NCBI GenBank assembly: GCA_037893225.1
Contig: JAZGUH010000057.1
Location: forward strand, 1,277,231 to 1,341,230
Direction: 5' to 3'
Source: Hippasteria phrygiana
Lineage: Eukaryota; Echinodermata; Asteroidea; Valvatida; Goniasteridae
DNA length: 64,000 nucleotides
The notes beneath the pieces were generated by a model, which was given only the letters and a program-made list of their open reading frames with translations, was not told the origin of the DNA and made no database searches. Positions 1 to 64,000 of this stretch are shown here, one piece after another. How positions within the stretch are numbered: the stretch's first letter is position 1; the number at the start of each line of letters is the position of its first letter. A program made the translations under genes and the position numbers.

Positions 1-540
1 AGAGTAGTTTGATCACAGTGTGCGTGTCTGTACGTGTGGATGAATGCCATTGTTGAGGGAACCAGCCACGCGCGATTAAATACATGTAGCTTTGGATGAA
101 GGGACCAGGGAAACATTTCTTGTGCCTTAAAATCTCCAATTTAAACGGACTCTTTTGGATCTGAATCCGACAATCAAGTGTCGATTTTAGACTTGTCGAT
201 TCAGACACTTATTTAGGACATTATTTGGGCGAGGAAGAGGAGGAACTTGGAGCTCGTCCATACATGTATGAGCCAGAAGGCGAGAGTAACAGCGAAAATA
301 CTGAAGACTCTGAATCGGACTCCGATGCGGAACGCGGTGAACGACTTGAAAACAACGATTAGAAGGCTAAATAACACTCTCCGAGTCCAAATTCGATGGT
401 ATTTCGGTTCTACTGGAAAGAGGGGAAGACTGACACCATCCTTGTGGTGTTGCTGAATCCAGCAGCAACACAACGACGCGGTATTATCGACGAAAAACAT
501 TCGCAAAATACTCAAAGCTTTTCACTACACAGCGAAAACA
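1..540. other. No gene recognised
   Basis: Short open frames occur on both strands, but none has recognisable domain content or a convincing start or splice context. I see nothing assignable in this stretch. Confidence 0.5.
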
Positions 541-728
541 CCCAGTCGTACTTCCCCAATACGTCCGAGGACAATGCTTTGTGTTTCCTATTGTTCCTTA
601 AATATAACCAACCCCCATAGACTAAGCACGTATCCTTACGTTCGAGGACCGATTTCAACAAAAGACTACGTTCGAGGACTGAAAGGTTTCTTTGCGTTTC
701 CTTTCTTCTCTTGTCTACAGTGCATGTA
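541..728 (+). repeat. Dispersed repeat, arm A of an inverted pair with 9028-9213
   Basis: About 187 bp is nearly identical to the reverse complement of 9028-9213, 8.3 kb away. The shared block runs from CAGTCGTACTTCCC to TTTCCTTTCTTCTCTTG. The motif ACGTTCGAGGAC or ACGTCCGAGGAC recurs three times within it. It could be a short non-autonomous transposon present twice in opposite orientation, or the remaining ends of a larger element. No target duplication could be defined. Confidence 0.7.
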
Positions 729-762
729 CACACGTGCATGTCAATGCAACGCACGCTCGGTG

Positions 763-808
763 TACTACATGTATACTACATGTACTACATGTATACTACA
801 TGTACATG
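763..808. repeat. TACTACATGTA microsatellite
   Basis: Four to five imperfect units of TACTACATGTA in tandem. It belongs to the ACATGTACATGT simple-sequence class scattered through the whole window. Confidence 0.85.
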
Positions 809-811
809 TCG

Positions 812-2112
812 AGTCATGGCCGACAGCCACCAGCCAGCCAGGTTCCCGGGATGACGTCACAGCGGCGTTACCACTTGATGGGCGGGGCTCACCCCCTCCC
901 GACTTAAAAACATATGTTAAAATGCTTACGCGAAATACAAAAATACAAACAATTACACACAGTTGTGTTTCAAAAACTTTATTTCATCGATACATGTATA
1001 TGCAATTCCATTGCAGCCACCCTTTAAATGAATATGAATACATTGTAGAGACACAATGAATACATTTACGTACATATACATGTACTTTTGTGAGCAGAAC
1101 GTGCACTGCATAATTGGATTTTGACCCAACTGAACTAGGAAGGAAGATAATGTAAATACATGTACATGAGTATTGCATCCTTCCTCTGTGTGCCATGTGA
1201 GTGTAACCAGGGATGTGATTGCACTTTGGTAAACAAAAACCTGAAAAGTCTGGGGCAAAAAGCAGACATCGGAGAGCGCTAAGCCATTAACGACGTGGGA
1301 TGCGGGGCCCACTTAAGGGGCCCGGGAAAATTTTGAAATGTAGATGCTCTGTGGTGCAATCTAAGCCTTTCTGGGACATCTTTTTAGCAATAATATTTGC
1401 CAGATTTGTTATATTAATTTTAATTTTTCAGAATATTATGTCTCATTTCAACATCATTATTGATTTGCTACCCATTTGTAATAAACAATCTGGTGTCACC
1501 CTTGCATGAACAGCAGAAACATTTTTTTTCTTTTTCTTAATCTAAAGCACATCCCATCTATAGAAAGCATGATTGGTCTTGATATTTTGCTCATATTTTG
1601 TTCCAACTTCTTTTTTAAACCTCAAACCTGCTACGTACAAGCCATGTTAGAACATGGAGGAATAAAACACGGTTGGAACAAGCGTTCGAGCACGTTGCAA
1701 TGTCGAGTAGAGTAGAAGTGTATGCACGTTCATCCATAATACGCATCAAATGCGAGAAAAAAATACATTATGGAAGTCACTACGACATCGTGAGATCAGG
1801 GCCACCGGGATCGGGCCCGCCGAGATTGAGCTCCGGTCCGGGCCGTGGGATTGAGCTCAGATCGGCCATGGAGCAACGAAATCGTGAATTGCGTATCGGG
1901 GCTGAAAAGATCGGGGCTGGGTTTACAAGGGTACACTCGTTGAGTAGTTCAAGTACTAATGTTACGACATTTACCTTAAGTTGGCTTCTTTACGGCATTC
2001 CAGAAATACGAGCGTTTGTTTCTATTCCAGCATTGTTGATTAGTAATGGACGATTCACACGTGAGCTGTCAAAAAACGATCATACATCAGGCCTCAAATT
2101 TAAGATTTTCTA
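812..2112. other. No gene recognised
   Basis: Open frames here are short and interrupted. None resembles a known domain and no repeat family could be matched by eye. Confidence 0.4.
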
Positions 2113-2960
2113 GGGCACGGCCATTTTACCCTTCGATAATGAAAAATTTGGCAGGGCACCAAGGCCAAAGCAAAAGGCACCAAGGCCAATGGCATTTTTG
2201 TTAAAGGGCACGGAGGCCAGTCATTATTACTTCTATTAGAAATATTCTGTGAAGCCCTGTAAAACTCTACAAGCTCTGTAAAACTCCACAGATACATGTA
2301 CATTTACATGAATGTTTGTCGCTTTAATCGATCTTTTCGTGGCATTCTTACAAACTTGATAGTTCAGGTTATTATATGTATTATAAACAACACACAATAC
2401 ATCGGTCATACAATGAATGATGCCATGCGCGCGCCGCACGTACACAACTCCATGATGAAAGCGCGAGCAACTTGGTTGATTTTGCTGGTAACCTATGCAC
2501 AAATATAACCTGGGTACCAGGCACAATCGAACAGTGGTTGGCAAATAGTTGCTGATTGAACTTGGCCGTACCATACGTGTACGTGCTTTAGATTAAATCT
2601 GGCTTCTGCCCCCTGCATTCGAAATTAAAATGCTGATGGAGGGATCGAAACCAGTCTATATCAAGCTTCGTGGTCGTATGCATGCTGCAGCAGCCGTACA
2701 TGTAGTACATACCGGTACGGTCTGGCCCGCGTGCACCGCTGCCGCGCTGCACCGCCGGCCGCGCCGACTAGTCTACGGCCAGCCCGGCCCGTCGGCGCGG
2801 CACGGCACGGGTGGGTACGCGTGGGTCGGCGCCAGCAACGAGGGCACTACGGCCAGTTGGGAAAAGGGCACGGCAAGACTGGCCGTGAAGAGTGCGATTT
2901 TGTGAAGGGCACCACGGCAAACTTAAGGGCATCGACGGCACTGGCCGTCGTGGCCGCCGT
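2113..2960. repeat. Two clusters of degenerate GGGCAC...GGCC motifs, second one GC-rich
   Basis: Variants of AGGGCACNACGGCC recur at about 2113, 2154, 2176, 2206, 2842, 2866, 2906 and 2926. The second cluster lies in a strongly GC- and CpG-rich stretch (about 2690-2960) that contrasts with its AT-rich surroundings. It may be an unrecognised repeat or an unmethylated island. No coding capacity was recognised. Confidence 0.4.
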
Positions 2961-3027
2961 TAAATTTGAGGCCCTTATACATGTACATGTACTGTAATGC
3001 ATGCATAGTCTTACACAGACATTGGGC

Positions 3028-3383
3028 ATGTACAATGCATGCAATGCGCATGCGCCGAATGTGTTTTAGTCTTTTCACAAGACAACAATTTGCAAGGCGT
3101 TATTAGCTGCGTGTACGTGCATTGTACATACACTGTGAATAATACGGTGGCATTCAGTGCGGTTGCTTGCACTGCACCAAGGCTATACCCACAATACAAT
3201 GCGCACGCGCAGGTTTCACTGAGTCATTGTACATGTACAATGTACAATGCATGCAATGCGCATACGCCGCACATGTATTAGTGTTTCACAAGACAAAAGT
3301 TCGCTACGCTCTCGCTGCGTGTACGTACATTGTACACTGTGAATAATACGGTGGCATTCAGTGCGGTTGTTTGCACCAAGACT
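3028..3383. repeat. 212-bp tandem duplication
   Basis: A block beginning ATGTACAATGCATGCAATGC at 3028 recurs at 3240. Both copies run through GCGTGTACGT, the CATTGTACA region and TGTGAATAATACGGTGGCA to GTGCGGTTG. The copies differ by small substitutions and indels. No coding function is apparent. Confidence 0.8.
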
Positions 3384-3539
3384 AGACTACTCATCAATGG
3401 TTTGTATATTTATGTACGTACGTTAGTAAATTTCAGCACGTAAAACCCGATATGAATAATGAATGAGCATATTCTACCCCCTGATTTTCTCAACGGATTC
3501 ACATGATTCACATTGGTTGACTTTTGACGGCCAAAAAAA

Positions 3540-3928
3540 CGTATGGGTCATATTCCACCGGGTTGGGACACTGTGTGATATGACCATATCATTAAAACCA
3601 TCATTACATTTAATTCAGTTATTTCATGTGACATCCGTCTTTGGGTGTGAGATTATTTGAGAAAGTTTTCAATCATGTAAGTTGTATAAAAATATGATAA
3701 AAAGTGTGTTATTTTGATGTAACATAGACGTAACATGGACACCGTGTCAAAAATTTCAATTTTTGTGTTTTTTCAACACTTTAATAAATAAATATGGGAA
3801 ATTAATTATGTACACTAAATAAAAGACACACTATGCAACAATGAAACATCTTTTTTTACGGTAGTCAGTGTCCAAATATAGCAGAGATAGCAAGAATTTG
3901 AAGAATCTGTGTGCAGATGTAACATTGG
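3540..3928. mobile_element. Fragment of a GTAACATGGACAC-type MITE
   Basis: The block 3720-3925 matches the reverse complement of about 9590-9790, including the shared string GTCAGTGTCCAAATATAGCAG. The left edge near 3544 (GGGTCATATTCCACCGGGTTG) resembles the end of the element at 41434. It abuts the non-LTR element that starts near 3935, and no right terminus is visible. Confidence 0.55.
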
Positions 3929-4129
3929 GTTTATTGGGTTAGGACGTGCTGGGGTGGAACGGAGAATTGAGCAGCTCCATTCCCACTGAAATATCCCATG
4001 TTATAGCATGGCGTCTCAACATTAGCCTCTCCTAACCAGATCCTACTGTCTGGCTTCTCGTGCCAACCCTGTTTTCACAAAATGACAGAAGGTGTTAGCA
4101 AGTCCCTGGCGCTATAACCAGGTGCTTCG

Positions 4130-4312
4130 GGTAGATGAAGCTCGATATCCTTGTTTGGTAGTTCATCTAGGAGAAGGACCACTCTGATTCCAAACCCGGG
4201 TAGGCGGAACTCGTTAGCCTTGGTCGGCAGTCTACCTATAGGAGAGGGACAACTCTGATTCCAAACCTGGGTAGGTAGTGCTCGTTAGCCTTGGTTGGCA
4301 GTCTACCACCAA
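4130..4312 (+). repeat. About 80-bp repeats in the 5' UTR of the non-LTR element
   Basis: Two to three imperfect units share GACAACTCTGATTCCAAACC, GGGTAGG and CTCGTTAGCCTTGG. They lie upstream of the endonuclease frame. Internal 5' UTR repeats in non-LTR elements sometimes carry promoter activity; that role is inferred here. Confidence 0.65.
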
Positions 4313-4802
4313 TAGGGGCCAGAGGCAGTAACTTCCATCTTGAAGCGGTTTTGTACCCCTCCCTGTCCTATTTGCGCTGTGAAGAGGCTAGGGCATTTTG
4401 TCCTGTCTTGTTTCAGTGCAAGGGGCTGGTTTTCCGTGTTCAAGGGCCTTGGTTTGCTTCTCTATTTTCTTTTCACCGACTGCTTCAGGCCCACCACTCT
4501 GAAGGGTACAGGTCGAAAACATGTTGCAGGTCGTGGCCGCCCGATAGTGCAAGATCCCGAACTTGGTGGTAATGCATCGAGAGGCTGATCTACCAGCGGG
4601 TGTAAAATGCTTGGGTAGCTGTACTGCCATGGACATGCATGGATGGCGTTCCATGCACCTATTTCCAGTTGCTTTCCCAAAGCCATCAGAGCGCCTCTGT
4701 TATTATAGCCGAGGGTTCGTTGGGCCTCCTGACGTCTACCTTGGGTGTCTAACTTGTTTTTGGAGATAAGTAAACTTTGGTTCCTTTCCATTTCTTTCAC
4801 TT

Positions 4803-5820
4803 ATGCCTATACAACCAAATGAAACACGCTCTCAACCTGCATCTAAAACGCCATCGCCAAGGGCTGCTAAATCTAAAGCTCTAAATGTATGTTTCTCTAA
4901 CGTAAGAGGGGTTAGGGGAAATTTCACTGCTATTCAGTCATTCCTGCAGTTGAACTCCCCAGACCTATTTCTTTGTGAGTCCCGCCTAGATAATGGGATA
5001 ATGTCTACTTCATTGACAGTGCCTGGCTACGTCCTACATAGACTGGACGCCCCACCTTGTCATGGTCTCTGTGTCTTTGCTAAGGCATCCTTACCCCTTA
5101 GCCGAGAAATCTCTCTGGAGGATGTCTCGCATGAATACATGTGCTTTTGTCTGGTACTTCTTCATTCCACTATTTATCTCTACTTTTTGTACCGTTCACC
5201 GTCATCACCAAATTGTACCATTTTTGACACAATATCAAATAGCATAGACTCAGCACTATCTCGACATCCTACTGCAGAGGTAATGGTCTTTGGTGACTTT
5301 AATGTTCACCACAAGGAATGGTTGGTTCATTCTCATAGTACAGATGCTCCTGGTATCAGCGCTTTCAACTTCGCTGCATCTCATGACTTCACTCGGCTCA
5401 TCTCAGCTCACACCCGTATTCCGGATCGTGTTACTGATAACAGGTATCTTCTTGACCTTTTCCTTTGCTCAAATCCCAACAACTGTACATCCAAAATTCT
5501 GACTCCGCTCGGAAATTCTGATCATGTAAACATTCAAGTTCAGGTTACTTGCACCTCATCACCAACTAGTTCACATCCACATCACCGAACCGTTCCTCAG
5601 TATGGCAAGGCCGATTGGGATGGGCTACGTTCTTTTTTTGGTGACGTCCCTTGGAACTCAGTGTTCTGCCTAAGTCCTTCCGAGGCAGCCAATGCATTTA
5701 CCGAATGGATTCAGATCGGTATGGATCTCTTTATCCCTTCTCAGACCTACCAAGTTAAACCACACTCTCAGCCGTGGTTCACTCCTACATGTGCTGCCGC
5801 AATTGCTCATCAAAAATATT
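4803..5820 (+). pseudogene. APE-type endonuclease domain of non-LTR retrotransposon
   Basis: This is the target-nicking endonuclease of the element. The start at 4803 is the first ATG of an open frame preceded by the 5' UTR. Visible APE-family features are NVCFSNVRG near residue 28, a CES motif near 60 in place of the usual ET, the YRSPSS segment near 130, the catalytic GDFNVHHKEW near 163, LDLFLCSN near 220, and SDHVNIQV (SDH catalytic motif) near 240. After a QPWFT segment the frame is lost near 5815-5825, close to a T-rich run, and the linker continues in another frame. No zinc-knuckle ORF1 was recognised upstream. Confidence 0.85.
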
Positions 5821-6233
5821 TTTTCACCAGTTTCATAGAGTTGGTTCGGCTGAGGCTCGTCATCAATTTCGTCGTGCAAGTAACAACTGCAAGAAAGTGC
5901 TAGAGAATGCAAAGCGCCATTATGCAGAGTCTGTTTGTGATTCCATCTCAACTCAACATCTTGGCTGCAGGGATTTCTGGAGAATTGCTAACAGCATCCT
6001 TAACAGAAACAAGTCAACAATTCCGGTTCTGTTCAATGGCCCTGAAGTACTCACTTCTGCAACTGATAAGGTCAATCTTTTTGCTGAACGTTTTGCTGCC
6101 AACTCTACACTTGATGACCAAGGTCAGGATCTGCCTGATAGCCTGTCTAGTGTCGACAGCAGGCTACCAACAATCATTATCACACCTAAGATGGTGGCTA
6201 AGGTCATCCGTCATCTGGACACTTCTAAAGCTC
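5817..6233 (+). pseudogene. Endonuclease-RT linker of the non-LTR element
   Basis: This frame continues the upstream endonuclease after a frameshift. It contains HQFRRASNNCKKVLENAKR and a stretch ending in MVAKVIRHLDTSKA, typical of the region just before the RT fingers. The frame then runs into an inserted element at 6234 and resumes at 7381 with TGIDRIPAVVLK. The junction across the insertion reads in frame, so the linker and RT were contiguous before the insertion. Confidence 0.8.
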
Positions 6234-6659
6234 TATTTGATTATTGTGATGTTGTTTGGTCTAATTGCTCAAATTCTCTTTCTGGCAGGCTGAGTAAGCT
6301 TCACAAATCGCCTTGCCAGAATGATTTTGAGTGCACATCACAGAACACACATTGCCGATCTACATGCTGCTCTTTCATGGACCACATTACAAAATCGCTG
6401 GCACAATCACAGAATGTATGAAGTTTTCAAATGTGTAAATAACTTTAACCCAAGCTACCTAAATAGCCTTTTTATACAGCCATGTCATTCAGCTGGTACC
6501 CGCTCAATATCAAATAGTTCTCTGCGCATGTCTGTTGCTCCCAAGACTAACGCGGCCAAGCGTTCTTTTCAATATCTTGGGACCCTGGGATGGAACAAGC
6601 TAACTGCCCCTCAAAGGAAGGCACATACTCTGTCCCAGTTTAAACATCTGCTCAATTAG
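6234..6659 (+). pseudogene. RT C-terminal domain remnant of the inserted non-LTR element
   Basis: The segment starts with FDYCDVVWSNC, a common motif of the region downstream of the RT palm in CR1- and Jockey-like elements. It continues, after one frameshift near 6310, with HRTHIADLHAALSW and LGTLGWNKLTAPQRK, ending in a stop at 6659. The frameshift and the missing RT core make it non-functional. It belongs to a different family from the element it entered. Confidence 0.8.
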
Positions 6660-7380
6660 TTACTGTGTCCAATTTGATTATTTAAGATTTGCTTTATCAT
6701 TTCCTTTAAATTTGCACGTTATCCAAATTAACTACACATGTACGTGTAACGTGCTTAATTGTTTTACTTCAATGACGTTCCACTTTTATTTTATTTTATT
6801 TTATCTTATGTTATTTTATTATTATTATATTTGGTTTTAGTGTGGATGTGTTCTATTTTGGTCATTTATGGTTTATTTATAATATTGTGTTTGCCTCTCT
6901 CTTGCCTATGTTACGGTATTTTATTTAATTACTGTTCCATTATCTTAATATATGTTGTTGATTTATATTTTTACTGCATATCAGTCATTAATTTAATATG
7001 GTTTTTATTTTTTTATCTGTTTATATGTTATATAGCTTTAAAAAACGTTTGTATGTGTTTATATTTTCGCTGTGTCAGAGTTATATCATTATGAACTGTA
7101 TTTGTTTTGTGTTTTTTTAAGTTAAATTATGTTTATGTTTTATGTAATCTTATTATTGTATACTAATGAATTGTTTGTTGTGATATATTGTCTATTAATT
7201 GCCTATCAGGTTTACATTAATTGCTGTTTATATTTTAATACCTGTATTTGATTTAAAAGTTACTTTCAATAATTGTTATATGACATATTATTGTTCTAAA
7301 TACAGGGCCCTCAAGGAAAGCAGTTTTTTAACTGAGGAGGCCACCCTGTTTAAATAAGACGGCAAATAAAAATAATAAAA
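6234..7380 (+). mobile_element. 5'-truncated non-LTR retrotransposon inserted into the first, TSD TAAAGCT
   Basis: The insertion begins inside an RT C-terminal domain and ends in an AATAAAA-type tail. TAAAGCT occurs just before the insertion (about 6227-6233) and again just after it (about 7381-7387), and removing the insert restores an uninterrupted reading frame in the host element. The 3' part (about 6660-7380) is AT-rich UTR and contains low-complexity frames of no significance. This is a classic target-primed, 5'-truncated insertion. Confidence 0.88.
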
Positions 7381-8854
7381 TAAAGCTACTGGAATAGACC
7401 GAATCCCAGCAGTTGTCTTGAAAATGTGTGCACCAGAATTGTCCTCTATTCTGTCTAAACTGTACAATCTTTGCCTTTCACAGTCAGTATTTCCATCTAA
7501 CTGGAAGCTGGCCTCTGTTGTTCCCGTGTTCAAAGGCTCTGGTGAAAAATCTGATCCTTCCAACTATCGACCTATCAGCCTTCTTCCCATTATAAGCAAG
7601 GTGTTTGAATGCCTGATCAACCAACAACTCATGAATTATCTAGAGGACAACGAGCTTCTAACTGATGCTCAATATGATTTCCGACATTCACGATCTACTG
7701 GTGACGTTCTGTCCCTGGTAACTGAGCATCTGAACAGGGCATTAGATCATCGTGGAGAAGCTAGGCTTGTTGCCCTAGATATTTCGAAGGCCTTTGATAA
7801 AGTCTGGCACAGGGGGCTTATCCATAAACTAAAGTCCTATGGCATCTCTGGTCATTTGCTTGATCATATTTCAAATTTTCTCAGCGATCGGCAAATCTCG
7901 GTGGTACATGAGGGCCGGGCCTCCTCGGTCCGTAGTATTAATGCAGGTGTTCCGCAAGGTTCTGTTCTGGGTCCGTCGCTGTTCTTGTTGTATATCAATG
8001 ACCTTCCTGAATCTGTCTCATCGCAGGTAGCCATCTATGCAGACGACTCAACATTGTATACTACATATCCTGGTCCTTTGACTGCTGCTTCTCGTGATCA
8101 AGCCAGTAATGTTCTCAATCAAGACCTTGAAAATGTTACTAACTGGGGTAACGACTAGCCTGTCACCTTCAATCAAAGGAAGACTAACTTGTTATCTCCA
8201 TCCAGTTCCAGATTCCCAGATCTTCCAGCCTTGTCAATGAGTTCCACACCTTTGCAGGAAGTTACCAACATCCGGCTACTTGGACTCGATATCACCTGTA
8301 AACTTTCCTGGGACAAGTATATCTGCGGTATTGCCAAAAGGGCCTCTCAGCGCCTAGGTTGCTTGTACCGAGCACAACACCTGCCTCCTGCTGCCATTCT
8401 CTACTTATACAAGTCCACAATACGTCCTGTTATGGAATACTGTAGTCATATCTGGGCTGGGGCCCCAGCTTGTCATCTCTCCCTGTTAGATAGAATCCAG
8501 AGGCGTGTTGTTAACTTGGTGGGACGCGATTTAGCTTCATCCCTGGAATCTCTATCACACCGTCGCTCTGTAGCATCTTTGAGCCTTTTCTACAGGTATT
8601 ATCATGGAAGGTGCTCCAATGGTCTTTCTCTGCTTATTCCTTCTAACCGTCCCATTGGACGCACCACTCGCTCTTCTGTTCGTCTACACTCGTTTACAGT
8701 CACTGTCCCCAAATCTAATACTGTGAGGTATTCGTCCAGTTTCTTCCCACGAACTGCCTCACTTTGGAATTTCTTGCCTGCGTCCTGTTTCCCTGCTACT
8801 AACAATCTGTCCCAGGTCAAACGCAACATTAACGGTTACCTGTCTACTCTATAA
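7381..8854 (+). pseudogene. Reverse transcriptase of the non-LTR element, broken
   Basis: The RT resumes with TGIDRIPAVVLK after the insertion. Motifs in order are SNYRPISLLPIISKVFE, a finger motif with DFRHSRST, the first catalytic aspartate in ALDISKAFDKVWH, AGVPQGSVLGPSLFLLYIND and the YADD box in AIYADDST. A TAG at 8156 follows VTNWGND. The C-terminal domain continues in another frame from about 8160, with LLGLDITCKLSW, STIRPVMEYCSHIW and LDRIQRRVVNLVG, ending at 8854. At least one stop or frameshift makes it inactive. A Jockey/CR1-like affiliation is inferred from the motif set. Confidence 0.88.
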
Positions 8855-8904
8855 CTTCTTTCTTTCCTTGCTTCTTTCTCTATCTTTTGTAGCCCTCACC
8901 TTGA

Positions 8905-8960
8905 GTGGCCTTTTTTTTAAAGGCCTTGTGTTTGGGCAACTTTCATAACAACAACAAAAC
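8905..8960 (+). other. 3' terminal hairpin and AAC-rich tail of the non-LTR element
   Basis: GTGGCCTTTTTTTTAAAGGC forms a stem of GGCCTTT with AAAGGCC. It is followed closely by ATAACAACAACAAAAC. Short 3' hairpins and microsatellite tails mark the reverse-transcription start in several non-LTR clades, so this is taken as the element's 3' end. Confidence 0.6.
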
Positions 8961-9027
8961 ACAGGACACATGATACACCATGACCATACATACATTGTAC
9001 ATGTATTTCTGTACGTGCACTGTATCT

Positions 9028-9213
9028 CCGAGGACAAGAGAAGAAAGGAAACACAAAGAAACCTTTCAGTCCTCGAACGTAGAGTCTTTTGTTGAAATCG
9101 GTCCTCCAACGTAGGGATACGTGCTTAGTCTATGGGGGTTGGTTATATTAAAGGAACAATAGGAAACACAAAGCATTGTCCTCGGACGTATTAGGGAAGT
9201 ACGACTGTGTGCT
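9028..9213 (-). repeat. Dispersed repeat, arm B of an inverted pair with 541-728
   Basis: This is the reverse complement of 541-728 with few differences, including the four-part CGAGGAC motif set. It lies just beyond the 3' end of the non-LTR element. Confidence 0.7.
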
Positions 9214-9360
9214 GTTTTGCTGCATTTGGCTACTGAATACCATAACAAATGTTTTTTTGTGTTGCAGTTTGTGTTTTGTAATTAGTATACATGTACAGAG
9301 TGAGTTTGCATACATGTAATTATTTATATAAGTGTTGAAATATAAATGTTACAAAAAGGA

Positions 9361-9790
9361 AATGTGAATTTTCAAGTCACACCATGTCAGTACTAAATGT
9401 TACGTCCAGACTGCCTTAATTCTTCATCATTAAATAAATAATTATGCAACTTACTATATGTACTAACTACAAGACACTCATATGCTACAAGAAAACACTT
9501 TTTGTTATGGTTGCCAATGTCCAAATAGTTCAGAAACAGCAAGAACAAAAAAACATGCATGTGTGGACGTAACAGTGGACACAGTGTCCATGTTACGTCC
9601 ACACTTACGTCTATTCTTGCTGTCTCTGCTATATTTGGACACTGACTACCATAAACAAGTGTTCTTGTGTTGCATAGTACATCTTTTAATTAGTACACAT
9701 GTGTGGTGAATTTCCCATATTTATATTTAAAGTGTTGAAAAAACACAAAAATGGAAATATGGACATGTCCAATGTTACGTCAAACTGGTT
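9361..9790. mobile_element. Foldback MITE with GTGGACGTAACA centre
   Basis: Two long inverted arms meet near 9590 at TGGACACAGTGTCCA, flanked by GTGGACGTAAC and GTTACGTCCAC. The left arm (GTCCAAATAGTTCAG) pairs with the right arm (CTATATTTGGACACTGAC). The right arm is homologous to 3720-3925. A DNA-only hairpin transposon with no coding frame is likely. Confidence 0.7.
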
Positions 9791-9874
9791 ACGTCAAACT
9801 GACACATTTGTTATATTTTTGGTGAAATATAATTCCCCCCCCACAGTTGTGTGGGAAGAGTCTACTAGCGAATA

Positions 9875-10000
9875 CTTACCCGTAGAGCCACTACTAATGC
9901 ATATTTCCCTAGAGGGCGCAATACACTCGCTGAGATTTCACACAATAGCCTTCCCACCATGCCCCGCGGTACACCCGCCATGTTAGCTTCCTCTTTTCTC
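9875..10000 (-). repeat. Left inverted terminal repeat of DIRS element
   Basis: The block from CTTACCCGTAGAGCCACT to CTTCCTCTTTTCTC is matched in reverse complement at 15697-15822 with only a few substitutions. Outside it, 9831-9874 is the unique left end, which is complementary to the first half of the internal complementary region. Confidence 0.93.
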
Positions 10001-10054
10001 GAGCGATAGCAGGTAGATTCGCATCGAGCCCTCTGTGGGGAGGAGGGAGGGGTG

Positions 10055-10158
10055 CTCTACGGGTAAGTATTTACGAGTAGACTCTTCCCACATGACTGTG
10101 GGGGGGGGGGGGGGTAGTCTACAGCGCTCATCTTACCCGTAGAGCCACTACTAATGCA
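10055..10158 (-). repeat. Internal complementary region of DIRS element
   Basis: The left half, CTCTACGGGTAAGTATT to GACTGTGGGG, is complementary to the outer left end (about 9833-9890). The right half, GTAGTCTACAGCGCTCATC to CACTACTAATGCA, is complementary to the outer right end (15793-15840). In DIRS replication this region templates circle closure. The G run at the join may be an expanded end-to-end junction. Confidence 0.92.
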
Positions 10159-10333
10159 GAGTAGCACTGCTCTTGGAGGTGGGAGTGAGATGCCACTGTG
10201 TGAGTCTAGGACACTCCATACAGAGGGGTATCACTGTTGGGAGAAATTGGTTATTGTAACAGTATACAACCCTCAGTTACCAGCGTAAGTCACATAAACA
10301 CGAGATGTGAGCTTACTGGTGGAGTGAACCTGT

Positions 10334-11551
10334 CTACTGGAGTTGCTGAGAGGTAGATTGTGAGGCCTGCGAGGCAGCATCGCTCGCTACCCGCAACGCC
10401 GCTCTCCCAGCACGTCCCTCAGTCTGAAGGACTTCTCGCAGGTAGCAGGCTGTGAAAGTGTTTGACATCTTCCAGCATGCTGCCTGGGTGATATCGGCCA
10501 AGGGAACTCCTTTGAAGAAGGCCCATGACGTCGCCACTGCTCTGACGTCGTGAGCATGCATGTCAGAGCAGGCGGATGATGTATCCGGCCAGGTCTTTGA
10601 AGCCGTTCGAATAGCAGTCACAATCCAGCTCATGATGGTGCTCTGTGAGGCTGGACGATATGGAGGGGTGGAGGTGACGAACAGGCTTGTCGCCTTGCCC
10701 CGGATCAGTTCGGTCCTGTTGAGGTACCACTTTAGTGTTCGAACAGGGCACCATTTCCTATCTTCCAGTACGGATGACTGCGAGCGCATGTCTGGTACGA
10801 AGATGTCTGGTGGAGCAAAGGACTCGGACTGGTTCTTCGTGAGAAAGGACGCATTTGGGACTAGACGTACCCCATTCGGTTCCCATCGAATGTGGCCCGG
10901 ATCAACAGATAGGGCATGTAGTTCGCTACGACGCCGTGACGTAGCCACTGCTAGCAAGAAAGCGAGCTTGACGGGTAAGTCGAACAAGGTCGCCTGGCCC
11001 ATTGGTTCGTAGGGGCGCGTGATAGCGCCCCCAGAACGTTGGAGAGGTCCCAAGAAGGAAGGAGCTTACGAGTTGGTGGCCTCTCTAGAAACATTCCTCG
11101 AAGGATGTGACCTAGGGTATGGTTACTGGTAATTGATGACCCGTCCGCGAAACCTAGATGGACGGCCGCAATGGCCGAACGGTAGTTCCGGATCGTGGCC
11201 ACTGTGAGGCCAGAGTTGAACAGGTAAACAAAGAAGTCACCAATGTTGGTTATAGGTGAATTGACTGGATCAATCGATTTCCGTCCACACCATTTGCAGT
11301 ATTTAGGCGGCTATTGTAGACTTTCTATGACTGCGTGCTGCGAATACGGCAGCGTCCTGCGAAAGGCCCGCTGCTCGGAAGGAGCGTTGGACAATGTCCA
11401 GCACATCAGGTGAAGATCCCCGGGTGCTGGGTGAATGAACCTCGAGCGTGGCTGAGACAGAATGTCCGGTCGAGGTGGAAGAATTAATGGTCGGTGCACC
11501 AAGAGCCGGATCAACCGGGGGAACCAGGACGCGGCCAGAACGGGGCGACAA
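10334..11551 (-). pseudogene. DIRS tyrosine recombinase, broken
   Basis: This is the integrase of the DIRS element, a tyrosine recombinase. The N-terminal part (from 11551) includes DVLDIVQRSFRAAG and ends at a premature TAA near 11303. The middle part, VATIRNYRSAIAAVHLGF, is read at 11205-11050. A frameshift near 11000-11050 precedes the catalytic part, which contains the first catalytic arginine in SRRRSELHAL, the H-x-x-R box in HAHDVRAVATSWA and the candidate nucleophile tyrosine in TACYLREVLQ. The R, HxxR and Y residues are all visible, so decay is by frame breaks rather than loss of catalytic residues. Confidence 0.88.
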
Positions 11552-13284
11552 GGAGGATCCTACATCGTTCCTGTTCTATTTTCGTCAGTACCCGAGGGAT
11601 CAGGGATATCGGCGGAAAAGCGTACGCGAACATCCATTCCCAGGGCATCGATAGGGCGTCTACATGCCACGCCCTCGGATCTGGGTATCTGGTGCAATAC
11701 ACCGGCAGCTGGTTGTTGACCGCTGACGCAAACAGGTCTACATGAGGGCGGTCGATGAGCGTGAAGATCTGCTCGACCACCTGGGGATGTAGTGTCCACT
11801 CTGTTGGTCGGATTACTCCCCTAGAGAGGGCATCGGCTATCGAGTTGTCCGCTCCTGGGATGTGGAAGGCCGACAACGTGATGTTGGACCTTATGCACCA
11901 ATGGAGTACTTTCCACGTCAGGAGGCAGAGCTGGGGTGACCGTGTGCCTCCCTCGTGGTTGAGGTATGCCACAACTGTGACATTGTCGCATTTGATTAGG
12001 ACAGACCGATCCCGGACGTTCGGTTGAAAATGTCTGAGGGCATTGAATACCACCAGCATCTCCAGAACATTGATATGTAGGGATCGCTGGTCCGGAGTCC
12101 ACTCTCCCGCGGCTTGGCGCGGGTAAAGCAGAGCTCCCCAACCAAAGCCCGAGGCGTCCGTTGTTACGGTTACCGTCAGTTGTGGCTGCCGAAAGGTCAC
12201 TCCGCGCATGAGGTTTGACTGATCGGACCACCACCACAGGTGTGGGCGTAGAAATACCGGAACCGGAACCATATGATGGATGAGGTGGTATTTCGGTCGG
12301 AAGTGAGCGAGGAGCTGGAGCTGGAGCGGGCGCATGTGGAGTCGGCAGTGAGGCACGAGGTCCACCATGCTTGCCATGAGGCCGAGCAGTTTCAGCCATG
12401 CTGTTGCTGGGGCCAATGTTACTGCGAGGAAGAGATCGACGCACTGCTGCAGATTTTGAACGCGCCTGTCCGTCAGGAAAACCATGTTCATTCTGAGGTT
12501 CATTACAGCCCCTAAGAACGTTGGGAGTTGTGTAGGAATTGGGTGTGATTTGTTTCTGTTTATCAGAAACCCAAGACGCGTGGCCAACTGTACGGTTGAG
12601 ACGAGCGCTCGGCTGGTTTCGTGCCGTGAACAGCCCACGATCAGCCAGTCGTCCAAATACATGAAGATTAAACATGCCGCTCGCGTGGAGGGCTGCTCCC
12701 ACCGACTTCACAATCCTTGTGAAAACCCGAGGAGATGTTGACAGTCCGAATGGGAGAGCCGTAAATTCGTAAGTCACGTTTCGGTAACGGAATCGCAGGA
12801 ACCGATAGTGACTCGGAAGAATGGGGACATGAAGATACGCGTCCTGCAGGTCGAGTGTAGCCGCCCATGCTTGGGCCGGAATCGAACCGAGGACCACCCA
12901 GAGCGTGTCCATACGGAACCGTTTGGGGCGGATGAAGCTGTTTAAGGGCTTCAGGTTGAGAATAGGCCACCATGTTCCCGTGTCCGTTTTTGGTGTGAGG
13001 AAAAAGGACGATAGGAAACCAGGTGACCTCCCCGACCGCGGAACCACGCGTATCGCTTTGTTCCGGAGGAGAGACTCGATTTCCGACTTTAGCGCCAGGC
13101 GTTTGGCGGGGTTGGATGGAGTTTCCGTTTGACGAATTACTGTGTCCGATGGGGGATGCTCGTGAATTCCAATGCGTACCCGTGCTTGACTGTCTTGAGC
13201 ACCCACCGGTCGGAGACGACCTGGGACCAGGGCCCTACGAAGGCTTGGAGGCAGCCACCCATGGGCCTGGCTGTGGGGAGCCAC
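11511..13284 (-). pseudogene. DIRS reverse transcriptase and RNase H, one frameshift
   Basis: The first frame (13284 to about 12640) gives fingers and palm: FFLTPKTDTGTWWPILNLKPLN, the catalytic ATLDLQDAYLHVPI and FTALPFGLSTSPRVFTRIVK. A frameshift near 12640-12660 leads to the second frame, which begins with the YLDDWL box. RNase H follows with VTTDASGFGWGALLYP, HINVLEMLVVFNALRHF, IKCDNVTVVAYLNHEGG and HIPGADNSIADALSRG. A C-terminal segment, RPHVDLFASAVNNQLP, is the conserved region found downstream of DIRS RNase H. Everything except the single frame change looks intact. Confidence 0.92.
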
Positions 13285-13484
13285 CAGGGTGTGGGTGCGT
13301 CACTTGCGCCATCCTCCTGAAAACCGGGGGGCCGGCGGCTTAAAGGTCTGGCCACTCGGTCGGAAGGATTGGCCTCGGCGGGGACCCGTATATGGAGGGC
13401 GTGCCGAAGATTGAGCTGTTGACGCGGCGGGAAAACGCCCGCGGGTTCTGCCCTGTGGAAGCCTGGAGCGTTCTGCTGGGGCCC

Positions 13485-13510
13485 GGGGGGGGGGGGGGGG
13501 GGGGGGGGGG
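13485..13510 (-). repeat. 26-base G run inside gag
   Basis: On the coding strand this is a C run encoding the proline tract of gag. Length variation here would readily shift the frame. Confidence 0.85.
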
Positions 13511-13778
13511 TCGACTTGGCCTTTGGTTTGGGCTGTTCTGTTGATTTCTGGGCAGGCTTGCGAAGATTTATCTTATCGGTAGCCTCTATACACTTCGCCT
13601 CGGCCTCCATGGAGTCCTGGAACTTATTGGCGAATAAATCCGTGCCAAATAACGGTAAAGCCTCCATCCGCTTCCTGGCCCCTTCCGAGGGGAGGTACAG
13701 GGAATCGAGGATATTGGCCCGACGGACGGATGTTGCCATCACCGAAATACGAGCGAACTGCTCCGAAGTCAGGCGGAG

Positions 13779-13843
13779 GGTTTCGTCAAGGCAGCGGAAG
13801 TCTGCGGAGGGTTTCGTCAAGGCAGCGGAAGGCTGCGGAGAGC
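13779..13843 (-). repeat. 31-bp tandem duplication that breaks gag
   Basis: The unit GGAGGGTTTCGTCAAGGCAG plus 11 further bases occurs twice in a row. Because 31 is not a multiple of three, the duplication shifts the gag frame exactly where RCLDETLR appears in both flanking frames. It is a likely inactivating mutation that arose after insertion. Confidence 0.85.
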
Positions 13844-15842
13844 ATGTCCGCAGGAACGGTAGTCCCGTCCTCACAGCCTCTGACCAGGTACTCCGACAGC
13901 AGTAGGAGGAACGAGGTCGAGCGCATTCCAAATCTGGAGGCCCAGTCTGTCTTCCTCAAAGTGTCCTCGATCTTATTTCCAGTACGATCGGTAAATAGGG
14001 CACGTGTCGAACCCGACCCACTACCATCAGCGGCCAGCTTGTCTCTGGCGGAGTCAGGGACTGTTGGTACCGTAAAATAGTCGTCAAAGTCCTTCGACGG
14101 GAAACAGAAATATCCGTTGGTACGTTTGTCGAAGGACTGCCACGTCTTGCGATCCGCTACGGCCTGGATATGTTTGATGCAAAACTGGTCCGGGGGTAGG
14201 ATCGGAAAGGGCGTCGAGCGTCCCGCAGGGATATCCGATGCGGTACGCTGTTTGAACGATTGCTGGGCCGAGGGTTTGGGTTCCTCAGCGGCAGTGTCCA
14301 GAAGACCCAAAACCCGGATCATGTCGCGTTGAACCAGACGCAACTGTGTCTCAATGGGGGAGAGATGATGTGTGTCAAGCATGTCACCCTCTGCATCAGA
14401 CAACCCCTGGTCCGAACCCGTGGCCTCCGTAGCTGGTGTCCGCTCACTGTGGAGGGGCACCGCCGGCACTGAATCCCTATCCGACCCCGAGAAAACTGCT
14501 GAAGGGTGGATGGAAATGGCCGGAGGTGAGGCCGGGGCACGACCCAAAGCCTGGGGGAGATGTTGTTGGTCACGACGAACCCATCCCTGGACGTCCCGAG
14601 TCGGCGGAGCGACACCGGGGGCGACACTGGGGCGAGTTGACCTAAGTGCGGGGCCGGCTGGGGGACAAGCAGGCCCGCGCTCGGGGCGAGTTGGCCCGCA
14701 ATGGGGGCGAACTGTCCCGTGTCCGGGGCGAGTTAATTGGCCCACTGGCGCGAACCCCGTAGTTGACAAGGTCGACAGGGACACGGTAAACGCCTGGAAA
14801 GCCTGTAAGAGATCCGCATTGGAAACGGACTCCGCATGTTTGTGGTGTTTCTGGGAGCGGTCCGAGGACGATGGTGAGTCCGAAGAACGGCGACGCTTCT
14901 TACGCGATTTCCCTTTCTTGGCTGGGCGACCCCGCAAAACCTCAGTATCCGAAGGCTCAGTGGAGGGCGGGATCGCTGGAATTCCGGAGCATCGGAGTAA
15001 GTCCGAGGCAGAGGAAAAACTCGCAACGGGGACCCATGGGTCCCCCACCGAACAGCCGGGGGCTAACAGCCCGGGCGGATCAGTGATGGTGCTGCCCGCC
15101 AGGGTGGCACCGCTACCCTGGGTCCCGTGGTCATATGCCAGTGACCCATGGGTAGAGGCGGGCAGATTGGTCACGCCGAGCGTGGCCGGAGCCTCGGCCA
15201 CACTGCCCGGGATCAGGGGGTGGCCGGAGGCAAAGGAAGGCAAATCGGCGGGGAGGGTGTCCCGCTTGCCTTTGAAGCTTTGGACCGTGGTGCGCGATTT
15301 TTGGCGACTCTTACCGGTCAGCTTCTTAGTCGGCTGGTTTTCCCCGTTATCCGCGGCCGGGGGAACTGGCTGATTATAGCCCGATCCCCGGCCTATGGGG
15401 AGGCCACCGCCCGTTTCCGGGCAGCGGAGTGAAGTCTGTGTAAGGGGGAGGGTGGCCCAGGAGGTGCGGGCAGTCCCGTGGAACCCACGTCCACGGGTAC
15501 CGCTCCGCACCTAGCCGACTTAAGTTTCACATTTTTCTCCCTTGAAGCCATGTCTATCTAAATAACATACTAAACACAAGAAACAAACTCTACAATCTTT
15601 ATTCAAGAATACTTAGCAAATGTACGGCAGACGTAGACGTAAACTGCGTGTATAACGCCACTGAAAAATTTCACGTCCTACGCTGATCAACGCTAAGAGA
15701 AAAGAGGAAGCTAACATGGCGGGTGTACCGCGGGGCATGGTGGGAAGGCTATTGTGTGAAATCTTAGCGAGTGTATTGCACCCTCTAGGGAAATATGCAT
15801 TAGTAGTGGCTCTACGGGTAAGATGAGCGCTGTAGACTACAT

Positions 15843-16075
15843 GATTTAAAACTTTCTAAAATATTGCCCACCCAAAGACTGATGTTACATGAAATAACTA
15901 AATCAAATGTAATAGTACTTTTAAAGATATGGATAAATGTCACACATTGTGACCCAACCCGGTGGAATTACCCATGCATGGTGCAGAAATACATCTATAC
16001 ATGTACATGTACACATATTGTACATTGTACATGTACAGACTGAAAAATCAGGGAAAAAAGGGGAAAAAAAAAAAC
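15843..16075. other. Spacer with ACATGTACAT simple sequence
   Basis: No gene is seen. ACATGTACATGTACACAT and its complement near 16009-16035 form a short palindrome-rich tract. Confidence 0.4.
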
Positions 16076-16084
16076 GAGACGGAT

Positions 16085-17734
16085 GTCTTTGTGGACAAAC
16101 ACAGGGTTGTTTCGGGTTTGTTTGTGTTAGTTTGGATGTGAACTGTGAATACAATAATTAAAGTTGTTTGTTAGTTAACAAAGATGGAGGGGATTGGGAT
16201 GTTGTTATTGGATGTGAGGATTGGTTTAAAGAACTGGACATACGGGGATTGGTGATGTGACATTTATGTTGAATATTTGAGCTCATGTGAAGTGAAATAT
16301 GTTTTAAAAAATCGCTATTTTGATGTCACATTCGCATCGTGGTCTTGGCCTGTGTTAAGACTAGAGTCAATGTGATAAATGACGTGTAAAATTGTGTGTA
16401 CAATGAAAAATTTCAGACATTTAAAAATTCCTAGAAAATCAGCCGATGACATCATCACGACGTCATTTTTGATTTTGCATGCTAGTGACAGTACCTACCT
16501 ATCCACCAATTTCCATGACGATCGGACCTACCCTTATGTTTTTTTTTAAAGAACATTTTTTATGACGTCAAACATTTTTCACATTTATATGTAGGTACAT
16601 GTATCTATGACCTACAAGTAAAAAACCTATTACAAAGAGAATTTTAAAATTAGCATGTACTGTTGATGAGATATGACTTAAAGGTTCAAAAGCTTTAAGA
16701 AAAATACTATAAAAATCATGAGGTCACAGCAATTTTCATCTATAACACATGCTGGGCTACCTAGATACCACGTTTCAACTTAATCCGACTTGCACATCTG
16801 TAGATATATGGCTTCAAAATATGCCCCTTTCAGATGACGTCACGTGACATTTGATGATGTCATCATAACGTCATGTCAATTTTCATCTATAAACCTGCTG
16901 GCCTACCTAGATATTACGTTTCAACTTAATCGGACTTGTACTTTTGTAAAAATTGCCCCTTTAAGATGACGTCACGTGCGTCATCATGACGTAAAAGTTT
17001 TGCACACATTCTGAGCAGTTGGTCCGAGTGTCTGCCAAGTTTAAAAGTAGCCAAAGTGCCGGTAATAAAGAAAACATGTACAAATGCTATAGGCAATAGT
17101 CTAGCGACTTGAAAAAGACTAGAAATCAACTCCTTTTATATACAGCATGCCACATGAAAGCTATGGCTTTCTGCCCTTCCCAGAATTCCCTTGTGTTATA
17201 TTGATTTTTATCTAAATGTTCAAATGGCTGTTATTTCATACTTCAGTGGGCCACGATCATGAAAATTTTGAATTAGGTAGAGAAAAATTCAATGTCTACA
17301 TTTTCTTTTATCGGACCGACCCTTACATGCGTTTAAAAAAACCACATTTTTTAGGACGTCATCATGACGTCACACAATTTTTCCCTTTTAGGGCATATCT
17401 TTGAGACATACCAAAGCTATACCAAAGCTATAACAAAGAATTTTGGAAATATCTTGTTTTGTTCGCTAGATATATTGAAAAAAATGTTACGATGGTAAAA
17501 ATTCAAAAATTCATAAAAGAATCACGTGATGACGTCATCATGACGTAATAGTTCGGCACACATTCTGAGTAGTTGGTCTAAGTGTCTGCCAAGTTTAAAG
17601 GCAATCGGCTGCATAAAAGTAGCCAAAGTGCCGGTAAGAAAAAAATGTGTACAAATGCTATTGTCAAAAGTCTGAAAAAGAAACAAAAATCTTAACGAAA
17701 ACAAAGGCTGTTTCGGAAAACTTCCGAAACGGCC
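16085..17734 (+). repeat. Satellite-like repeat A with TGACGTCA sites
   Basis: A diverged copy of the family at 36678-39237. It opens with TTTGTGGACAAACACAGGG (about 16090) and closes with a hairpin of arms GGCTGTTTCGGAA and TTCCGAAACGGCC (17706-17734). Internal units include GACGTCATCATGACGTCA-like blocks, the string CACCAATTTCCATGACGATC and GCATATCTTTGAGACATACC. About five exact TGACGTCA octamers were counted. No coding frame is credible. Confidence 0.8.
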
Positions 17735-17744
17735 AACAAAAAGG

Positions 17745-18206
17745 AACTGCATTCAATGAAAACATTTGTACTGAGATAAGATATGAACGATTGCCAAAAC
17801 ATGTTGAACAAGTTCATGCATACCGTACGTATGCTAATAAAGATGCTGACCAATTTGATGAACTGGCTTCTCAGGGTTCTTCATGGTAGATTTTTGTGGG
17901 GTAGCCTGCCCACATTATTTTCTTACCGCCAATCGCTCATCTCAATTCCCCTCATGCTAAATGGACCACCCTGCTGCTCGGAGATAAACAACCTTTTTGA
18001 ACATGCCCTGTGGACACTGATCATCCTAAATACAAATTACAAGGTTTTCTTTTATGAAACAAAAAAGACTTCAGAGCCAGCCACTACCAGAACCAAGGGT
18101 TCTTTGTTCTCAATTCAAGCACAAGATCATTTTGCTCCGTCTATAAAACCTATGCTGAATTGTGGCTACACAATTGATACAAAGCTTGCTTTGAATTTAG
18201 GCTGAA
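17745..18206 (+). pseudogene. Coding-like remnant of unknown origin
   Basis: The frame ending at 17889 reads FNENICTEIRYERLPKHVEQ then a segment with DADQFDELASQGSSW, which has a protein-like residue composition unlike its surroundings. A second block near 18000-18206 reads TCPVDTDHPKYKLQGF in one frame and SLFSIQAQDHFAPSIKPM in another. No family was recognised. It may be a decayed transposon ORF or gene fragment that follows directly on the satellite. Confidence 0.25.
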
Positions 18207-18209
18207 CAC

Positions 18210-19509
18210 AACCAATTAAGCTACAATGTACAGACTGCAAACTTTGCCTCCCTCATTATTTTTCCCGAGTGGAGGAGATCCCTGCCGCTTTTTGACAATT
18301 CTGGCTATTTTGGCTAAAACGTTAATTCTTTTGAAAGTTTAGAATTTTCTTGAATTTCTTTTTTTCACGATCCCAAAAACTGACATGTTCTTGAAAAAAC
18401 ATTATTTTGCAAGAAAAAACATTCATAATTCTAGGGAAATACTGAATTCTAGGGAGCTTATCTGACTATTGTTGGGGAGAATGAAACCCCTCCCCCAGGG
18501 GAATGAAACTACTCCCCTTTGAATTACACCTGCAGCAACACATAAGCCAGTTTTCCCTTGTGTATACTGGAGAGAAAAATCGTACCTCTCAAAGGACCTC
18601 AAAAATGCTCTTGAGCTGAAACTTACCCCACTTCTCGACCTCTCGGGTTGAATGGTCATACCAGAGCTGCACTGTGACAAATGCTTGGCTGTGAAACAAG
18701 AGACATTCCAACAGGCTATATTATACTGTAAAAGTTCTACACGTACGTACATTGTGCTGGGAATAAAATTTGCTATTTTGGCCTACATGTACATTGTATG
18801 TTGTTGCATGGAGGTACATGTACATGCATGCAGGTTGTTGCAAGTGTACCTATCTAAAACTGACTACAGCCAGAAAGTTTTTTGGAAGGAGGTGGGAATT
18901 TAAATGAATACTGTATTTTGATAACCACATTTTTAGAACCTGATAAGGAAAATTATTGTAATTTGTTTTTAAATTTCGGTCACTCTTGAAAACATTATCG
19001 TCAATGAGAAAGACTCTGCTGTCTTAATTTGTATCCATTATATATTTCAGTGGCTTCAAGTTGATAAATACAGGTACATGTAGTTTGTAACAGTACCATT
19101 ATTTCATTTAAAGCTCTAATGTCTGTGCTCTGGCTGAAAATTTCAAATTAACCCTATAATCTCACCTAAGGCTACAAAATACTAGTAGTAGTAAACTGTA
19201 GTATGCAGTGTACTCTGGCACACTTGCAGTATTGTTAAGTAGTAGCAATATTTAGTACTGTGTACTGCATACAAATAAATGTTGTTGTAGTTTGTAGTAT
19301 ATTGTACTTTACCCCAAATGAATGCTTAGAGGATGCTGGAGTTGATAGATTTCCTCATACAAATGAGGAAAACTGTATTTTTGAATGAAGAAACGATTCG
19401 TACATATTGCAATCTAGTTGGTCTTAACGCGTGATGATTGCATACCCTCCTTCTCTCCGTGCCAAAATGGAGCCAAATACCTTATCTATCAAAACCTATT
19501 GAGTGATAG
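18210..19509. other. No gene; degenerate TAGTA/TGTAGT simple sequence
   Basis: The stretch 19170-19310 is rich in degenerate TAGTAGTA and TGTAGT repeats. A short ACATGTACATG run lies near 18820. No coding, RNA or transposon feature was recognised elsewhere in it. Confidence 0.4.
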
Positions 19510-19517
19510 GTTGTAAC

Positions 19518-20983
19518 TAGTGCTGGGCGATACGACGATAAAATCGCGATGATGCAATACTCGCCGCCCAAAAATCAAAATCGGCAACATGTTTCTTTAA
19601 ATCGAAAAATCAAGATATCGCCGATATCGTTTTCTAAATCGACGATTTTTTTCGGAATCCCTTTTTTCCCTTAAAAAATCAGTGATACTTCTTGTTACCA
19701 GCAAATTTGCTAAAATTAATTTCCTTGTAAGCGAGGTTCAAGTCGAAGTGACATCATCATTTTGAACTTTTTATTGATAGTGTAAATAATGCGCCTATTA
19801 ATTGCTTAATTGCAATTTTTTCGGTTTAAAGTCTAAGTTTATAATAATGGACAACTTGAGCTGTCAGTAAATCTGCGATAAGATGCAAAATCTATTAAAA
19901 CGTTCTAAATATCTAAACAATCAGCAAATTAGCCAGCCCAGCTCTGGCCATTTGAAGCACGATATGTGGGCAAGGGAACCCCCCCCCCCCCCCCCCCCCT
20001 CAGGAATTCTTTTAAGAAATCTAGGGGGTATGTAATAGGTAACAATAGTCTGTGTGTATAGGGAAATGGCTCTGGCTGGTAGCGGTAACAAAGAAAAGAC
20101 TTTGATCCAGATATCCCCAGACTAAGCTAGAGGCTTTTTCACACTAGACAAAATCTCGGGGGCGGCCCCGGGGCGACGCGGGGGTGAGAATGTGTGATGT
20201 TTCACACTAGCCATTTTCGCCCCGGGGCCACCCCCGAGATTGGTCTCGCCCCGGGGAAAACTCACCCCTGCTCCAGGCCAGGGGTGAGATTTTTCAACCC
20301 GGGGCGAGACCGATCTCAGGGGTGGCCCCGGGGTTAAATGACTAGCGTGAAACGTCGCCCCGCGAGCGGGGTTTCGTACAACCTGGGTTGAGAAACAGGT
20401 GGTCTTGACAAAAGAATTCCAAAGGTCCTGTCAAAGCGCGCGCTATTGTTAATTGTATACAGCTTGGCCGAAAGCGCAGCGCCATTACTCTTTTGTGTTG
20501 GTCATTGTGTTCCTGGAATCTCAGGAATTATTTTCAGCGAGGAGGAAGTTAGGAATTTACTGGCCATCTGGGGGTCGATGAAATACAAACTAGTGTGAAA
20601 CGCTCATGCCCAACCCCGGGGCGAGCTCGCCCCAGGGTTGGCTGAGGTAGGTTTGCGCGAAACGAGTGTGAAACGACGCGGGGTTAAACTCGGAGGTGAA
20701 AACGCCGGGGCGGCCCCGGGGCCACCCCGGCGTTTTCACCCCGGGGTTCGGCGCTCTAATGTGAAAAGGCCTTTAGACTACGCTGTTTCACAATATTGAT
20801 GGCTATCCTAAGAACGGCCTCAAACAATGACTGCCGACAAACACGTCAGGCGATTATGTAGTTATGAACGAACTTTTGCGACATTTCAATCATGCTGAAA
20901 TTTGTTGACGATTTTATCGCCATATCGGCGATATCGAGAGGTAAAAAAATCGACTACCAAAAAAATCAATATCGTCAGCCCTA
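19518..20983. mobile_element. Non-autonomous hAT-like element, 8-bp TSD GTTGTAAC
   Basis: The perfect 8-bp duplication GTTGTAAC occurs at 19510-19517 and 20984-20991. The ends are TAGTGCTGGGCGATACGACG on the left and TATCGTCAGCCCTA on the right, matching the TAGGGCTGGGCGATA type of hAT termini. ATATCGCCGATAT-type inverted sequences lie just inside both ends. No transposase is present. A second, 5'-incomplete copy lies at about 49220-49816. This copy carries a C run near 19979 and a nested insertion at 20131-20772. Confidence 0.88.
20131..20772. mobile_element. GC-rich foldback element nested in the hAT element
   Basis: The termini AGGCTTTTTCACACTAGA and TCTAATGTGAAAAGGCCT are inverted repeats, flanked by TAG on both sides (20128-20130, 20774-20776). 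The interior is full of self-complementary GGCCCCGGGGC-type blocks and repeated CACACTAG motifs. The paralogue at 49607-49632 has the same flanks without the insert, which gives a natural empty site. No coding frame is present. Confidence 0.87.
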
Positions 20984-20991
20984 GTTGTAAC

Positions 20992-22555
20992 ACACAAGCT
21001 ATGGGAGAGGAAGGAGGTTGGTTTTTTGATAGGTTGTGATAGTTATAACAGTACATGTACATGGAGGAGGGAGGAGGGTTAACACTGAAAAATAGGAGCG
21101 CCACGCTCCTGTTGCAAAAATTGAAACTGATTAACTGTGCTACTTATCTTCAATCGATTTTTTGTGGAGTGTCTCATTGGAAAGCTCTTAGGCGGCTTGT
21201 CATTTGGTCCTGACCGTTCTTTCGCGAAAAGTTCGCTATAATACCGATAAGTTGGCAGTTGTTAAGGAAAGGAAAAGTCGCGAACAGCACGCCTGTGCGC
21301 AGTCGGGCGCAACGAGGTTTAATGAGCTAGCCCAACCGGGCCCTATTGTTGCCGAGAGATTACGTCTTGTGAATAAACATGAGCACGGGGAGCTATTTTA
21401 AATACTGCGTTCTGTCCGCTGACAAAACGTTGGGAACCTTGCATGTCGAAATGGCGAATTGGATGGTTTGTCGATGACGTTTACAAAAACAAACCAAGGA
21501 CGAAAGGCCAACGTACGGCGGCGAGGCGTGTTTTTTTGTGTTGTCATTGCAAAGTAGGCCTACATAAAAAGTAATTAATGACAATGTAAAGACACATTTC
21601 TGCCAGTGAATAAATTCTGTAAAAGAGAAAGCCGTATAGAAGGCTTACTGCTTTTATAAAGGTGTTATTTAAGGGAGGACGCAATATTGTTTTCCCCGTT
21701 CCCACGCGTGCAGACGGGTTCCTTACCGTTCTTCACGGGAGGCAATAAAACTGAACAACTAGGACCGGATTCTTTTTTTTAGGGATTAAACAAAACTTCT
21801 CTTTGAATCTACAGAGAGGTTGTTTTGCCTTTTTAATTGTGCTGAGCAGTCGCTCTGAAAAGTAAATAAGCCCTGATACGATCTCCGGCTTTAGCTATTG
21901 ACGTAAAATGAACGTGGTTCACAAAACAAGTCATTTTATATTCCCTCGTTTTGAAAGTATTTTCGTCAGATTTACTGCATGCACGATTTCTGCCATCGGA
22001 GTAGGCCTATCTACGTTACGACCCTTTCTCTGTTCCGTAAATTTAATTTTTTTAAATGTATATATAAAACGAAGTTCATTCATCACGCGTAGAAAAATCA
22101 CGAAAGTACACAGTGAAAGCAAACCAAGATTAAATTTTCAACACAATGCGACTTTTTTTCGAAGCCATGTTCATGCGTGGACAGTAAATATGTTCTGATT
22201 ATTGCTTTACTGATTGACAATGTTATTTTTTCCGAAGAATGTCTTACATGTAATTGGTTTTGAAACGTCTTAACGTTTAGGCAATTTAGATATTCCGTTG
22301 GGCCTAAATATTCCAGACAGAATCCACAAGACTATTAATGATATTAACGTATTTTGTTTTTACTGTGTCTATGTTTGTGAGCAGTTATGTTAATACTTCA
22401 TTGCAATCTACCCCGGGTACATATTCTTTTTCAATGGGAGGGTTTCGGTTCAGGTAAAATAAGAATTGAAGGGTTTTTTTTGCCCCTGCGAAACTTACGT
22501 GCATGTAGTCCTACACTGTCCGTTGTTTTAAATCAGTTTCCATAACAGTTAATTG
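20992..22555. other. No supported gene
   Basis: One short frame (21204-21401, + strand) contains KERKSREQHACAQSG and GPIVAERLRLVNKHEHG, which is protein-like, but it matches no family known to me and lacks splice support. The segment TTGTCATTTGGTCCTGACCG near 21198 recurs inverted near 27140-27160. Nothing else was recognised. Confidence 0.3.
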
Positions 22556-22559
22556 TATT

Positions 22560-22820
22560 ATATTTGTCGAAATATTCCCTGGAAAATGTAGTTGACAAAA
22601 ATTACATTTGCAACACTATCGTAAATATCGCAATTCTTCAGTTCTGTTGCCATGGTAATTATGTTGCCTGGGAACGGCGAGTTACTGCTCTGTCTGGTTT
22701 CATGCGCGTGGGAAATTCCCCAGTTGACTTTGAGACTTGCAACACGTGCACTACGGCTGTTTCAGTCTCGGGTCAAGTTGATGTAAGACATTTGAAGAAT
22801 GTACATAGAAGTAGTTTGTA
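22560..22820 (+). repeat. Dispersed repeat D, copy 1 (others at 25365-25600 and 33905-34145)
   Basis: Shared blocks are CTGGAAAATGTA...GACAAAAATTAC, CTGTTGCCATGGTAATTATGTTGC, a GGGAAATTCC region, CAACACGTGC and TACGGCTGTTTCAGTCTCGG. The copy at 25365-25600 is in opposite orientation. CCAAT- and CACGTG-like sites recur in the family. Termini are not defined. Confidence 0.7.
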
Positions 22821-22954
22821 GGGATGAACCTCACTGAACATAGACCTACATGCTATCAATGCACGTTATCAACAATTTCATTGAGCACATCGTAAGTTTA
22901 TCTGGTTATGGTTTTAGGCCATCAGCCTGGGGGGGGGGTTGGTCGTATATAAAC

Positions 22955-23285
22955 GAGGGGAATAATGCTCATGGTGATTTTTGGCAAGGTATGCACCCCT
23001 GTAGTTGGAAAATATTTGATGGCTTTGCAGCGGTGACAGCTTTTTGGGTGCTATCACCCTTTAAAAAAAAATGGCCGCCATCATGCTTGTTACCACATTA
23101 TGAATAATCCGGTAACAGGCATATTGGCAGCCATTTTGAAGAAAAACAATTGAAAAAGGTAATAACACCAAAAAAACTGCCACTGCTCACGCTGCAATGC
23201 TATAACACATTTTCCAACTCTAGGTGTGCATACCTTGCCAAAAATCGTTTTAAGTATTGCTCCTTTCGATCATGATACCCGTGGC
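22955..23285. mobile_element. Foldback MITE
   Basis: TTTTTGGCAAGGTATGCACC on the left pairs with GTGCATACCTTGCCAAAAA on the right. Further in, GTAGTTGGAAAAT, CTTTGCAGCG and AAAATGGCCGCCAT pair with diverged partners on the other arm. The two arms fill almost the entire element, as in foldback MITEs. No ORF is present. Confidence 0.75.
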
Positions 23286-23359
23286 CCGACGTTGATGGCC
23301 TTTTTGTAACTTTTGTTATGTGATGTATTAAAAAAATAGCCGTAGGGCAACCAAATAAG

Positions 23360-23590
23360 AAAGCAATGAACTCGTATCACGCACCAAGAGCGTGCGCGCC
23401 CCATTGTACATTTTTGTACATGTTCTGGGCCGGCCGGCCCCATACGCTATGCGTATGCACTGCACCAGATGCATAAAGTACAGTACACACACAACTGTAC
23501 ATGTACAATGTACAATGTGGGGCTGTGCATGTGCTAGCCAGCCGGCCGCCCGCACGCGGTGTATACGGTCATGCTACCGGGCGCTACATC
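23360..23590 (+). repeat. Dispersed repeat E, copy 1 (second copy at 34200-34312)
   Basis: ATCACGCACC, GTATACGG and TCATGCTACCGGGC are shared in order with 34200-34312. In both places it follows repeat D, with a foldback MITE between them here, which suggests D and E are parts of one larger element split by the MITE. Confidence 0.55.
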
Positions 23591-23598
23591 AACTCAAC

Positions 23599-23880
23599 AT
23601 GCAGCGCGCGGTGGGACTGAGGTTGCTGGCGTCACGGATGCCTTCTCGATCTCTTCAGAGTCCAGGCCTTGTGCCTATGAATTTGCAGGCAGATTTTGAG
23701 CTGTGTGTAGTTGCAAACAATGCTGCACCATCACGACGGGCTGATGAAGACAACTTGCAATGGACTCATGACACTGAAGTGTCAAGCCAAGAACCCCAAC
23801 AGATGTTACAGACCACACCACAACGTTTGTCGGCCTCTGCTCGGTTAATTATACCGGTACTACATTGTAATTGTATGGGC
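23599..23880 (+). other. Coding-like segment with arginine-rich N-terminus, unassigned
   Basis: An open frame from an ATG at about 23599 begins MQRAVGLRLLASRMPSRSLQ, an arginine-rich, acid-free start resembling a mitochondrial presequence. It continues with protein-like sequence (VANNAAPSRRADEDNLQWTH). No domain was recognised and no clear splice donor follows. It could be a first exon or chance. Confidence 0.2.
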
Positions 23881-23994
23881 ACGGACTCGTTCGTTCTTGA
23901 CAATAGGAGTTGTGGTTATCATGACACTTCCAATTATTTTACCATTCCATTTTACTATTTCGAAGCCTTCTGTTATTATCAGGATTATCACTAG

Positions 23995-25364
23995 TAAACA
24001 ATCATTTCTTTATGATTTTGACTTTGGCTTTACGTATACAACCTTGCTGAAAAAGAATTTGAAACTAAATGAAAGTGTGAACATGATTTCTGATATATGA
24101 TTTGCTGAACGATGTACTTTTGCCAAATTTCTTTGTTGAGCTTAAAACATATCCAGTTAATGTTTGCTTCGTTTATGAAGATTTTAATGTGTCGACATTT
24201 TAGCATTAAAACAACCTAAGTCTGATAATAAAACAGACAATGGTAAGTTATCTTCCCTTGTGATTCAGTAAAGTGTGTACTGTATATTAAATACATATCA
24301 AGTGAACCCTGACAATGTGATTATTCCATTTTTCACAATACCCCACTAGTTGCACAGATTTAAAACTCCCAAAACTGCAGTACCAGAGGCAAACCTGAGT
24401 AATACAAATTATACTCGGACGATTTATGTTACTTTAACATCTGCAACCATTCTTACTTTCTTTGATTAAATTATGAACGTGGTAATTAAAAAAAAATCGA
24501 AAATTCCTTCCTAAGTCTAAGTTGTGCACACTAAACAGCCGTTGGCAACTTAACTCCAAACAATCGTCTTGGCGCGTCAAAAGAAAGACGTAGGCAGTTT
24601 GGCTCATAGCCAAGAATACGTGTAGAAACTCTTCCCAGCACAAACAGTCAAGTCGTTATGACGACGACATTACTTCACCAATACTGTGTTATAACAATGT
24701 TAAGAATAATAATTAGAAGTATACCCTTTAAAAATAAATGTTTTCGGCTCCGATTAAAACATTCGAAATTCATTAATAGGTCCATTTCTCAAATAACCTT
24801 GAAGTCTTCCTCAGATTTTTAGTCTTCCACAGTTTATTACCTTCAAAAACAATAACTAAGCATAAGTCCAGTAAACTTACCCCTCCCTAAAATGAAGACC
24901 AGGACTTTTCAAAAGTATTTTATTAACAAGTGTAATGTACATTTATATTTAGCCTAAGAATATAATGGCCGTATACCGAATAGATGAGAACAATTAATGC
25001 ATATTTCCTCCCAAATCAGAAAACCAAAAATATATTTCACCCTTAAATCTTTGAAGTTTGTTCTTTTTCTGTAACTAGAACGGCAAAGCTGACATGACTC
25101 GCTGCTAAAGGCGGGAGCCCCACACCAATAGGTCTATTCATCCAATCCCGAATTTCATTCTATCCAGTTTAATATAACAAAACACATTTGAAATATTTGG
25201 CGTGAGATTGGGTAAGGTAAAAGGGCATCGAGGAGTGTCTGCTTTTTATAAAATCTTCATAAACGAATCAAAACATTACTGGATGAGCTAAACGTAGTGT
25301 ACACGATTGGTAATCCTCAAATTAATTTTTTTATCAACATATGCACTACCATCCTGATTAATGC
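23995..25364. other. No gene recognised
   Basis: AT-rich sequence with no recognisable domain, RNA or transposon termini. Confidence 0.4.
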
Positions 25365-25600
25365 CCATGCGTGAACTTGACCAGAGACTTAAACAGCCGC
25401 TGTGCATGCACACCTTCCACATGTTGCAAGGCTTGGGGAATTCCCACCACGTGCACGTGCGGCGCAAGTAGGTCTACCCTACATCAGACCAATCAGAACG
25501 GCGCGCGCACGGTATCAATGCAACAGAATTGCCAGGGCAACAAACCAGAAGAATTACAATTTCTGCTACTGCAGTGTTGCCAACTATTTTTTGTAAACTA
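25365..25600 (-). repeat. Dispersed repeat D, copy 2 (inverted)
   Basis: It contains the complements of the repeat D blocks: ACTTGACCAGAGACTTAAAC, GGGAATTCCCACCACGTGCA and AATTGCCAGGGCAACA. Orientation is opposite to the copies at 22560 and 33905. Confidence 0.7.
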
Positions 25601-25609
25601 TTTTTGCTG

Positions 25610-27250
25610 AGAATATTTATGAAATTTAGACAAATATAATACAACTTGTAGGCTTACTTAACCCCTTCCCCACCTAAACACGGAAAACCCAGCGGTATTT
25701 TGAAAAAAACATTTTTATCTCGGGATCGAAAACATTATTTTTCCCATTGTATTATAAATAACTGTCATCTATTCAAAACGTTGCTGTGTAGAATTCACCA
25801 CGGCAAACCCTCTTCCCCTTTCTGTCCACCAAAACCGTTAATGGCACGTAACTTTAAAACACAAACACACACAAAACCAAAATTATACACCGGCAAACAG
25901 GCAAAAACCCAAGAAAAAACTAAGGGTTAAGAAAACGGAGATCAAAACAAACGTATAATACCCAATGATCGTTCAGGGGTGGGATTGGCAAAAAATTTAA
26001 AATCCACGAAAAATCCACGAGGACCCCAGATCAAGATATATTATTTGCCTAAAAAGGCACCCCATTAAAATATCCATTATTGGTCTACATCCACTTTTAC
26101 TGGTAAACCCCCCTTTTTGAAAACACCTCAGGAATTCCAGATTGCAAAAGAGATTCTTTAAAAATTCGAAAATCCCGAAAAAAAATCCTGACAAATCTCA
26201 CACCTGTTCGTTACACTGAAAGTTATTGCACGCCGGCCAATCGTGAGAACATCATTTTTGGAGGAATAATCAATGGCTGTATAACTAGTACACTGGACGG
26301 CAATCAGCGTAAGCTTCGCAAGTACCTTCAAATTCTTATTTTGCCCATAATTTATGGGGTAGAATGCAACAGACGTCCACAAAATTGCACCACGAAAATA
26401 CAAAAAAAATATTGAAAGCTTAATCAAAAACTAAATATTTTCACATTAGTTTATACAAAATCTTTTAGCTGCATATTAGGGAAAATATCGCTGAAATTCC
26501 TCAACCATTTTCGGCATGAGTAGTTTTTGTTGTTCTAGTCTTGTTATCCAGAGCAAAGTAACTTGTGTGCAGCCCCTTGTCTTATTTTGAATTATGCATT
26601 TATTTTTGACGACAATGCCGGGGTCTTCGTGTCTTCCAAACCATCGGCACACCTGCTTGGAAAAAGGGAACAAATAGTCAATTATAATACACAAGTCTGA
26701 TGCTGGCGATAATCTCAACAATAGAGCAAAGTCGCTGACTAAAAAATAATACATGTACCATTAAAAAGGCCGGCAGTTCCGAACTCTGATTGGCACAAAT
26801 TGGAGTAACAATGGAGGACTCTCAATACGAGCCAGCCGTTCCGATCGCGGTTTGGCCGGTCTTTCGAGTTTTACATTGATGTTTTAATAGCCGACCGATC
26901 AATGCTGCCTATCGTCCCGACCGCGGTTTGGCCAGCTTTTTCAGTTTACATTGATATTTAAATGACCAAACGAGTATTTGAATACACCGTTCTGATCGTG
27001 CAAGAACGGAATATGCATGACTTCTAATTTACATACACCGTTCTGGTCGCATACTGTCGGTGTTGTCAAGGGCTCTTTTGTTAAGGAAGGATTAAAAAAG
27101 CTCGCTGTTTCGAGCGAACTGGACGCGTGAATAACGGTCAGGACCAAATGACAAGCCGCCTTATCTAATGCTAACAAATTAGAAATTCAATTTGAAAATG
27201 TATTTTTTTTGGTGTGCCAAGGCCAAAAAGCATGGACACCGCAACTAACA
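25610..27250. other. No supported gene; two short GTTTGGCC repeats
   Basis: CGATCGCGGTTTGGCCGGTC and CGACCGCGGTTTGGCCAGCT, 26840-26940, form an imperfect tandem pair each followed by TTTACATTGATNTTT. Similar sequence recurs inverted at 33600-33770. No exon could be recognised between here and the TIR exon. Confidence 0.4.
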
Positions 27251-27360
27251 AAGACAACACAATTATATAAGGCAACAACTGGAGGGGCTATCCCCAGTCC
27301 CCTGTATATATATAGATTTGCATAGCGGCTTGTGCACGAAGCTTGAAGTTATAAGTCTGA

Positions 27361-27370
27361 CAGTACCTTC
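27361..27370 (-). other. Splice donor of the TIR exon
   Basis: GAAG followed by GTACTG. Downstream of it the open frame loses family-like content (RLITSSFVHKPLCKS), consistent with intron read-through. Confidence 0.6.
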
Positions 27371-28011
27371 GGTCATGTCTACATATCCTATGCTCGTTGT
27401 CTTGAAAACGTGGCCAGATCTGACTGGGGCTGCAGGTGCTCTATCGGCAGGGGCAGGCATCATCGTTTCGTAGGTATCCTCAGGTGGAAAGTAAGTGTTC
27501 TCCAGTCGGTTATCGTCCCCTTTCACACCCACCATTTCAATATAGTCACTCTGGATAAAGTCCTCACCCTCGTTCATTGTGATGTACGTGTCCTCCATCT
27601 CCCCATGCCTCCGCTGCTGTTTCTCGTCGTTGGCATCGTGAAGGACCTTCAAGACCACTTTGCTTATCTCACTGCTCCCCGCCACCGCCTCTACCTGGTA
27701 CCAGTCTTTGGAAGAGGGGATCTTCTCCAGGAGTTCCTCCATGTCTGCGTCGTCCACACCACAGATCAGCCCCACCACCTTGTGGACATAGTCCTGCATC
27801 TTCGGCGTGCATTTTTGGAGGAAGCGGGGTGAGATGATCACAACAGTGACCAGCGACTCCTGGATGTTCTGCAGGGTGCTGAGGTGGCTGGGGAACTCTG
27901 TGATGTCCTCTGAGTTCTGCTGGATTTCAAAGTCCTTAAAGATGTCAAAGAGGTACTCACACCACTGGATGGTGTCCGCGGTGTACAAGATGGTCAGATC
28001 ATATGGATCAC
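27367..28011 (-). CDS. PIK3AP1-like: Internal exon of a BCAP/BANK1-like PI3K adaptor: TIR domain plus four YxxM motifs
   Basis: This is the only convincing host gene segment. It reads DPYDLTILYTADTIQWCEYL, the first strand and helix of the TIR-like domain of BCAP (PIK3AP1) and BANK1. The later KVVGLICGVDD and IPSSKDWYQVEA match the conserved LLCGV...W-W-E block of that family. The TIR-like part covers about residues 1-118. The tail (about 130-214) carries YITM, YIEM, YETM and YVDM, the consensus for PI3K p85 SH2 binding once phosphorylated. An acceptor (TTTTGTGTTGCAG, ending at 28012) and a donor (GAAG then GTACTG, intron from 27366) delimit 645 nt. The exon begins by completing a codon with two bases and ends one base into the next, so both introns are phase 1. 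BCAP in vertebrates links B-cell and Toll receptors to PI3K; that role here is inferred. Neighbouring exons were not found in the window. The DBB domain that follows TIR in vertebrates is not in this exon. Confidence 0.85.
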
Positions 28012-28024
28012 CTGCAACACAAAA
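28012..28024 (-). other. Splice acceptor of the TIR exon
   Basis: TTTTGTGTTGCAG immediately precedes the first codon bases of the exon. The reading frame is open through the junction into DPYDLTILYT, the expected start of the domain. Confidence 0.75.
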
Positions 28025-28047
28025 TTAACAAATCAAAAAATTAGCTG

Positions 28048-28087
28048 GCCTGACGTTTCGAACTTAAGCAAGTTCTTTCTCAAAGGT
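28048..28087 (-). ncRNA. Hammerhead-like Penelope end fragment, in the intron
   Basis: On the - strand, an ACCT segment, TTGAGAA, a 6-bp stem GAACTT/AAGTTC with a GCTT loop, then GAAACGTC and AGGC. It matches the fuller copies at 58102 and 45597. Strand I is shortened to three pairs here. It is a short fragment of a Penelope-like element about 36 nt upstream of the TIR exon's acceptor. Activity is doubtful because two core positions differ from the hammerhead consensus. Confidence 0.4.
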
Positions 28088-28245
28088 GAATGACAAAATT
28101 AACAAAAGAGAAAACAAAATTACCCCTACCTGTCCTCTCCTAAGTGTTTCAAAACGGGTTCCCAAAATATTGATTAGCTAAAGGGGCCATCCATTTTCAC
28201 GAGCGTACAAATTGTACACTAGAGGAGGGGTTGAGGGGGCCATGT

Positions 28246-29710
28246 CACTATGCATTTCAACACCGTGAAAATGCAGTTTCCCCCTTAAACCACCGTGAAT
28301 TTTTTTTATACTGCAGTTTAAGCCCATTTTCACGGTGCGAAGTTGGCCAGATTGACTGAGAATAAGTTTACTGCAGTTTCACGGCGTTTTTACATCAGCC
28401 TCCTCCAGGCCCAGGGTTCTATTGTTATTCATAACGGTACACCATGTCCAACTAATCCACCGGAGAAGGTGTAAAAACGGCAGATTTACGATCTGAGAGT
28501 TTACAAGATTAGAAATTTTAATATCACGCCAAGCACACACCACCATACACGCAAATATTTTGAGTGAACATGCAAAATCTTGACAAGAAGCCTCCATTTC
28601 CGATGAATATGTGATCAAAATGGTCACAAACCGTAACGCAGAACGTGTGGAAGCCTTGCCATGTACCGTGCTCTGTACGAGTTCCGTGCCGTAACGTGCT
28701 GCGCTGGGCCGGCGCGTGCACGCACACCTGTGATTTCCATGCCACATGAAATCGTCTGGTTTTCGCTTGCAACATCGATGCCATACATTGTACGTACGTG
28801 TACGATCGCGTATTGTTGTTTTGCAAACGGCACCACCGGGAAAAAGGTTGCCAAATTTTGCGTTGCGGTCGGACCGTCATGGCAGAAAAGTCAAAGGTCT
28901 GCTTTTTCTTACTGAAAAAAACTTGCCTTGAACATGGAGGAGTCTATATCCTTCCTCCATGCCTTGACTAAGGTTTTGAGTCCGACAAAAATGTGGAATA
29001 TTATGGCCAACATGCATAACACTCATCGGTGCTGCAGAAAAGGAAGGCCAGGTTTAAATAGCAGAAATTTTCTTTCTCAATGTTTGTTCGGCATTTTTAC
29101 AATGTCAAATTCGACTTCGTTTTTTTTTTTTTATTATGTAGTCTTTGCGGCGCGGCGGGAACCAAACAAACATCGTAGCCCTTGGTGCGCGGCGGGAACA
29201 AGACTATTATCGCTGCATGATGCATGCGTGATAATGACGCACGATGATCTGATGTACTGTCGGGAGAAAATACGTTTTTTCCTGAATAATGAAGAATGCA
29301 AACGAACAAAATAATACGGACAGCAGAATTGTTATCGAGCGTTTTTGACGTAAAAGGTTGTCGAAAAATGTTTTCATGAAACTTTTTTAATACACATGTA
29401 ACTTGTTGATAATAACTTTATGGTCGGGCCATTAAAATAGGTAAGCAAAAATATTATTCATGTCTTTTTAAAGTTATATTTTGTATCTCTTTGTGTATTT
29501 ATTTATTTGTACATGTATGTATTTATTTTTTACTTGTTTAAATAACATTTCCAAGAATGCAAGAATACCCAGTGAACATCTGGGCTAGTGCCTAAACTGA
29601 AGTTTACTTTGGGAATTTTTTTGGGGGGAAAACAAAGTGCAAATATGAAAGAATGAAATCATGCAAAGATTACCTTAAAATGTCTTTTAAAAAATACAAA
29701 TTGTACAAAC
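28246..29710 (+). repeat. Left inverted arm of the 28.2-36.6 kb element
   Basis: Homologous blocks in order: TTCAACACCGTGAAA, the GC-rich part with CATGCCACATGAAATCGTC and CGGACCGTCATG (28660-28880), GGCGCGGCGGGAACC with a partner near 35490, and ACTGAAGTTTACTTTGGGAA with a partner near 35040. Short frames inside show no domain. Confidence 0.7.
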
Positions 29711-29989
29711 AAAAATATTTAACTTATCTCTGTTATTGTATTATTAGCATTGTATTTTATATCATTAGAAAGCTGTTCATTTTCCTTTAAAATGATCATA
29801 CATTTGTGGGATGAGCAGCACAGTTGATTATATAGGTGCATGGATCCCATGCTAGTGATATGTACAGAATTTTCCTGTGAACGTCAGTGTTTTCTCCTGT
29901 TGGAATTGACTCTATTGTCTTGAGTTGTTTTTGGTGTCTATTCCAAGGATTAGTATGCCATGTTTATCCAACGTTTGAAGCAAGATATA

Positions 29990-30140
29990 GGACAGATCGA
30001 TCCCCCCCTCTTTTTGTGTTGGTCATTGTGTTCCCGGAATCTCATGAAAATTCCTTTCAGATGTTCGTGGGAGGGATGTGTTAGGTAACAATAGACTGGA
30101 GTGTGTATAGGGTATGGGGGGGGGGGGGGGGGTAGCCCTT
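29990..30140 (+). repeat. Poly(C)/GGTAACAATAG dispersed repeat, copy
   Basis: It shares TTGTGTTGGTCATTGTGTTC, CCCGGAATCTCA, GGTAACAATAGACTGGAGTG and GTATAGGGTA with 63005-63110 and, within the hAT-like copies, with 19980-20070 and 49440-49545. This copy ends in a 17-base G run. Confidence 0.75.
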
Positions 30141-31019
30141 GGTCCCATCTTACTGGGTATATGTGTATATATACAATACTAGGTGAATAAAGTGTGACAC
30201 ACATGGCAAAAAATTAAACGTTTTCAGGAACAATGCAGAATCTTTTATTTCAATGTTCATCCCTCAAGCAAGCTACTTTAAAGGGGTAAAGATAGTTTGT
30301 CACAAGGAAGTCCACTTTTCTAGCTTTCAAATGTATGTAGTTGCACTTGTAACGTATGTAACATGGTGTCTTTTAGGTGTCTGGCATCACACAAAGAGTA
30401 AGTTCCCTTTGACTTTGTATCATGTAGGTACATGTCTCACTATGATCAGACCAAGTACAAACAAGAAAAATATTCTGATTTTTTTTTAAAGTTTGAGTTA
30501 CATGAGCAAGTAAAAAGGACACCGTTACATACGTTTGCAGCACATATTAAAGTTAATTAAAGTTTTTTATCCAGGTGGTTTTACAAGAACAATCTTCTAT
30601 ATTTTAAAGGGAAAGTTTGTTTATGATAAACACGATGTTTAACGACATTTATTAAAATCCCATTTTCAACGAAAAACTGTTGTTAACATCATTTATTTAA
30701 CATTTGTAACAAGGACACCGAACCAGAACACAATACATGTACATGTATTAACAATTTCTGTTTTTGTCATCACTCTGTACTGTACTATTCAAACTTATTC
30801 AGTTCAACTCCATTCAATTCAACTCCAATTTAGTTAAGTCAATTCAAGTTAATTAAATTAATTATTAATTAAATTAATTTAAAAAGGCAAGAAAATTTGT
30901 GAGGTCAGCTGAACAAAAAATTTAATTCTATGTATTATTATTCAAAATTTTACTGCAATAAAACTTGCACTTGCTGGAAAACCTTGTGCTTGCATTCCAT
31001 TAATGTGCCTATCAATCCC

Positions 31020-31260
31020 ACTCTCCCTCCCCCCCCCCCCCCCCCCCCCCCCCCCCCAGGCTGCCCCAGGTCTTACAAAATGTATGTGGGGTTTGGTCAT
31101 GTTTTTCAAGCACCAGGGTGGGGATTTTGGTCACTCATTTTTCCATTGTTTCCCCATCATCAGAAGTTAAAACCATGAGGTGGGGATGCCCCAACCATGT
31201 ATGTCGGGGATTGTATCTAAAATTTTGCCTCAGGGGTGGGGATTGTCACTTCAAAAATAC
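31020..31260 (+). repeat. Poly(C)-CAGGCTGCCCC dispersed repeat, copy 1
   Basis: A C run (31031-31058) is followed by CAGGCTGCCCC and AGGGTGGGGATTTTGGTCA. A second copy is at 52685-52810. Both are preceded by GCCTATCAAT. Confidence 0.75.
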
Positions 31261-33494
31261 TGAGTCTTTATTCACATGAAGAAGAGAATCCATAGAAATT
31301 ATCATGATTATGTTTGCAACGACTGACACCAAAAAGTAGGCTGTGGTCTTGTGTCTCAATGTTACAAACGTATGAACTCCAATTACAAAATAATATGCAA
31401 ATCTTGGGCAGGCTACTTTAAAAGTTATTGGGAATGCAAACACTAAAAAAACAGACACTGTTATTAGTGTTAAGAAATAGTTTCGTTCTTTATATTCAAT
31501 GCAAAACGAACATTTCAACGCTCGCAACGGGAAAGACCCGACAAACATGCGACATAATCACGCGTGGTGTCTTTCCGTTACGACCAAAGTCGACATTAAA
31601 ATTGCCGACGTTTGTTCACAGCTCATCACAGTCTAACACAGTGAGTGAAACATAGCTTATTGCTACATTGCTGGCATTTAAGATCAGTGAAAAACTCGCT
31701 GATTCAGCCACGAATTGCACTAAAATCTTCGGAGTTACTTTTGAGAATTAACGTTCGTAAAATAAGACACGGTACAATCCAGCATTCGCAGCCATGATAC
31801 AATAACAAAATCGACTTCAAACAAACTCGACGACATAATCGAGGAAAAATGTTGTGACAATTACATTAAATAGTATCTTAACTTTCTATATCAACAAGTA
31901 TCGAAGCCCGATGGCCAAAAATCACGATGTGATTTAGACGGATTTCATTTGGGTTCGAGCGTTGCTAACGTACGCAACACAGATTCCATGAGCGGACGAC
32001 GAATAGTTCATGACCCCTATCCTCGTCCTAGCACGTGGAATCAGATTATACCACGGTCTATAATACAGGAACACTGGTTGCCGGATTTTGTGTGTACGTT
32101 GCGCCGGAAACCATCGACACAAATTCGGAGGAGCTGCATGTCTTACGTTCGTAACAAAGTGGACACAGAACAAGGACTCGTGAATGATTTTGATTTTATT
32201 TCGTTATTAATTAAGACATGGGAAACTCAGTGTTACAAAGTGTTCTCTTGAAACATGTTCTTTTTAATGAAAAATATTAATGTTGATTATTATTTCGTTT
32301 CCAGTATTAGTCGATCACGCAAACGTACGTAACATAGAACTAGAAGGACACTTCGAGTTACGAACGTTAGTAAGATATTAATGATATGGTTTGGGAACAT
32401 AGTCGCAAATAATTTCCACTTCGGGATTCAGTTGAAGAGGGCCATAGCAGGTCAGTATATCAACACAAGGACAAGCACATTTGTGGTAGCAGTACTCCTA
32501 GTTAATGAGATTGATTTAGATCATTTAAAAATGTCACATTTTTGTGTCTTTTTTTCTGGAGATGATACAGATAAAACATGAATAAAAATAATTTGAAACA
32601 TCACAGCTTAAATATATTATTTCATTTATCAGACTGATATGTAAGATAACACATCACAAGAAAATTAGGCCATAATAGTCTTCAATAATTTTTTTTATTT
32701 GTATACATCATAACATTACAAAATCTCTCCAATATCAAATATATTCACATATAGGTTGAAGCTGTTTCCCAGAAGAAAGTTGCATGATTTGTTTTGAGTG
32801 AGCTGAAAATGTTATTCGAGACATGTTGATTCTTTTAAATCTTTTAAGAAATGGCAGGTTTGGTCTATTTTAGAATTTTATATAATATGTATGGGAATGA
32901 TCTATTTTGTTGCCGATTTTATTTTGTTATTAAGAACATTTTTATAATATGACTAAATAGGCGAATTAAGATTTGGTCATATGCTATGAAGCCCCAACCC
33001 AATTTTCTCATTTTCTGCTTATAGCAGAATTTTAGGTTTTTACAAGACCGTTTTTGAACTAAATTTTACGATTATTTCGGCGTCCTAAAAGTGGGCAACT
33101 AAAAAAACCTATACATTTCTGTTTGCAAATATTCGGGTTGAACTTACCGTTGAAAGTAAAATCTCGTATATATATTGTATTTGAGCAGAAACTTGTTCGT
33201 GAACCGAAATAGATTCGACAACAGAATATCTGCAAATCTTAGGATTTTAAGTTTTTGGGCGTATGTCGTCAAAGTAAAACCAAAATTTCTGGTAGCAGAA
33301 AATTTACATTCTTGAAAACACTTTGCGTGACTTCAAAAATCAGATATTCTGAAAATTGAAAAATGAGGTTGCTCACATTTACTGGAATCAATTCTGCGAG
33401 TGGGAATTTAGGATTTTAGTCGTCCTGGGGCGCCGTAATAGTCGTCAAAGAAACTAGAGTAGACAATTGCAAGCTCTTTAAAATATTTCCTTAA

Positions 33495-33565
33495 TTAACC
33501 CTAACACTGCTGAATCATCAATATCAATGCGAATTTTCACACACCCTGAGGGGGTTTAGGGTTAA
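33495..33565. mobile_element. 71-bp TTAA MITE with CCCTAA ends
   Basis: TTAACCCTAACAC on the left and GGTTTAGGGTTAA on the right, with TTAA at each outer edge. It is the shortest member of the family at 44222, 50185 and 56562. Confidence 0.55.
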
Positions 33566-33904
33566 CAAAAGAGTCATTGACAACGCCAACAGCACACAAG
33601 GGCCCTATTCTGTTCTCTCCGCGATCAGAATGGCCTACCCAATTTCTGGTTTGGCTCATTTAAATATCAAAGTAAACTGGAAAGACTGGCCAGCCCGTGG
33701 TGGAAGGGCATGGTCATTGAAAGGGTCGGTTCATTATTACTCGAAAGCCGTTTTAATTAAAGTTCAAAACAGTCGGTCTCTTTGATGGTTTAGTGCAGTG
33801 TCGACAGCTCGCCCAAACCCGCAAAAACTTCACTGGCGTTCGTGCCCAGTCTCTATACCCAGCACAATATGGGGCAGAGGGGGTACCCCATAAAAGTTAT
33901 ATAT

Positions 33905-34145
33905 CTGTCGATATTCCCAGGAAAATGTAAGTGACAAAAATTACGTTTCCAACAGTCACAAAAATTGAAATTCTTCTGTGCTGTTGCCATGGCAATTATG
34001 TTGCATAGATACGGCAAGTTATTGCTGTGATTGGTGCCATGTACTTGCACGTGCATGGGAATTTCCTATGGCAACACGTGCGAAGGTGTGTACGGCTGTT
34101 TAAGTCTTGAGTCAAGTTGGCGTACACTTTAGGACGTAAGATTTC
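33905..34145 (+). repeat. Dispersed repeat D, copy 3
   Basis: Same orientation as 22560-22820. It includes AGTGACAAAAATTACGTTTC, TGTTGCCATGGCAATTATGT and CAACACGTGCGAAGG. Confidence 0.7.
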
Positions 34146-34199
34146 ATGGAGCTCTTCGGGAATTTTGTGATGCATTGAATAGCCGTATACGAACAATAA

Positions 34200-34312
34200 A
34201 CTCATGAATATCACGCACCGGGGGCGTGCACACCTAGGTCTTGTACATAGGCCCACGCGTGAACACACATCAGGTAGGTATACGGCCGATCATGCTGCCG
34301 GGCACGGCGATA
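34200..34312 (+). repeat. Dispersed repeat E, copy 2
   Basis: It shares ATCACGCACC, GTATACGG and GATCATGCTGCCGGGCA with 23360-23590, and again lies just after repeat D. Confidence 0.55.
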
Positions 34313-34939
34313 CAATAAAGCCTGTTTTCCATATTCGCAATGAACGCCGACAGCACGCAAGATGGCAAGTCGCAGACGTCCGGGCAGAGACGGTTCTGGA
34401 CGTCATTCGGCTGAAAATTTTCAACAAAATGGCGTCCGAATGCTTGAAAATGTCTCACTGAAATGGCGTTTTTTGGTACTTCACACTTTTTTGAAAGCTG
34501 AACTGATATTTCATTTCGATAGATTTCAATTACGGGCAGCTATTTTACTTACATTTATGCTCATATTTCTTGGTCAAAGGATAAAATGGGTCAAATTTGT
34601 GGCACTGAAGCGGTGAGAGACATCGTTGAATGCACGGCATGCCAGTATGTGTATTTGAATATGCCTACTCTCACGACGCGACGGCGACAGTCGGCAAAGT
34701 TGAACTTGGTTGATCTTTGCCGACAGTCGCCATCATGGTTCCCCAATTAATTAAGTGATTTAACCTATTTTTATTTAATCTGAAAAAATTCAAATATATT
34801 TTTCACATTGTGACCCGAGCTTGAACAATGACTAGAGGTTCAGCGAAAAAGAAGCCTCGTTCCCGGTCCCATTTCAACGTTTAAAAATTTGGCAATGCAA
34901 TGTGCCTAAAAGTCTACCTGAAACGGAAGTTGTCATGAA

Positions 34940-36633
34940 AATGAGTTTGTGAAATTTGAATTTTTAACGACATTTTAAAGGAAACATTCCTCCTTTCATC
35001 TTTGCACTTTATGTTCCCCCACACTTTTTCCCAAAGCACACTTCAGTTTAGGCACTGTACAACATATGTTTTACTGGGTATTGTACTTGCATTTCCGAGA
35101 ATAAATTATTTACAAAAATAAATGCATAGGCCTGAATAAATACACACACAAAATAGAAAAATAAAACAAACATTAAACAAATATTTCTGCTTCCCTACCC
35201 TCAAGTTATTATCAACAATTTATTAAGAAAGTTTCACGAAAGAAATTTCAACAACCTTTTACATTAAAAACGCTCGCAACAGTTTTGCCATCCGTAATAT
35301 TTTGTTCCTTTGCCTTATTCATTCGCTATTTTCAGAAAAAAAATATTTCCTCCCGATATCCGATCATCCCCCCTTTACGCCTTCGCCGTGCGCGGTAAAT
35401 GAAGCACAAATACATAATGCATGCATACAGCTATGTTAGTCTGGTTCCCGCCACGCGCCAAGGATTACGATGTTAGTTTGGTTCTCGCCGCGCGGCAAGG
35501 ACTATATTTATGATGAATGAACCGGAACCAGTTTATGGAAATATAGTGTAAGATGTCGAATTTGCATCGTGAAAATGCCAAACTTCGGTGGAAAATTTCT
35601 TTTTGCTAATATTTTACAGAATTTGGCATCCCTTTTCTAGTTAGGTGTGTGTTTTTTTCCTTTTTAATCTGTTGATTTCGAGTTTGTACCTCGTCCTCAC
35701 CTACTTGAACTTGAAGTGATACAACAGTGTCATACATTATTTTATGCAGCAGCACGTGGTTCACAGGCCTACACAGTGTACATGTAGTCACGCACGCTGA
35801 TATTCTCCATATTTTTTCGGACTTGTCGACTTTACACGTTTTTACATTTTTACATAAGTTTTTTGAAGGGAAAAAAATGATCTTCGACTGCTTGTCTGCC
35901 ATGCATCATGCATGACGGACCGACTGCAACGCAAAATGTTGCAACCTTGTTCCCGGTGCGTGTACGTATGGAATCGATGTTGCAAGCGGTAACCAGACGA
36001 TTTCATGTGGCATGGTGCGGCACATTAGTGCGCTGGCTGGCATGGCCGCGCCGGCCAGCCCGTGAAGGCACCTGCGCTGCCGGCACAGAACACGGCAAGG
36101 CTTCTGAGCGTGTCCTGTGCGTGAGCATTTTTATCACATTATTTATCGGAAATGTAGGCTTTTTGTCAAGATTTTGCGTAGTCAGAGGAAAATGTGTGTG
36201 TAATGATGTACCGGTAATATGTGTGATGTTTTGATTTCCTTTGTGATCGGCATTTTTTTCTGCATAGGCCTTCACCGGCCTGCCATTCCAGCGTTTGCGT
36301 AGTGCCATGCCAGGCCGACACGCACGTTTCGTGGAAGGAACCCTGATAAACTCGAACAGGTAATGGTACTTGTTTAAAAGGGGGTTAGGCCATCAAGTCC
36401 ATAAACTGCTAAAAGGATTAACTCTACTGCAAAGTTAATGAGCTAGACCGCAGGGAGGGACTCACTGCATTTTCACGGTGTTTTATTTGACCTCAAGGTG
36501 TCCTTGTCAGGTCACGCCGGGGGATTTGTTCACTGCGATTTCACTTATAATCTGCCATGTAATCGCCGTGAAAAAAAATTTCACGGTAAAACTGCATAAT
36601 CACCGCAATTTCACGGTGTTGAAATTCATAGTG
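34940..36633 (-). repeat. Right inverted arm of the 28.2-36.6 kb element
   Basis: The reverse complement of 28246-29710 in colinear order. It is slightly longer because of additional sequence near 36230-36460. The outer end carries four CACGGTG-type subterminal motifs. Confidence 0.7.
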
Positions 36634-39123
36634 ATGTATGCTTTTAAAAATAATTAAAAACTAGACATGTGGTGCAGTGTTTGTGGACAAACACAGGGCT
36701 GTTTTGTTTTTTTGTGTAAAATTATGTGATTTAAATGAAAAAAATCTTTAAAAATTAGCCGATGACGTCATCATGACGTCACATAAATTTTCATCTAACA
36801 CATGCTGGCATAACTAAATACCACGTTTTAACTTAATCTGACTTGTACTTTTGTAGATATATGGCTTCAAAAAATGCACCTTTAAGATGACGTCACATGA
36901 CGTGATGACATCATCATAACGTCATGTCAATTTTCATCTATAAACCTACTGGGCTATCTAGATATTACTTTTCAACTGAATCAGACTTGTACTTCTGTAG
37001 ATATATAGTTTCCAAAAATGCCCCTTTAAGATGACGTCACGTGACATGTGAAGACGTCATCATGACGTAAACGTTTGGTGCACATTCTGAGCAGTTGGTG
37101 TATGTGTCTGCCTACGACTTGTCTAACGACTTGAAAAAAAGACTAGAGATCAACTCTTTTTATAGACAGCATGCCACATGAAAGCCATGGTTTTCTGCCC
37201 TTCCCAGAATTCCTTTGTGTTATAGTGAATTTGGTAAAAAATTTCAGATGGCTGTTATTTATTAATACTTGAGTGAGCCACGATCATGAAATTTTGGAAT
37301 TAGGTAGAGAAAAATTCAATGTATACATTTTTTTTTTAATCGGACCGACCCTTACATGCGTAAACAAAATTTATGACGTCATCATTACGTCACACAATTT
37401 TCGCCTTTTAGGGCATATCTTTGAGACATACCAAAGCTGTATCAAAAAGAATTTTAAAAATATCTTGTTTTGTTTGCGAGATATATTTAAAAGAATGTTA
37501 CGATTTCAAAATTTCAAAAATTCATAACAAATCACGTGATGACGTCATCATGACGTCACTTTGGATTTTGCATCCTAGTGACAGTATCTACCTACCCACC
37601 AATTTTCATGACGATCGGACCTATCCTTATATGTGTTTTAAAAAAACACATTTTTGATGATGTCATCATGACGTCACACATTTTCTCCATTTTAGGGGAT
37701 ATTTTTGAGACATACCAAAGCTATAACAAGAATTTTGAAAATATCTTGTTTTGTTCGCCAGATATATTGAAAAGAATTTTACGATTTTGAAATATCAAAA
37801 ATTCGTAAAAAATCACGTGATGACGTCATCATGACGTAAATGTTCGGCATACATTCTGAGCAGTTAGTCTAAGTGTCTGCCAAGTTTAAAGCCAATCGGC
37901 AGCATAAAAGTAGCCAAAGTGCCGGTAAGAAAGAAAACGTGTACAAATGCTATGGGCATTTGGCTGAAAAAGAAAATAAAAAAAAACTAGACATATGGTA
38001 CAGTGTTTGTGGACAAACACAGGGCTGTTTTGTTTTTTTGTGTAAAAGTTTGTGATTAAAATGAAATTTCAAAAATTTCAAAAATCATAAAAAAAATTGC
38101 CGATGACGTCATCATGACATCATTTCAGATTTTGCATGCTAGTGACAGTATCTACCTACCCACCAATTTTCATGACGATTGGACCTATCCTTATATGTGT
38201 TTTAAAAAAGCACATTTTTGATGATGTCATCATGACGTCACACATTTTTTTCCTTTTTAGGGCATATCTTTGAGACCTACCAAAGCTATAACAAAAAGAA
38301 TTTTGAAAATATCTTGTTTTGTTTGCCAGATATATTTAAAAGAATGTTACGATTTTCAAAATTTCAAAAATTCATAAAAAATCACGTGATGACGTCATCA
38401 TGACGTCACTTCGGCTTCTGCATGCTGGTTGCAGTATCTACCTACCCACCAATTTTCATGACGATCGGACCTATCCTTATATGTGTTTTAAAAAAGGACA
38501 TTTTTGATGATGTCATCATGACGTCACACATTTTTTTCCTTTTTAGGGCATATCTTTGAGACCTACCAAAGCTATAACAAAAAGAATTTTGAAAATATCT
38601 TGTTTTGTTTGCCAGATATATTTAAAAGAATGTTACGATTTTCAAAATTTCAAAAATTCATAACAAATCACGTGATGACGTCATCATGACGTCATTTTGG
38701 ATTTTGCATCCTAGTGCCAGTATCTACCTACCCACCAATTTTCATGACGATCGGACCTATCCTTATATGTGTTTTAAAAAAGCACATTTTTGATGACGTC
38801 ATCATGACATCACACATTTTTTTTTCTTTTAGTGCATATCTTTGAGACATACCAAAGCTATAACAAAAAGAATTTTGAAAATATCTTGTTTTGTTCGCTA
38901 GATATATTAAAAAGAATATTACGATTTTAATATTTCAAAAATTCATAAAAAATCACGTGATGACGTCATCATGACGTAAATGTTCGGCATACATTCTGAG
39001 CAGTTAGTCTAAGTGTCTGCCAAGTTTGAAGTCAATCGGTAACATAAAAGTAGCCAAAGTGCCGGTAAGAAAGAAAACGTGTACAAATGCTATGGGAAAA
39101 AAAAAAATCTTAACGAAAACAAG

Positions 39124-39153
39124 GGCTGTTTTGGAAAAGTTTCCAAAACAGCC
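39124..39153. other. Perfect 14-bp-arm hairpin, copy 1
   Basis: Arms GGCTGTTTTGGAAA and TTTCCAAAACAGCC with a 2-nt AG loop, preceded by AATCTTAACGAAAACAAG. Confidence 0.9.
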
Positions 39154-39207
39154 AATAAAAAAAAAAATTAAAAAAATAAATAAAAAATAAATCTTAACGA
39201 AAACAAG

Positions 39208-39237
39208 GGCTGTTTTGGAAAAGTTTCCAAAACAGCC
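39208..39237. other. Perfect 14-bp-arm hairpin, copy 2
   Basis: Identical to the hairpin at 39124-39153, including the preceding ATCTTAACGAAAACAAG. The two lie 84 bp apart. It is probably a structured terminus of the satellite unit. Confidence 0.9.
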
Positions 39238-40365
39238 AATGATGATAATACCTACATGTAGCTCCATTATAATACTCTTCCTGCACAATATCCTGCCGCT
39301 ATCTGCTCCATCCACAAATACCCCCTCAGGGGTGTTATGAATCCACTGGGTACATCTGTTCATTTTATGGGATTGTTGTGCAGTCTTGATTATCCTGCAC
39401 GATGTCCCAGAGTACGAACTGTTTTTGCATTGCTTAAAACACATGGAAGACTGAACCGAGAAATCACCACTTTTTTTTCCTTTTCAGTTTGGAGGGGGAG
39501 GGGGTCCATAAAAAAAGTACTCTTTGTACGCTCATGAAAATGATGATAAAAATGGATGGCCCCTAACTTCACCTTCCCGAACATCAATTTTGGCCATCCC
39601 AATTTGTTTGGTCTAGAACTATAACAATCATTGAACTATGTCTACAACTCGGGCTTGATACCGACTTAATTCCGCAAACCAATTTTGATTTGGACAATGA
39701 TTGGATGATACAGACACGATGATAACATATAATCTTAATCTGTACCAACATAATGCATCCCAAACACTTTTGTTTTTTGCAGAACCAAAACAAAACGTTG
39801 TAATGCATTTTTGTTATTTGACCCTGCTTAAAATCTAGTAACTTCCAACTTAACTTGTAATAGAAAAGTTGGCCAGAACACAAACTATTAAAAATCTGCA
39901 AGATCTAAATAAAAATCACTTACACTCCATCTTGGCTCTGTTTGCATACGGAAGAAAATCAACTCGAAGTTGCCAACTCACTGAAACAGAAAACAGATTG
40001 TATTTTAACAATCGACTCATAATGAATCAATTTACTTGCTCAAAAAAAATTGACAGTGTCAGACTCTGAATGTAAATCAGATTCCTTACCATCTGCCGCT
40101 CCATTGGATTCAAAATCAAAATCGACTCGTCGACTAGTCATGGGATAAATACATGTAGTCACTATTATACAACACATGAATTAATCCCCGCTATCTGATT
40201 GGTGGATCATTGATCACGCACATTAATTTATTCGCACAAATGCACGGCACTGCAAAAATAGAAGTTCTATTCAACAGTACGGTACGCGTTGTATAGAACT
40301 TCCATAATTCCACGGTCACACTACATGTATTGATGGTGCTACACCACGGCTGCCATTCACAAAAA

Positions 40366-40608
40366 ATGGCGGACGATGTACACGAATCACTGTTTGTTCT
40401 CCTAGCAGACGATGAAATATAGGTGATGCGTAGGTGATGCAGACGCTGCCAACACAAAGAAACAAATTAAATACGCAGTCAAACGATCAGATGAATTTGC
40501 AAGACATGCAGGAACAAGTTTTATGCGGGACAGAGAAGGGAAAACGGAAGATTGTACACAAAGAAATCCATGCATGCACCGAAGAGGATTTATTCAGGTG
40601 TTGTAAAA
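40366..40608 (+). pseudogene. Possible remnant of a Crypton-type recombinase N-terminus (DUF3504-like)
   Basis: An ATG in good context (AAAAAATGGCGG) gives MADDVHESLFVLLADDEI and then a stop. After an 11-bp tandem duplication (TAGGTGATGCG) a second frame reads DADAANTKKQIKYAVKRSDE and onward to a TAA near 40608. The N-T-K-K...V-K-R...F pattern resembles the N-terminal helix of Crypton-derived tyrosine-recombinase proteins. The resemblance is from memory of the family and covers about 25 residues. No catalytic part is present. Confidence 0.25.
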
Positions 40609-40744
40609 ACAAATAATGAATGTTTCACATACGCCTTGTGGAATGGAACATTCAATCTGTCACCTCATTAAATTATTCTTACCATTGCACTCATAAACAT
40701 TCATTATTTGTATACTACTCGACCAGTCTATTTTAATCGACTGT

Positions 40745-40784
40745 CTCCTGATGACGAACAGAGCATAATGTTCGAAACGTTGAG
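40745..40784 (+). ncRNA. Hammerhead ribozyme-like motif of a Penelope-type end
   Basis: CTC (strand I), CTGATGA core, one extra C, stem GAACA/TGTTC with an 8-nt loop, GAA core, palindromic ACGT, T at the cleavage position and GAG closing strand I. The core matches the hammerhead consensus. The extra base before stem II and the 3-bp stem I are weak points. The surrounding GAACCAACCGGTTCTTCTCA resembles Penelope terminal repeats. No ORF of that element is next to it. Confidence 0.5.
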
Positions 40785-41241
40785 TTAAATAGAACCAACC
40801 GGTTCTTCTCAGAACCACACAACTAAAAACAAAATCAATTTCACATGGTGATACCGCAAACCTTCTACACATATGTACTTTAGTCTATTTTACCACATTT
40901 ATTTCTACAGTAATCACTTTGTGAATACCATGTACATGTAGAGGCCACATCAGCAAAATCCCAAAATCACCCCGGTAAAATCCCCAAGATTTTCCACGTC
41001 AATATAAAATACTGTATATGTACAAGATTCAGGAAGCGCGGTAATAACCATTTTGCCGATACACAATTCCATACTTTTCCACCAAAATTCCCAAGATCTT
41101 GGGAAATATCCGGCCACCCTGCACAGTACAGGTGCATCTGCACATGCTCAGTGATTATTTGTTTGATCCACTTCCTGCTGTTGATCCAATAAATTTGTCA
41201 AACAATCCACAAGGGAAACTGACTTGGTAAATTTGAGTACA

Positions 41242-41425
41242 TTTTCAAAGTGAACAAAGAAAACTGGCAGGAGTGGGATTCGAACCTGCGACCTCCAGAA
41301 TACTGTACCGGTGCTCTAACAACTGAGCTACATCTTGCCCTATGTTGGCGGTCTCCCAAATTGTCAGTACATACATTTTATGTATCTTTGTTCTGGTGGG
41401 CGCTAGATAACATAGGGCAAGATAC
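41242..41425 (-). mobile_element. tRNA-derived SINE, copy 1
   Basis: On the - strand, a head with CTAGCGCCCACCAGAACAAA and GGAGACCGCCAACATAGGGC precedes a tRNA-like part with A box TAGCTCAGTTG and B box GGTTCGAATCC, ending in CTGCCAGTTTTCTTTGTTCA and CTTTGAAAA. The B box is intact. An outer copy of AACATAGGGCAAGAT gives a 15-bp inverted repeat on this copy only. Confidence 0.85.
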
Positions 41426-41433
41426 AATGTACA

Positions 41434-42610
41434 TGGGTCATTCCATGAAGTTGAGACACAATGTGTGACATATTGGTAAAATTTTTAAATTGGTGTGAAA
41501 TAAATTTGTTACACCACATGTGATTCTATACAATTATTTCATCATACATGTAGGTTAGATTCATTGTGACATAATATTTAGTTTAGGGTCCTCTCTCTTG
41601 AGTTTCACATGAACTCCCATAGACTTACTATGGATAAATCAACTATGTAACAAGACACACGGTGTCCCGGTTACATCTTAGTTTATGTTGCTCATAAGTC
41701 ATAATTCATAAATAATCATGTTAAAGCATCAAAATCTGTATGTGGTAGTTAGAAAATGTTATCCTTTTACATACCCATCAAATACAGTTGGCTAAAACAT
41801 TTGATGTATTAATTGATTTGGCAAGCCTGCAAGGATGTAACATGGGACACCACTCCATCAAGGGTGGCAAACTAACACATGACACCAATTTAGGGGGTCT
41901 TTTTTATGTTTTTAAAAAGAGGTACTCCAAGTCTTTGTTATGTTGCATGGACATTTCACATACTGCTTACAGATAAATTATGGAAGAAAGTTCCCAAAAT
42001 TGTTAGGATGTAACGTGGGACACCACCGTTACATCCGAGTCCATTTTGCCCTAATTTTGAAAAGGCAGTCCAATATATTGACTCTACAAGTTAATTTTAT
42101 TAAAACGGTAATCACACAAAAGAAAAGAAGTTTAATTCAGACTTCATTTGATGAAAAGTAAGAAAGCTAGACATGCAAGCAGGATGTAACAAAATCCATC
42201 CGTTACCTCCTTAACCACAGATTTGTTAGCCATATTTACAGAAAAGATGTAAGAGATACTGAAAATATGATTTGTTGTTGTTAAGTTACATGCAGTTTTT
42301 GCTAACTGCTCATGTAAAAGAAAAAAAATAGTTAATTTGTTTAACCTCTGAACCCTATTTGTACTTTGTAAGTTTTTATGTCACAAAATTACCCCATAAT
42401 TTAGCCCGGGACACCATCACACTTGGTGACAAAACATAAATATATCACATATAATGCCCAAATGTTTTGTATCATTTGAAAGCCTTCCTTTTACTCTTCA
42501 AGTTCATACCATAATCACCATTAAAGTCAGTTTAGTTTAAACAAGAAAAACAATTACATGATCAAAGAATGCCAAAATGTATGTGTGTCTCAATTTCATG
42601 GAATAACACA
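41434..42610. mobile_element. Non-autonomous DNA transposon with about 27-bp TIRs
   Basis: The left end TGGGTCATTCCATGAAGTTG and the right end, read inward, TGTGTTATTCCATGAAATTG are inverted repeats continuing into GAGACACA. The interior has repeated GTAACATGGGACACC and GGTTACATC motifs (41661, 41837, 42009, 42183). It immediately follows the SINE. No transposase frame and no clear target duplication were seen. A related end occurs at 3544. Confidence 0.75.
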
Positions 42611-43570
42611 CATACATGTACATGTATACGTGTACATTGTAGCTCACTTAAGTTTCCTCCGCCAACTTAGTTTTGCTCATTGTGCAGATCTACAGTTTAC
42701 CCTTTGTGTTGTACAAGTGACGTCAGATCAGTTTATTTTTTTAAGCAATGAGGCGCTTATTTGCATTTGAATAGGCATAATGGTGTTGCGTAATTGATTT
42801 GCATATATAGTAGCCTTTTACAAGCAGTGATATTCGTTGATTTCCTCTATTGCTGTCATAGTTTTCAGGAGATTCTTTGGAAGCGGGGTTTTTACAAGAA
42901 TGCGAATCCCATGGAAGTGAAGCCAACGACCAACTTGAAACCTTTCTAGTGATTACTAGTATGCAAAGGTTTTTTTTGGTCAGATTCACGAGTTCAAACT
43001 CGGTGTAGGTTGTGCTTCGATTCTGTTACAGCAATTGATTAACTGAACCAGCGGTCCCGGTGATTTTCGAATAGTGCATAATTCAATAGCTTTTAATCAT
43101 ATCGATACCAATCACTATATAAGTATGCCAATAATCGATACTACATGTCATGCATGTATCTACATGTACTTCCGACTTTACCCGACAATGTTACAAAGAA
43201 ATCAATAAATATTACTTAAAAAAACCTTTGCACGCCTGATTATATAATGTGTGTCTTGGGATACTTCTTGTGCACATGTATATTTCTGGGGTACATCTGA
43301 CAGAAAACCCTGTTAAGAGACAATTTAAATAGTTCATGTTGTCATAGCGTTTGTGCAGTATTTTGGCAACACGCCTAGTAGCATCCCGATGTAAGACTAT
43401 CTCACAGACATTATTATCAATGGCTACGGTTCTTCACTGTAGCCCGTCAATCGGCAAATTCGAAGCCGTAGCCACAAAAGACCCGATCCAGGCAACGGCT
43501 TAAACTATGCGAGTGCAGCATAACCAGCCTGTGAATAAACCAAACTGATACAACCGCAATAATACGTCAA

Positions 43571-43670
43571 CATACGTGAGCTCAGTGAATTGGTAGAGCG
43601 GCGGTACAGTATTCCGGAGGTCGCAGGTGCGCCCTCCGCTCCTGCCAGTTTTCTTTGTTCACTTTGAAAA
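43571..43670 (+). mobile_element. tRNA-derived SINE, copy 2, decayed
   Basis: It keeps GAGCTCAGTGAATTGGTAGA and the tail CTGCCAGTTTTCTTTGTTCA plus CTTTGAAAA. The B box is mutated (GGTGCGCCCTCC). The head is not recognisable. Confidence 0.75.
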
Positions 43671-44221
43671 CGGATCCAATAAATTGTTCAAATGATAAAA
43701 TGATGACTAAAATGCATACTGGGGTCTTTTTCATTATCTTTAATCAAATCAATTCATGTTTCAAACATACATCCCAAAACTCAGGAAAATGCCCTCAACG
43801 AATATAACGCATTCGTTGAAGATACCGCAACTAGTCGTGGCACCATGACTTGTCAACAACTGAAAAATTGGTGGTTGTGACTCTGAGTAATGCCATCAAT
43901 GATGACTAGTCGCGCTAGTCGCACAGTGTACAGTACTAACAGGAGTCTTCATTCAGAGAAATTCTGATTCTATTAACTTTTTCTTTTTTTCCCACTTTAC
44001 TGATTTCAAGATCACATTCAAACTGGTACCATGAAAGTACAAAGCAAGAGTTCAAAACTGAGATCATACAGGTATGTTTTCATTTTTCTACTAGTAGGTT
44101 GTCTAATTTTGATGGGTTCAGTACTGCAGGGCCTTGCCACTACTTTACATGGAGCCATGTACACGTATGATGCCCCAATTTGTCCAAAGAATGAGCCATA
44201 TTATATTTATTGCATCTCACC

Positions 44222-44377
44222 TTAAAACCCTAACCCTAGGCATGTTTGCTAGAACCCTGCCAGACGCATCAGATTGCATACATGTACTTTGTCACATTGA
44301 CTTGTCTGGAGAGTCCAGCAAAGTGGAGCTGTCAGCACAGATGCACTGTGCTACGTCTGGCAGGGTTAGGGTTTTAA
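44222..44377. mobile_element. TTAA-flanked MITE with telomere-like ends, copy 1
   Basis: TTAA then AACCCTAACCCT on the left, AGGGTTAGGGTT then TTAA on the right, plus an inner inverted pair AACCCTGCCAGACG/CGTCTGGCAGGGTT. The left side has about 24 extra bases between the two repeat parts. TTAA duplications point to piggyBac or Kolobok-like mobilisation. Confidence 0.78.
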
Positions 44378-44911
44378 TTTGTAAACTGAATTTTTTGGAA
44401 TAAGGTAACGATTTGCAGTAGCACCATGTGGCAACTCTTTTGTGAGTTTGTCCTGTTTGTAGGCTTCTGAAAAGAACTGGGGTAACTCAACATTTTGGAC
44501 AGTACATGCATATTCGCGCATAGGAAATATTTGCGCACCACCTTTCTCCGTATGTGAAGTAATTAATTAGTAACTAAATATGGTTCCACATGGCCCTTGT
44601 AGAATGTGATGCAATGACCTTATTTGCCTCTATGCACGATTGGGCTACATTGATTTCGGAGGCAGTGCGTTTGAGGATGATGAGACTGGTGTGCGCCGAT
44701 GACACTTGGCTGCTTTTGAAGTATATTTTCTGGCAGGCAGTAACACTGGGGGAATGGAAGTATAGTCAAAGGCTCTATTTATTTTGTTCATGTGAGTGAA
44801 ATCCGTTGCTGAATCTTACAAATGTACATGTACATGTACATTTGTAGTTGCGCGAAAATCACCAACACATGGATACTGTAGTCTGCCCGTCGTCAGGTAC
44901 AATGTATGAGG

Positions 44912-45391
44912 GATTACAACGGTGTAGTTGTGTACATAAAGTAGTGGCTGGAAGCGATGGAGGGTGATGATGATACAACTGAGTAGTTGTGTACATAAAG
45001 TAGTGGCTGGAAGCGATGATGATACAGTAGTTGTGTACACCAAGTAGTGGCTGGAAGCGATGGAGCGTGATGGTGATACAACTGAGTAGTTGTGTACATA
45101 AAGTAGTGGCTGGAAGCGATGGAGGGTGATGATGATACAACTGAGTAGTTGTGTACATAAAGTAGTGGCTGGAAGCGATGGAGGGTGATGATGATACAAC
45201 TGAGTAGTTGTGTACATAAAGTAGTGGCTGGAAGCGATGGAGGGTGATGATGATACAACTGAGTAGTTGTGTACATAAAGTAGTGGCTGGAAGCGACGGA
45301 GCGTCATGATGATACAACTGAGTAGTTGTGTACATATAAAGTAGTGGCTGGAAGCGATGGAGCGTGATGATGATACAACTGAGTAGTCTGT
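44912..45391. repeat. 59-bp minisatellite, about 8 units
   Basis: The unit contains GTAGTGGCTGGAAGCGATGG, GGTGATGATGATACAAC and TGAGTAGTTGTGTACATAAA. One unit is shortened by 15 bp (near 45015). The - strand stays open in all three frames across the array, which produces long but meaningless repetitive translations. Confidence 0.93.
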
Positions 45392-45524
45392 GCTGTGAAC
45401 CCTACAAATTCATAACAGAGAAGAGTTCTCATATGGTGCTTCCACAAATCTTTACCTTATTGGCTATTCCTACCTTCACCATGCAAACCTTCAAATCTTA
45501 TCTGAATTTTTTTGTATAACAAAA

Positions 45525-45860
45525 TAATAATAAAAATGAATCAAACTCCTGCAAACTGCTTATAATTGACCTGAAATGTACAACAAAAATAAGCTGGCCT
45601 AACGTTTCAAACTTAAGCAAGTTCTTTCTCAAAGGCAAATGACAGCGTACAAGAAAAAAACATGTACATGTGCAGTGTGTACATGTATGTACGTGTACAT
45701 GTAGGGAACACACAAGCAAGAGGGTGGGTGGAGAAACACAAAAGAGAGGACCAAAAGTCAAAATGTGGCAGTGGGTGAGCATCAAAGGGAGTATACAGAG
45801 AGGGGAAGGGACACCAAGGAACAAAGGAGCGTTGTAATAATGTAATGTAAAATAATGTAA
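45525..45860 (-). mobile_element. Penelope-like 3' fragment, 5'-truncated
   Basis: Homologous to 58025-58260: AATGAATCAAACTCCTGCAA, GACCTGAAATGTACAA, the hammerhead-like block and GGGTGGGTGGAGAAACACAA in the same order. No coding part remains. Confidence 0.8.
45597..45636 (-). ncRNA. Hammerhead-like motif in Penelope fragment
   Basis: GCCT/AGGC stem I (4 bp), a TTGAGAA core, stem II GAACTT/AAGTTT with a GCTT loop, then GAAACGTT. The palindromic ACGT would be the short stem III. The core deviates from CTGATGA at two positions, as in the sister copies. Confidence 0.45.
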
Positions 45861-47285
45861 TGTCAGAAGACATCCTGAAGTAAATGCTATGTACATCTAC
45901 CAGGAAGGGAAAAAAAACAATTATTTTAAACTACAACAAACAACACAGAGTACATTTACATTGTGTACATGTACATGTACAAATGTACCTTACCAGTAGA
46001 TCTGTAAACGTATCAAAACAGCTTCCAAACTACATGTACATGTACATGTAGTCAAGGTTGTCATCTGACAAAAAAGACCACTTTTAGTCATTCCAATATA
46101 GCAAGAAATGTCACCATTTACACTATAGATTAGTTCAAGGACCGTCAAAAATGTATACAAGGACATCACTGATGAGACCAAACATACAATGTCATAAACA
46201 AATCATTCAACCAGGAACAAAAACAAGGAAGGGAAACATTTTACAAAATACAGTCCAATGCGAATGAGGCTTTCGTGTACATATGTATGCCATTAATTGC
46301 CAAGTCTAAAGTGTACGATGAATTCAGTCCAGAACTCCTGGACTTAAAAATTAAAATAACGTATGCCGTTTGTTAATTTAATTTCACCTTAACCCCTGGC
46401 ACTTTTATTGGGAAGTGTCCTAAACTTGTCAAAATCTACTGTGTGCAGTACAATTGTACATGTACATTTTTTGTACATCTACATAATGTACATTGTACAT
46501 ACTGGGTAACTGGTACACATGTACATGGCACATTTTTTTTTTAGCCGTGTTTCCATTGGATTTTTTTCCACGGCCTCGCGGAAACTTGCCGCGACATGCC
46601 TTTGTGTAATTCTACCATGCGTTTCCATTTTGGACTTTTATAACCATGACAGAAAGTATATTTGCTTTGCGAGGCTGGCAGAATGTCACACATGTTGCGG
46701 CCACTGTGCACAATCACCTTTGACCTATAAACGCAGGGGTCGAATTTCAGTTAAAAATCTTTCACCTCATTCACCAGAGTGTTTTACAAGGATAGACATG
46801 TTAAATTCTGTACATGTACATGTACAATGTACATGTAGCAAACCCACAAATAAGAAAATTAACTTTTCTTTACTCTTGTTACATATTTTACAAAATGGAT
46901 AAAACTCTCCTAATAACATTTGCAAGTTCAATATGACAATTCCTACTGAAATCAGGGCAAAATGCTAATGAAAATCGAGAACAATTTCTTTTAACGGCTC
47001 CATCCTGAATATGCCCTGTAAATTGAAGCATGTCACGATGTGGTCAGCCTCCAATTATTGCACAGGACATGTTACCACCTGCTTTCCATCAGAATGTATT
47101 AATGGAACTGATGTTGCTCTATCTTGGGTTGAACGAGGAAATCCTTCAATTAAAGCTGTGGTGATGCATGTACAGTTGTACACTGCAGTTCCTGTGACTA
47201 CATGTACGTGTATAGGCTGACCCCTATACTATAGCCTTGAAGAGGAGGGGGATTTGCCCTCTTAAATACATACATCTATGTATGT

Positions 47286-47955
47286 CTAAAGCCCTGTCCG
47301 CACTGGACTTTTTTTTGTAAAACTTACCAAGACGATGGGTACTTTCCCATTTTAAGTCCAGTGCGGACAGCCTACATTGTAGGATGTTTTCCTCTCAGAT
47401 ACTTTTCCTGAGTCCAGCGGTTACTTCTACCGGGCAACTACTGCTGCCCAGGAAAACTGACCAGGTAACTTTTCCCAAGATGATACATGTACATGTACAT
47501 TGTAAGTCCAGTGCGGACAATACAAGTCGGTAAAAGCGGCTCAGGAAAGCGTACATCCGGCCTGAGCGCAAGGTCATCATGCTTCAAAGGGAAACCACGC
47601 ATGCGCTTTGCATTGTTTCACCGCGGTGTGGTGCATTATAAAAAATGGTCGCAATCATGGCAGATTTTTATTATTGAAACAGTAGGAAGTTTGATTGGTG
47701 CTAAAGACGTAGGCCTGCGTGTACACATCAGCCGGAAAAATGAAAAGGCACGCGTGATTTGGGTCAATCGCGTCAATGTAGAAAGGTCAAGCAAAGCGCC
47801 CTCGTGAGTCAATATATTGACAGCTCGGTTACTTCTACCATGGTCTCGGTAAAATTTTCCCGTGTCGAAAGTCCAAGTGCGGACAGTGGTCACATTTGAC
47901 CATTTTTCATTTTACCATCGTCTCGGTAAAACCTTCCGAAAAAAAGTGTACAGAT
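47286..47955. mobile_element. Degenerate MITE with GTCCGCACTGGAC motif
   Basis: The left end AAAGCCCTGTCCGCACTGGA is followed by several inverted or direct repeats of GTCCAGTGCGGACA (47355, 47508, 47868). TTACCAAGACGATGG on the left pairs with CCATCGTCTCGGTAA near 47920. The right terminus is eroded. No ORF is present. Confidence 0.6.
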
Positions 47956-49219
47956 GTGTACAGATTTTTCCAAGCATGTACACTGTGCAGTGTACATACA
48001 TGTACATGTACATGTGTACATACATAGTTTGTTTTTCCTTTGTGTTACCCCCAGTGTAATTTTCATAAAGTTAACCGTGAAAACTTCTCAAAATGTGGTT
48101 TTGTGTAGACTGAGCCATATTTAAATCTATGCAAATTAGTGGGCGTATCCATTTCAACCATTCATTGAGAAATGCTTCAATGCTTCTCTGCACTTGGGGC
48201 TGCTCGCACATGGTTCGTGCCTCCTGCTGATAAGCTCTAAATAAATCGGCTGGTTCACGCGGATTGACTGTTGGCATCTACACAATTCGCTGGTACCCGT
48301 CGATAGTCTAGTGGGCGGGCTGAACGCAACCTTGCCGTGAAAATCACCAGAAAAATTAGAGCAAGCAGAACAAATATAACACAAAGGGGACACATAGCTG
48401 ATTAAATACATGTAAATCCATCGATTGCTGTATTTAACATCGAGCAAGGAGAATAATGTTTACCCTCCCGTGGCTGAATTAAACGGAAGGATGGATTATT
48501 GTATCCTTTGCTTGGAATATTAATGCTCACCTGTTCCGACAAGCTACATGTATGTTTTAAAGAATCGGTACTCATTACAATGTCAGTATTCATTCGCCCT
48601 GAAAAAAAAGTACGTCTGAAATATAATATCCTGCACCCCTAGACCTGACACCTTATAAAGTGATTGACAGCTCAACTTTTGGGAGTTATACAATTATTTA
48701 TACATTGAAATTTGTAATACCATGTAACAAAATGTATATAATGGGTTCAGCTCCAGAGTTTCTTTGTGTAGGGCGCCCTGGACTGCAAAGCCTGCGAAAA
48801 TATAACATTAAAAAATATTCCAAGCCAACCACACGTGGCATCTGGGGAGTACATTTATCCAGCGTGCATGGGTGATGGAGTGATCGAAATATTGCACAAA
48901 TCCAGCCATGTGGTGCTTGACTACCAGCATTTCAAAGTCATCCTGAATGTTTCATTAAAACTATTAAAAATCGTCTGTCTTAAAAAGGGAACAAGGGAAA
49001 TTCTCTGGTCACATCGAACACACCGATTATAAATAACGTACAGTGGCCTACTTTCATTTTCTCATCTGACGAAATCTTGTGGTTAAAAACTCTAAAAGTT
49101 TTAGCGAACATTTTTTTCTTCGGTTCGGGATCATTCTTTTAAAATGCTAATTTAATTAATAAAATTAAATGTGATTCAACAACTCGCAGAAAAAAATATA
49201 AAAAGGGGAGAAAACATTT

Positions 49220-49816
49220 TGTTTCGGTTTAAAGTCTAAGTTTATAATAGGCCTAATGGACAAGCCGTCAGTAAATCTGCGATAAGATGCAAAATCTATT
49301 AAAACGTTCTAAAATATCTAAAGTATACAATGAGGCTTGAGCGTACTCCGCACTTCATTGTAATATTTAGTTTCATTCACATGCAAATTAGCCAGCCAGC
49401 TCTGGCCATTTGAAGCACGATATGTAGGCAAGGGAAATACCCCCCCTTGTGTCGGTCATTGTGTTCCCGGAATCTCAGGAATTCTTTTAAGAAATCTAGG
49501 GGGATATGTTAGGTAACAATAGTCTGGAGTGTATAGGGTAATGGCTCTGGCTGGTACGGTGGCGGTAACAAAGAAAAGACTTTGATCCATATATCCCCAG
49601 ACTAACATTAGACTACACTGTTTCTCAATATTGATGGCTGGCCTAAGAACGGCCTCAAACAATGACTGGTGACAAACCCGTCCGGCGATTATGTAGTTAT
49701 GAGTGAACTTTTGCGACATTTCAATCATGCTGAAATTTGACGATTTGATCGACATATCGGCGATATCGCGAGGTAAAAAAAATCAACTACAAAAAAAATC
49801 AATATCGTCAGCCCTA
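49220..49816. mobile_element. hAT-like element, 5'-incomplete copy without the foldback insertion
   Basis: Homologous to 19830-20983 from GGTTTAAAGTCTAAGTTTAT to the right terminus TATCGTCAGCCCTA. At 49607-49632 it reads CCCCAGACTAAC then ATTAGACTAC, uninterrupted where the other copy has the 20131-20772 insert. The left terminus is missing. A SINE starts 7 bp beyond its right end. Confidence 0.85.
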
Positions 49817-49822
49817 CTTCTG

Positions 49823-49970
49823 ACTAGCGCCCACCCGAACAAAGATACCGACAATATGGGAGACAGCCAACATAGGGCAAGATAGCTCAGTTGGTAGAGC
49901 GCTGGTATGGTAACCCGGAGGTCGCAGGTTCGAATCCCGCTCCTGCCAGTTTCTTTGTTCACTTTGAAAA
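49823..49970 (+). mobile_element. tRNA-derived SINE, copy 3, best preserved
   Basis: The head begins TAGCGCCCACCCGAACAAAG and has GGGAGACAGCCAACATAGGG. The tRNA part has A box TAGCTCAGTTGG (49883-49894) and B box GGTTCGAATCC (49928-49938), and the tail CTGCCAGTTTCTTTGTTCAC ends in TTTGAAAA. The anticodon stem is mismatched and there is an unrelated 5' head, so this is not a functional tRNA gene. It has internal pol III promoter boxes. Confidence 0.88.
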
Positions 49971-49983
49971 TGTATTGACGATT

Positions 49984-50184
49984 TAAGAAACTTTGTTTGA
50001 AAAGCTCCATCTATGTTACACTCCCATTAATTAACGAACAATTTATGTACATTTTGTAGCTGAAACATGAATGGGTTGACTACTCGCAGGAAGGCACAAC
50101 CGGCCAGGTAAATGTACATGTACAATTGTATGTACAGTAGTCTTTTTAACACCATGGCTATGGCCATCGTCTGTATTCAAGAGG
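49984..50184 (+). repeat. Direct dispersed repeat, copy 1 (copy 2 at 50908-51072)
   Basis: It shares GTTTGAAAAGCTCCATCTA, CAGGAA, CCAGG, CCATGGCTATGGCCATCGTC and ATTCAAGAGGTTA with 50908-51072. A TTAA MITE interrupts copy 1 at the GAGGTTA point. Confidence 0.75.
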
Positions 50185-50421
50185 TTAACCCTAACAGCCC
50201 AAGCCATTTTACTAGAATCCTTCCCTAACCACACAAACTCCAACACTGTGAGTAAACCAATGGCACATTCTTTGTACTTACAATTACATCTAGACAAAAT
50301 CAGGGCATCATGATCAAGTCCCATGCAAAGTTATGGTGCCAAGGCTCTACAGTACCCAATCACACAAAATTCAACACAATGGGGTGTTTGATTTTGGCAG
50401 GTTAGGGATGGTTAGGGTTAA
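50185..50421. mobile_element. TTAA-flanked MITE, copy 2
   Basis: TTAACCCTAACAG on the left and GGTTAGGGTTAA on the right. The sequence before it matches copy 2 of the direct repeat, which continues as GAGGTTACTGTAG without an insert, so a near-empty paralogous site exists. Confidence 0.7.
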
Positions 50422-50907
50422 AGTGCTGTACATGTGTGTAAATGTACCTCCAAAATTAAGGCACAAAATTATGTACATGTACATATTGTAGACAATGTAT
50501 TGTGTATGGGAAGAATTTGGCCACTATTTTTCAATTTACAGCAAATTTGGACACCTGCTGCAGGCAGAGTTCTCTATTAAAAGTTCTAAATTTTAAGCTT
50601 GGTGGGCAGTGACATGGAGCCTTTGGGCATACATGTACATGTATGTAGTCAAGGTGATCACATAATTTTGTTGGGTCTTTTTGTCCAATTCTTGTTAGGA
50701 TTATTGGTGTCTTAGTCTTGGACAGCATCCAGAATGTTCAACTTGGCAGACAGATTTTAAAGCTTGGTGGCCACTTGTGTCCAGCTGACACTGATGAGGG
50801 CTGGTATACAAAATGTACCATACATTTTGTAAATATGCAAAGAATAGGCACCGCACTGAATAGAGTGGTCCTATTAATCGCACTTGGAGCCCCCCTTTCG
50901 TGTGAAT

Positions 50908-51072
50908 GAAAGATTTGTTTGAAAAAGCTCCATCTACAATTCTACCTGTACATGTACGTATTCATTACACTCGTGGATTCAGTATGCGCAGGAATGCGTG
51001 TATAGACATCAACCAGCCAGGTGGTCTTTTCCAAACCACGGCTAGGGCTGTCGTCCAGATTCAAGAGGTTAC
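50908..51072 (+). repeat. Direct dispersed repeat, copy 2
   Basis: Homologous to 49984-50184. An open frame of about 100 codons covers it (50906-51211) but has no recognisable domain, and the paralogous copy is not open. Confidence 0.7.
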
Positions 51073-51229
51073 TGTAGAGGGACGGCGTCCTACATATGTA
51101 CGTGTAGCACACAAAACTGAACAGGAGGACTTTGCTAGAAATCCAGGTTTAAAAATCAGTTTACATGTACCTGCAAAAATATTCTTGGCATCATCTCTGC
51201 CAACAGTTTAATAGTCCATCTTTCCCGAT

Positions 51230-52180
51230 AGGTACAAAAATGTAGTAGAAATATTCCTTCGATGTCAAAAAAAGTAGACATTTCCAGCTCAAAATCATCT
51301 CGACGTGCTGCTGACTTCACAAACAAGAGGAGCAACTACATGTACATGTACATGTAACCCCCAACTCCCCTAAATAATATCACGGATGTACCTCCATTAT
51401 AGTACATGAAGTTACGTGTTTTAGTGATGATTAATAGTGATTTCTATAAATCAGAGAAGACTTTTCTACAATGTCATTTGAGGTGATGAGTTCGTCAATT
51501 ATGGACTGAAGTTTTTTTCACATGTGAAAACCAGACTAAAAGTTTGAGTTGGTTTTAAATTGGCAGGTATCAGATTTTATTCATTCCTTATGGGTGGACA
51601 TTTCTTTTTTATGTATAAAAAAACGGGAAGGTATCCATAGGTGAGTTGTTTTTTAATTATAAAGTCATGTTGCACTTGAACGATTTAATGAAGCTATATG
51701 AAACATCCGAAAAATAAATGAAATCAAACTTGGCTCCACTCGAGAAGTGTTAATTTCTAAAAGCCAATGGTTCACTAGTAATTCTCATAACTGCTACAGT
51801 ACTTCTGACAGTCAGTAACAAAATAAGAACATTTTAAAAACAAAATCTTTTCTATTTTGTTATTATTATTATATCATTGAAGAATAAAATTGTAATAAAT
51901 AAATAATTATAGTAAATATCCAAATTTGTTTTTCTTTATTTGGAAATACTTTTTAATGATCAATTTCTCTGAGAAATAATTTAGTTTTGTGCCATATGTA
52001 CAATTATATTTGTTTTTAATGATATTTGCAAAAGGTGGCTCTCCACAATTGAATCAGAAATTCAGAATTAATAAATAAATGAATAAATAATGAAAGAAAG
52101 AAAGAAAAAAAGAAGGAGAATCATTAAGTATACACGTATGTAATGTTATACCAATCCTTGCCAAATTTTGTTGGAGGTGT
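51230..52180. other. No gene; AT-rich
   Basis: AT-rich sequence with short GAAA runs near 52090. No gene or repeat was recognised apart from an ACATGTACATGT run at 51339. Confidence 0.45.
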
Positions 52181-52684
52181 CATTTAGTGCAATTATTTCA
52201 GTGCGGAGCACCAAGTCTTCGTTTTTTCTCCATTGTGAACTACAGGAAACACTTCGGTTGGTCGCAAGTTTTACCTATTAAAAAAGGTATGAGGGTGCCC
52301 TTCACCATGAGCAACAACTTCCTGTTTCACTTTTTCAGCAGAGTGTCCAATCTTCCCCTTCTAGGATCTTTGCCTACATGTACAATGTACATGTACAATG
52401 TACTATAAATAACTCTGGTAGCAAGCGTGCATGGGTGTCCGGATGAGTGTGAGATGGTTTATTGAGGGTAATCAACCGTGTGACCCCGTATCCACATACG
52501 AGGTGGGGATGAACCCCCTTTCCAGTAGTAGTACAATCCCCATAAAAAATAGAAGGCACCCCTTTTTAAACTCGGTGTTTGAAAAACCCAATATTTTATG
52601 CAATGTGTTGTTGGGGAGGAAAAAGACACGGAGGCTGGGGAGAAATGAAGTTACATAGGCATGATACATGTAGGTTTAATATAC

Positions 52685-52810
52685 ATATGCGCCTATCAAT
52701 TGATTCCACCCCCCCCCCTCCCCCAGGCTGCCCCACCTCCGAGATGGGGATTTGGTTACGTTTTTTAAGCCCCAGGGTGGGGATTTTAGTCATTATACAC
52801 TGGGGATAGA
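52685..52810 (+). repeat. Poly(C)-CAGGCTGCCCC dispersed repeat, copy 2
   Basis: It shares GCCTATCAAT, a C run, CAGGCTGCCCCA and AGGGTGGGGATTTTAGTCA with 31000-31140. Confidence 0.75.
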
Positions 52811-53239
52811 GGATGTACGGTAGACATCCAGAATTTCGGCACCATTCGAGTCGATTATTACTATTTTTCAACATTGATTTACCTGGAACTCCCTTCGACA
52901 CAGCACGTAGGCATAGCGCATGTTGCGATACTACAACTAAATCGATCCCGTACCTGCTTTGGTAATGTCACTTGACTTTGTAAGACGTTCGTATTGTCCG
53001 GAAATTCGGCACCCTGTGCGGAAGTTTGGCATTTCGTGATCGCAATTTCCGCACCGTTTTCTTTTCTTTTCTAAATGCAGCAAGCAGGTATAAGGCGCCA
53101 AGTGAACCGAAAAATGTATTTGCAAATTCGTATCTGAACATTTTTCAAAACTTTTAAATCTAACGTAAAGTTTAAAGTAAATTTTTCTAAACACCATTCA
53201 AGTCATTCCATGCATACAATATTCAACATGTTAACTTAC

Positions 53240-53405
53240 AGTGGATGATGTCGCGGAGCGCAGGTTGTTTATTACGTGCCGAAATTCGGGTCACTTTACG
53301 ACCCCTGTGCGTAATTTCGTCATCCCCCATAAGAGTACACACCACCACTTTGTACAAATAATCTGCCACTGACAGCAGCACAAACAATTCAGAAAAAACT
53401 TCCAT
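53240..53405 (-). CDS. Weak candidate first coding exon, unidentified
   Basis: An ATG at 53405 opens MEVFSELFVLLSVADYLYKV, a hydrophobic N-terminus that could be a signal or membrane segment. It continues with a basic stretch (THRGRKVTRISARNK) for 55 codons to a strong donor, ACT then GTAAGT. No domain was recognised and no downstream exon was identified. A GAAATTCGGCACC motif recurs around it (52833, 53000, 53276), so the frame may be part of a repeat. Confidence 0.2.
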
Positions 53406-53642
53406 TTTAACCACTTTGACATTTAAAAATGGCTGAAATTATCACTTTCATCTTTAACCCCATCTACAAGGAATCCTAAAAACTTTCTAAAAAATAGTTC
53501 ACCTTTTCCGGAGAGATTTTTAATCAGTTTTTTTGCAAGAATTTGCCTGGCAACCACTTGCATGCGCACTACCGTTTGGGCTGGCTGCGCGGTAGTCTTG
53601 AAAAGTGTTTTCTGGAGATATACGTGTACAATGTATATGTAG

Positions 53643-54213
53643 TCAGACGTATGAAGCTCAATTCTGGTATACAACCATGCACGTTTTAATGGAGTATCGC
53701 TGCACATGCGCAATTCTGGTGGTTGCATCTGTATTGCACATGTGAAAGTGTGATGTTATATAAATCCCTCCTATGCAAACATACGTTCTGAGCCATGTTG
53801 TTGTATGGGTCAAAATCAGTCAAGGTGATTGTTTTTGACCCTCCTGCCATAGTACAAAACCACATGTAATCTGATCATGTCTGTGTAAAAGTATAGCAGG
53901 GGAGGTAGGACTGATTTTGACCTTTTAAATAGTAGGAGGGTTTGAATACAATGTAGGCCAACTTTTTGGAAACAAAAATTTGCATTTGTTGTTTTCAGCT
54001 TTAATCACGGGTTTGGCTGGGTTAGGTTTAGGGTTAGGGCAGTTGATCCATCAAAGTGGTAGAAATGGCACAGAATATGAAAATTTTGCACCGCACGACA
54101 AATAAAACAAGATTTATATGACGTCAGATTCAGAAGCTCCATTGCGCATGTGCAGCGATACTCCATTGAAACGTGCATGGTTGTATACCAGAATTGAGCT
54201 TTATACATCTGAA
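53643..54213. mobile_element. Foldback MITE with about 70-bp arms
   Basis: Arms 53643-53712 and 54141-54213 are almost perfect inverted repeats, including AATTCTGGTATACAACCATG and GGAGTATCGCTGCACATGCG. The interior has GTTAGGTTTAGGGTTAGGG near 54016. No ORF is present. Confidence 0.85.
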
Positions 54214-54311
54214 TGGATATAGCTCGTTTTCTGTGCTGGCCAGAACTTTAACTGAATTTCGTTTGTAACCTCTTCCAGGCTCCTCAAACGATGTAGTGTG
54301 GCACCTGACCA

Positions 54312-54532
54312 GAGTTGTATTTGAGTCCCTGCAAGTCCTTTTACAAGTACCTGCAAGTCCATCACAAGCCCTCCAGTCCTAATCCTAATCGCAAGCTATT
54401 CAAATGAGCTTTGACAAAGGCATTCCTTTGTCATTGTTCATCCAGTTACTTGTGACCATCTTTATAAAAGGACTTCTGACTGGGCTTGCGAAAGGACTTG
54501 TGAAAGGACTTGCAGGGACTCGACTCCAACTC
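54312..54532. mobile_element. Short foldback element with GAGTCCCTGCAAGTCC ends
   Basis: The left arm AGAGTTG...GAGTCCCTGCAAGTCCTTT and the right arm, AAAGGACTTGCAGGGACTC...CAACTCT, are inverted. The AGTTG...CGAGTCC style of end is common in hAT-related MITEs; that assignment is inference. Confidence 0.75.
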
Positions 54533-54539
54533 TGCACCC

Positions 54540-56217
54540 GACACAAGCAGTGGATGTGGTCGTCATTATTTTTTCACCAAAACAAACAACAAAATTCATT
54601 AGGATCCTTAACACGAACAATTATTGCACCTGCACGTAAGGGGGACAGTTACTAGGCAAGGCAAATCGCGCGGTGCATTGTGCGTGCACGCTATGGCTAG
54701 TGCTTGCATGCACGCGTAATTAAATGCACACATACATGTACATGTACTTGTAGCTTCGATCCAAGCAATTAATTTTAATAAAAATGCATGCACAGTAATT
54801 GGTACCAGGGGGAATAAATTCCAGGCGGGATTTGGAAAGTGCCTTGTCTGAAACAATTTTGAGACAATGATTGATAGCGGCCGACCTTCCAAATGTCCAA
54901 CTTTGGCGATTAAAAGACCGCGGGTCTAGTCACTTGCCAGGAACGTTTCAGGCCGCCGTTTCCAGTTAGGGCACACTTGGGCCAGCATTGAGCATGAATG
55001 AAATTTTGCTACGATTGTGTACTTACAGGCCCCGTTCCGCGAGCTTGCAACATTAAAAACCAACAGGATTGTCGTAGAAATAGGGCAGGGTTTTGATTTT
55101 CTTGTGGGACACTTTTGGGTACAAAAAAAGTGCACTCTGAAAATATTGGGGGGGGGGGGATACTGCCTTAATACGTCATGCTGGGCCGCATTGCTGTCAA
55201 ACAGTCCCAGGCCCAAGTGTGTACGTGCATGACTGTATACAGCGCTGGCGGTACGATATTGGCGCGGTAAGTATCGGCCATCCTCGGAGTTCAACTGACT
55301 TTTGTTTACTTTTCGCATTCATTTAAACAAATTAGAGAATTTTGGTTTTCGCATTCGTTTGACAAAATCAGAAAGATAATCATTATAAATTTATTATAAG
55401 TTTCATATAAGCCCGATTTTGATAAAAGATAGGTTGTCCATCGGACTTGGCCACTGACAATTAAGAAATGGTAACCCGACGCCTGATTTTGGTTGTCCCC
55501 GGCAGCGGGCGATAGGATTTCAAGTTGTCAACCCCTGTTCTATACATGTATTTGGCGGAAAGATTTTACTTTAATACCCCCACCAAAATCGGTCAAGAAC
55601 AGCAAAATCTTAGATAATAACCAACCCTCCTTGATAACAACTGTCCAAACATGTGGCACAACCTGTTATTTCAAGATTTATGTCAGCAAAATCTGCAAAA
55701 AATGAGGAAGAAATCAACATGTATGTGAACACTTTGAGTTTGAGTGACTGTACATGGTGCCAAGAACTTCTAACACAGAAAACACAAACTTTCTTCCCCT
55801 ATATTTCACTAAAATGTCCCAACAAAATTCTCAGGATTGGTGAGGATGTACATGTACATGTACATGTAAATGAGGCTGAGTGGGATTTTGGGGGAAAACC
55901 GTTCAGCGGTTTTCGTGCGCACATGTCAAACGTGAGTGCATGGGAATGACTTTCTTATTCTTGCTGTACTAGCCTATGGGAAAAATCGGCGTCTTTCTAT
56001 GGGGTTCCTGTCGGGAACTCCATAGTTAAGTTCTAGGGGTACGATCAGGTAACGGCCACCACTGACCAATCAGAGACAAAAAAAAGACCCAGTGATGACC
56101 TCATGCCGACCAAGAGAATACTGGGCTAGGGGTTGGGGAAATAATACATACGCGCATAATACTACGAGCAATGTCACTGTACCGGTACTGTGCGGAATGA
56201 ATGGTACTGACACACAC
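54540..56217. other. No gene recognised
   Basis: Mixed sequence with a short G run at 55149 and an ACATGTACATGT run near 55850. The frames on either strand are short and without family resemblance. Confidence 0.4.
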
Positions 56218-56561
56218 AGACTAACGTTACACTATTTGATTTGATTTTATTTATTCGCAATTTCCACATATAGAAATGATATAAATTAGTTAATTATCTA
56301 AAACTATAAATATAAATTAAACAGAGAGTCCCCCATACTGTGGAAAAAGCAGGGATAACGCAAAAACGTTAAAAAAAACTTATTTCCATTGCGGTCCCAA
56401 AAAAATACCCTTTCCCTTTTATAATTCATATATTCTTAAAAATATATTAAAAACTATAAATTACATAACCTTCACACTTAAAAACTAATATTACAATATA
56501 CTGAGGAAAAAAACTTATATAAGATAAAGATCCCACTAAAATATGCTAAATTCAAATTACC

Positions 56562-56711
56562 TTAACCCTAACCCTGCCAGACGCAGCACAGTGCATCTGT
56601 GGTGACAGCTTGACCTTGCTGCACTCTGCACACAAGTCAATGTGACAAAGTATGCAATCTGATGCGTCTGGCAGGGTTTCTAGCCAAAATACCCTGGAGG
56701 GTTAGGGTTAA
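56562..56711. mobile_element. TTAA-flanked MITE with telomere-like ends, copy 3
   Basis: TTAA then CCCTAACCCTGCCAGACGCA on the left; GCGTCTGGCAGGG and AGGGTTAGGG then TTAA on the right. It is inverted relative to the copy at 44222 and shares its interior (TTTGTCACATTGACTTGT complement). It sits in the 3' part of the second non-LTR element. Confidence 0.82.
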
Positions 56712-57330
56712 AAACCATCAAAAATCTTATATTGCACTTTATAACAGGAACAGTTACATAAGCTTCCCATGCCTCCTGTGTTATGTTGACTTCTTTAACT
56801 AGATTCAGCAGTTTGAATTTTGGTAAAAGAAATCCTTTAAGGTTAGTTTTGAACAAGGTTTTCCTTTCATACAATTTCAGGTCGGATGGTAGTGAATTCC
56901 ATAATTTAATTCCAGTGTAGAAAAAAGAGTTAATTTCTGTTCCTTTAATGTGTGGTACAAAAAAATTTTATTGATTAGATCTTGTTGGGTAGTGGTGAAC
57001 ATCTTTAATATAGGTAAAATTGTTTTTGAGATAATTGGGAGATTTTTGATGAAAAATGTTATGAACATGATTAGCTTTGAGGAACTCTACTCTATGGTGA
57101 ATATCAAGCCATCCTGTTTCATGGAATTCTTTGTAACCAATATGGGATCTTGTAGGAAGATTGTTAATAAAACGAATTGTTTTGTTTTGGCAGATTTGAA
57201 GTTTGTTTTTGAAATTTTGTGACAATGAAGAATACCAGGAACAGCAACAATAATCAAAATGGCAGGATATTAAGGCCGTACACAAAATTTTCCTTGCTTT
57301 TTTACTTAAACAATTTTGATGCTGGAACAA
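56712..57330 (-). pseudogene. RT C-terminal domain of the second non-LTR element, frame-broken
   Basis: On the - strand, CTALISCHFDYCCCSWYSSL, LQICQNKTIRFINNLPTRSH and HHYPTRSNQ are typical of the C-terminal third. A second frame gives IFLYHTLKEQKLTLF, and a third gives YERKTLFKTNLKGFLLPKFK. At least two frame changes occur between them. It ends at the TTAA MITE. Confidence 0.8.
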
Positions 57331-58018
57331 AAATTTGAGTCGAGTTAGCTTTCTTAATTATGTGTTGCGCAATTAAGCTACCGTTCAAATCCTGTTCTAG
57401 ATCAAGGCCAAGATAGTTGACTGATTTGGCTCTTTTAATATCAATGCCATTGTATGTTATGTCGAGAAAATTATTGTTACGCAAGTTCCTTTTATTAGCA
57501 AATAATATGGAATGAGTTTTTCCTAGATGGAGTGAAAGCCTGTTATCTATGAGCTAGTGGTTGACCTTTGTGAGTTCTACGGTGAGTTTCTGTTCTACAT
57601 TGTTAGCATTTTTGTCTATAGCTATTAACATAGCGTCATCTGCATATAGCTGTAGTTTACAGTTTACAGAACATGGCATATCATTGATATATGACAAAAA
57701 CAATAGTGGTCCTAAAATCGAGCCCTGTGGAACACCACAGGCTAGATTAAGTTCTCCTGATCTAATATTGTTTATCTCAACTACCTGTGGTCTATGCGAA
57801 AGGTAAGATTTAAACCAGTCTACTGTATTGTCTGCAAACCCCATAGAAGTCAATTTATATGCAAGAATTTCATGGTTAACAGAATCGAAGGCTTTTTGAA
57901 GGTCTAATATAATCGCCCCCACATAATTACCTCTATTCGATTCGGACCTAATAAAGTCTGTAAGGTGGATCAGGGCGGTTTCAGTAGAATGTCGGGATCT
58001 AAAACCTGATTGAAATTC
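57302..58018 (-). pseudogene. RT palm of the second non-LTR element, with a premature stop
   Basis: It begins YEFQSGFRSRHSTETALIHL, continues AIILDLQKAFDSVNHEIL (catalytic D), CGVPQGSILGPLLFLSYIND and LQLYADDAMLIA (YADD), then VNH followed by TAG where tryptophan is expected. The frame continues with LIDNRLSLHLGKT and SVNYLGLDLEQDLNGSL. It would join at the N-terminal side to the fragment at 59215-59540, from which the Penelope-like insertion separates it. Confidence 0.88.
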
Positions 58019-58101
58019 GTACAATATGAAAATGAATAAAACTGCTGCAAACTGCTGACTGACTGAATGGACCTGAAATATACAAATAAAAAAATTAGCT
58101 G

Positions 58102-58141
58102 GCCTGACGTTTCGAACTTAAGCAAGTTCTTTCTCAAAGGC
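58102..58141 (-). ncRNA. Hammerhead-like motif of the Penelope-like element
   Basis: GCCT/AGGC stem I, TTGAGAA core, stem II GAACTT/AAGTTC with a GCTT loop, GAA, palindromic ACGT, C at the cleavage site. Positions equivalent to C3 and G8 read T and A, which keeps a possible base pair between them. One extra A precedes stem II. Penelope-like elements are known to carry hammerhead motifs near their ends; this is a diverged example, and activity is uncertain. Confidence 0.5.
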
Positions 58142-58576
58142 AAATGACAGAGTACAAGAAACAAACATGTAGGGAACACACATGCATGAGGGGGTGGGTG
58201 GAGAAACACAAAAGAGGGATGCAAGGGAGCCTGGCAGTGGGTAAACATCAAAGAGAGAGGTTTGGGTAAGGATGAATGTGGGGAGGGATTAGGATGAAGG
58301 TTGAAGCTGGGGAATTGGACAAAGGAATGTGGTTAGTGGCAAAGATAAACAGGAAATGGTAAGACAACCCCATTTGGCCAAGAGACCCCAAGAGGGTTTG
58401 CCAGGAGGATAATCTGTAAACAAATGACAATGGGGGAAAAATTAAAAGTTAATCATTCCCTTCCTGGATGTTTAGACCATGTGGTTGAATAGTCCGAAGA
58501 CGTTTCATCCAAACTTTCTCTCGGCTGAGGCGAACTGAGTCCTTGCGGTGGAAAAGTGATTCTATGCCCTGTAGAA

Positions 58577-59197
58577 TCATATCAGAAATGGAATGGTTAG
58601 GCAAGTTGAAGTGATGACAACAGGGGTGTCAATTTTCTTGGTGTTTACAGTCGATCGATGGCCATAGAAACGCTTCTTGAGCGTGTTCTTGGTCTCCCCG
58701 ACATACTGGATACCACAAACCCTGCAAGAAATGAGATATATGACATTAGAGGTGTTGCAAGTAATGTTGCCATTGGTTCTGTGAGTAGTTCCAGATGAAT
58801 GGCCAGAAAAGGAGTCAGACTCCTGCATGTGAGTCTGGCAAACAACACACCTGGAATCGCACTTAAAAGTACCATGCTGTATGGGAGGGGATGCAGCCAA
58901 GGTGGGGACCTCGGCTCGAACAATCAGGTCTCGTAGATTGCGGGGGCGCCTATAAGCCAATATTGGGTTGTCAGGGGCGGCACGGGCAAGGCGATCTGAA
59001 GTATGAAGGATATGATGGTTGTCATTAGTTATTTTATGAAGGGGAGGGAGACTAGGATGAAAGGTGGTGACCAAGGGAATCTTGGGGTCGGCATTAGTGC
59101 TAGGTGTCTTTTTCTTGAGCGCAAAATCTCTGGTGATAGATTTGGCTCTGGCGATAGCACGTTGAACTTGGCGGGAGCTGTGGCCCCTGGCAACCAA
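58577..59197 (-). pseudogene. GIY-YIG endonuclease of the Penelope-like element
   Basis: The C-terminal part of a Penelope RT-endonuclease protein. A basic N-terminal stretch (QVQRAIARAKSITRDF) and HKITNDNHHIL precede a cysteine cluster (CDSRCVVCQTHM) and the GIY-YIG core, NVIYLISCRVCGIQYVGETK, followed by TLKKRFYGHRSTV with the conserved arginine and histidine. In the family this domain nicks the target. The frame ends at 58577 after PFLI, with the C-terminal end apparently altered by a frameshift near 58620. The upstream RT is lost. Confidence 0.85.
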
Positions 59198-59214
59198 GTT
59201 ATTCTTCAGTACAA

Positions 59215-59540
59215 GATGCTTTTAGAAATATAGTATTCCTCAACCTGTTCATAGACTACTTTCTCTAAAACCTTACTAAGAGCACAGAGAATAGAAATAG
59301 GTCGGTAGTTACCAGCTTCGAATTTATTGTGTTTTTTAAATAGAGGAATAATTTTGGCAGTTTTGAGCAAGGCCGGAAAGGTATCGTTGGTTATAGAAAG
59401 ATTAATGAGGTGGGTGAAGACAGAACGAATTGTACCTGTACAGTCACGTATAAACCTGGCTGAGATACCATCCATGCCTGTGCTCTTGTGAGGGTTTAAG
59501 GATTGTAAATGATTAAAAACAATATAATTGTCCACTAGGA
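59215..59540 (-). pseudogene. RT fingers of the second non-LTR element
   Basis: It reads VDNYIVFNHLQSLNPHKSTG, MDGISARFIRDCTG and GNYRPISILCALSKVLEKVV, ending YYISKSILY at the Penelope-like insertion. It is interrupted upstream by the foldback element at 59541. Confidence 0.88.
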
Positions 59541-60497
59541 CCCCGTTCCCACTAGATCCACCAATTGGGGGATCTGATCCACCTTTTGCCAAATTGCCGG
59601 ATCAGATCCCCCAATTGGTGGATCAGATCCTGCAATTGTGTTAGTGGGAACGCTAACCGTTATAAGGTGGATCAGGATCTGATCCACCTTTCTTGATCCA
59701 CCTAAAGACCAGGATACAGATCCCCCAATTGGTGGATCAGATCCTGCAATTGGTGGATCACGATCAAGTGGGAACGCAAAAGGTGGATCTGATCCGGCAA
59801 TTTGACCTGTCAACATCCGACTGGTGCACGAGTGGCGCGAAAAGTTTGCGGTCTGATGAACAAAGAAATACGTTTAGGCGTGTAGCTCATGTGAAAATTT
59901 CCCACGTGCACGACATGCACAATAAACAACTACTGAACTACGGGCTGTATACAAAATGTGTCACCACGCGTGCGCGATGCAAGCGTGCATGCATCCATTC
60001 AGCGTACATGTGTATTCCTTTCGTTCCGTACTGGAAAGTCGTCCGCTTCTAAACCTTTTTCATTCGTGTAATTTTACTTATTTTTCCATCCATAAATAAT
60101 TCCGCGAAAGTGCCGTAGCCGTCGAATCCTGACGTCCTCCAAAGCTTCTCGTCTTTGCAAGTATCTACACCGAAGCTGTACCAGCACCATGGGCAAAATC
60201 AGACCGAGAAGCATTTGGATTTCTTCCTCCATGTTGAAACTTCGAACATCAAAACATCGCACATGTATTTGACCCGTCCCAGCATGCAATGCTGCCACAG
60301 AGCGCGCGCTCAGCAAGCAAGCGCATGCGTAATACCGAACTCAGTGACCTTTCGGACTCGACACTTCCGTTCGAAAAGGTGGATCAAGCATAAGTGGGAA
60401 CGCGACTTGCGGTTTCGTTGCGGTTAGACAACGGTCACACCAAAATGCCGGATCTTGATCCACCTTTCCCCAATTTGAGTGGGAACGCGGTCTGAGT
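59541..60497. mobile_element. Foldback element with GATC-rich subterminal repeats
   Basis: The ends GACCCCGTTCCCACTAGATC and, read inward from the right, GACCGCGTTCCCACT are inverted. Many GATCCACC and GGATCAGATCC motifs lie near the ends, with internal AGTGGGAACGC copies. A short - strand frame (60074-60316) with LQRREALEDVRIRRLRHFRG is basic but not recognised as a transposase. No clean target duplication was found. Confidence 0.8.
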
Positions 60498-61116
60498 GTA
60501 ATTGAAAACTATTTGGCAGGAGTCCTTTATCGGAATAGAACTTAAAAACAGACTGTTTATTAAATATGTTTTAAACTGTGGGCAAGTTGCTGGCCAATTT
60601 TTCAGCGACTGAGGTAAAATACTCATTAAATGTGTTAGCAACCAGTTCTTCTTCATAGCAGGTCTTTCCATTAATATTTAATCCAATTTTGGATCTCGTT
60701 TGATTTTTGTCCGAGAAACCAAGTGATTTCAGATTTTTCCAGATACCTTTTGTATTGTTTGTTTTCTTCGATTTTAGTTTCGAAATAATTTTTTTAGCTT
60801 TTTTAATGAGAGTCTGAACCTTATTCCGCAGTACGCAGAAGGTTTTATATGATTTATCATTTTTGTTCTTTCTGAATATTTTAAAAGCTCTATCTCTTTC
60901 TTTGATGAGTCTTAAGATGTCAGCATTGATCCAAGGATCAGATCGAGCTTTGATTCTGATTTGTCTAAATGGGGCCACTGTATCGAGGACATTCAAGAAC
61001 ACTTTATTAAACTTATCCCAAGCTAGATCAACTTCAGTACAATTATATAATTCTGACCAGTCAACATCTTCGAGTTGCTGATTAAAGTCGTCAGTGTTAT
61101 AATTTTTAGTACACAT
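60498..61116 (-). pseudogene. Linker region of the second non-LTR element
   Basis: The frame from 61116 reads NTDDFNQQLEDVDWSELYNC, LDTVAPFRQIRIKARSDPWI, a lysine-rich middle (IKKAKKIISKLKSK) and GKTCYEEELVANTFNEYFTS, which is the standard linker between endonuclease and RT. The endonuclease is absent. About 60 bp between it and the target duplication does not match the expected coding order. Confidence 0.85.
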
Positions 61117-61190
61117 CTAATATTTATTGTCTAGTGACACTACACAGTCAGTAGACACGAGGAACACCTTTTGCCTGTAGACTAACGTTA

Positions 61191-62165
61191 GTGTTTGCCA
61201 AAATCATGAAATCGGCAGATAATATCGGGACAAAACTTGAACAATATCTTACCAGAATTTATCAACCGACCGCCATGACAGAATAAATCTGGACGTCTTG
61301 TTCGAGTTGTTGTGGTTGGCTATACATTGAGGTATAACCGGTGCTTGTAAGTCCTGAAGGATGAATGCCGAATTTCGTTCAGCGTTTCCTGGTTCAACAT
61401 TTTATAAAGTTCACGGCCCCACATGAGAGTGCATGGCACCACGACCGTGCTTCTCCACATCTATGCTATTTATCAAGCATGTGTGCTGGATACTATACTT
61501 AAAACTAAACTAGAGTTGTAGTAGTCGTTTAAGCAATATAATTATACCGGCGCACCTCGCTCCTCATCAGGGGGGCCAATTTCATAAAGATGTTAAGCAC
61601 ACAAATTTGCTTAGCATGCAAATGCTTTCTTGATAAAAACTGGATTACCAACCAGATTTCCATGTGTGGAATATTGCTTTTGACTGGCATTTAGCTGTTG
61701 TTTGCTTAGCATGAAAATTACATGGACTTTTGGCTGGTAACCTGTTTTTACTAAGCAAGACATTTTCACACCTGACCCCTATATTTTTCTTCTAGATAGA
61801 TTAATGATATGTTTGTCATACTAAATTTGATTCCTTTTTATGAAAGTCGAAAAAGGCTATCCTTGTTTTCAAAAGCCTTAACAAAATGACTCCTTTATAC
61901 ATGACCATGCAATCTGTTCACACCACTTTATACACTGATTCGTGAAACACGACAATCGACCCAAATGGCACTTGTTCCTTTCGGCAACTTAGGAATGCTA
62001 CGCGACCAGTTCAGTCGCTGTGAGTGGTGCCAGTATATGGAATAATCTGCCTGAACAAACAACCATGAACTCCTTAAGTAGGGCCTACATTTAAATTTGG
62101 AGCTACGTAAAGCCGCCCATCAGTGATATTTCTGCTATTTACGCTGAACTGCGGAGTTATAAACA
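61191..62165. other. No gene recognised
   Basis: No domain or repeat was recognised. Short inverted words around TTTGCTTAGCATG (61607-61720) suggest a small degenerate foldback. Confidence 0.35.
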
Positions 62166-62247
62166 GTTGTATAGAGCGCCAGTACGGTAACCCGGAGGTC
62201 GCATGTTCGAATCCCGCTCCTGCCAGTTTCTTTGTTCACTTTGAAAG
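62166..62247 (+). mobile_element. tRNA-derived SINE, copy 4, 5'-truncated
   Basis: It retains AGAGCGCCAGTACGGTAACC, B box TGTTCGAATCC and the tail CTGCCAGTTTCTTTGTTCAC plus TTTGAAAG. The A box and head are missing. Confidence 0.8.
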
Positions 62248-63000
62248 AGTTATAAACTTGGTTGCCACAATACTTGGAGCCGGATGGAATTTTCCCCTTG
62301 TTTTTTTTACCCAAAAGGTTTTTTTCGCGGGTTTTTCGCCCATCCCGTAAATCAGCAATAGGCTTTTACTGGAAAGTTGAACTTAAAAGTTAACCGTAAA
62401 TAGATGTATTTTTGTGTAAACATATTTGTTTAAATATTTTGTATGTGTGTGTAAATATTCAGTTTTAACTAATAACTAATGCAGGGCCCCCAATGGAAAC
62501 CAGTTTTAACTGTTTGGGCACTTCCTGGGTAAAGAAATGTAATAAATAAATGATGGTTATTTCTATTTTTGCATACTACTTCAACAGAAGTCAACCTGGC
62601 AAACCGGCAAGCTGTGTGCGACTGGTAACCACTTTAAACTTATGTAATTAGTTCTGTACCTCATCACGGATGCATTAATAAATGATGATTATATGCACCT
62701 CCACCCATCTTACACAAGCGGGTCACTTTGGTCAACTTCTTGTATCAGTTAGCAGTTCCCCCCCCCCCCCCCCCCCCCACCTCTGCATGATTTTGTCTCA
62801 ATTCAGTGTATAGGCTTAATTTTGGTTTCCATTAGCAAAAGATTTGTGGGAAAAGTACCCCCCCCCCCCCGCACCCCCTTGTTGCATTCAATCCCCCTAA
62901 CCTTAAAACTAACATTACAACGAGCTTTGTAAGCTTCACGCCCAATTTGGCATATGAAGCACGATATGGAGGCAGAGGACCCCCCCCCCCCCCTCCCCCC

Positions 63001-63180
63001 TCCTCTTTTGTGTTGGTACATTATGTTCCCGGAATCTCAGGAATTCTTTTCAGAAATCTAGGGGATGTGTTAGGTAACAATAGTCTGGAGTGTGTATAGG
63101 GTATAGGGACAAAAAGGGGGTGCCCCTCTGCCCCATATCGTGATGGGTATACACTTTTAAAATCCTTGATCCGCCCTTTG
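63001..63180 (+). repeat. Poly(C)/GGTAACAATAG dispersed repeat, copy
   Basis: A C run is followed by TTTTGTGTTGGTACATTATG, CCCGGAATCTCAGGAATTC, GGTAACAATAGTCTGGAGTG and CCCCATATCGTGATGGGTAT. Related to 29990-30140 and to internal parts of the hAT-like copies. Confidence 0.75.
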
Positions 63181-63287
63181 AATGATTTCGTTTCGGAATT
63201 CAATGCTGCTAATGTCCGTTCTTGTGTGTACCACCCTGAATTTTTGTTCAAATTTTGAAAATACCTAGTCACAAGTGGCGTATCCAG

Positions 63288-63288
<1 letters not shown>

Positions 63289-63362
<74 letters not shown>

Positions 63363-63374
63363 CGTGGGGGGGGG
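63289..63374 (+). repeat. 86-base G-rich tract
   Basis: An almost pure G run interrupted only by one T and a CGT triplet. Length in the assembly is likely unreliable. It would form G-quadruplex structures in single-stranded form. Confidence 0.9.
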
Positions 63375-64000
63375 TAACTTCCCCCTGACGTCATAAAAAC
63401 AAAAGGAAGTGTTTTTAAGACGGTTTTAAGACGGTTCAGATGTTGTTTGCCCTATAAACTGATTTAAAAAAAGCTGGATACTGCCTAGTCAGTTTCCTTG
63501 TGGTTTGTTTGACGATTTCATATCAGTTACAATTAACCGTATCCTCATTTAGATTTCGTTTACCAGCTTGTATCGTAAAGTTTATGACTTCTAACTAGCT
63601 ATAGTTATAGAAGTCATAAACTCTGACAAATTTGGGAAACCGCCAATATACTTTAGCCTTGGTGCACGGGGCATGCAGCCGGTGTCCATATGAAAATCAG
63701 ACTCGATCCTTTGAAAATCGGACTATCCAATTTTCCCTATTATGGTGAAACCCTTTCACGTACGTGATCGGGCCACTCTCCTAATTATCTTCATTTAGGC
63801 ATTTTTCAGATTTAACTCGACGAAGTTCCAAATACTTCTACAGTGGGGACAAACCAGACAAATTGACTATTAAAAAATAACAGGAAGTACTTGAAATGAT
63901 ACTGATCATTCTAATAAGCCAGTCGGTATTCCAACTGGGCATGTGCATAACAAAGATTCGACGATTATCTTTTCTTCTCTCCGGGACAAACGTGGCAGGT
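63375..64000. other. No gene recognised
   Basis: A short inverted repeat, GTTTATGACTTCTAACTAGC with its complement at 63570-63620, is the only structure noticed. Confidence 0.4.

Follow-up and report, generated by a model that had tools for sequence, protein, structure and literature searches.

Among the closest described systems are human BCAP (PIK3AP1) and Drosophila Dof (stumps). In BCAP, the DBB domain dimerises and is required for the interactions of the TIR domain with MAL and MyD88, as well as for the negative regulation of TLR signalling, according to PMC7128310. Three C-terminal YxxM motifs of human BCAP are described as spaced for the tandem SH2 domains of p85, 10-30 residues apart (PMC6937578), and residues 1-434 are reported to hold two of the four YxxM motifs of the protein (PMC5241739). 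In Dof proteins, the DBB is required for binding to the activated receptor, and the bilaterian Dof/PI3KAP proteins mostly have a TIR domain and are candidate docking proteins of FGFR (PMC7260276). Since most of these bilaterian sequences have a TIR, this domain alone does not make the protein described here a member of the Toll pathway. In one published tree (PMC9695028), the protein of Acanthaster is the outgroup to the clusters formed by vertebrate BCAP and BANK1.

The window studied here (the whole stretch of 64,000 nucleotides from the sea star Hippasteria phrygiana) contains an exon that is very probably exon 2 of the sea star Dof/BCAP/BANK1 orthologue, near to those of Acanthaster and Patiria, with a protein running from a TIR domain through a linker with four YxxM motifs to a DBB, an ankyrin-like region and a proline-rich tail. 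Judged from the orthologues, the whole protein would be about 950 aa long. The family is a known one, of which the gene is a lineage variant, and the unusual point is a candidate PI3K-docking cluster between the TIR domain, which it directly follows, and the DBB. Apart from the position of this cluster, the gene is ordinary.

Exons and domains of the locus

The sequence-only reading had marked an interval and given no strand for it. Splice sites and an open frame confirmed the interval as one exon of 645 nt whose borders had been drawn correctly, exactly at 28011..27367 on the minus strand, and the opposite reading of the interval on the plus strand contains 9 stops. The acceptor is ttaattttgtgttgcag/GTGATCC (ending in gtgttgcag/GTGATCC) and the donor GACCGAAG/gtactg, the phase is 1 at both ends (1-1), and the translation has 215 residues, including a tail of 91 residues with the YxxM motifs. 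The number of the exon was assigned by comparison with the orthologues; by the same comparison exon 1 would hold only a few codons, and a search of the upstream minus strand with one pattern modelled on the first residues of the Acanthaster protein did not find it.

The BCAP-type TIR-like domain that had been proposed for the exon was recovered as a match to TIR_3 (PF18567), with 36.7 bits compared to the cut-off of 26.1 (Table 1). No other Pfam family was found in the exon 2 translation at E up to 10, so an unrelated family as the identity of the exon was rejected. The closest sequence match in the PDB was 5for, the TIR of human BCAP, both for the single exon sequence, where the other two rows had E above 0.2, and for a three-sequence profile, where it was the sole row. 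Two structure predictions were of low confidence (mean pLDDT 36.3 and 47.8), which is too low for a fold search. An N-terminal TIR of the BCAP class, a feature of most bilaterian members of the DBB family, is present in exon 2.

Exon 3 sits 8.7 kb downstream of exon 2 in the right order, strand and phase. It has the acceptor tttcacag/CC and the donor GGG/gtaagt, and the split codon is completed to alanine as in the orthologues, giving the spliced frame ...GYVDMTE-AKHLSQCSSGMTIQPERSRSG. By comparison with the orthologues, exon 3 leads into the DBB and holds approximately its first 9-10 Pfam positions, with the body of the domain outside the window; the Pfam DBB starts at residue 231 of P0004 (Acanthaster) and at residue 235 of P0005 (Patiria), within the stretch coded by exon 3. 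Coding and splice-site scans of the minus strand, in which exon 2 and the transposon ORFs stood out, did not recognise exon 3, and it was found only with the orthologues. Exon 2 as a terminal exon was rejected, as the similarity of P0002 is lost past the donor and exon 3 follows in phase. No ankyrin repeats of the gene were found in the window. No exon 4 or later exon was found there either when the 18.6 kb below exon 3 were searched with the relatives (best E 0.6), and the gene therefore seems to run past the low-coordinate end of the window. An ORF at 4078-4284 (-) looked DBB-like by eye and was dropped on inspection, having a repeated stretch in common with its neighbourhood.

Transposon-like ORFs and a predicted tRNA lie elsewhere in the window. 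The large ORFs at 10337-15510 (-) have the appearance of a DIRS-type element, and the 574-aa ORF at 13789-15510 (-) matched no Pfam family. The GIY-YIG ORF is similar to Penelope-like elements, and the tRNA-Thr could be either a genuine gene or a repeat derived from a tRNA.

Table 1. Features located in the window, with strand and supporting evidence
Feature	Position	Strand	Evidence
Exon 2, TIR domain and YxxM linker, phase 1-1	27367..28011	-	Splice sites, open frame; over the whole exon 73% identical to Acanthaster and 69% to Patiria
TIR_3 (BCAP-class TIR), exon residues 5-101	27710..28000	-	PF18567 E 5.2e-9; 5for E 3.1e-4, or 1e-4 with three-sequence profile
YxxM motif 1, YITM	27575..27586	-	YxxM in 5/7 sea star and both sea-cucumber-type sequences
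YxxM motif 2, YIEM	27533..27544	-	7/7 sea star sequences; gap in two sea-cucumber-type sequences
YxxM motif 3, YETM	27461..27472	-	7/7 sea star sequences; absent in two sea-cucumber-type sequences
YxxM motif 4, YVDM, shortly before donor	27374..27385	-	7/7 sea star sequences (YINM in P0006); absent in two sea-cucumber-type sequences
Intron 2, 8678 nt, GTACTG...TCACAG	18689..27366	-	Exon 2 donor and exon 3 acceptor; P0002 similarity ends at the same donor position
Exon 3, 62 nt, AKHLSQCSSGMTIQPERSRSG with split alanine codon	18627..18688	-	tblastn 81% over 21 residues to Acanthaster and Patiria; in phase
Non-LTR retrotransposon-like ORFs	4770-8854	+	Exo_endo_phos_2 E 1.5e-11, RVT_1 E 3.7e-32, separate frames
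Large ORFs	10337-15510	-	Weak RVT_1 E 1.2e-5 and weak Phage_integrase E 0.0019, both below cut-off
tRNA-Thr (ggt)	49876-49948	+	ARAGORN prediction, bacterial setting
RVT_1 ORF (in stretch 57557-59221)	57557-58117	-	E 8e-24
GIY-YIG ORF	58580-59221	-	24.0 bits, cut-off 22.6

Relatives of the exon and the YxxM cluster

A database search with the exon gave one relative among 101 candidates (P0002; 53%, 229 aa), and a profile search added P0003 with 38% identity. P0002 keeps all four YxxM motifs and its similarity stops right after the donor; in P0003 the residues ahead of the point where the shared exon begins are unrelated, and each of the two has the look of an exon that a gene caller translated. 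A third search, which admitted longer candidates while scoring them on the exon, found six full-length proteins among 418 candidates (E 1.7e-26 to 3.8e-98): P0004 from Acanthaster planci (PIK3AP1-like) and P0005 from Patiria miniata (BANK-like), both with the exon identities of Table 1, P0006 (861 aa, 54% exon identity), P0007 from Asterias amurensis (52%), P0008 from Asterias rubens (51%) and P0009 from the sea cucumber Apostichopus japonicus (PIK3AP1-like, 38%). In the databases, these orthologues go by the names PIK3AP1-like, BANK-like or uncharacterized. No relative was present among the 45 and 51 pattern stretches that were matched in scans of viral and prokaryote contigs. In the exon tree, which has a midpoint root and one fork open, the window grouped with Acanthaster and Patiria (support 98/99) among seven sea-star-type rows, and Apostichopus and P0003 were set apart (100/100); the sea star and sea cucumber labels of P0002, P0003 and P0006 rest on this tree.

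In each of the six full-length relatives, TIR_3 and DBB (PF14545, E 2.9e-20 to 9.2e-27) are both above the Pfam cut-off, and the DBB comes after the YxxM region. Ank_2 was matched in five of the six, in every case below the Pfam cut-off, and was not listed for Apostichopus. Precomputed Pfam lists name the DBB in just three of the six, and the rescan of the relatives therefore matters, as it finds the domain in P0006, P0007 and P0008 (E about 1e-22). When a nine-sequence family profile was compared with the PDB, it matched 6sws, the DBB of human BCAP, at E 2.5e-8, as well as ankyrin structures, the best of which was 4rlv at E 1.4e-14, around positions 340-440, and 5for was not among the best 60 of its 110 matches. 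The TIR_3 match and the six full-length PIK3AP1/BANK-like relatives support the earlier assignment of the exon to a BCAP/BANK1-like gene of an invertebrate.

The four motifs YITM, YIEM, YETM and YVDM, which had been read in the same exon as the TIR, were all confirmed, at residues 143, 157, 181 and 210. The spacings between successive motifs are 14, 24 and 29 residues and thus fit the 10-30-residue rule for tandem p85 SH2 domains as described for BCAP (PMC6937578). Tyrosine motifs for docking of SH2 domains (YxxM for PI3K) are a feature of the DBB family, and exon 2 has four YxxM motifs. At least four YxxM motifs arose in a fraction of 2.5e-5 when the 91-residue tail was shuffled 200,000 times, and in a fraction of 1.9e-4 when all 215 residues were used. 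Similar shuffling of the linker between TIR and DBB gave P values from 5e-5 to 1.1e-3 in the five full-length sea star proteins, and 0.13 in Apostichopus, which has one motif.

Among the seven sea star sequences (the window, P0002 and P0004-P0008), YxxM is held at 26 of the 28 motif places, and the exceptions are both counterparts of motif 1 (YVPV in Acanthaster and YIEV in Patiria). The Y and M residues were the same as in the window in 46 of 48 cells (0.958; eight positions in the six other sea star sequences), compared to 0.458 at the xx positions, 0.406 elsewhere in the linker and 0.673 in the TIR of the same six sequences, with gaps scored as mismatches and the first part of the TIR missing in P0002. 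For this comparison within the linker, permutation gave P 4e-5, which is only a guide because the sequences are related. A chance origin of the motifs was rejected by the shuffles together with the conservation across the sea star sequences. Outside the linker, the part after the DBB has one YxxM in three of the full-length sea star proteins and none in the other two, and the Patiria protein has an extra YQKM inside the TIR. A fifth linker tyrosine, in ENTYF (27491-27493 of the window, minus strand), is conserved throughout the nine sequences of the alignment, which include the sea cucumber types; it does not form a YxxM and is possibly another SH2 site.

Size of the protein and the receptor it may serve

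The sequence-only reading had proposed a compact, minimal adaptor joining TIR signalling to PI3K. This claim fails because an exon with the start of the DBB (18688..18627, minus strand) follows in phase and because the DBB is found in all six full-length relatives, from which, together with exon 3, a DBB and an ankyrin region would be expected at the Hippasteria phrygiana locus as well. As a result that would count against it, the reading had named transcripts with a DBB/ankyrin region between the TIR and the YxxM motifs; such a placement was not seen in the relatives, and the difference from vertebrate BCAP in the order of the parts holds, since the DBB comes after the YxxM cluster. A short TIR-YxxM protein might be made at least as an isoform by retention of intron 2 or by polyadenylation within it, and would then be the minimal adaptor of the sequence-only reading. 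The open frame continues from the donor through 34 further residues to a stop at 27263, and ATTAAA and AATAAA occur 374 and 658 nt beyond this stop, where such signals often arise by chance in AT-rich sequence. We regard such a short protein as very improbable, as P0002 keeps the exon and has a tail past the donor without similarity, exon 3 is in phase and each of the six full-length relatives continues into the DBB. Lower still is the probability that what remains here are remnants of a decayed gene from which no protein is made. The 18.6 kb below exon 3 without an exon 4 or later exon and the abundance of transposon ORFs in the window would agree with such decay, whereas two consecutive exons are intact, ordered and in phase with consensus splice sites, and none of the four motifs has been lost, where Acanthaster and Patiria have three. 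What was tempting to see as a new minimal Toll-to-PI3K adaptor is in our preferred reading a full-size member of a known family.

For this full-size protein, the mechanism can be outlined from the family. The sea star protein would be recruited by its TIR, its DBB or both, with the DBB dimerising the adaptor and the two domains docking it on a receptor complex once that is activated. The tyrosines of the linker would be phosphorylated by a tyrosine kinase, and tandem p85 SH2 domains would bind pairs of pYxxM 14-29 residues apart, bringing PI3K to the membrane. For the sea star protein we infer expression, phosphorylation, p85 binding and dimerisation, and likewise its receptor. With gene and architecture unchanged, the protein could function in the manner of Drosophila Dof and dock to FGFR, or to some other receptor tyrosine kinase, without connecting Toll or TIR receptors to PI3K, and we consider the chances of this to be even. 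It is favoured by the bilaterian Dof/PI3KAP proteins, which as described mostly combine a TIR with a candidate role in FGFR docking (PMC7260276), and by the outgroup position of the Acanthaster protein in the published tree (PMC9695028). On the other side, the TIR is BCAP-class by sequence and human BCAP is reported to act in TLR signalling (PMC5241739, PMC7128310). Dof-type docking to receptor tyrosine kinases is as plausible as a link to Toll signalling.

Position of the cluster compared with BCAP and Dof

Turnover of docking motifs in flexible linkers is common. Tentatively, and as a scenario we hold to be rather unlikely, the PI3K-docking array of sea stars may have been built by motif gain within a single exon, in the stretch that links TIR to DBB. 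In that case PI3K would be recruited beside the receptor-engaging TIR and not through the C-terminal part of the protein. Exon 2, with phase 1 at both ends, would form a TIR-PI3K cassette complete in itself, and if the following exon junction preserved the frame, it might be skipped as a unit to produce isoforms without the TIR and without most of the PI3K sites. Our searches of main texts in the open literature brought up no account of echinoderms with YxxM motifs clustered between TIR and DBB. With this system, it becomes possible to test what the position of docking sites does in TIR/DBB adaptors.

Our comparison of the cluster covers sea stars and two sea-cucumber-type sequences. The sea star PIK3AP1-like and BANK-like proteins (P0004-P0008) have the same order of TIR_3, YxxM linker, DBB and ankyrin-like region, with exon 2 identities of 51-73%, and the linker has three YxxM motifs in Acanthaster and Patiria and four in P0006, P0007, P0008 and the window. 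P0009 from Apostichopus japonicus and the exon P0003 are alike in having TIR_3 above the cut-off and motif 1, and P0009 also has the DBB, but both differ from the sea stars in that motifs 2-4 are absent and the linker has only one YxxM. Drosophila Dof is a DBB-family member with a DBB, ankyrin and SH2-docking tyrosines (PMC7260276); it acts downstream of FGFR, and our comparison with it is one of published descriptions. Human BCAP is similar in the sequence matches of its TIR (5for) and DBB (6sws) and in YxxM motifs that recruit the p85 of PI3K, whereas the p85 SH2 sites reported in PMC6937578 are in the DBB, ankyrin and tail, not in the linker between TIR and DBB. The locus points to a tidy case of docking-site turnover, in which the domains are the same and the candidate PI3K cluster of sea stars occupies another linker than the sites reported for human BCAP.
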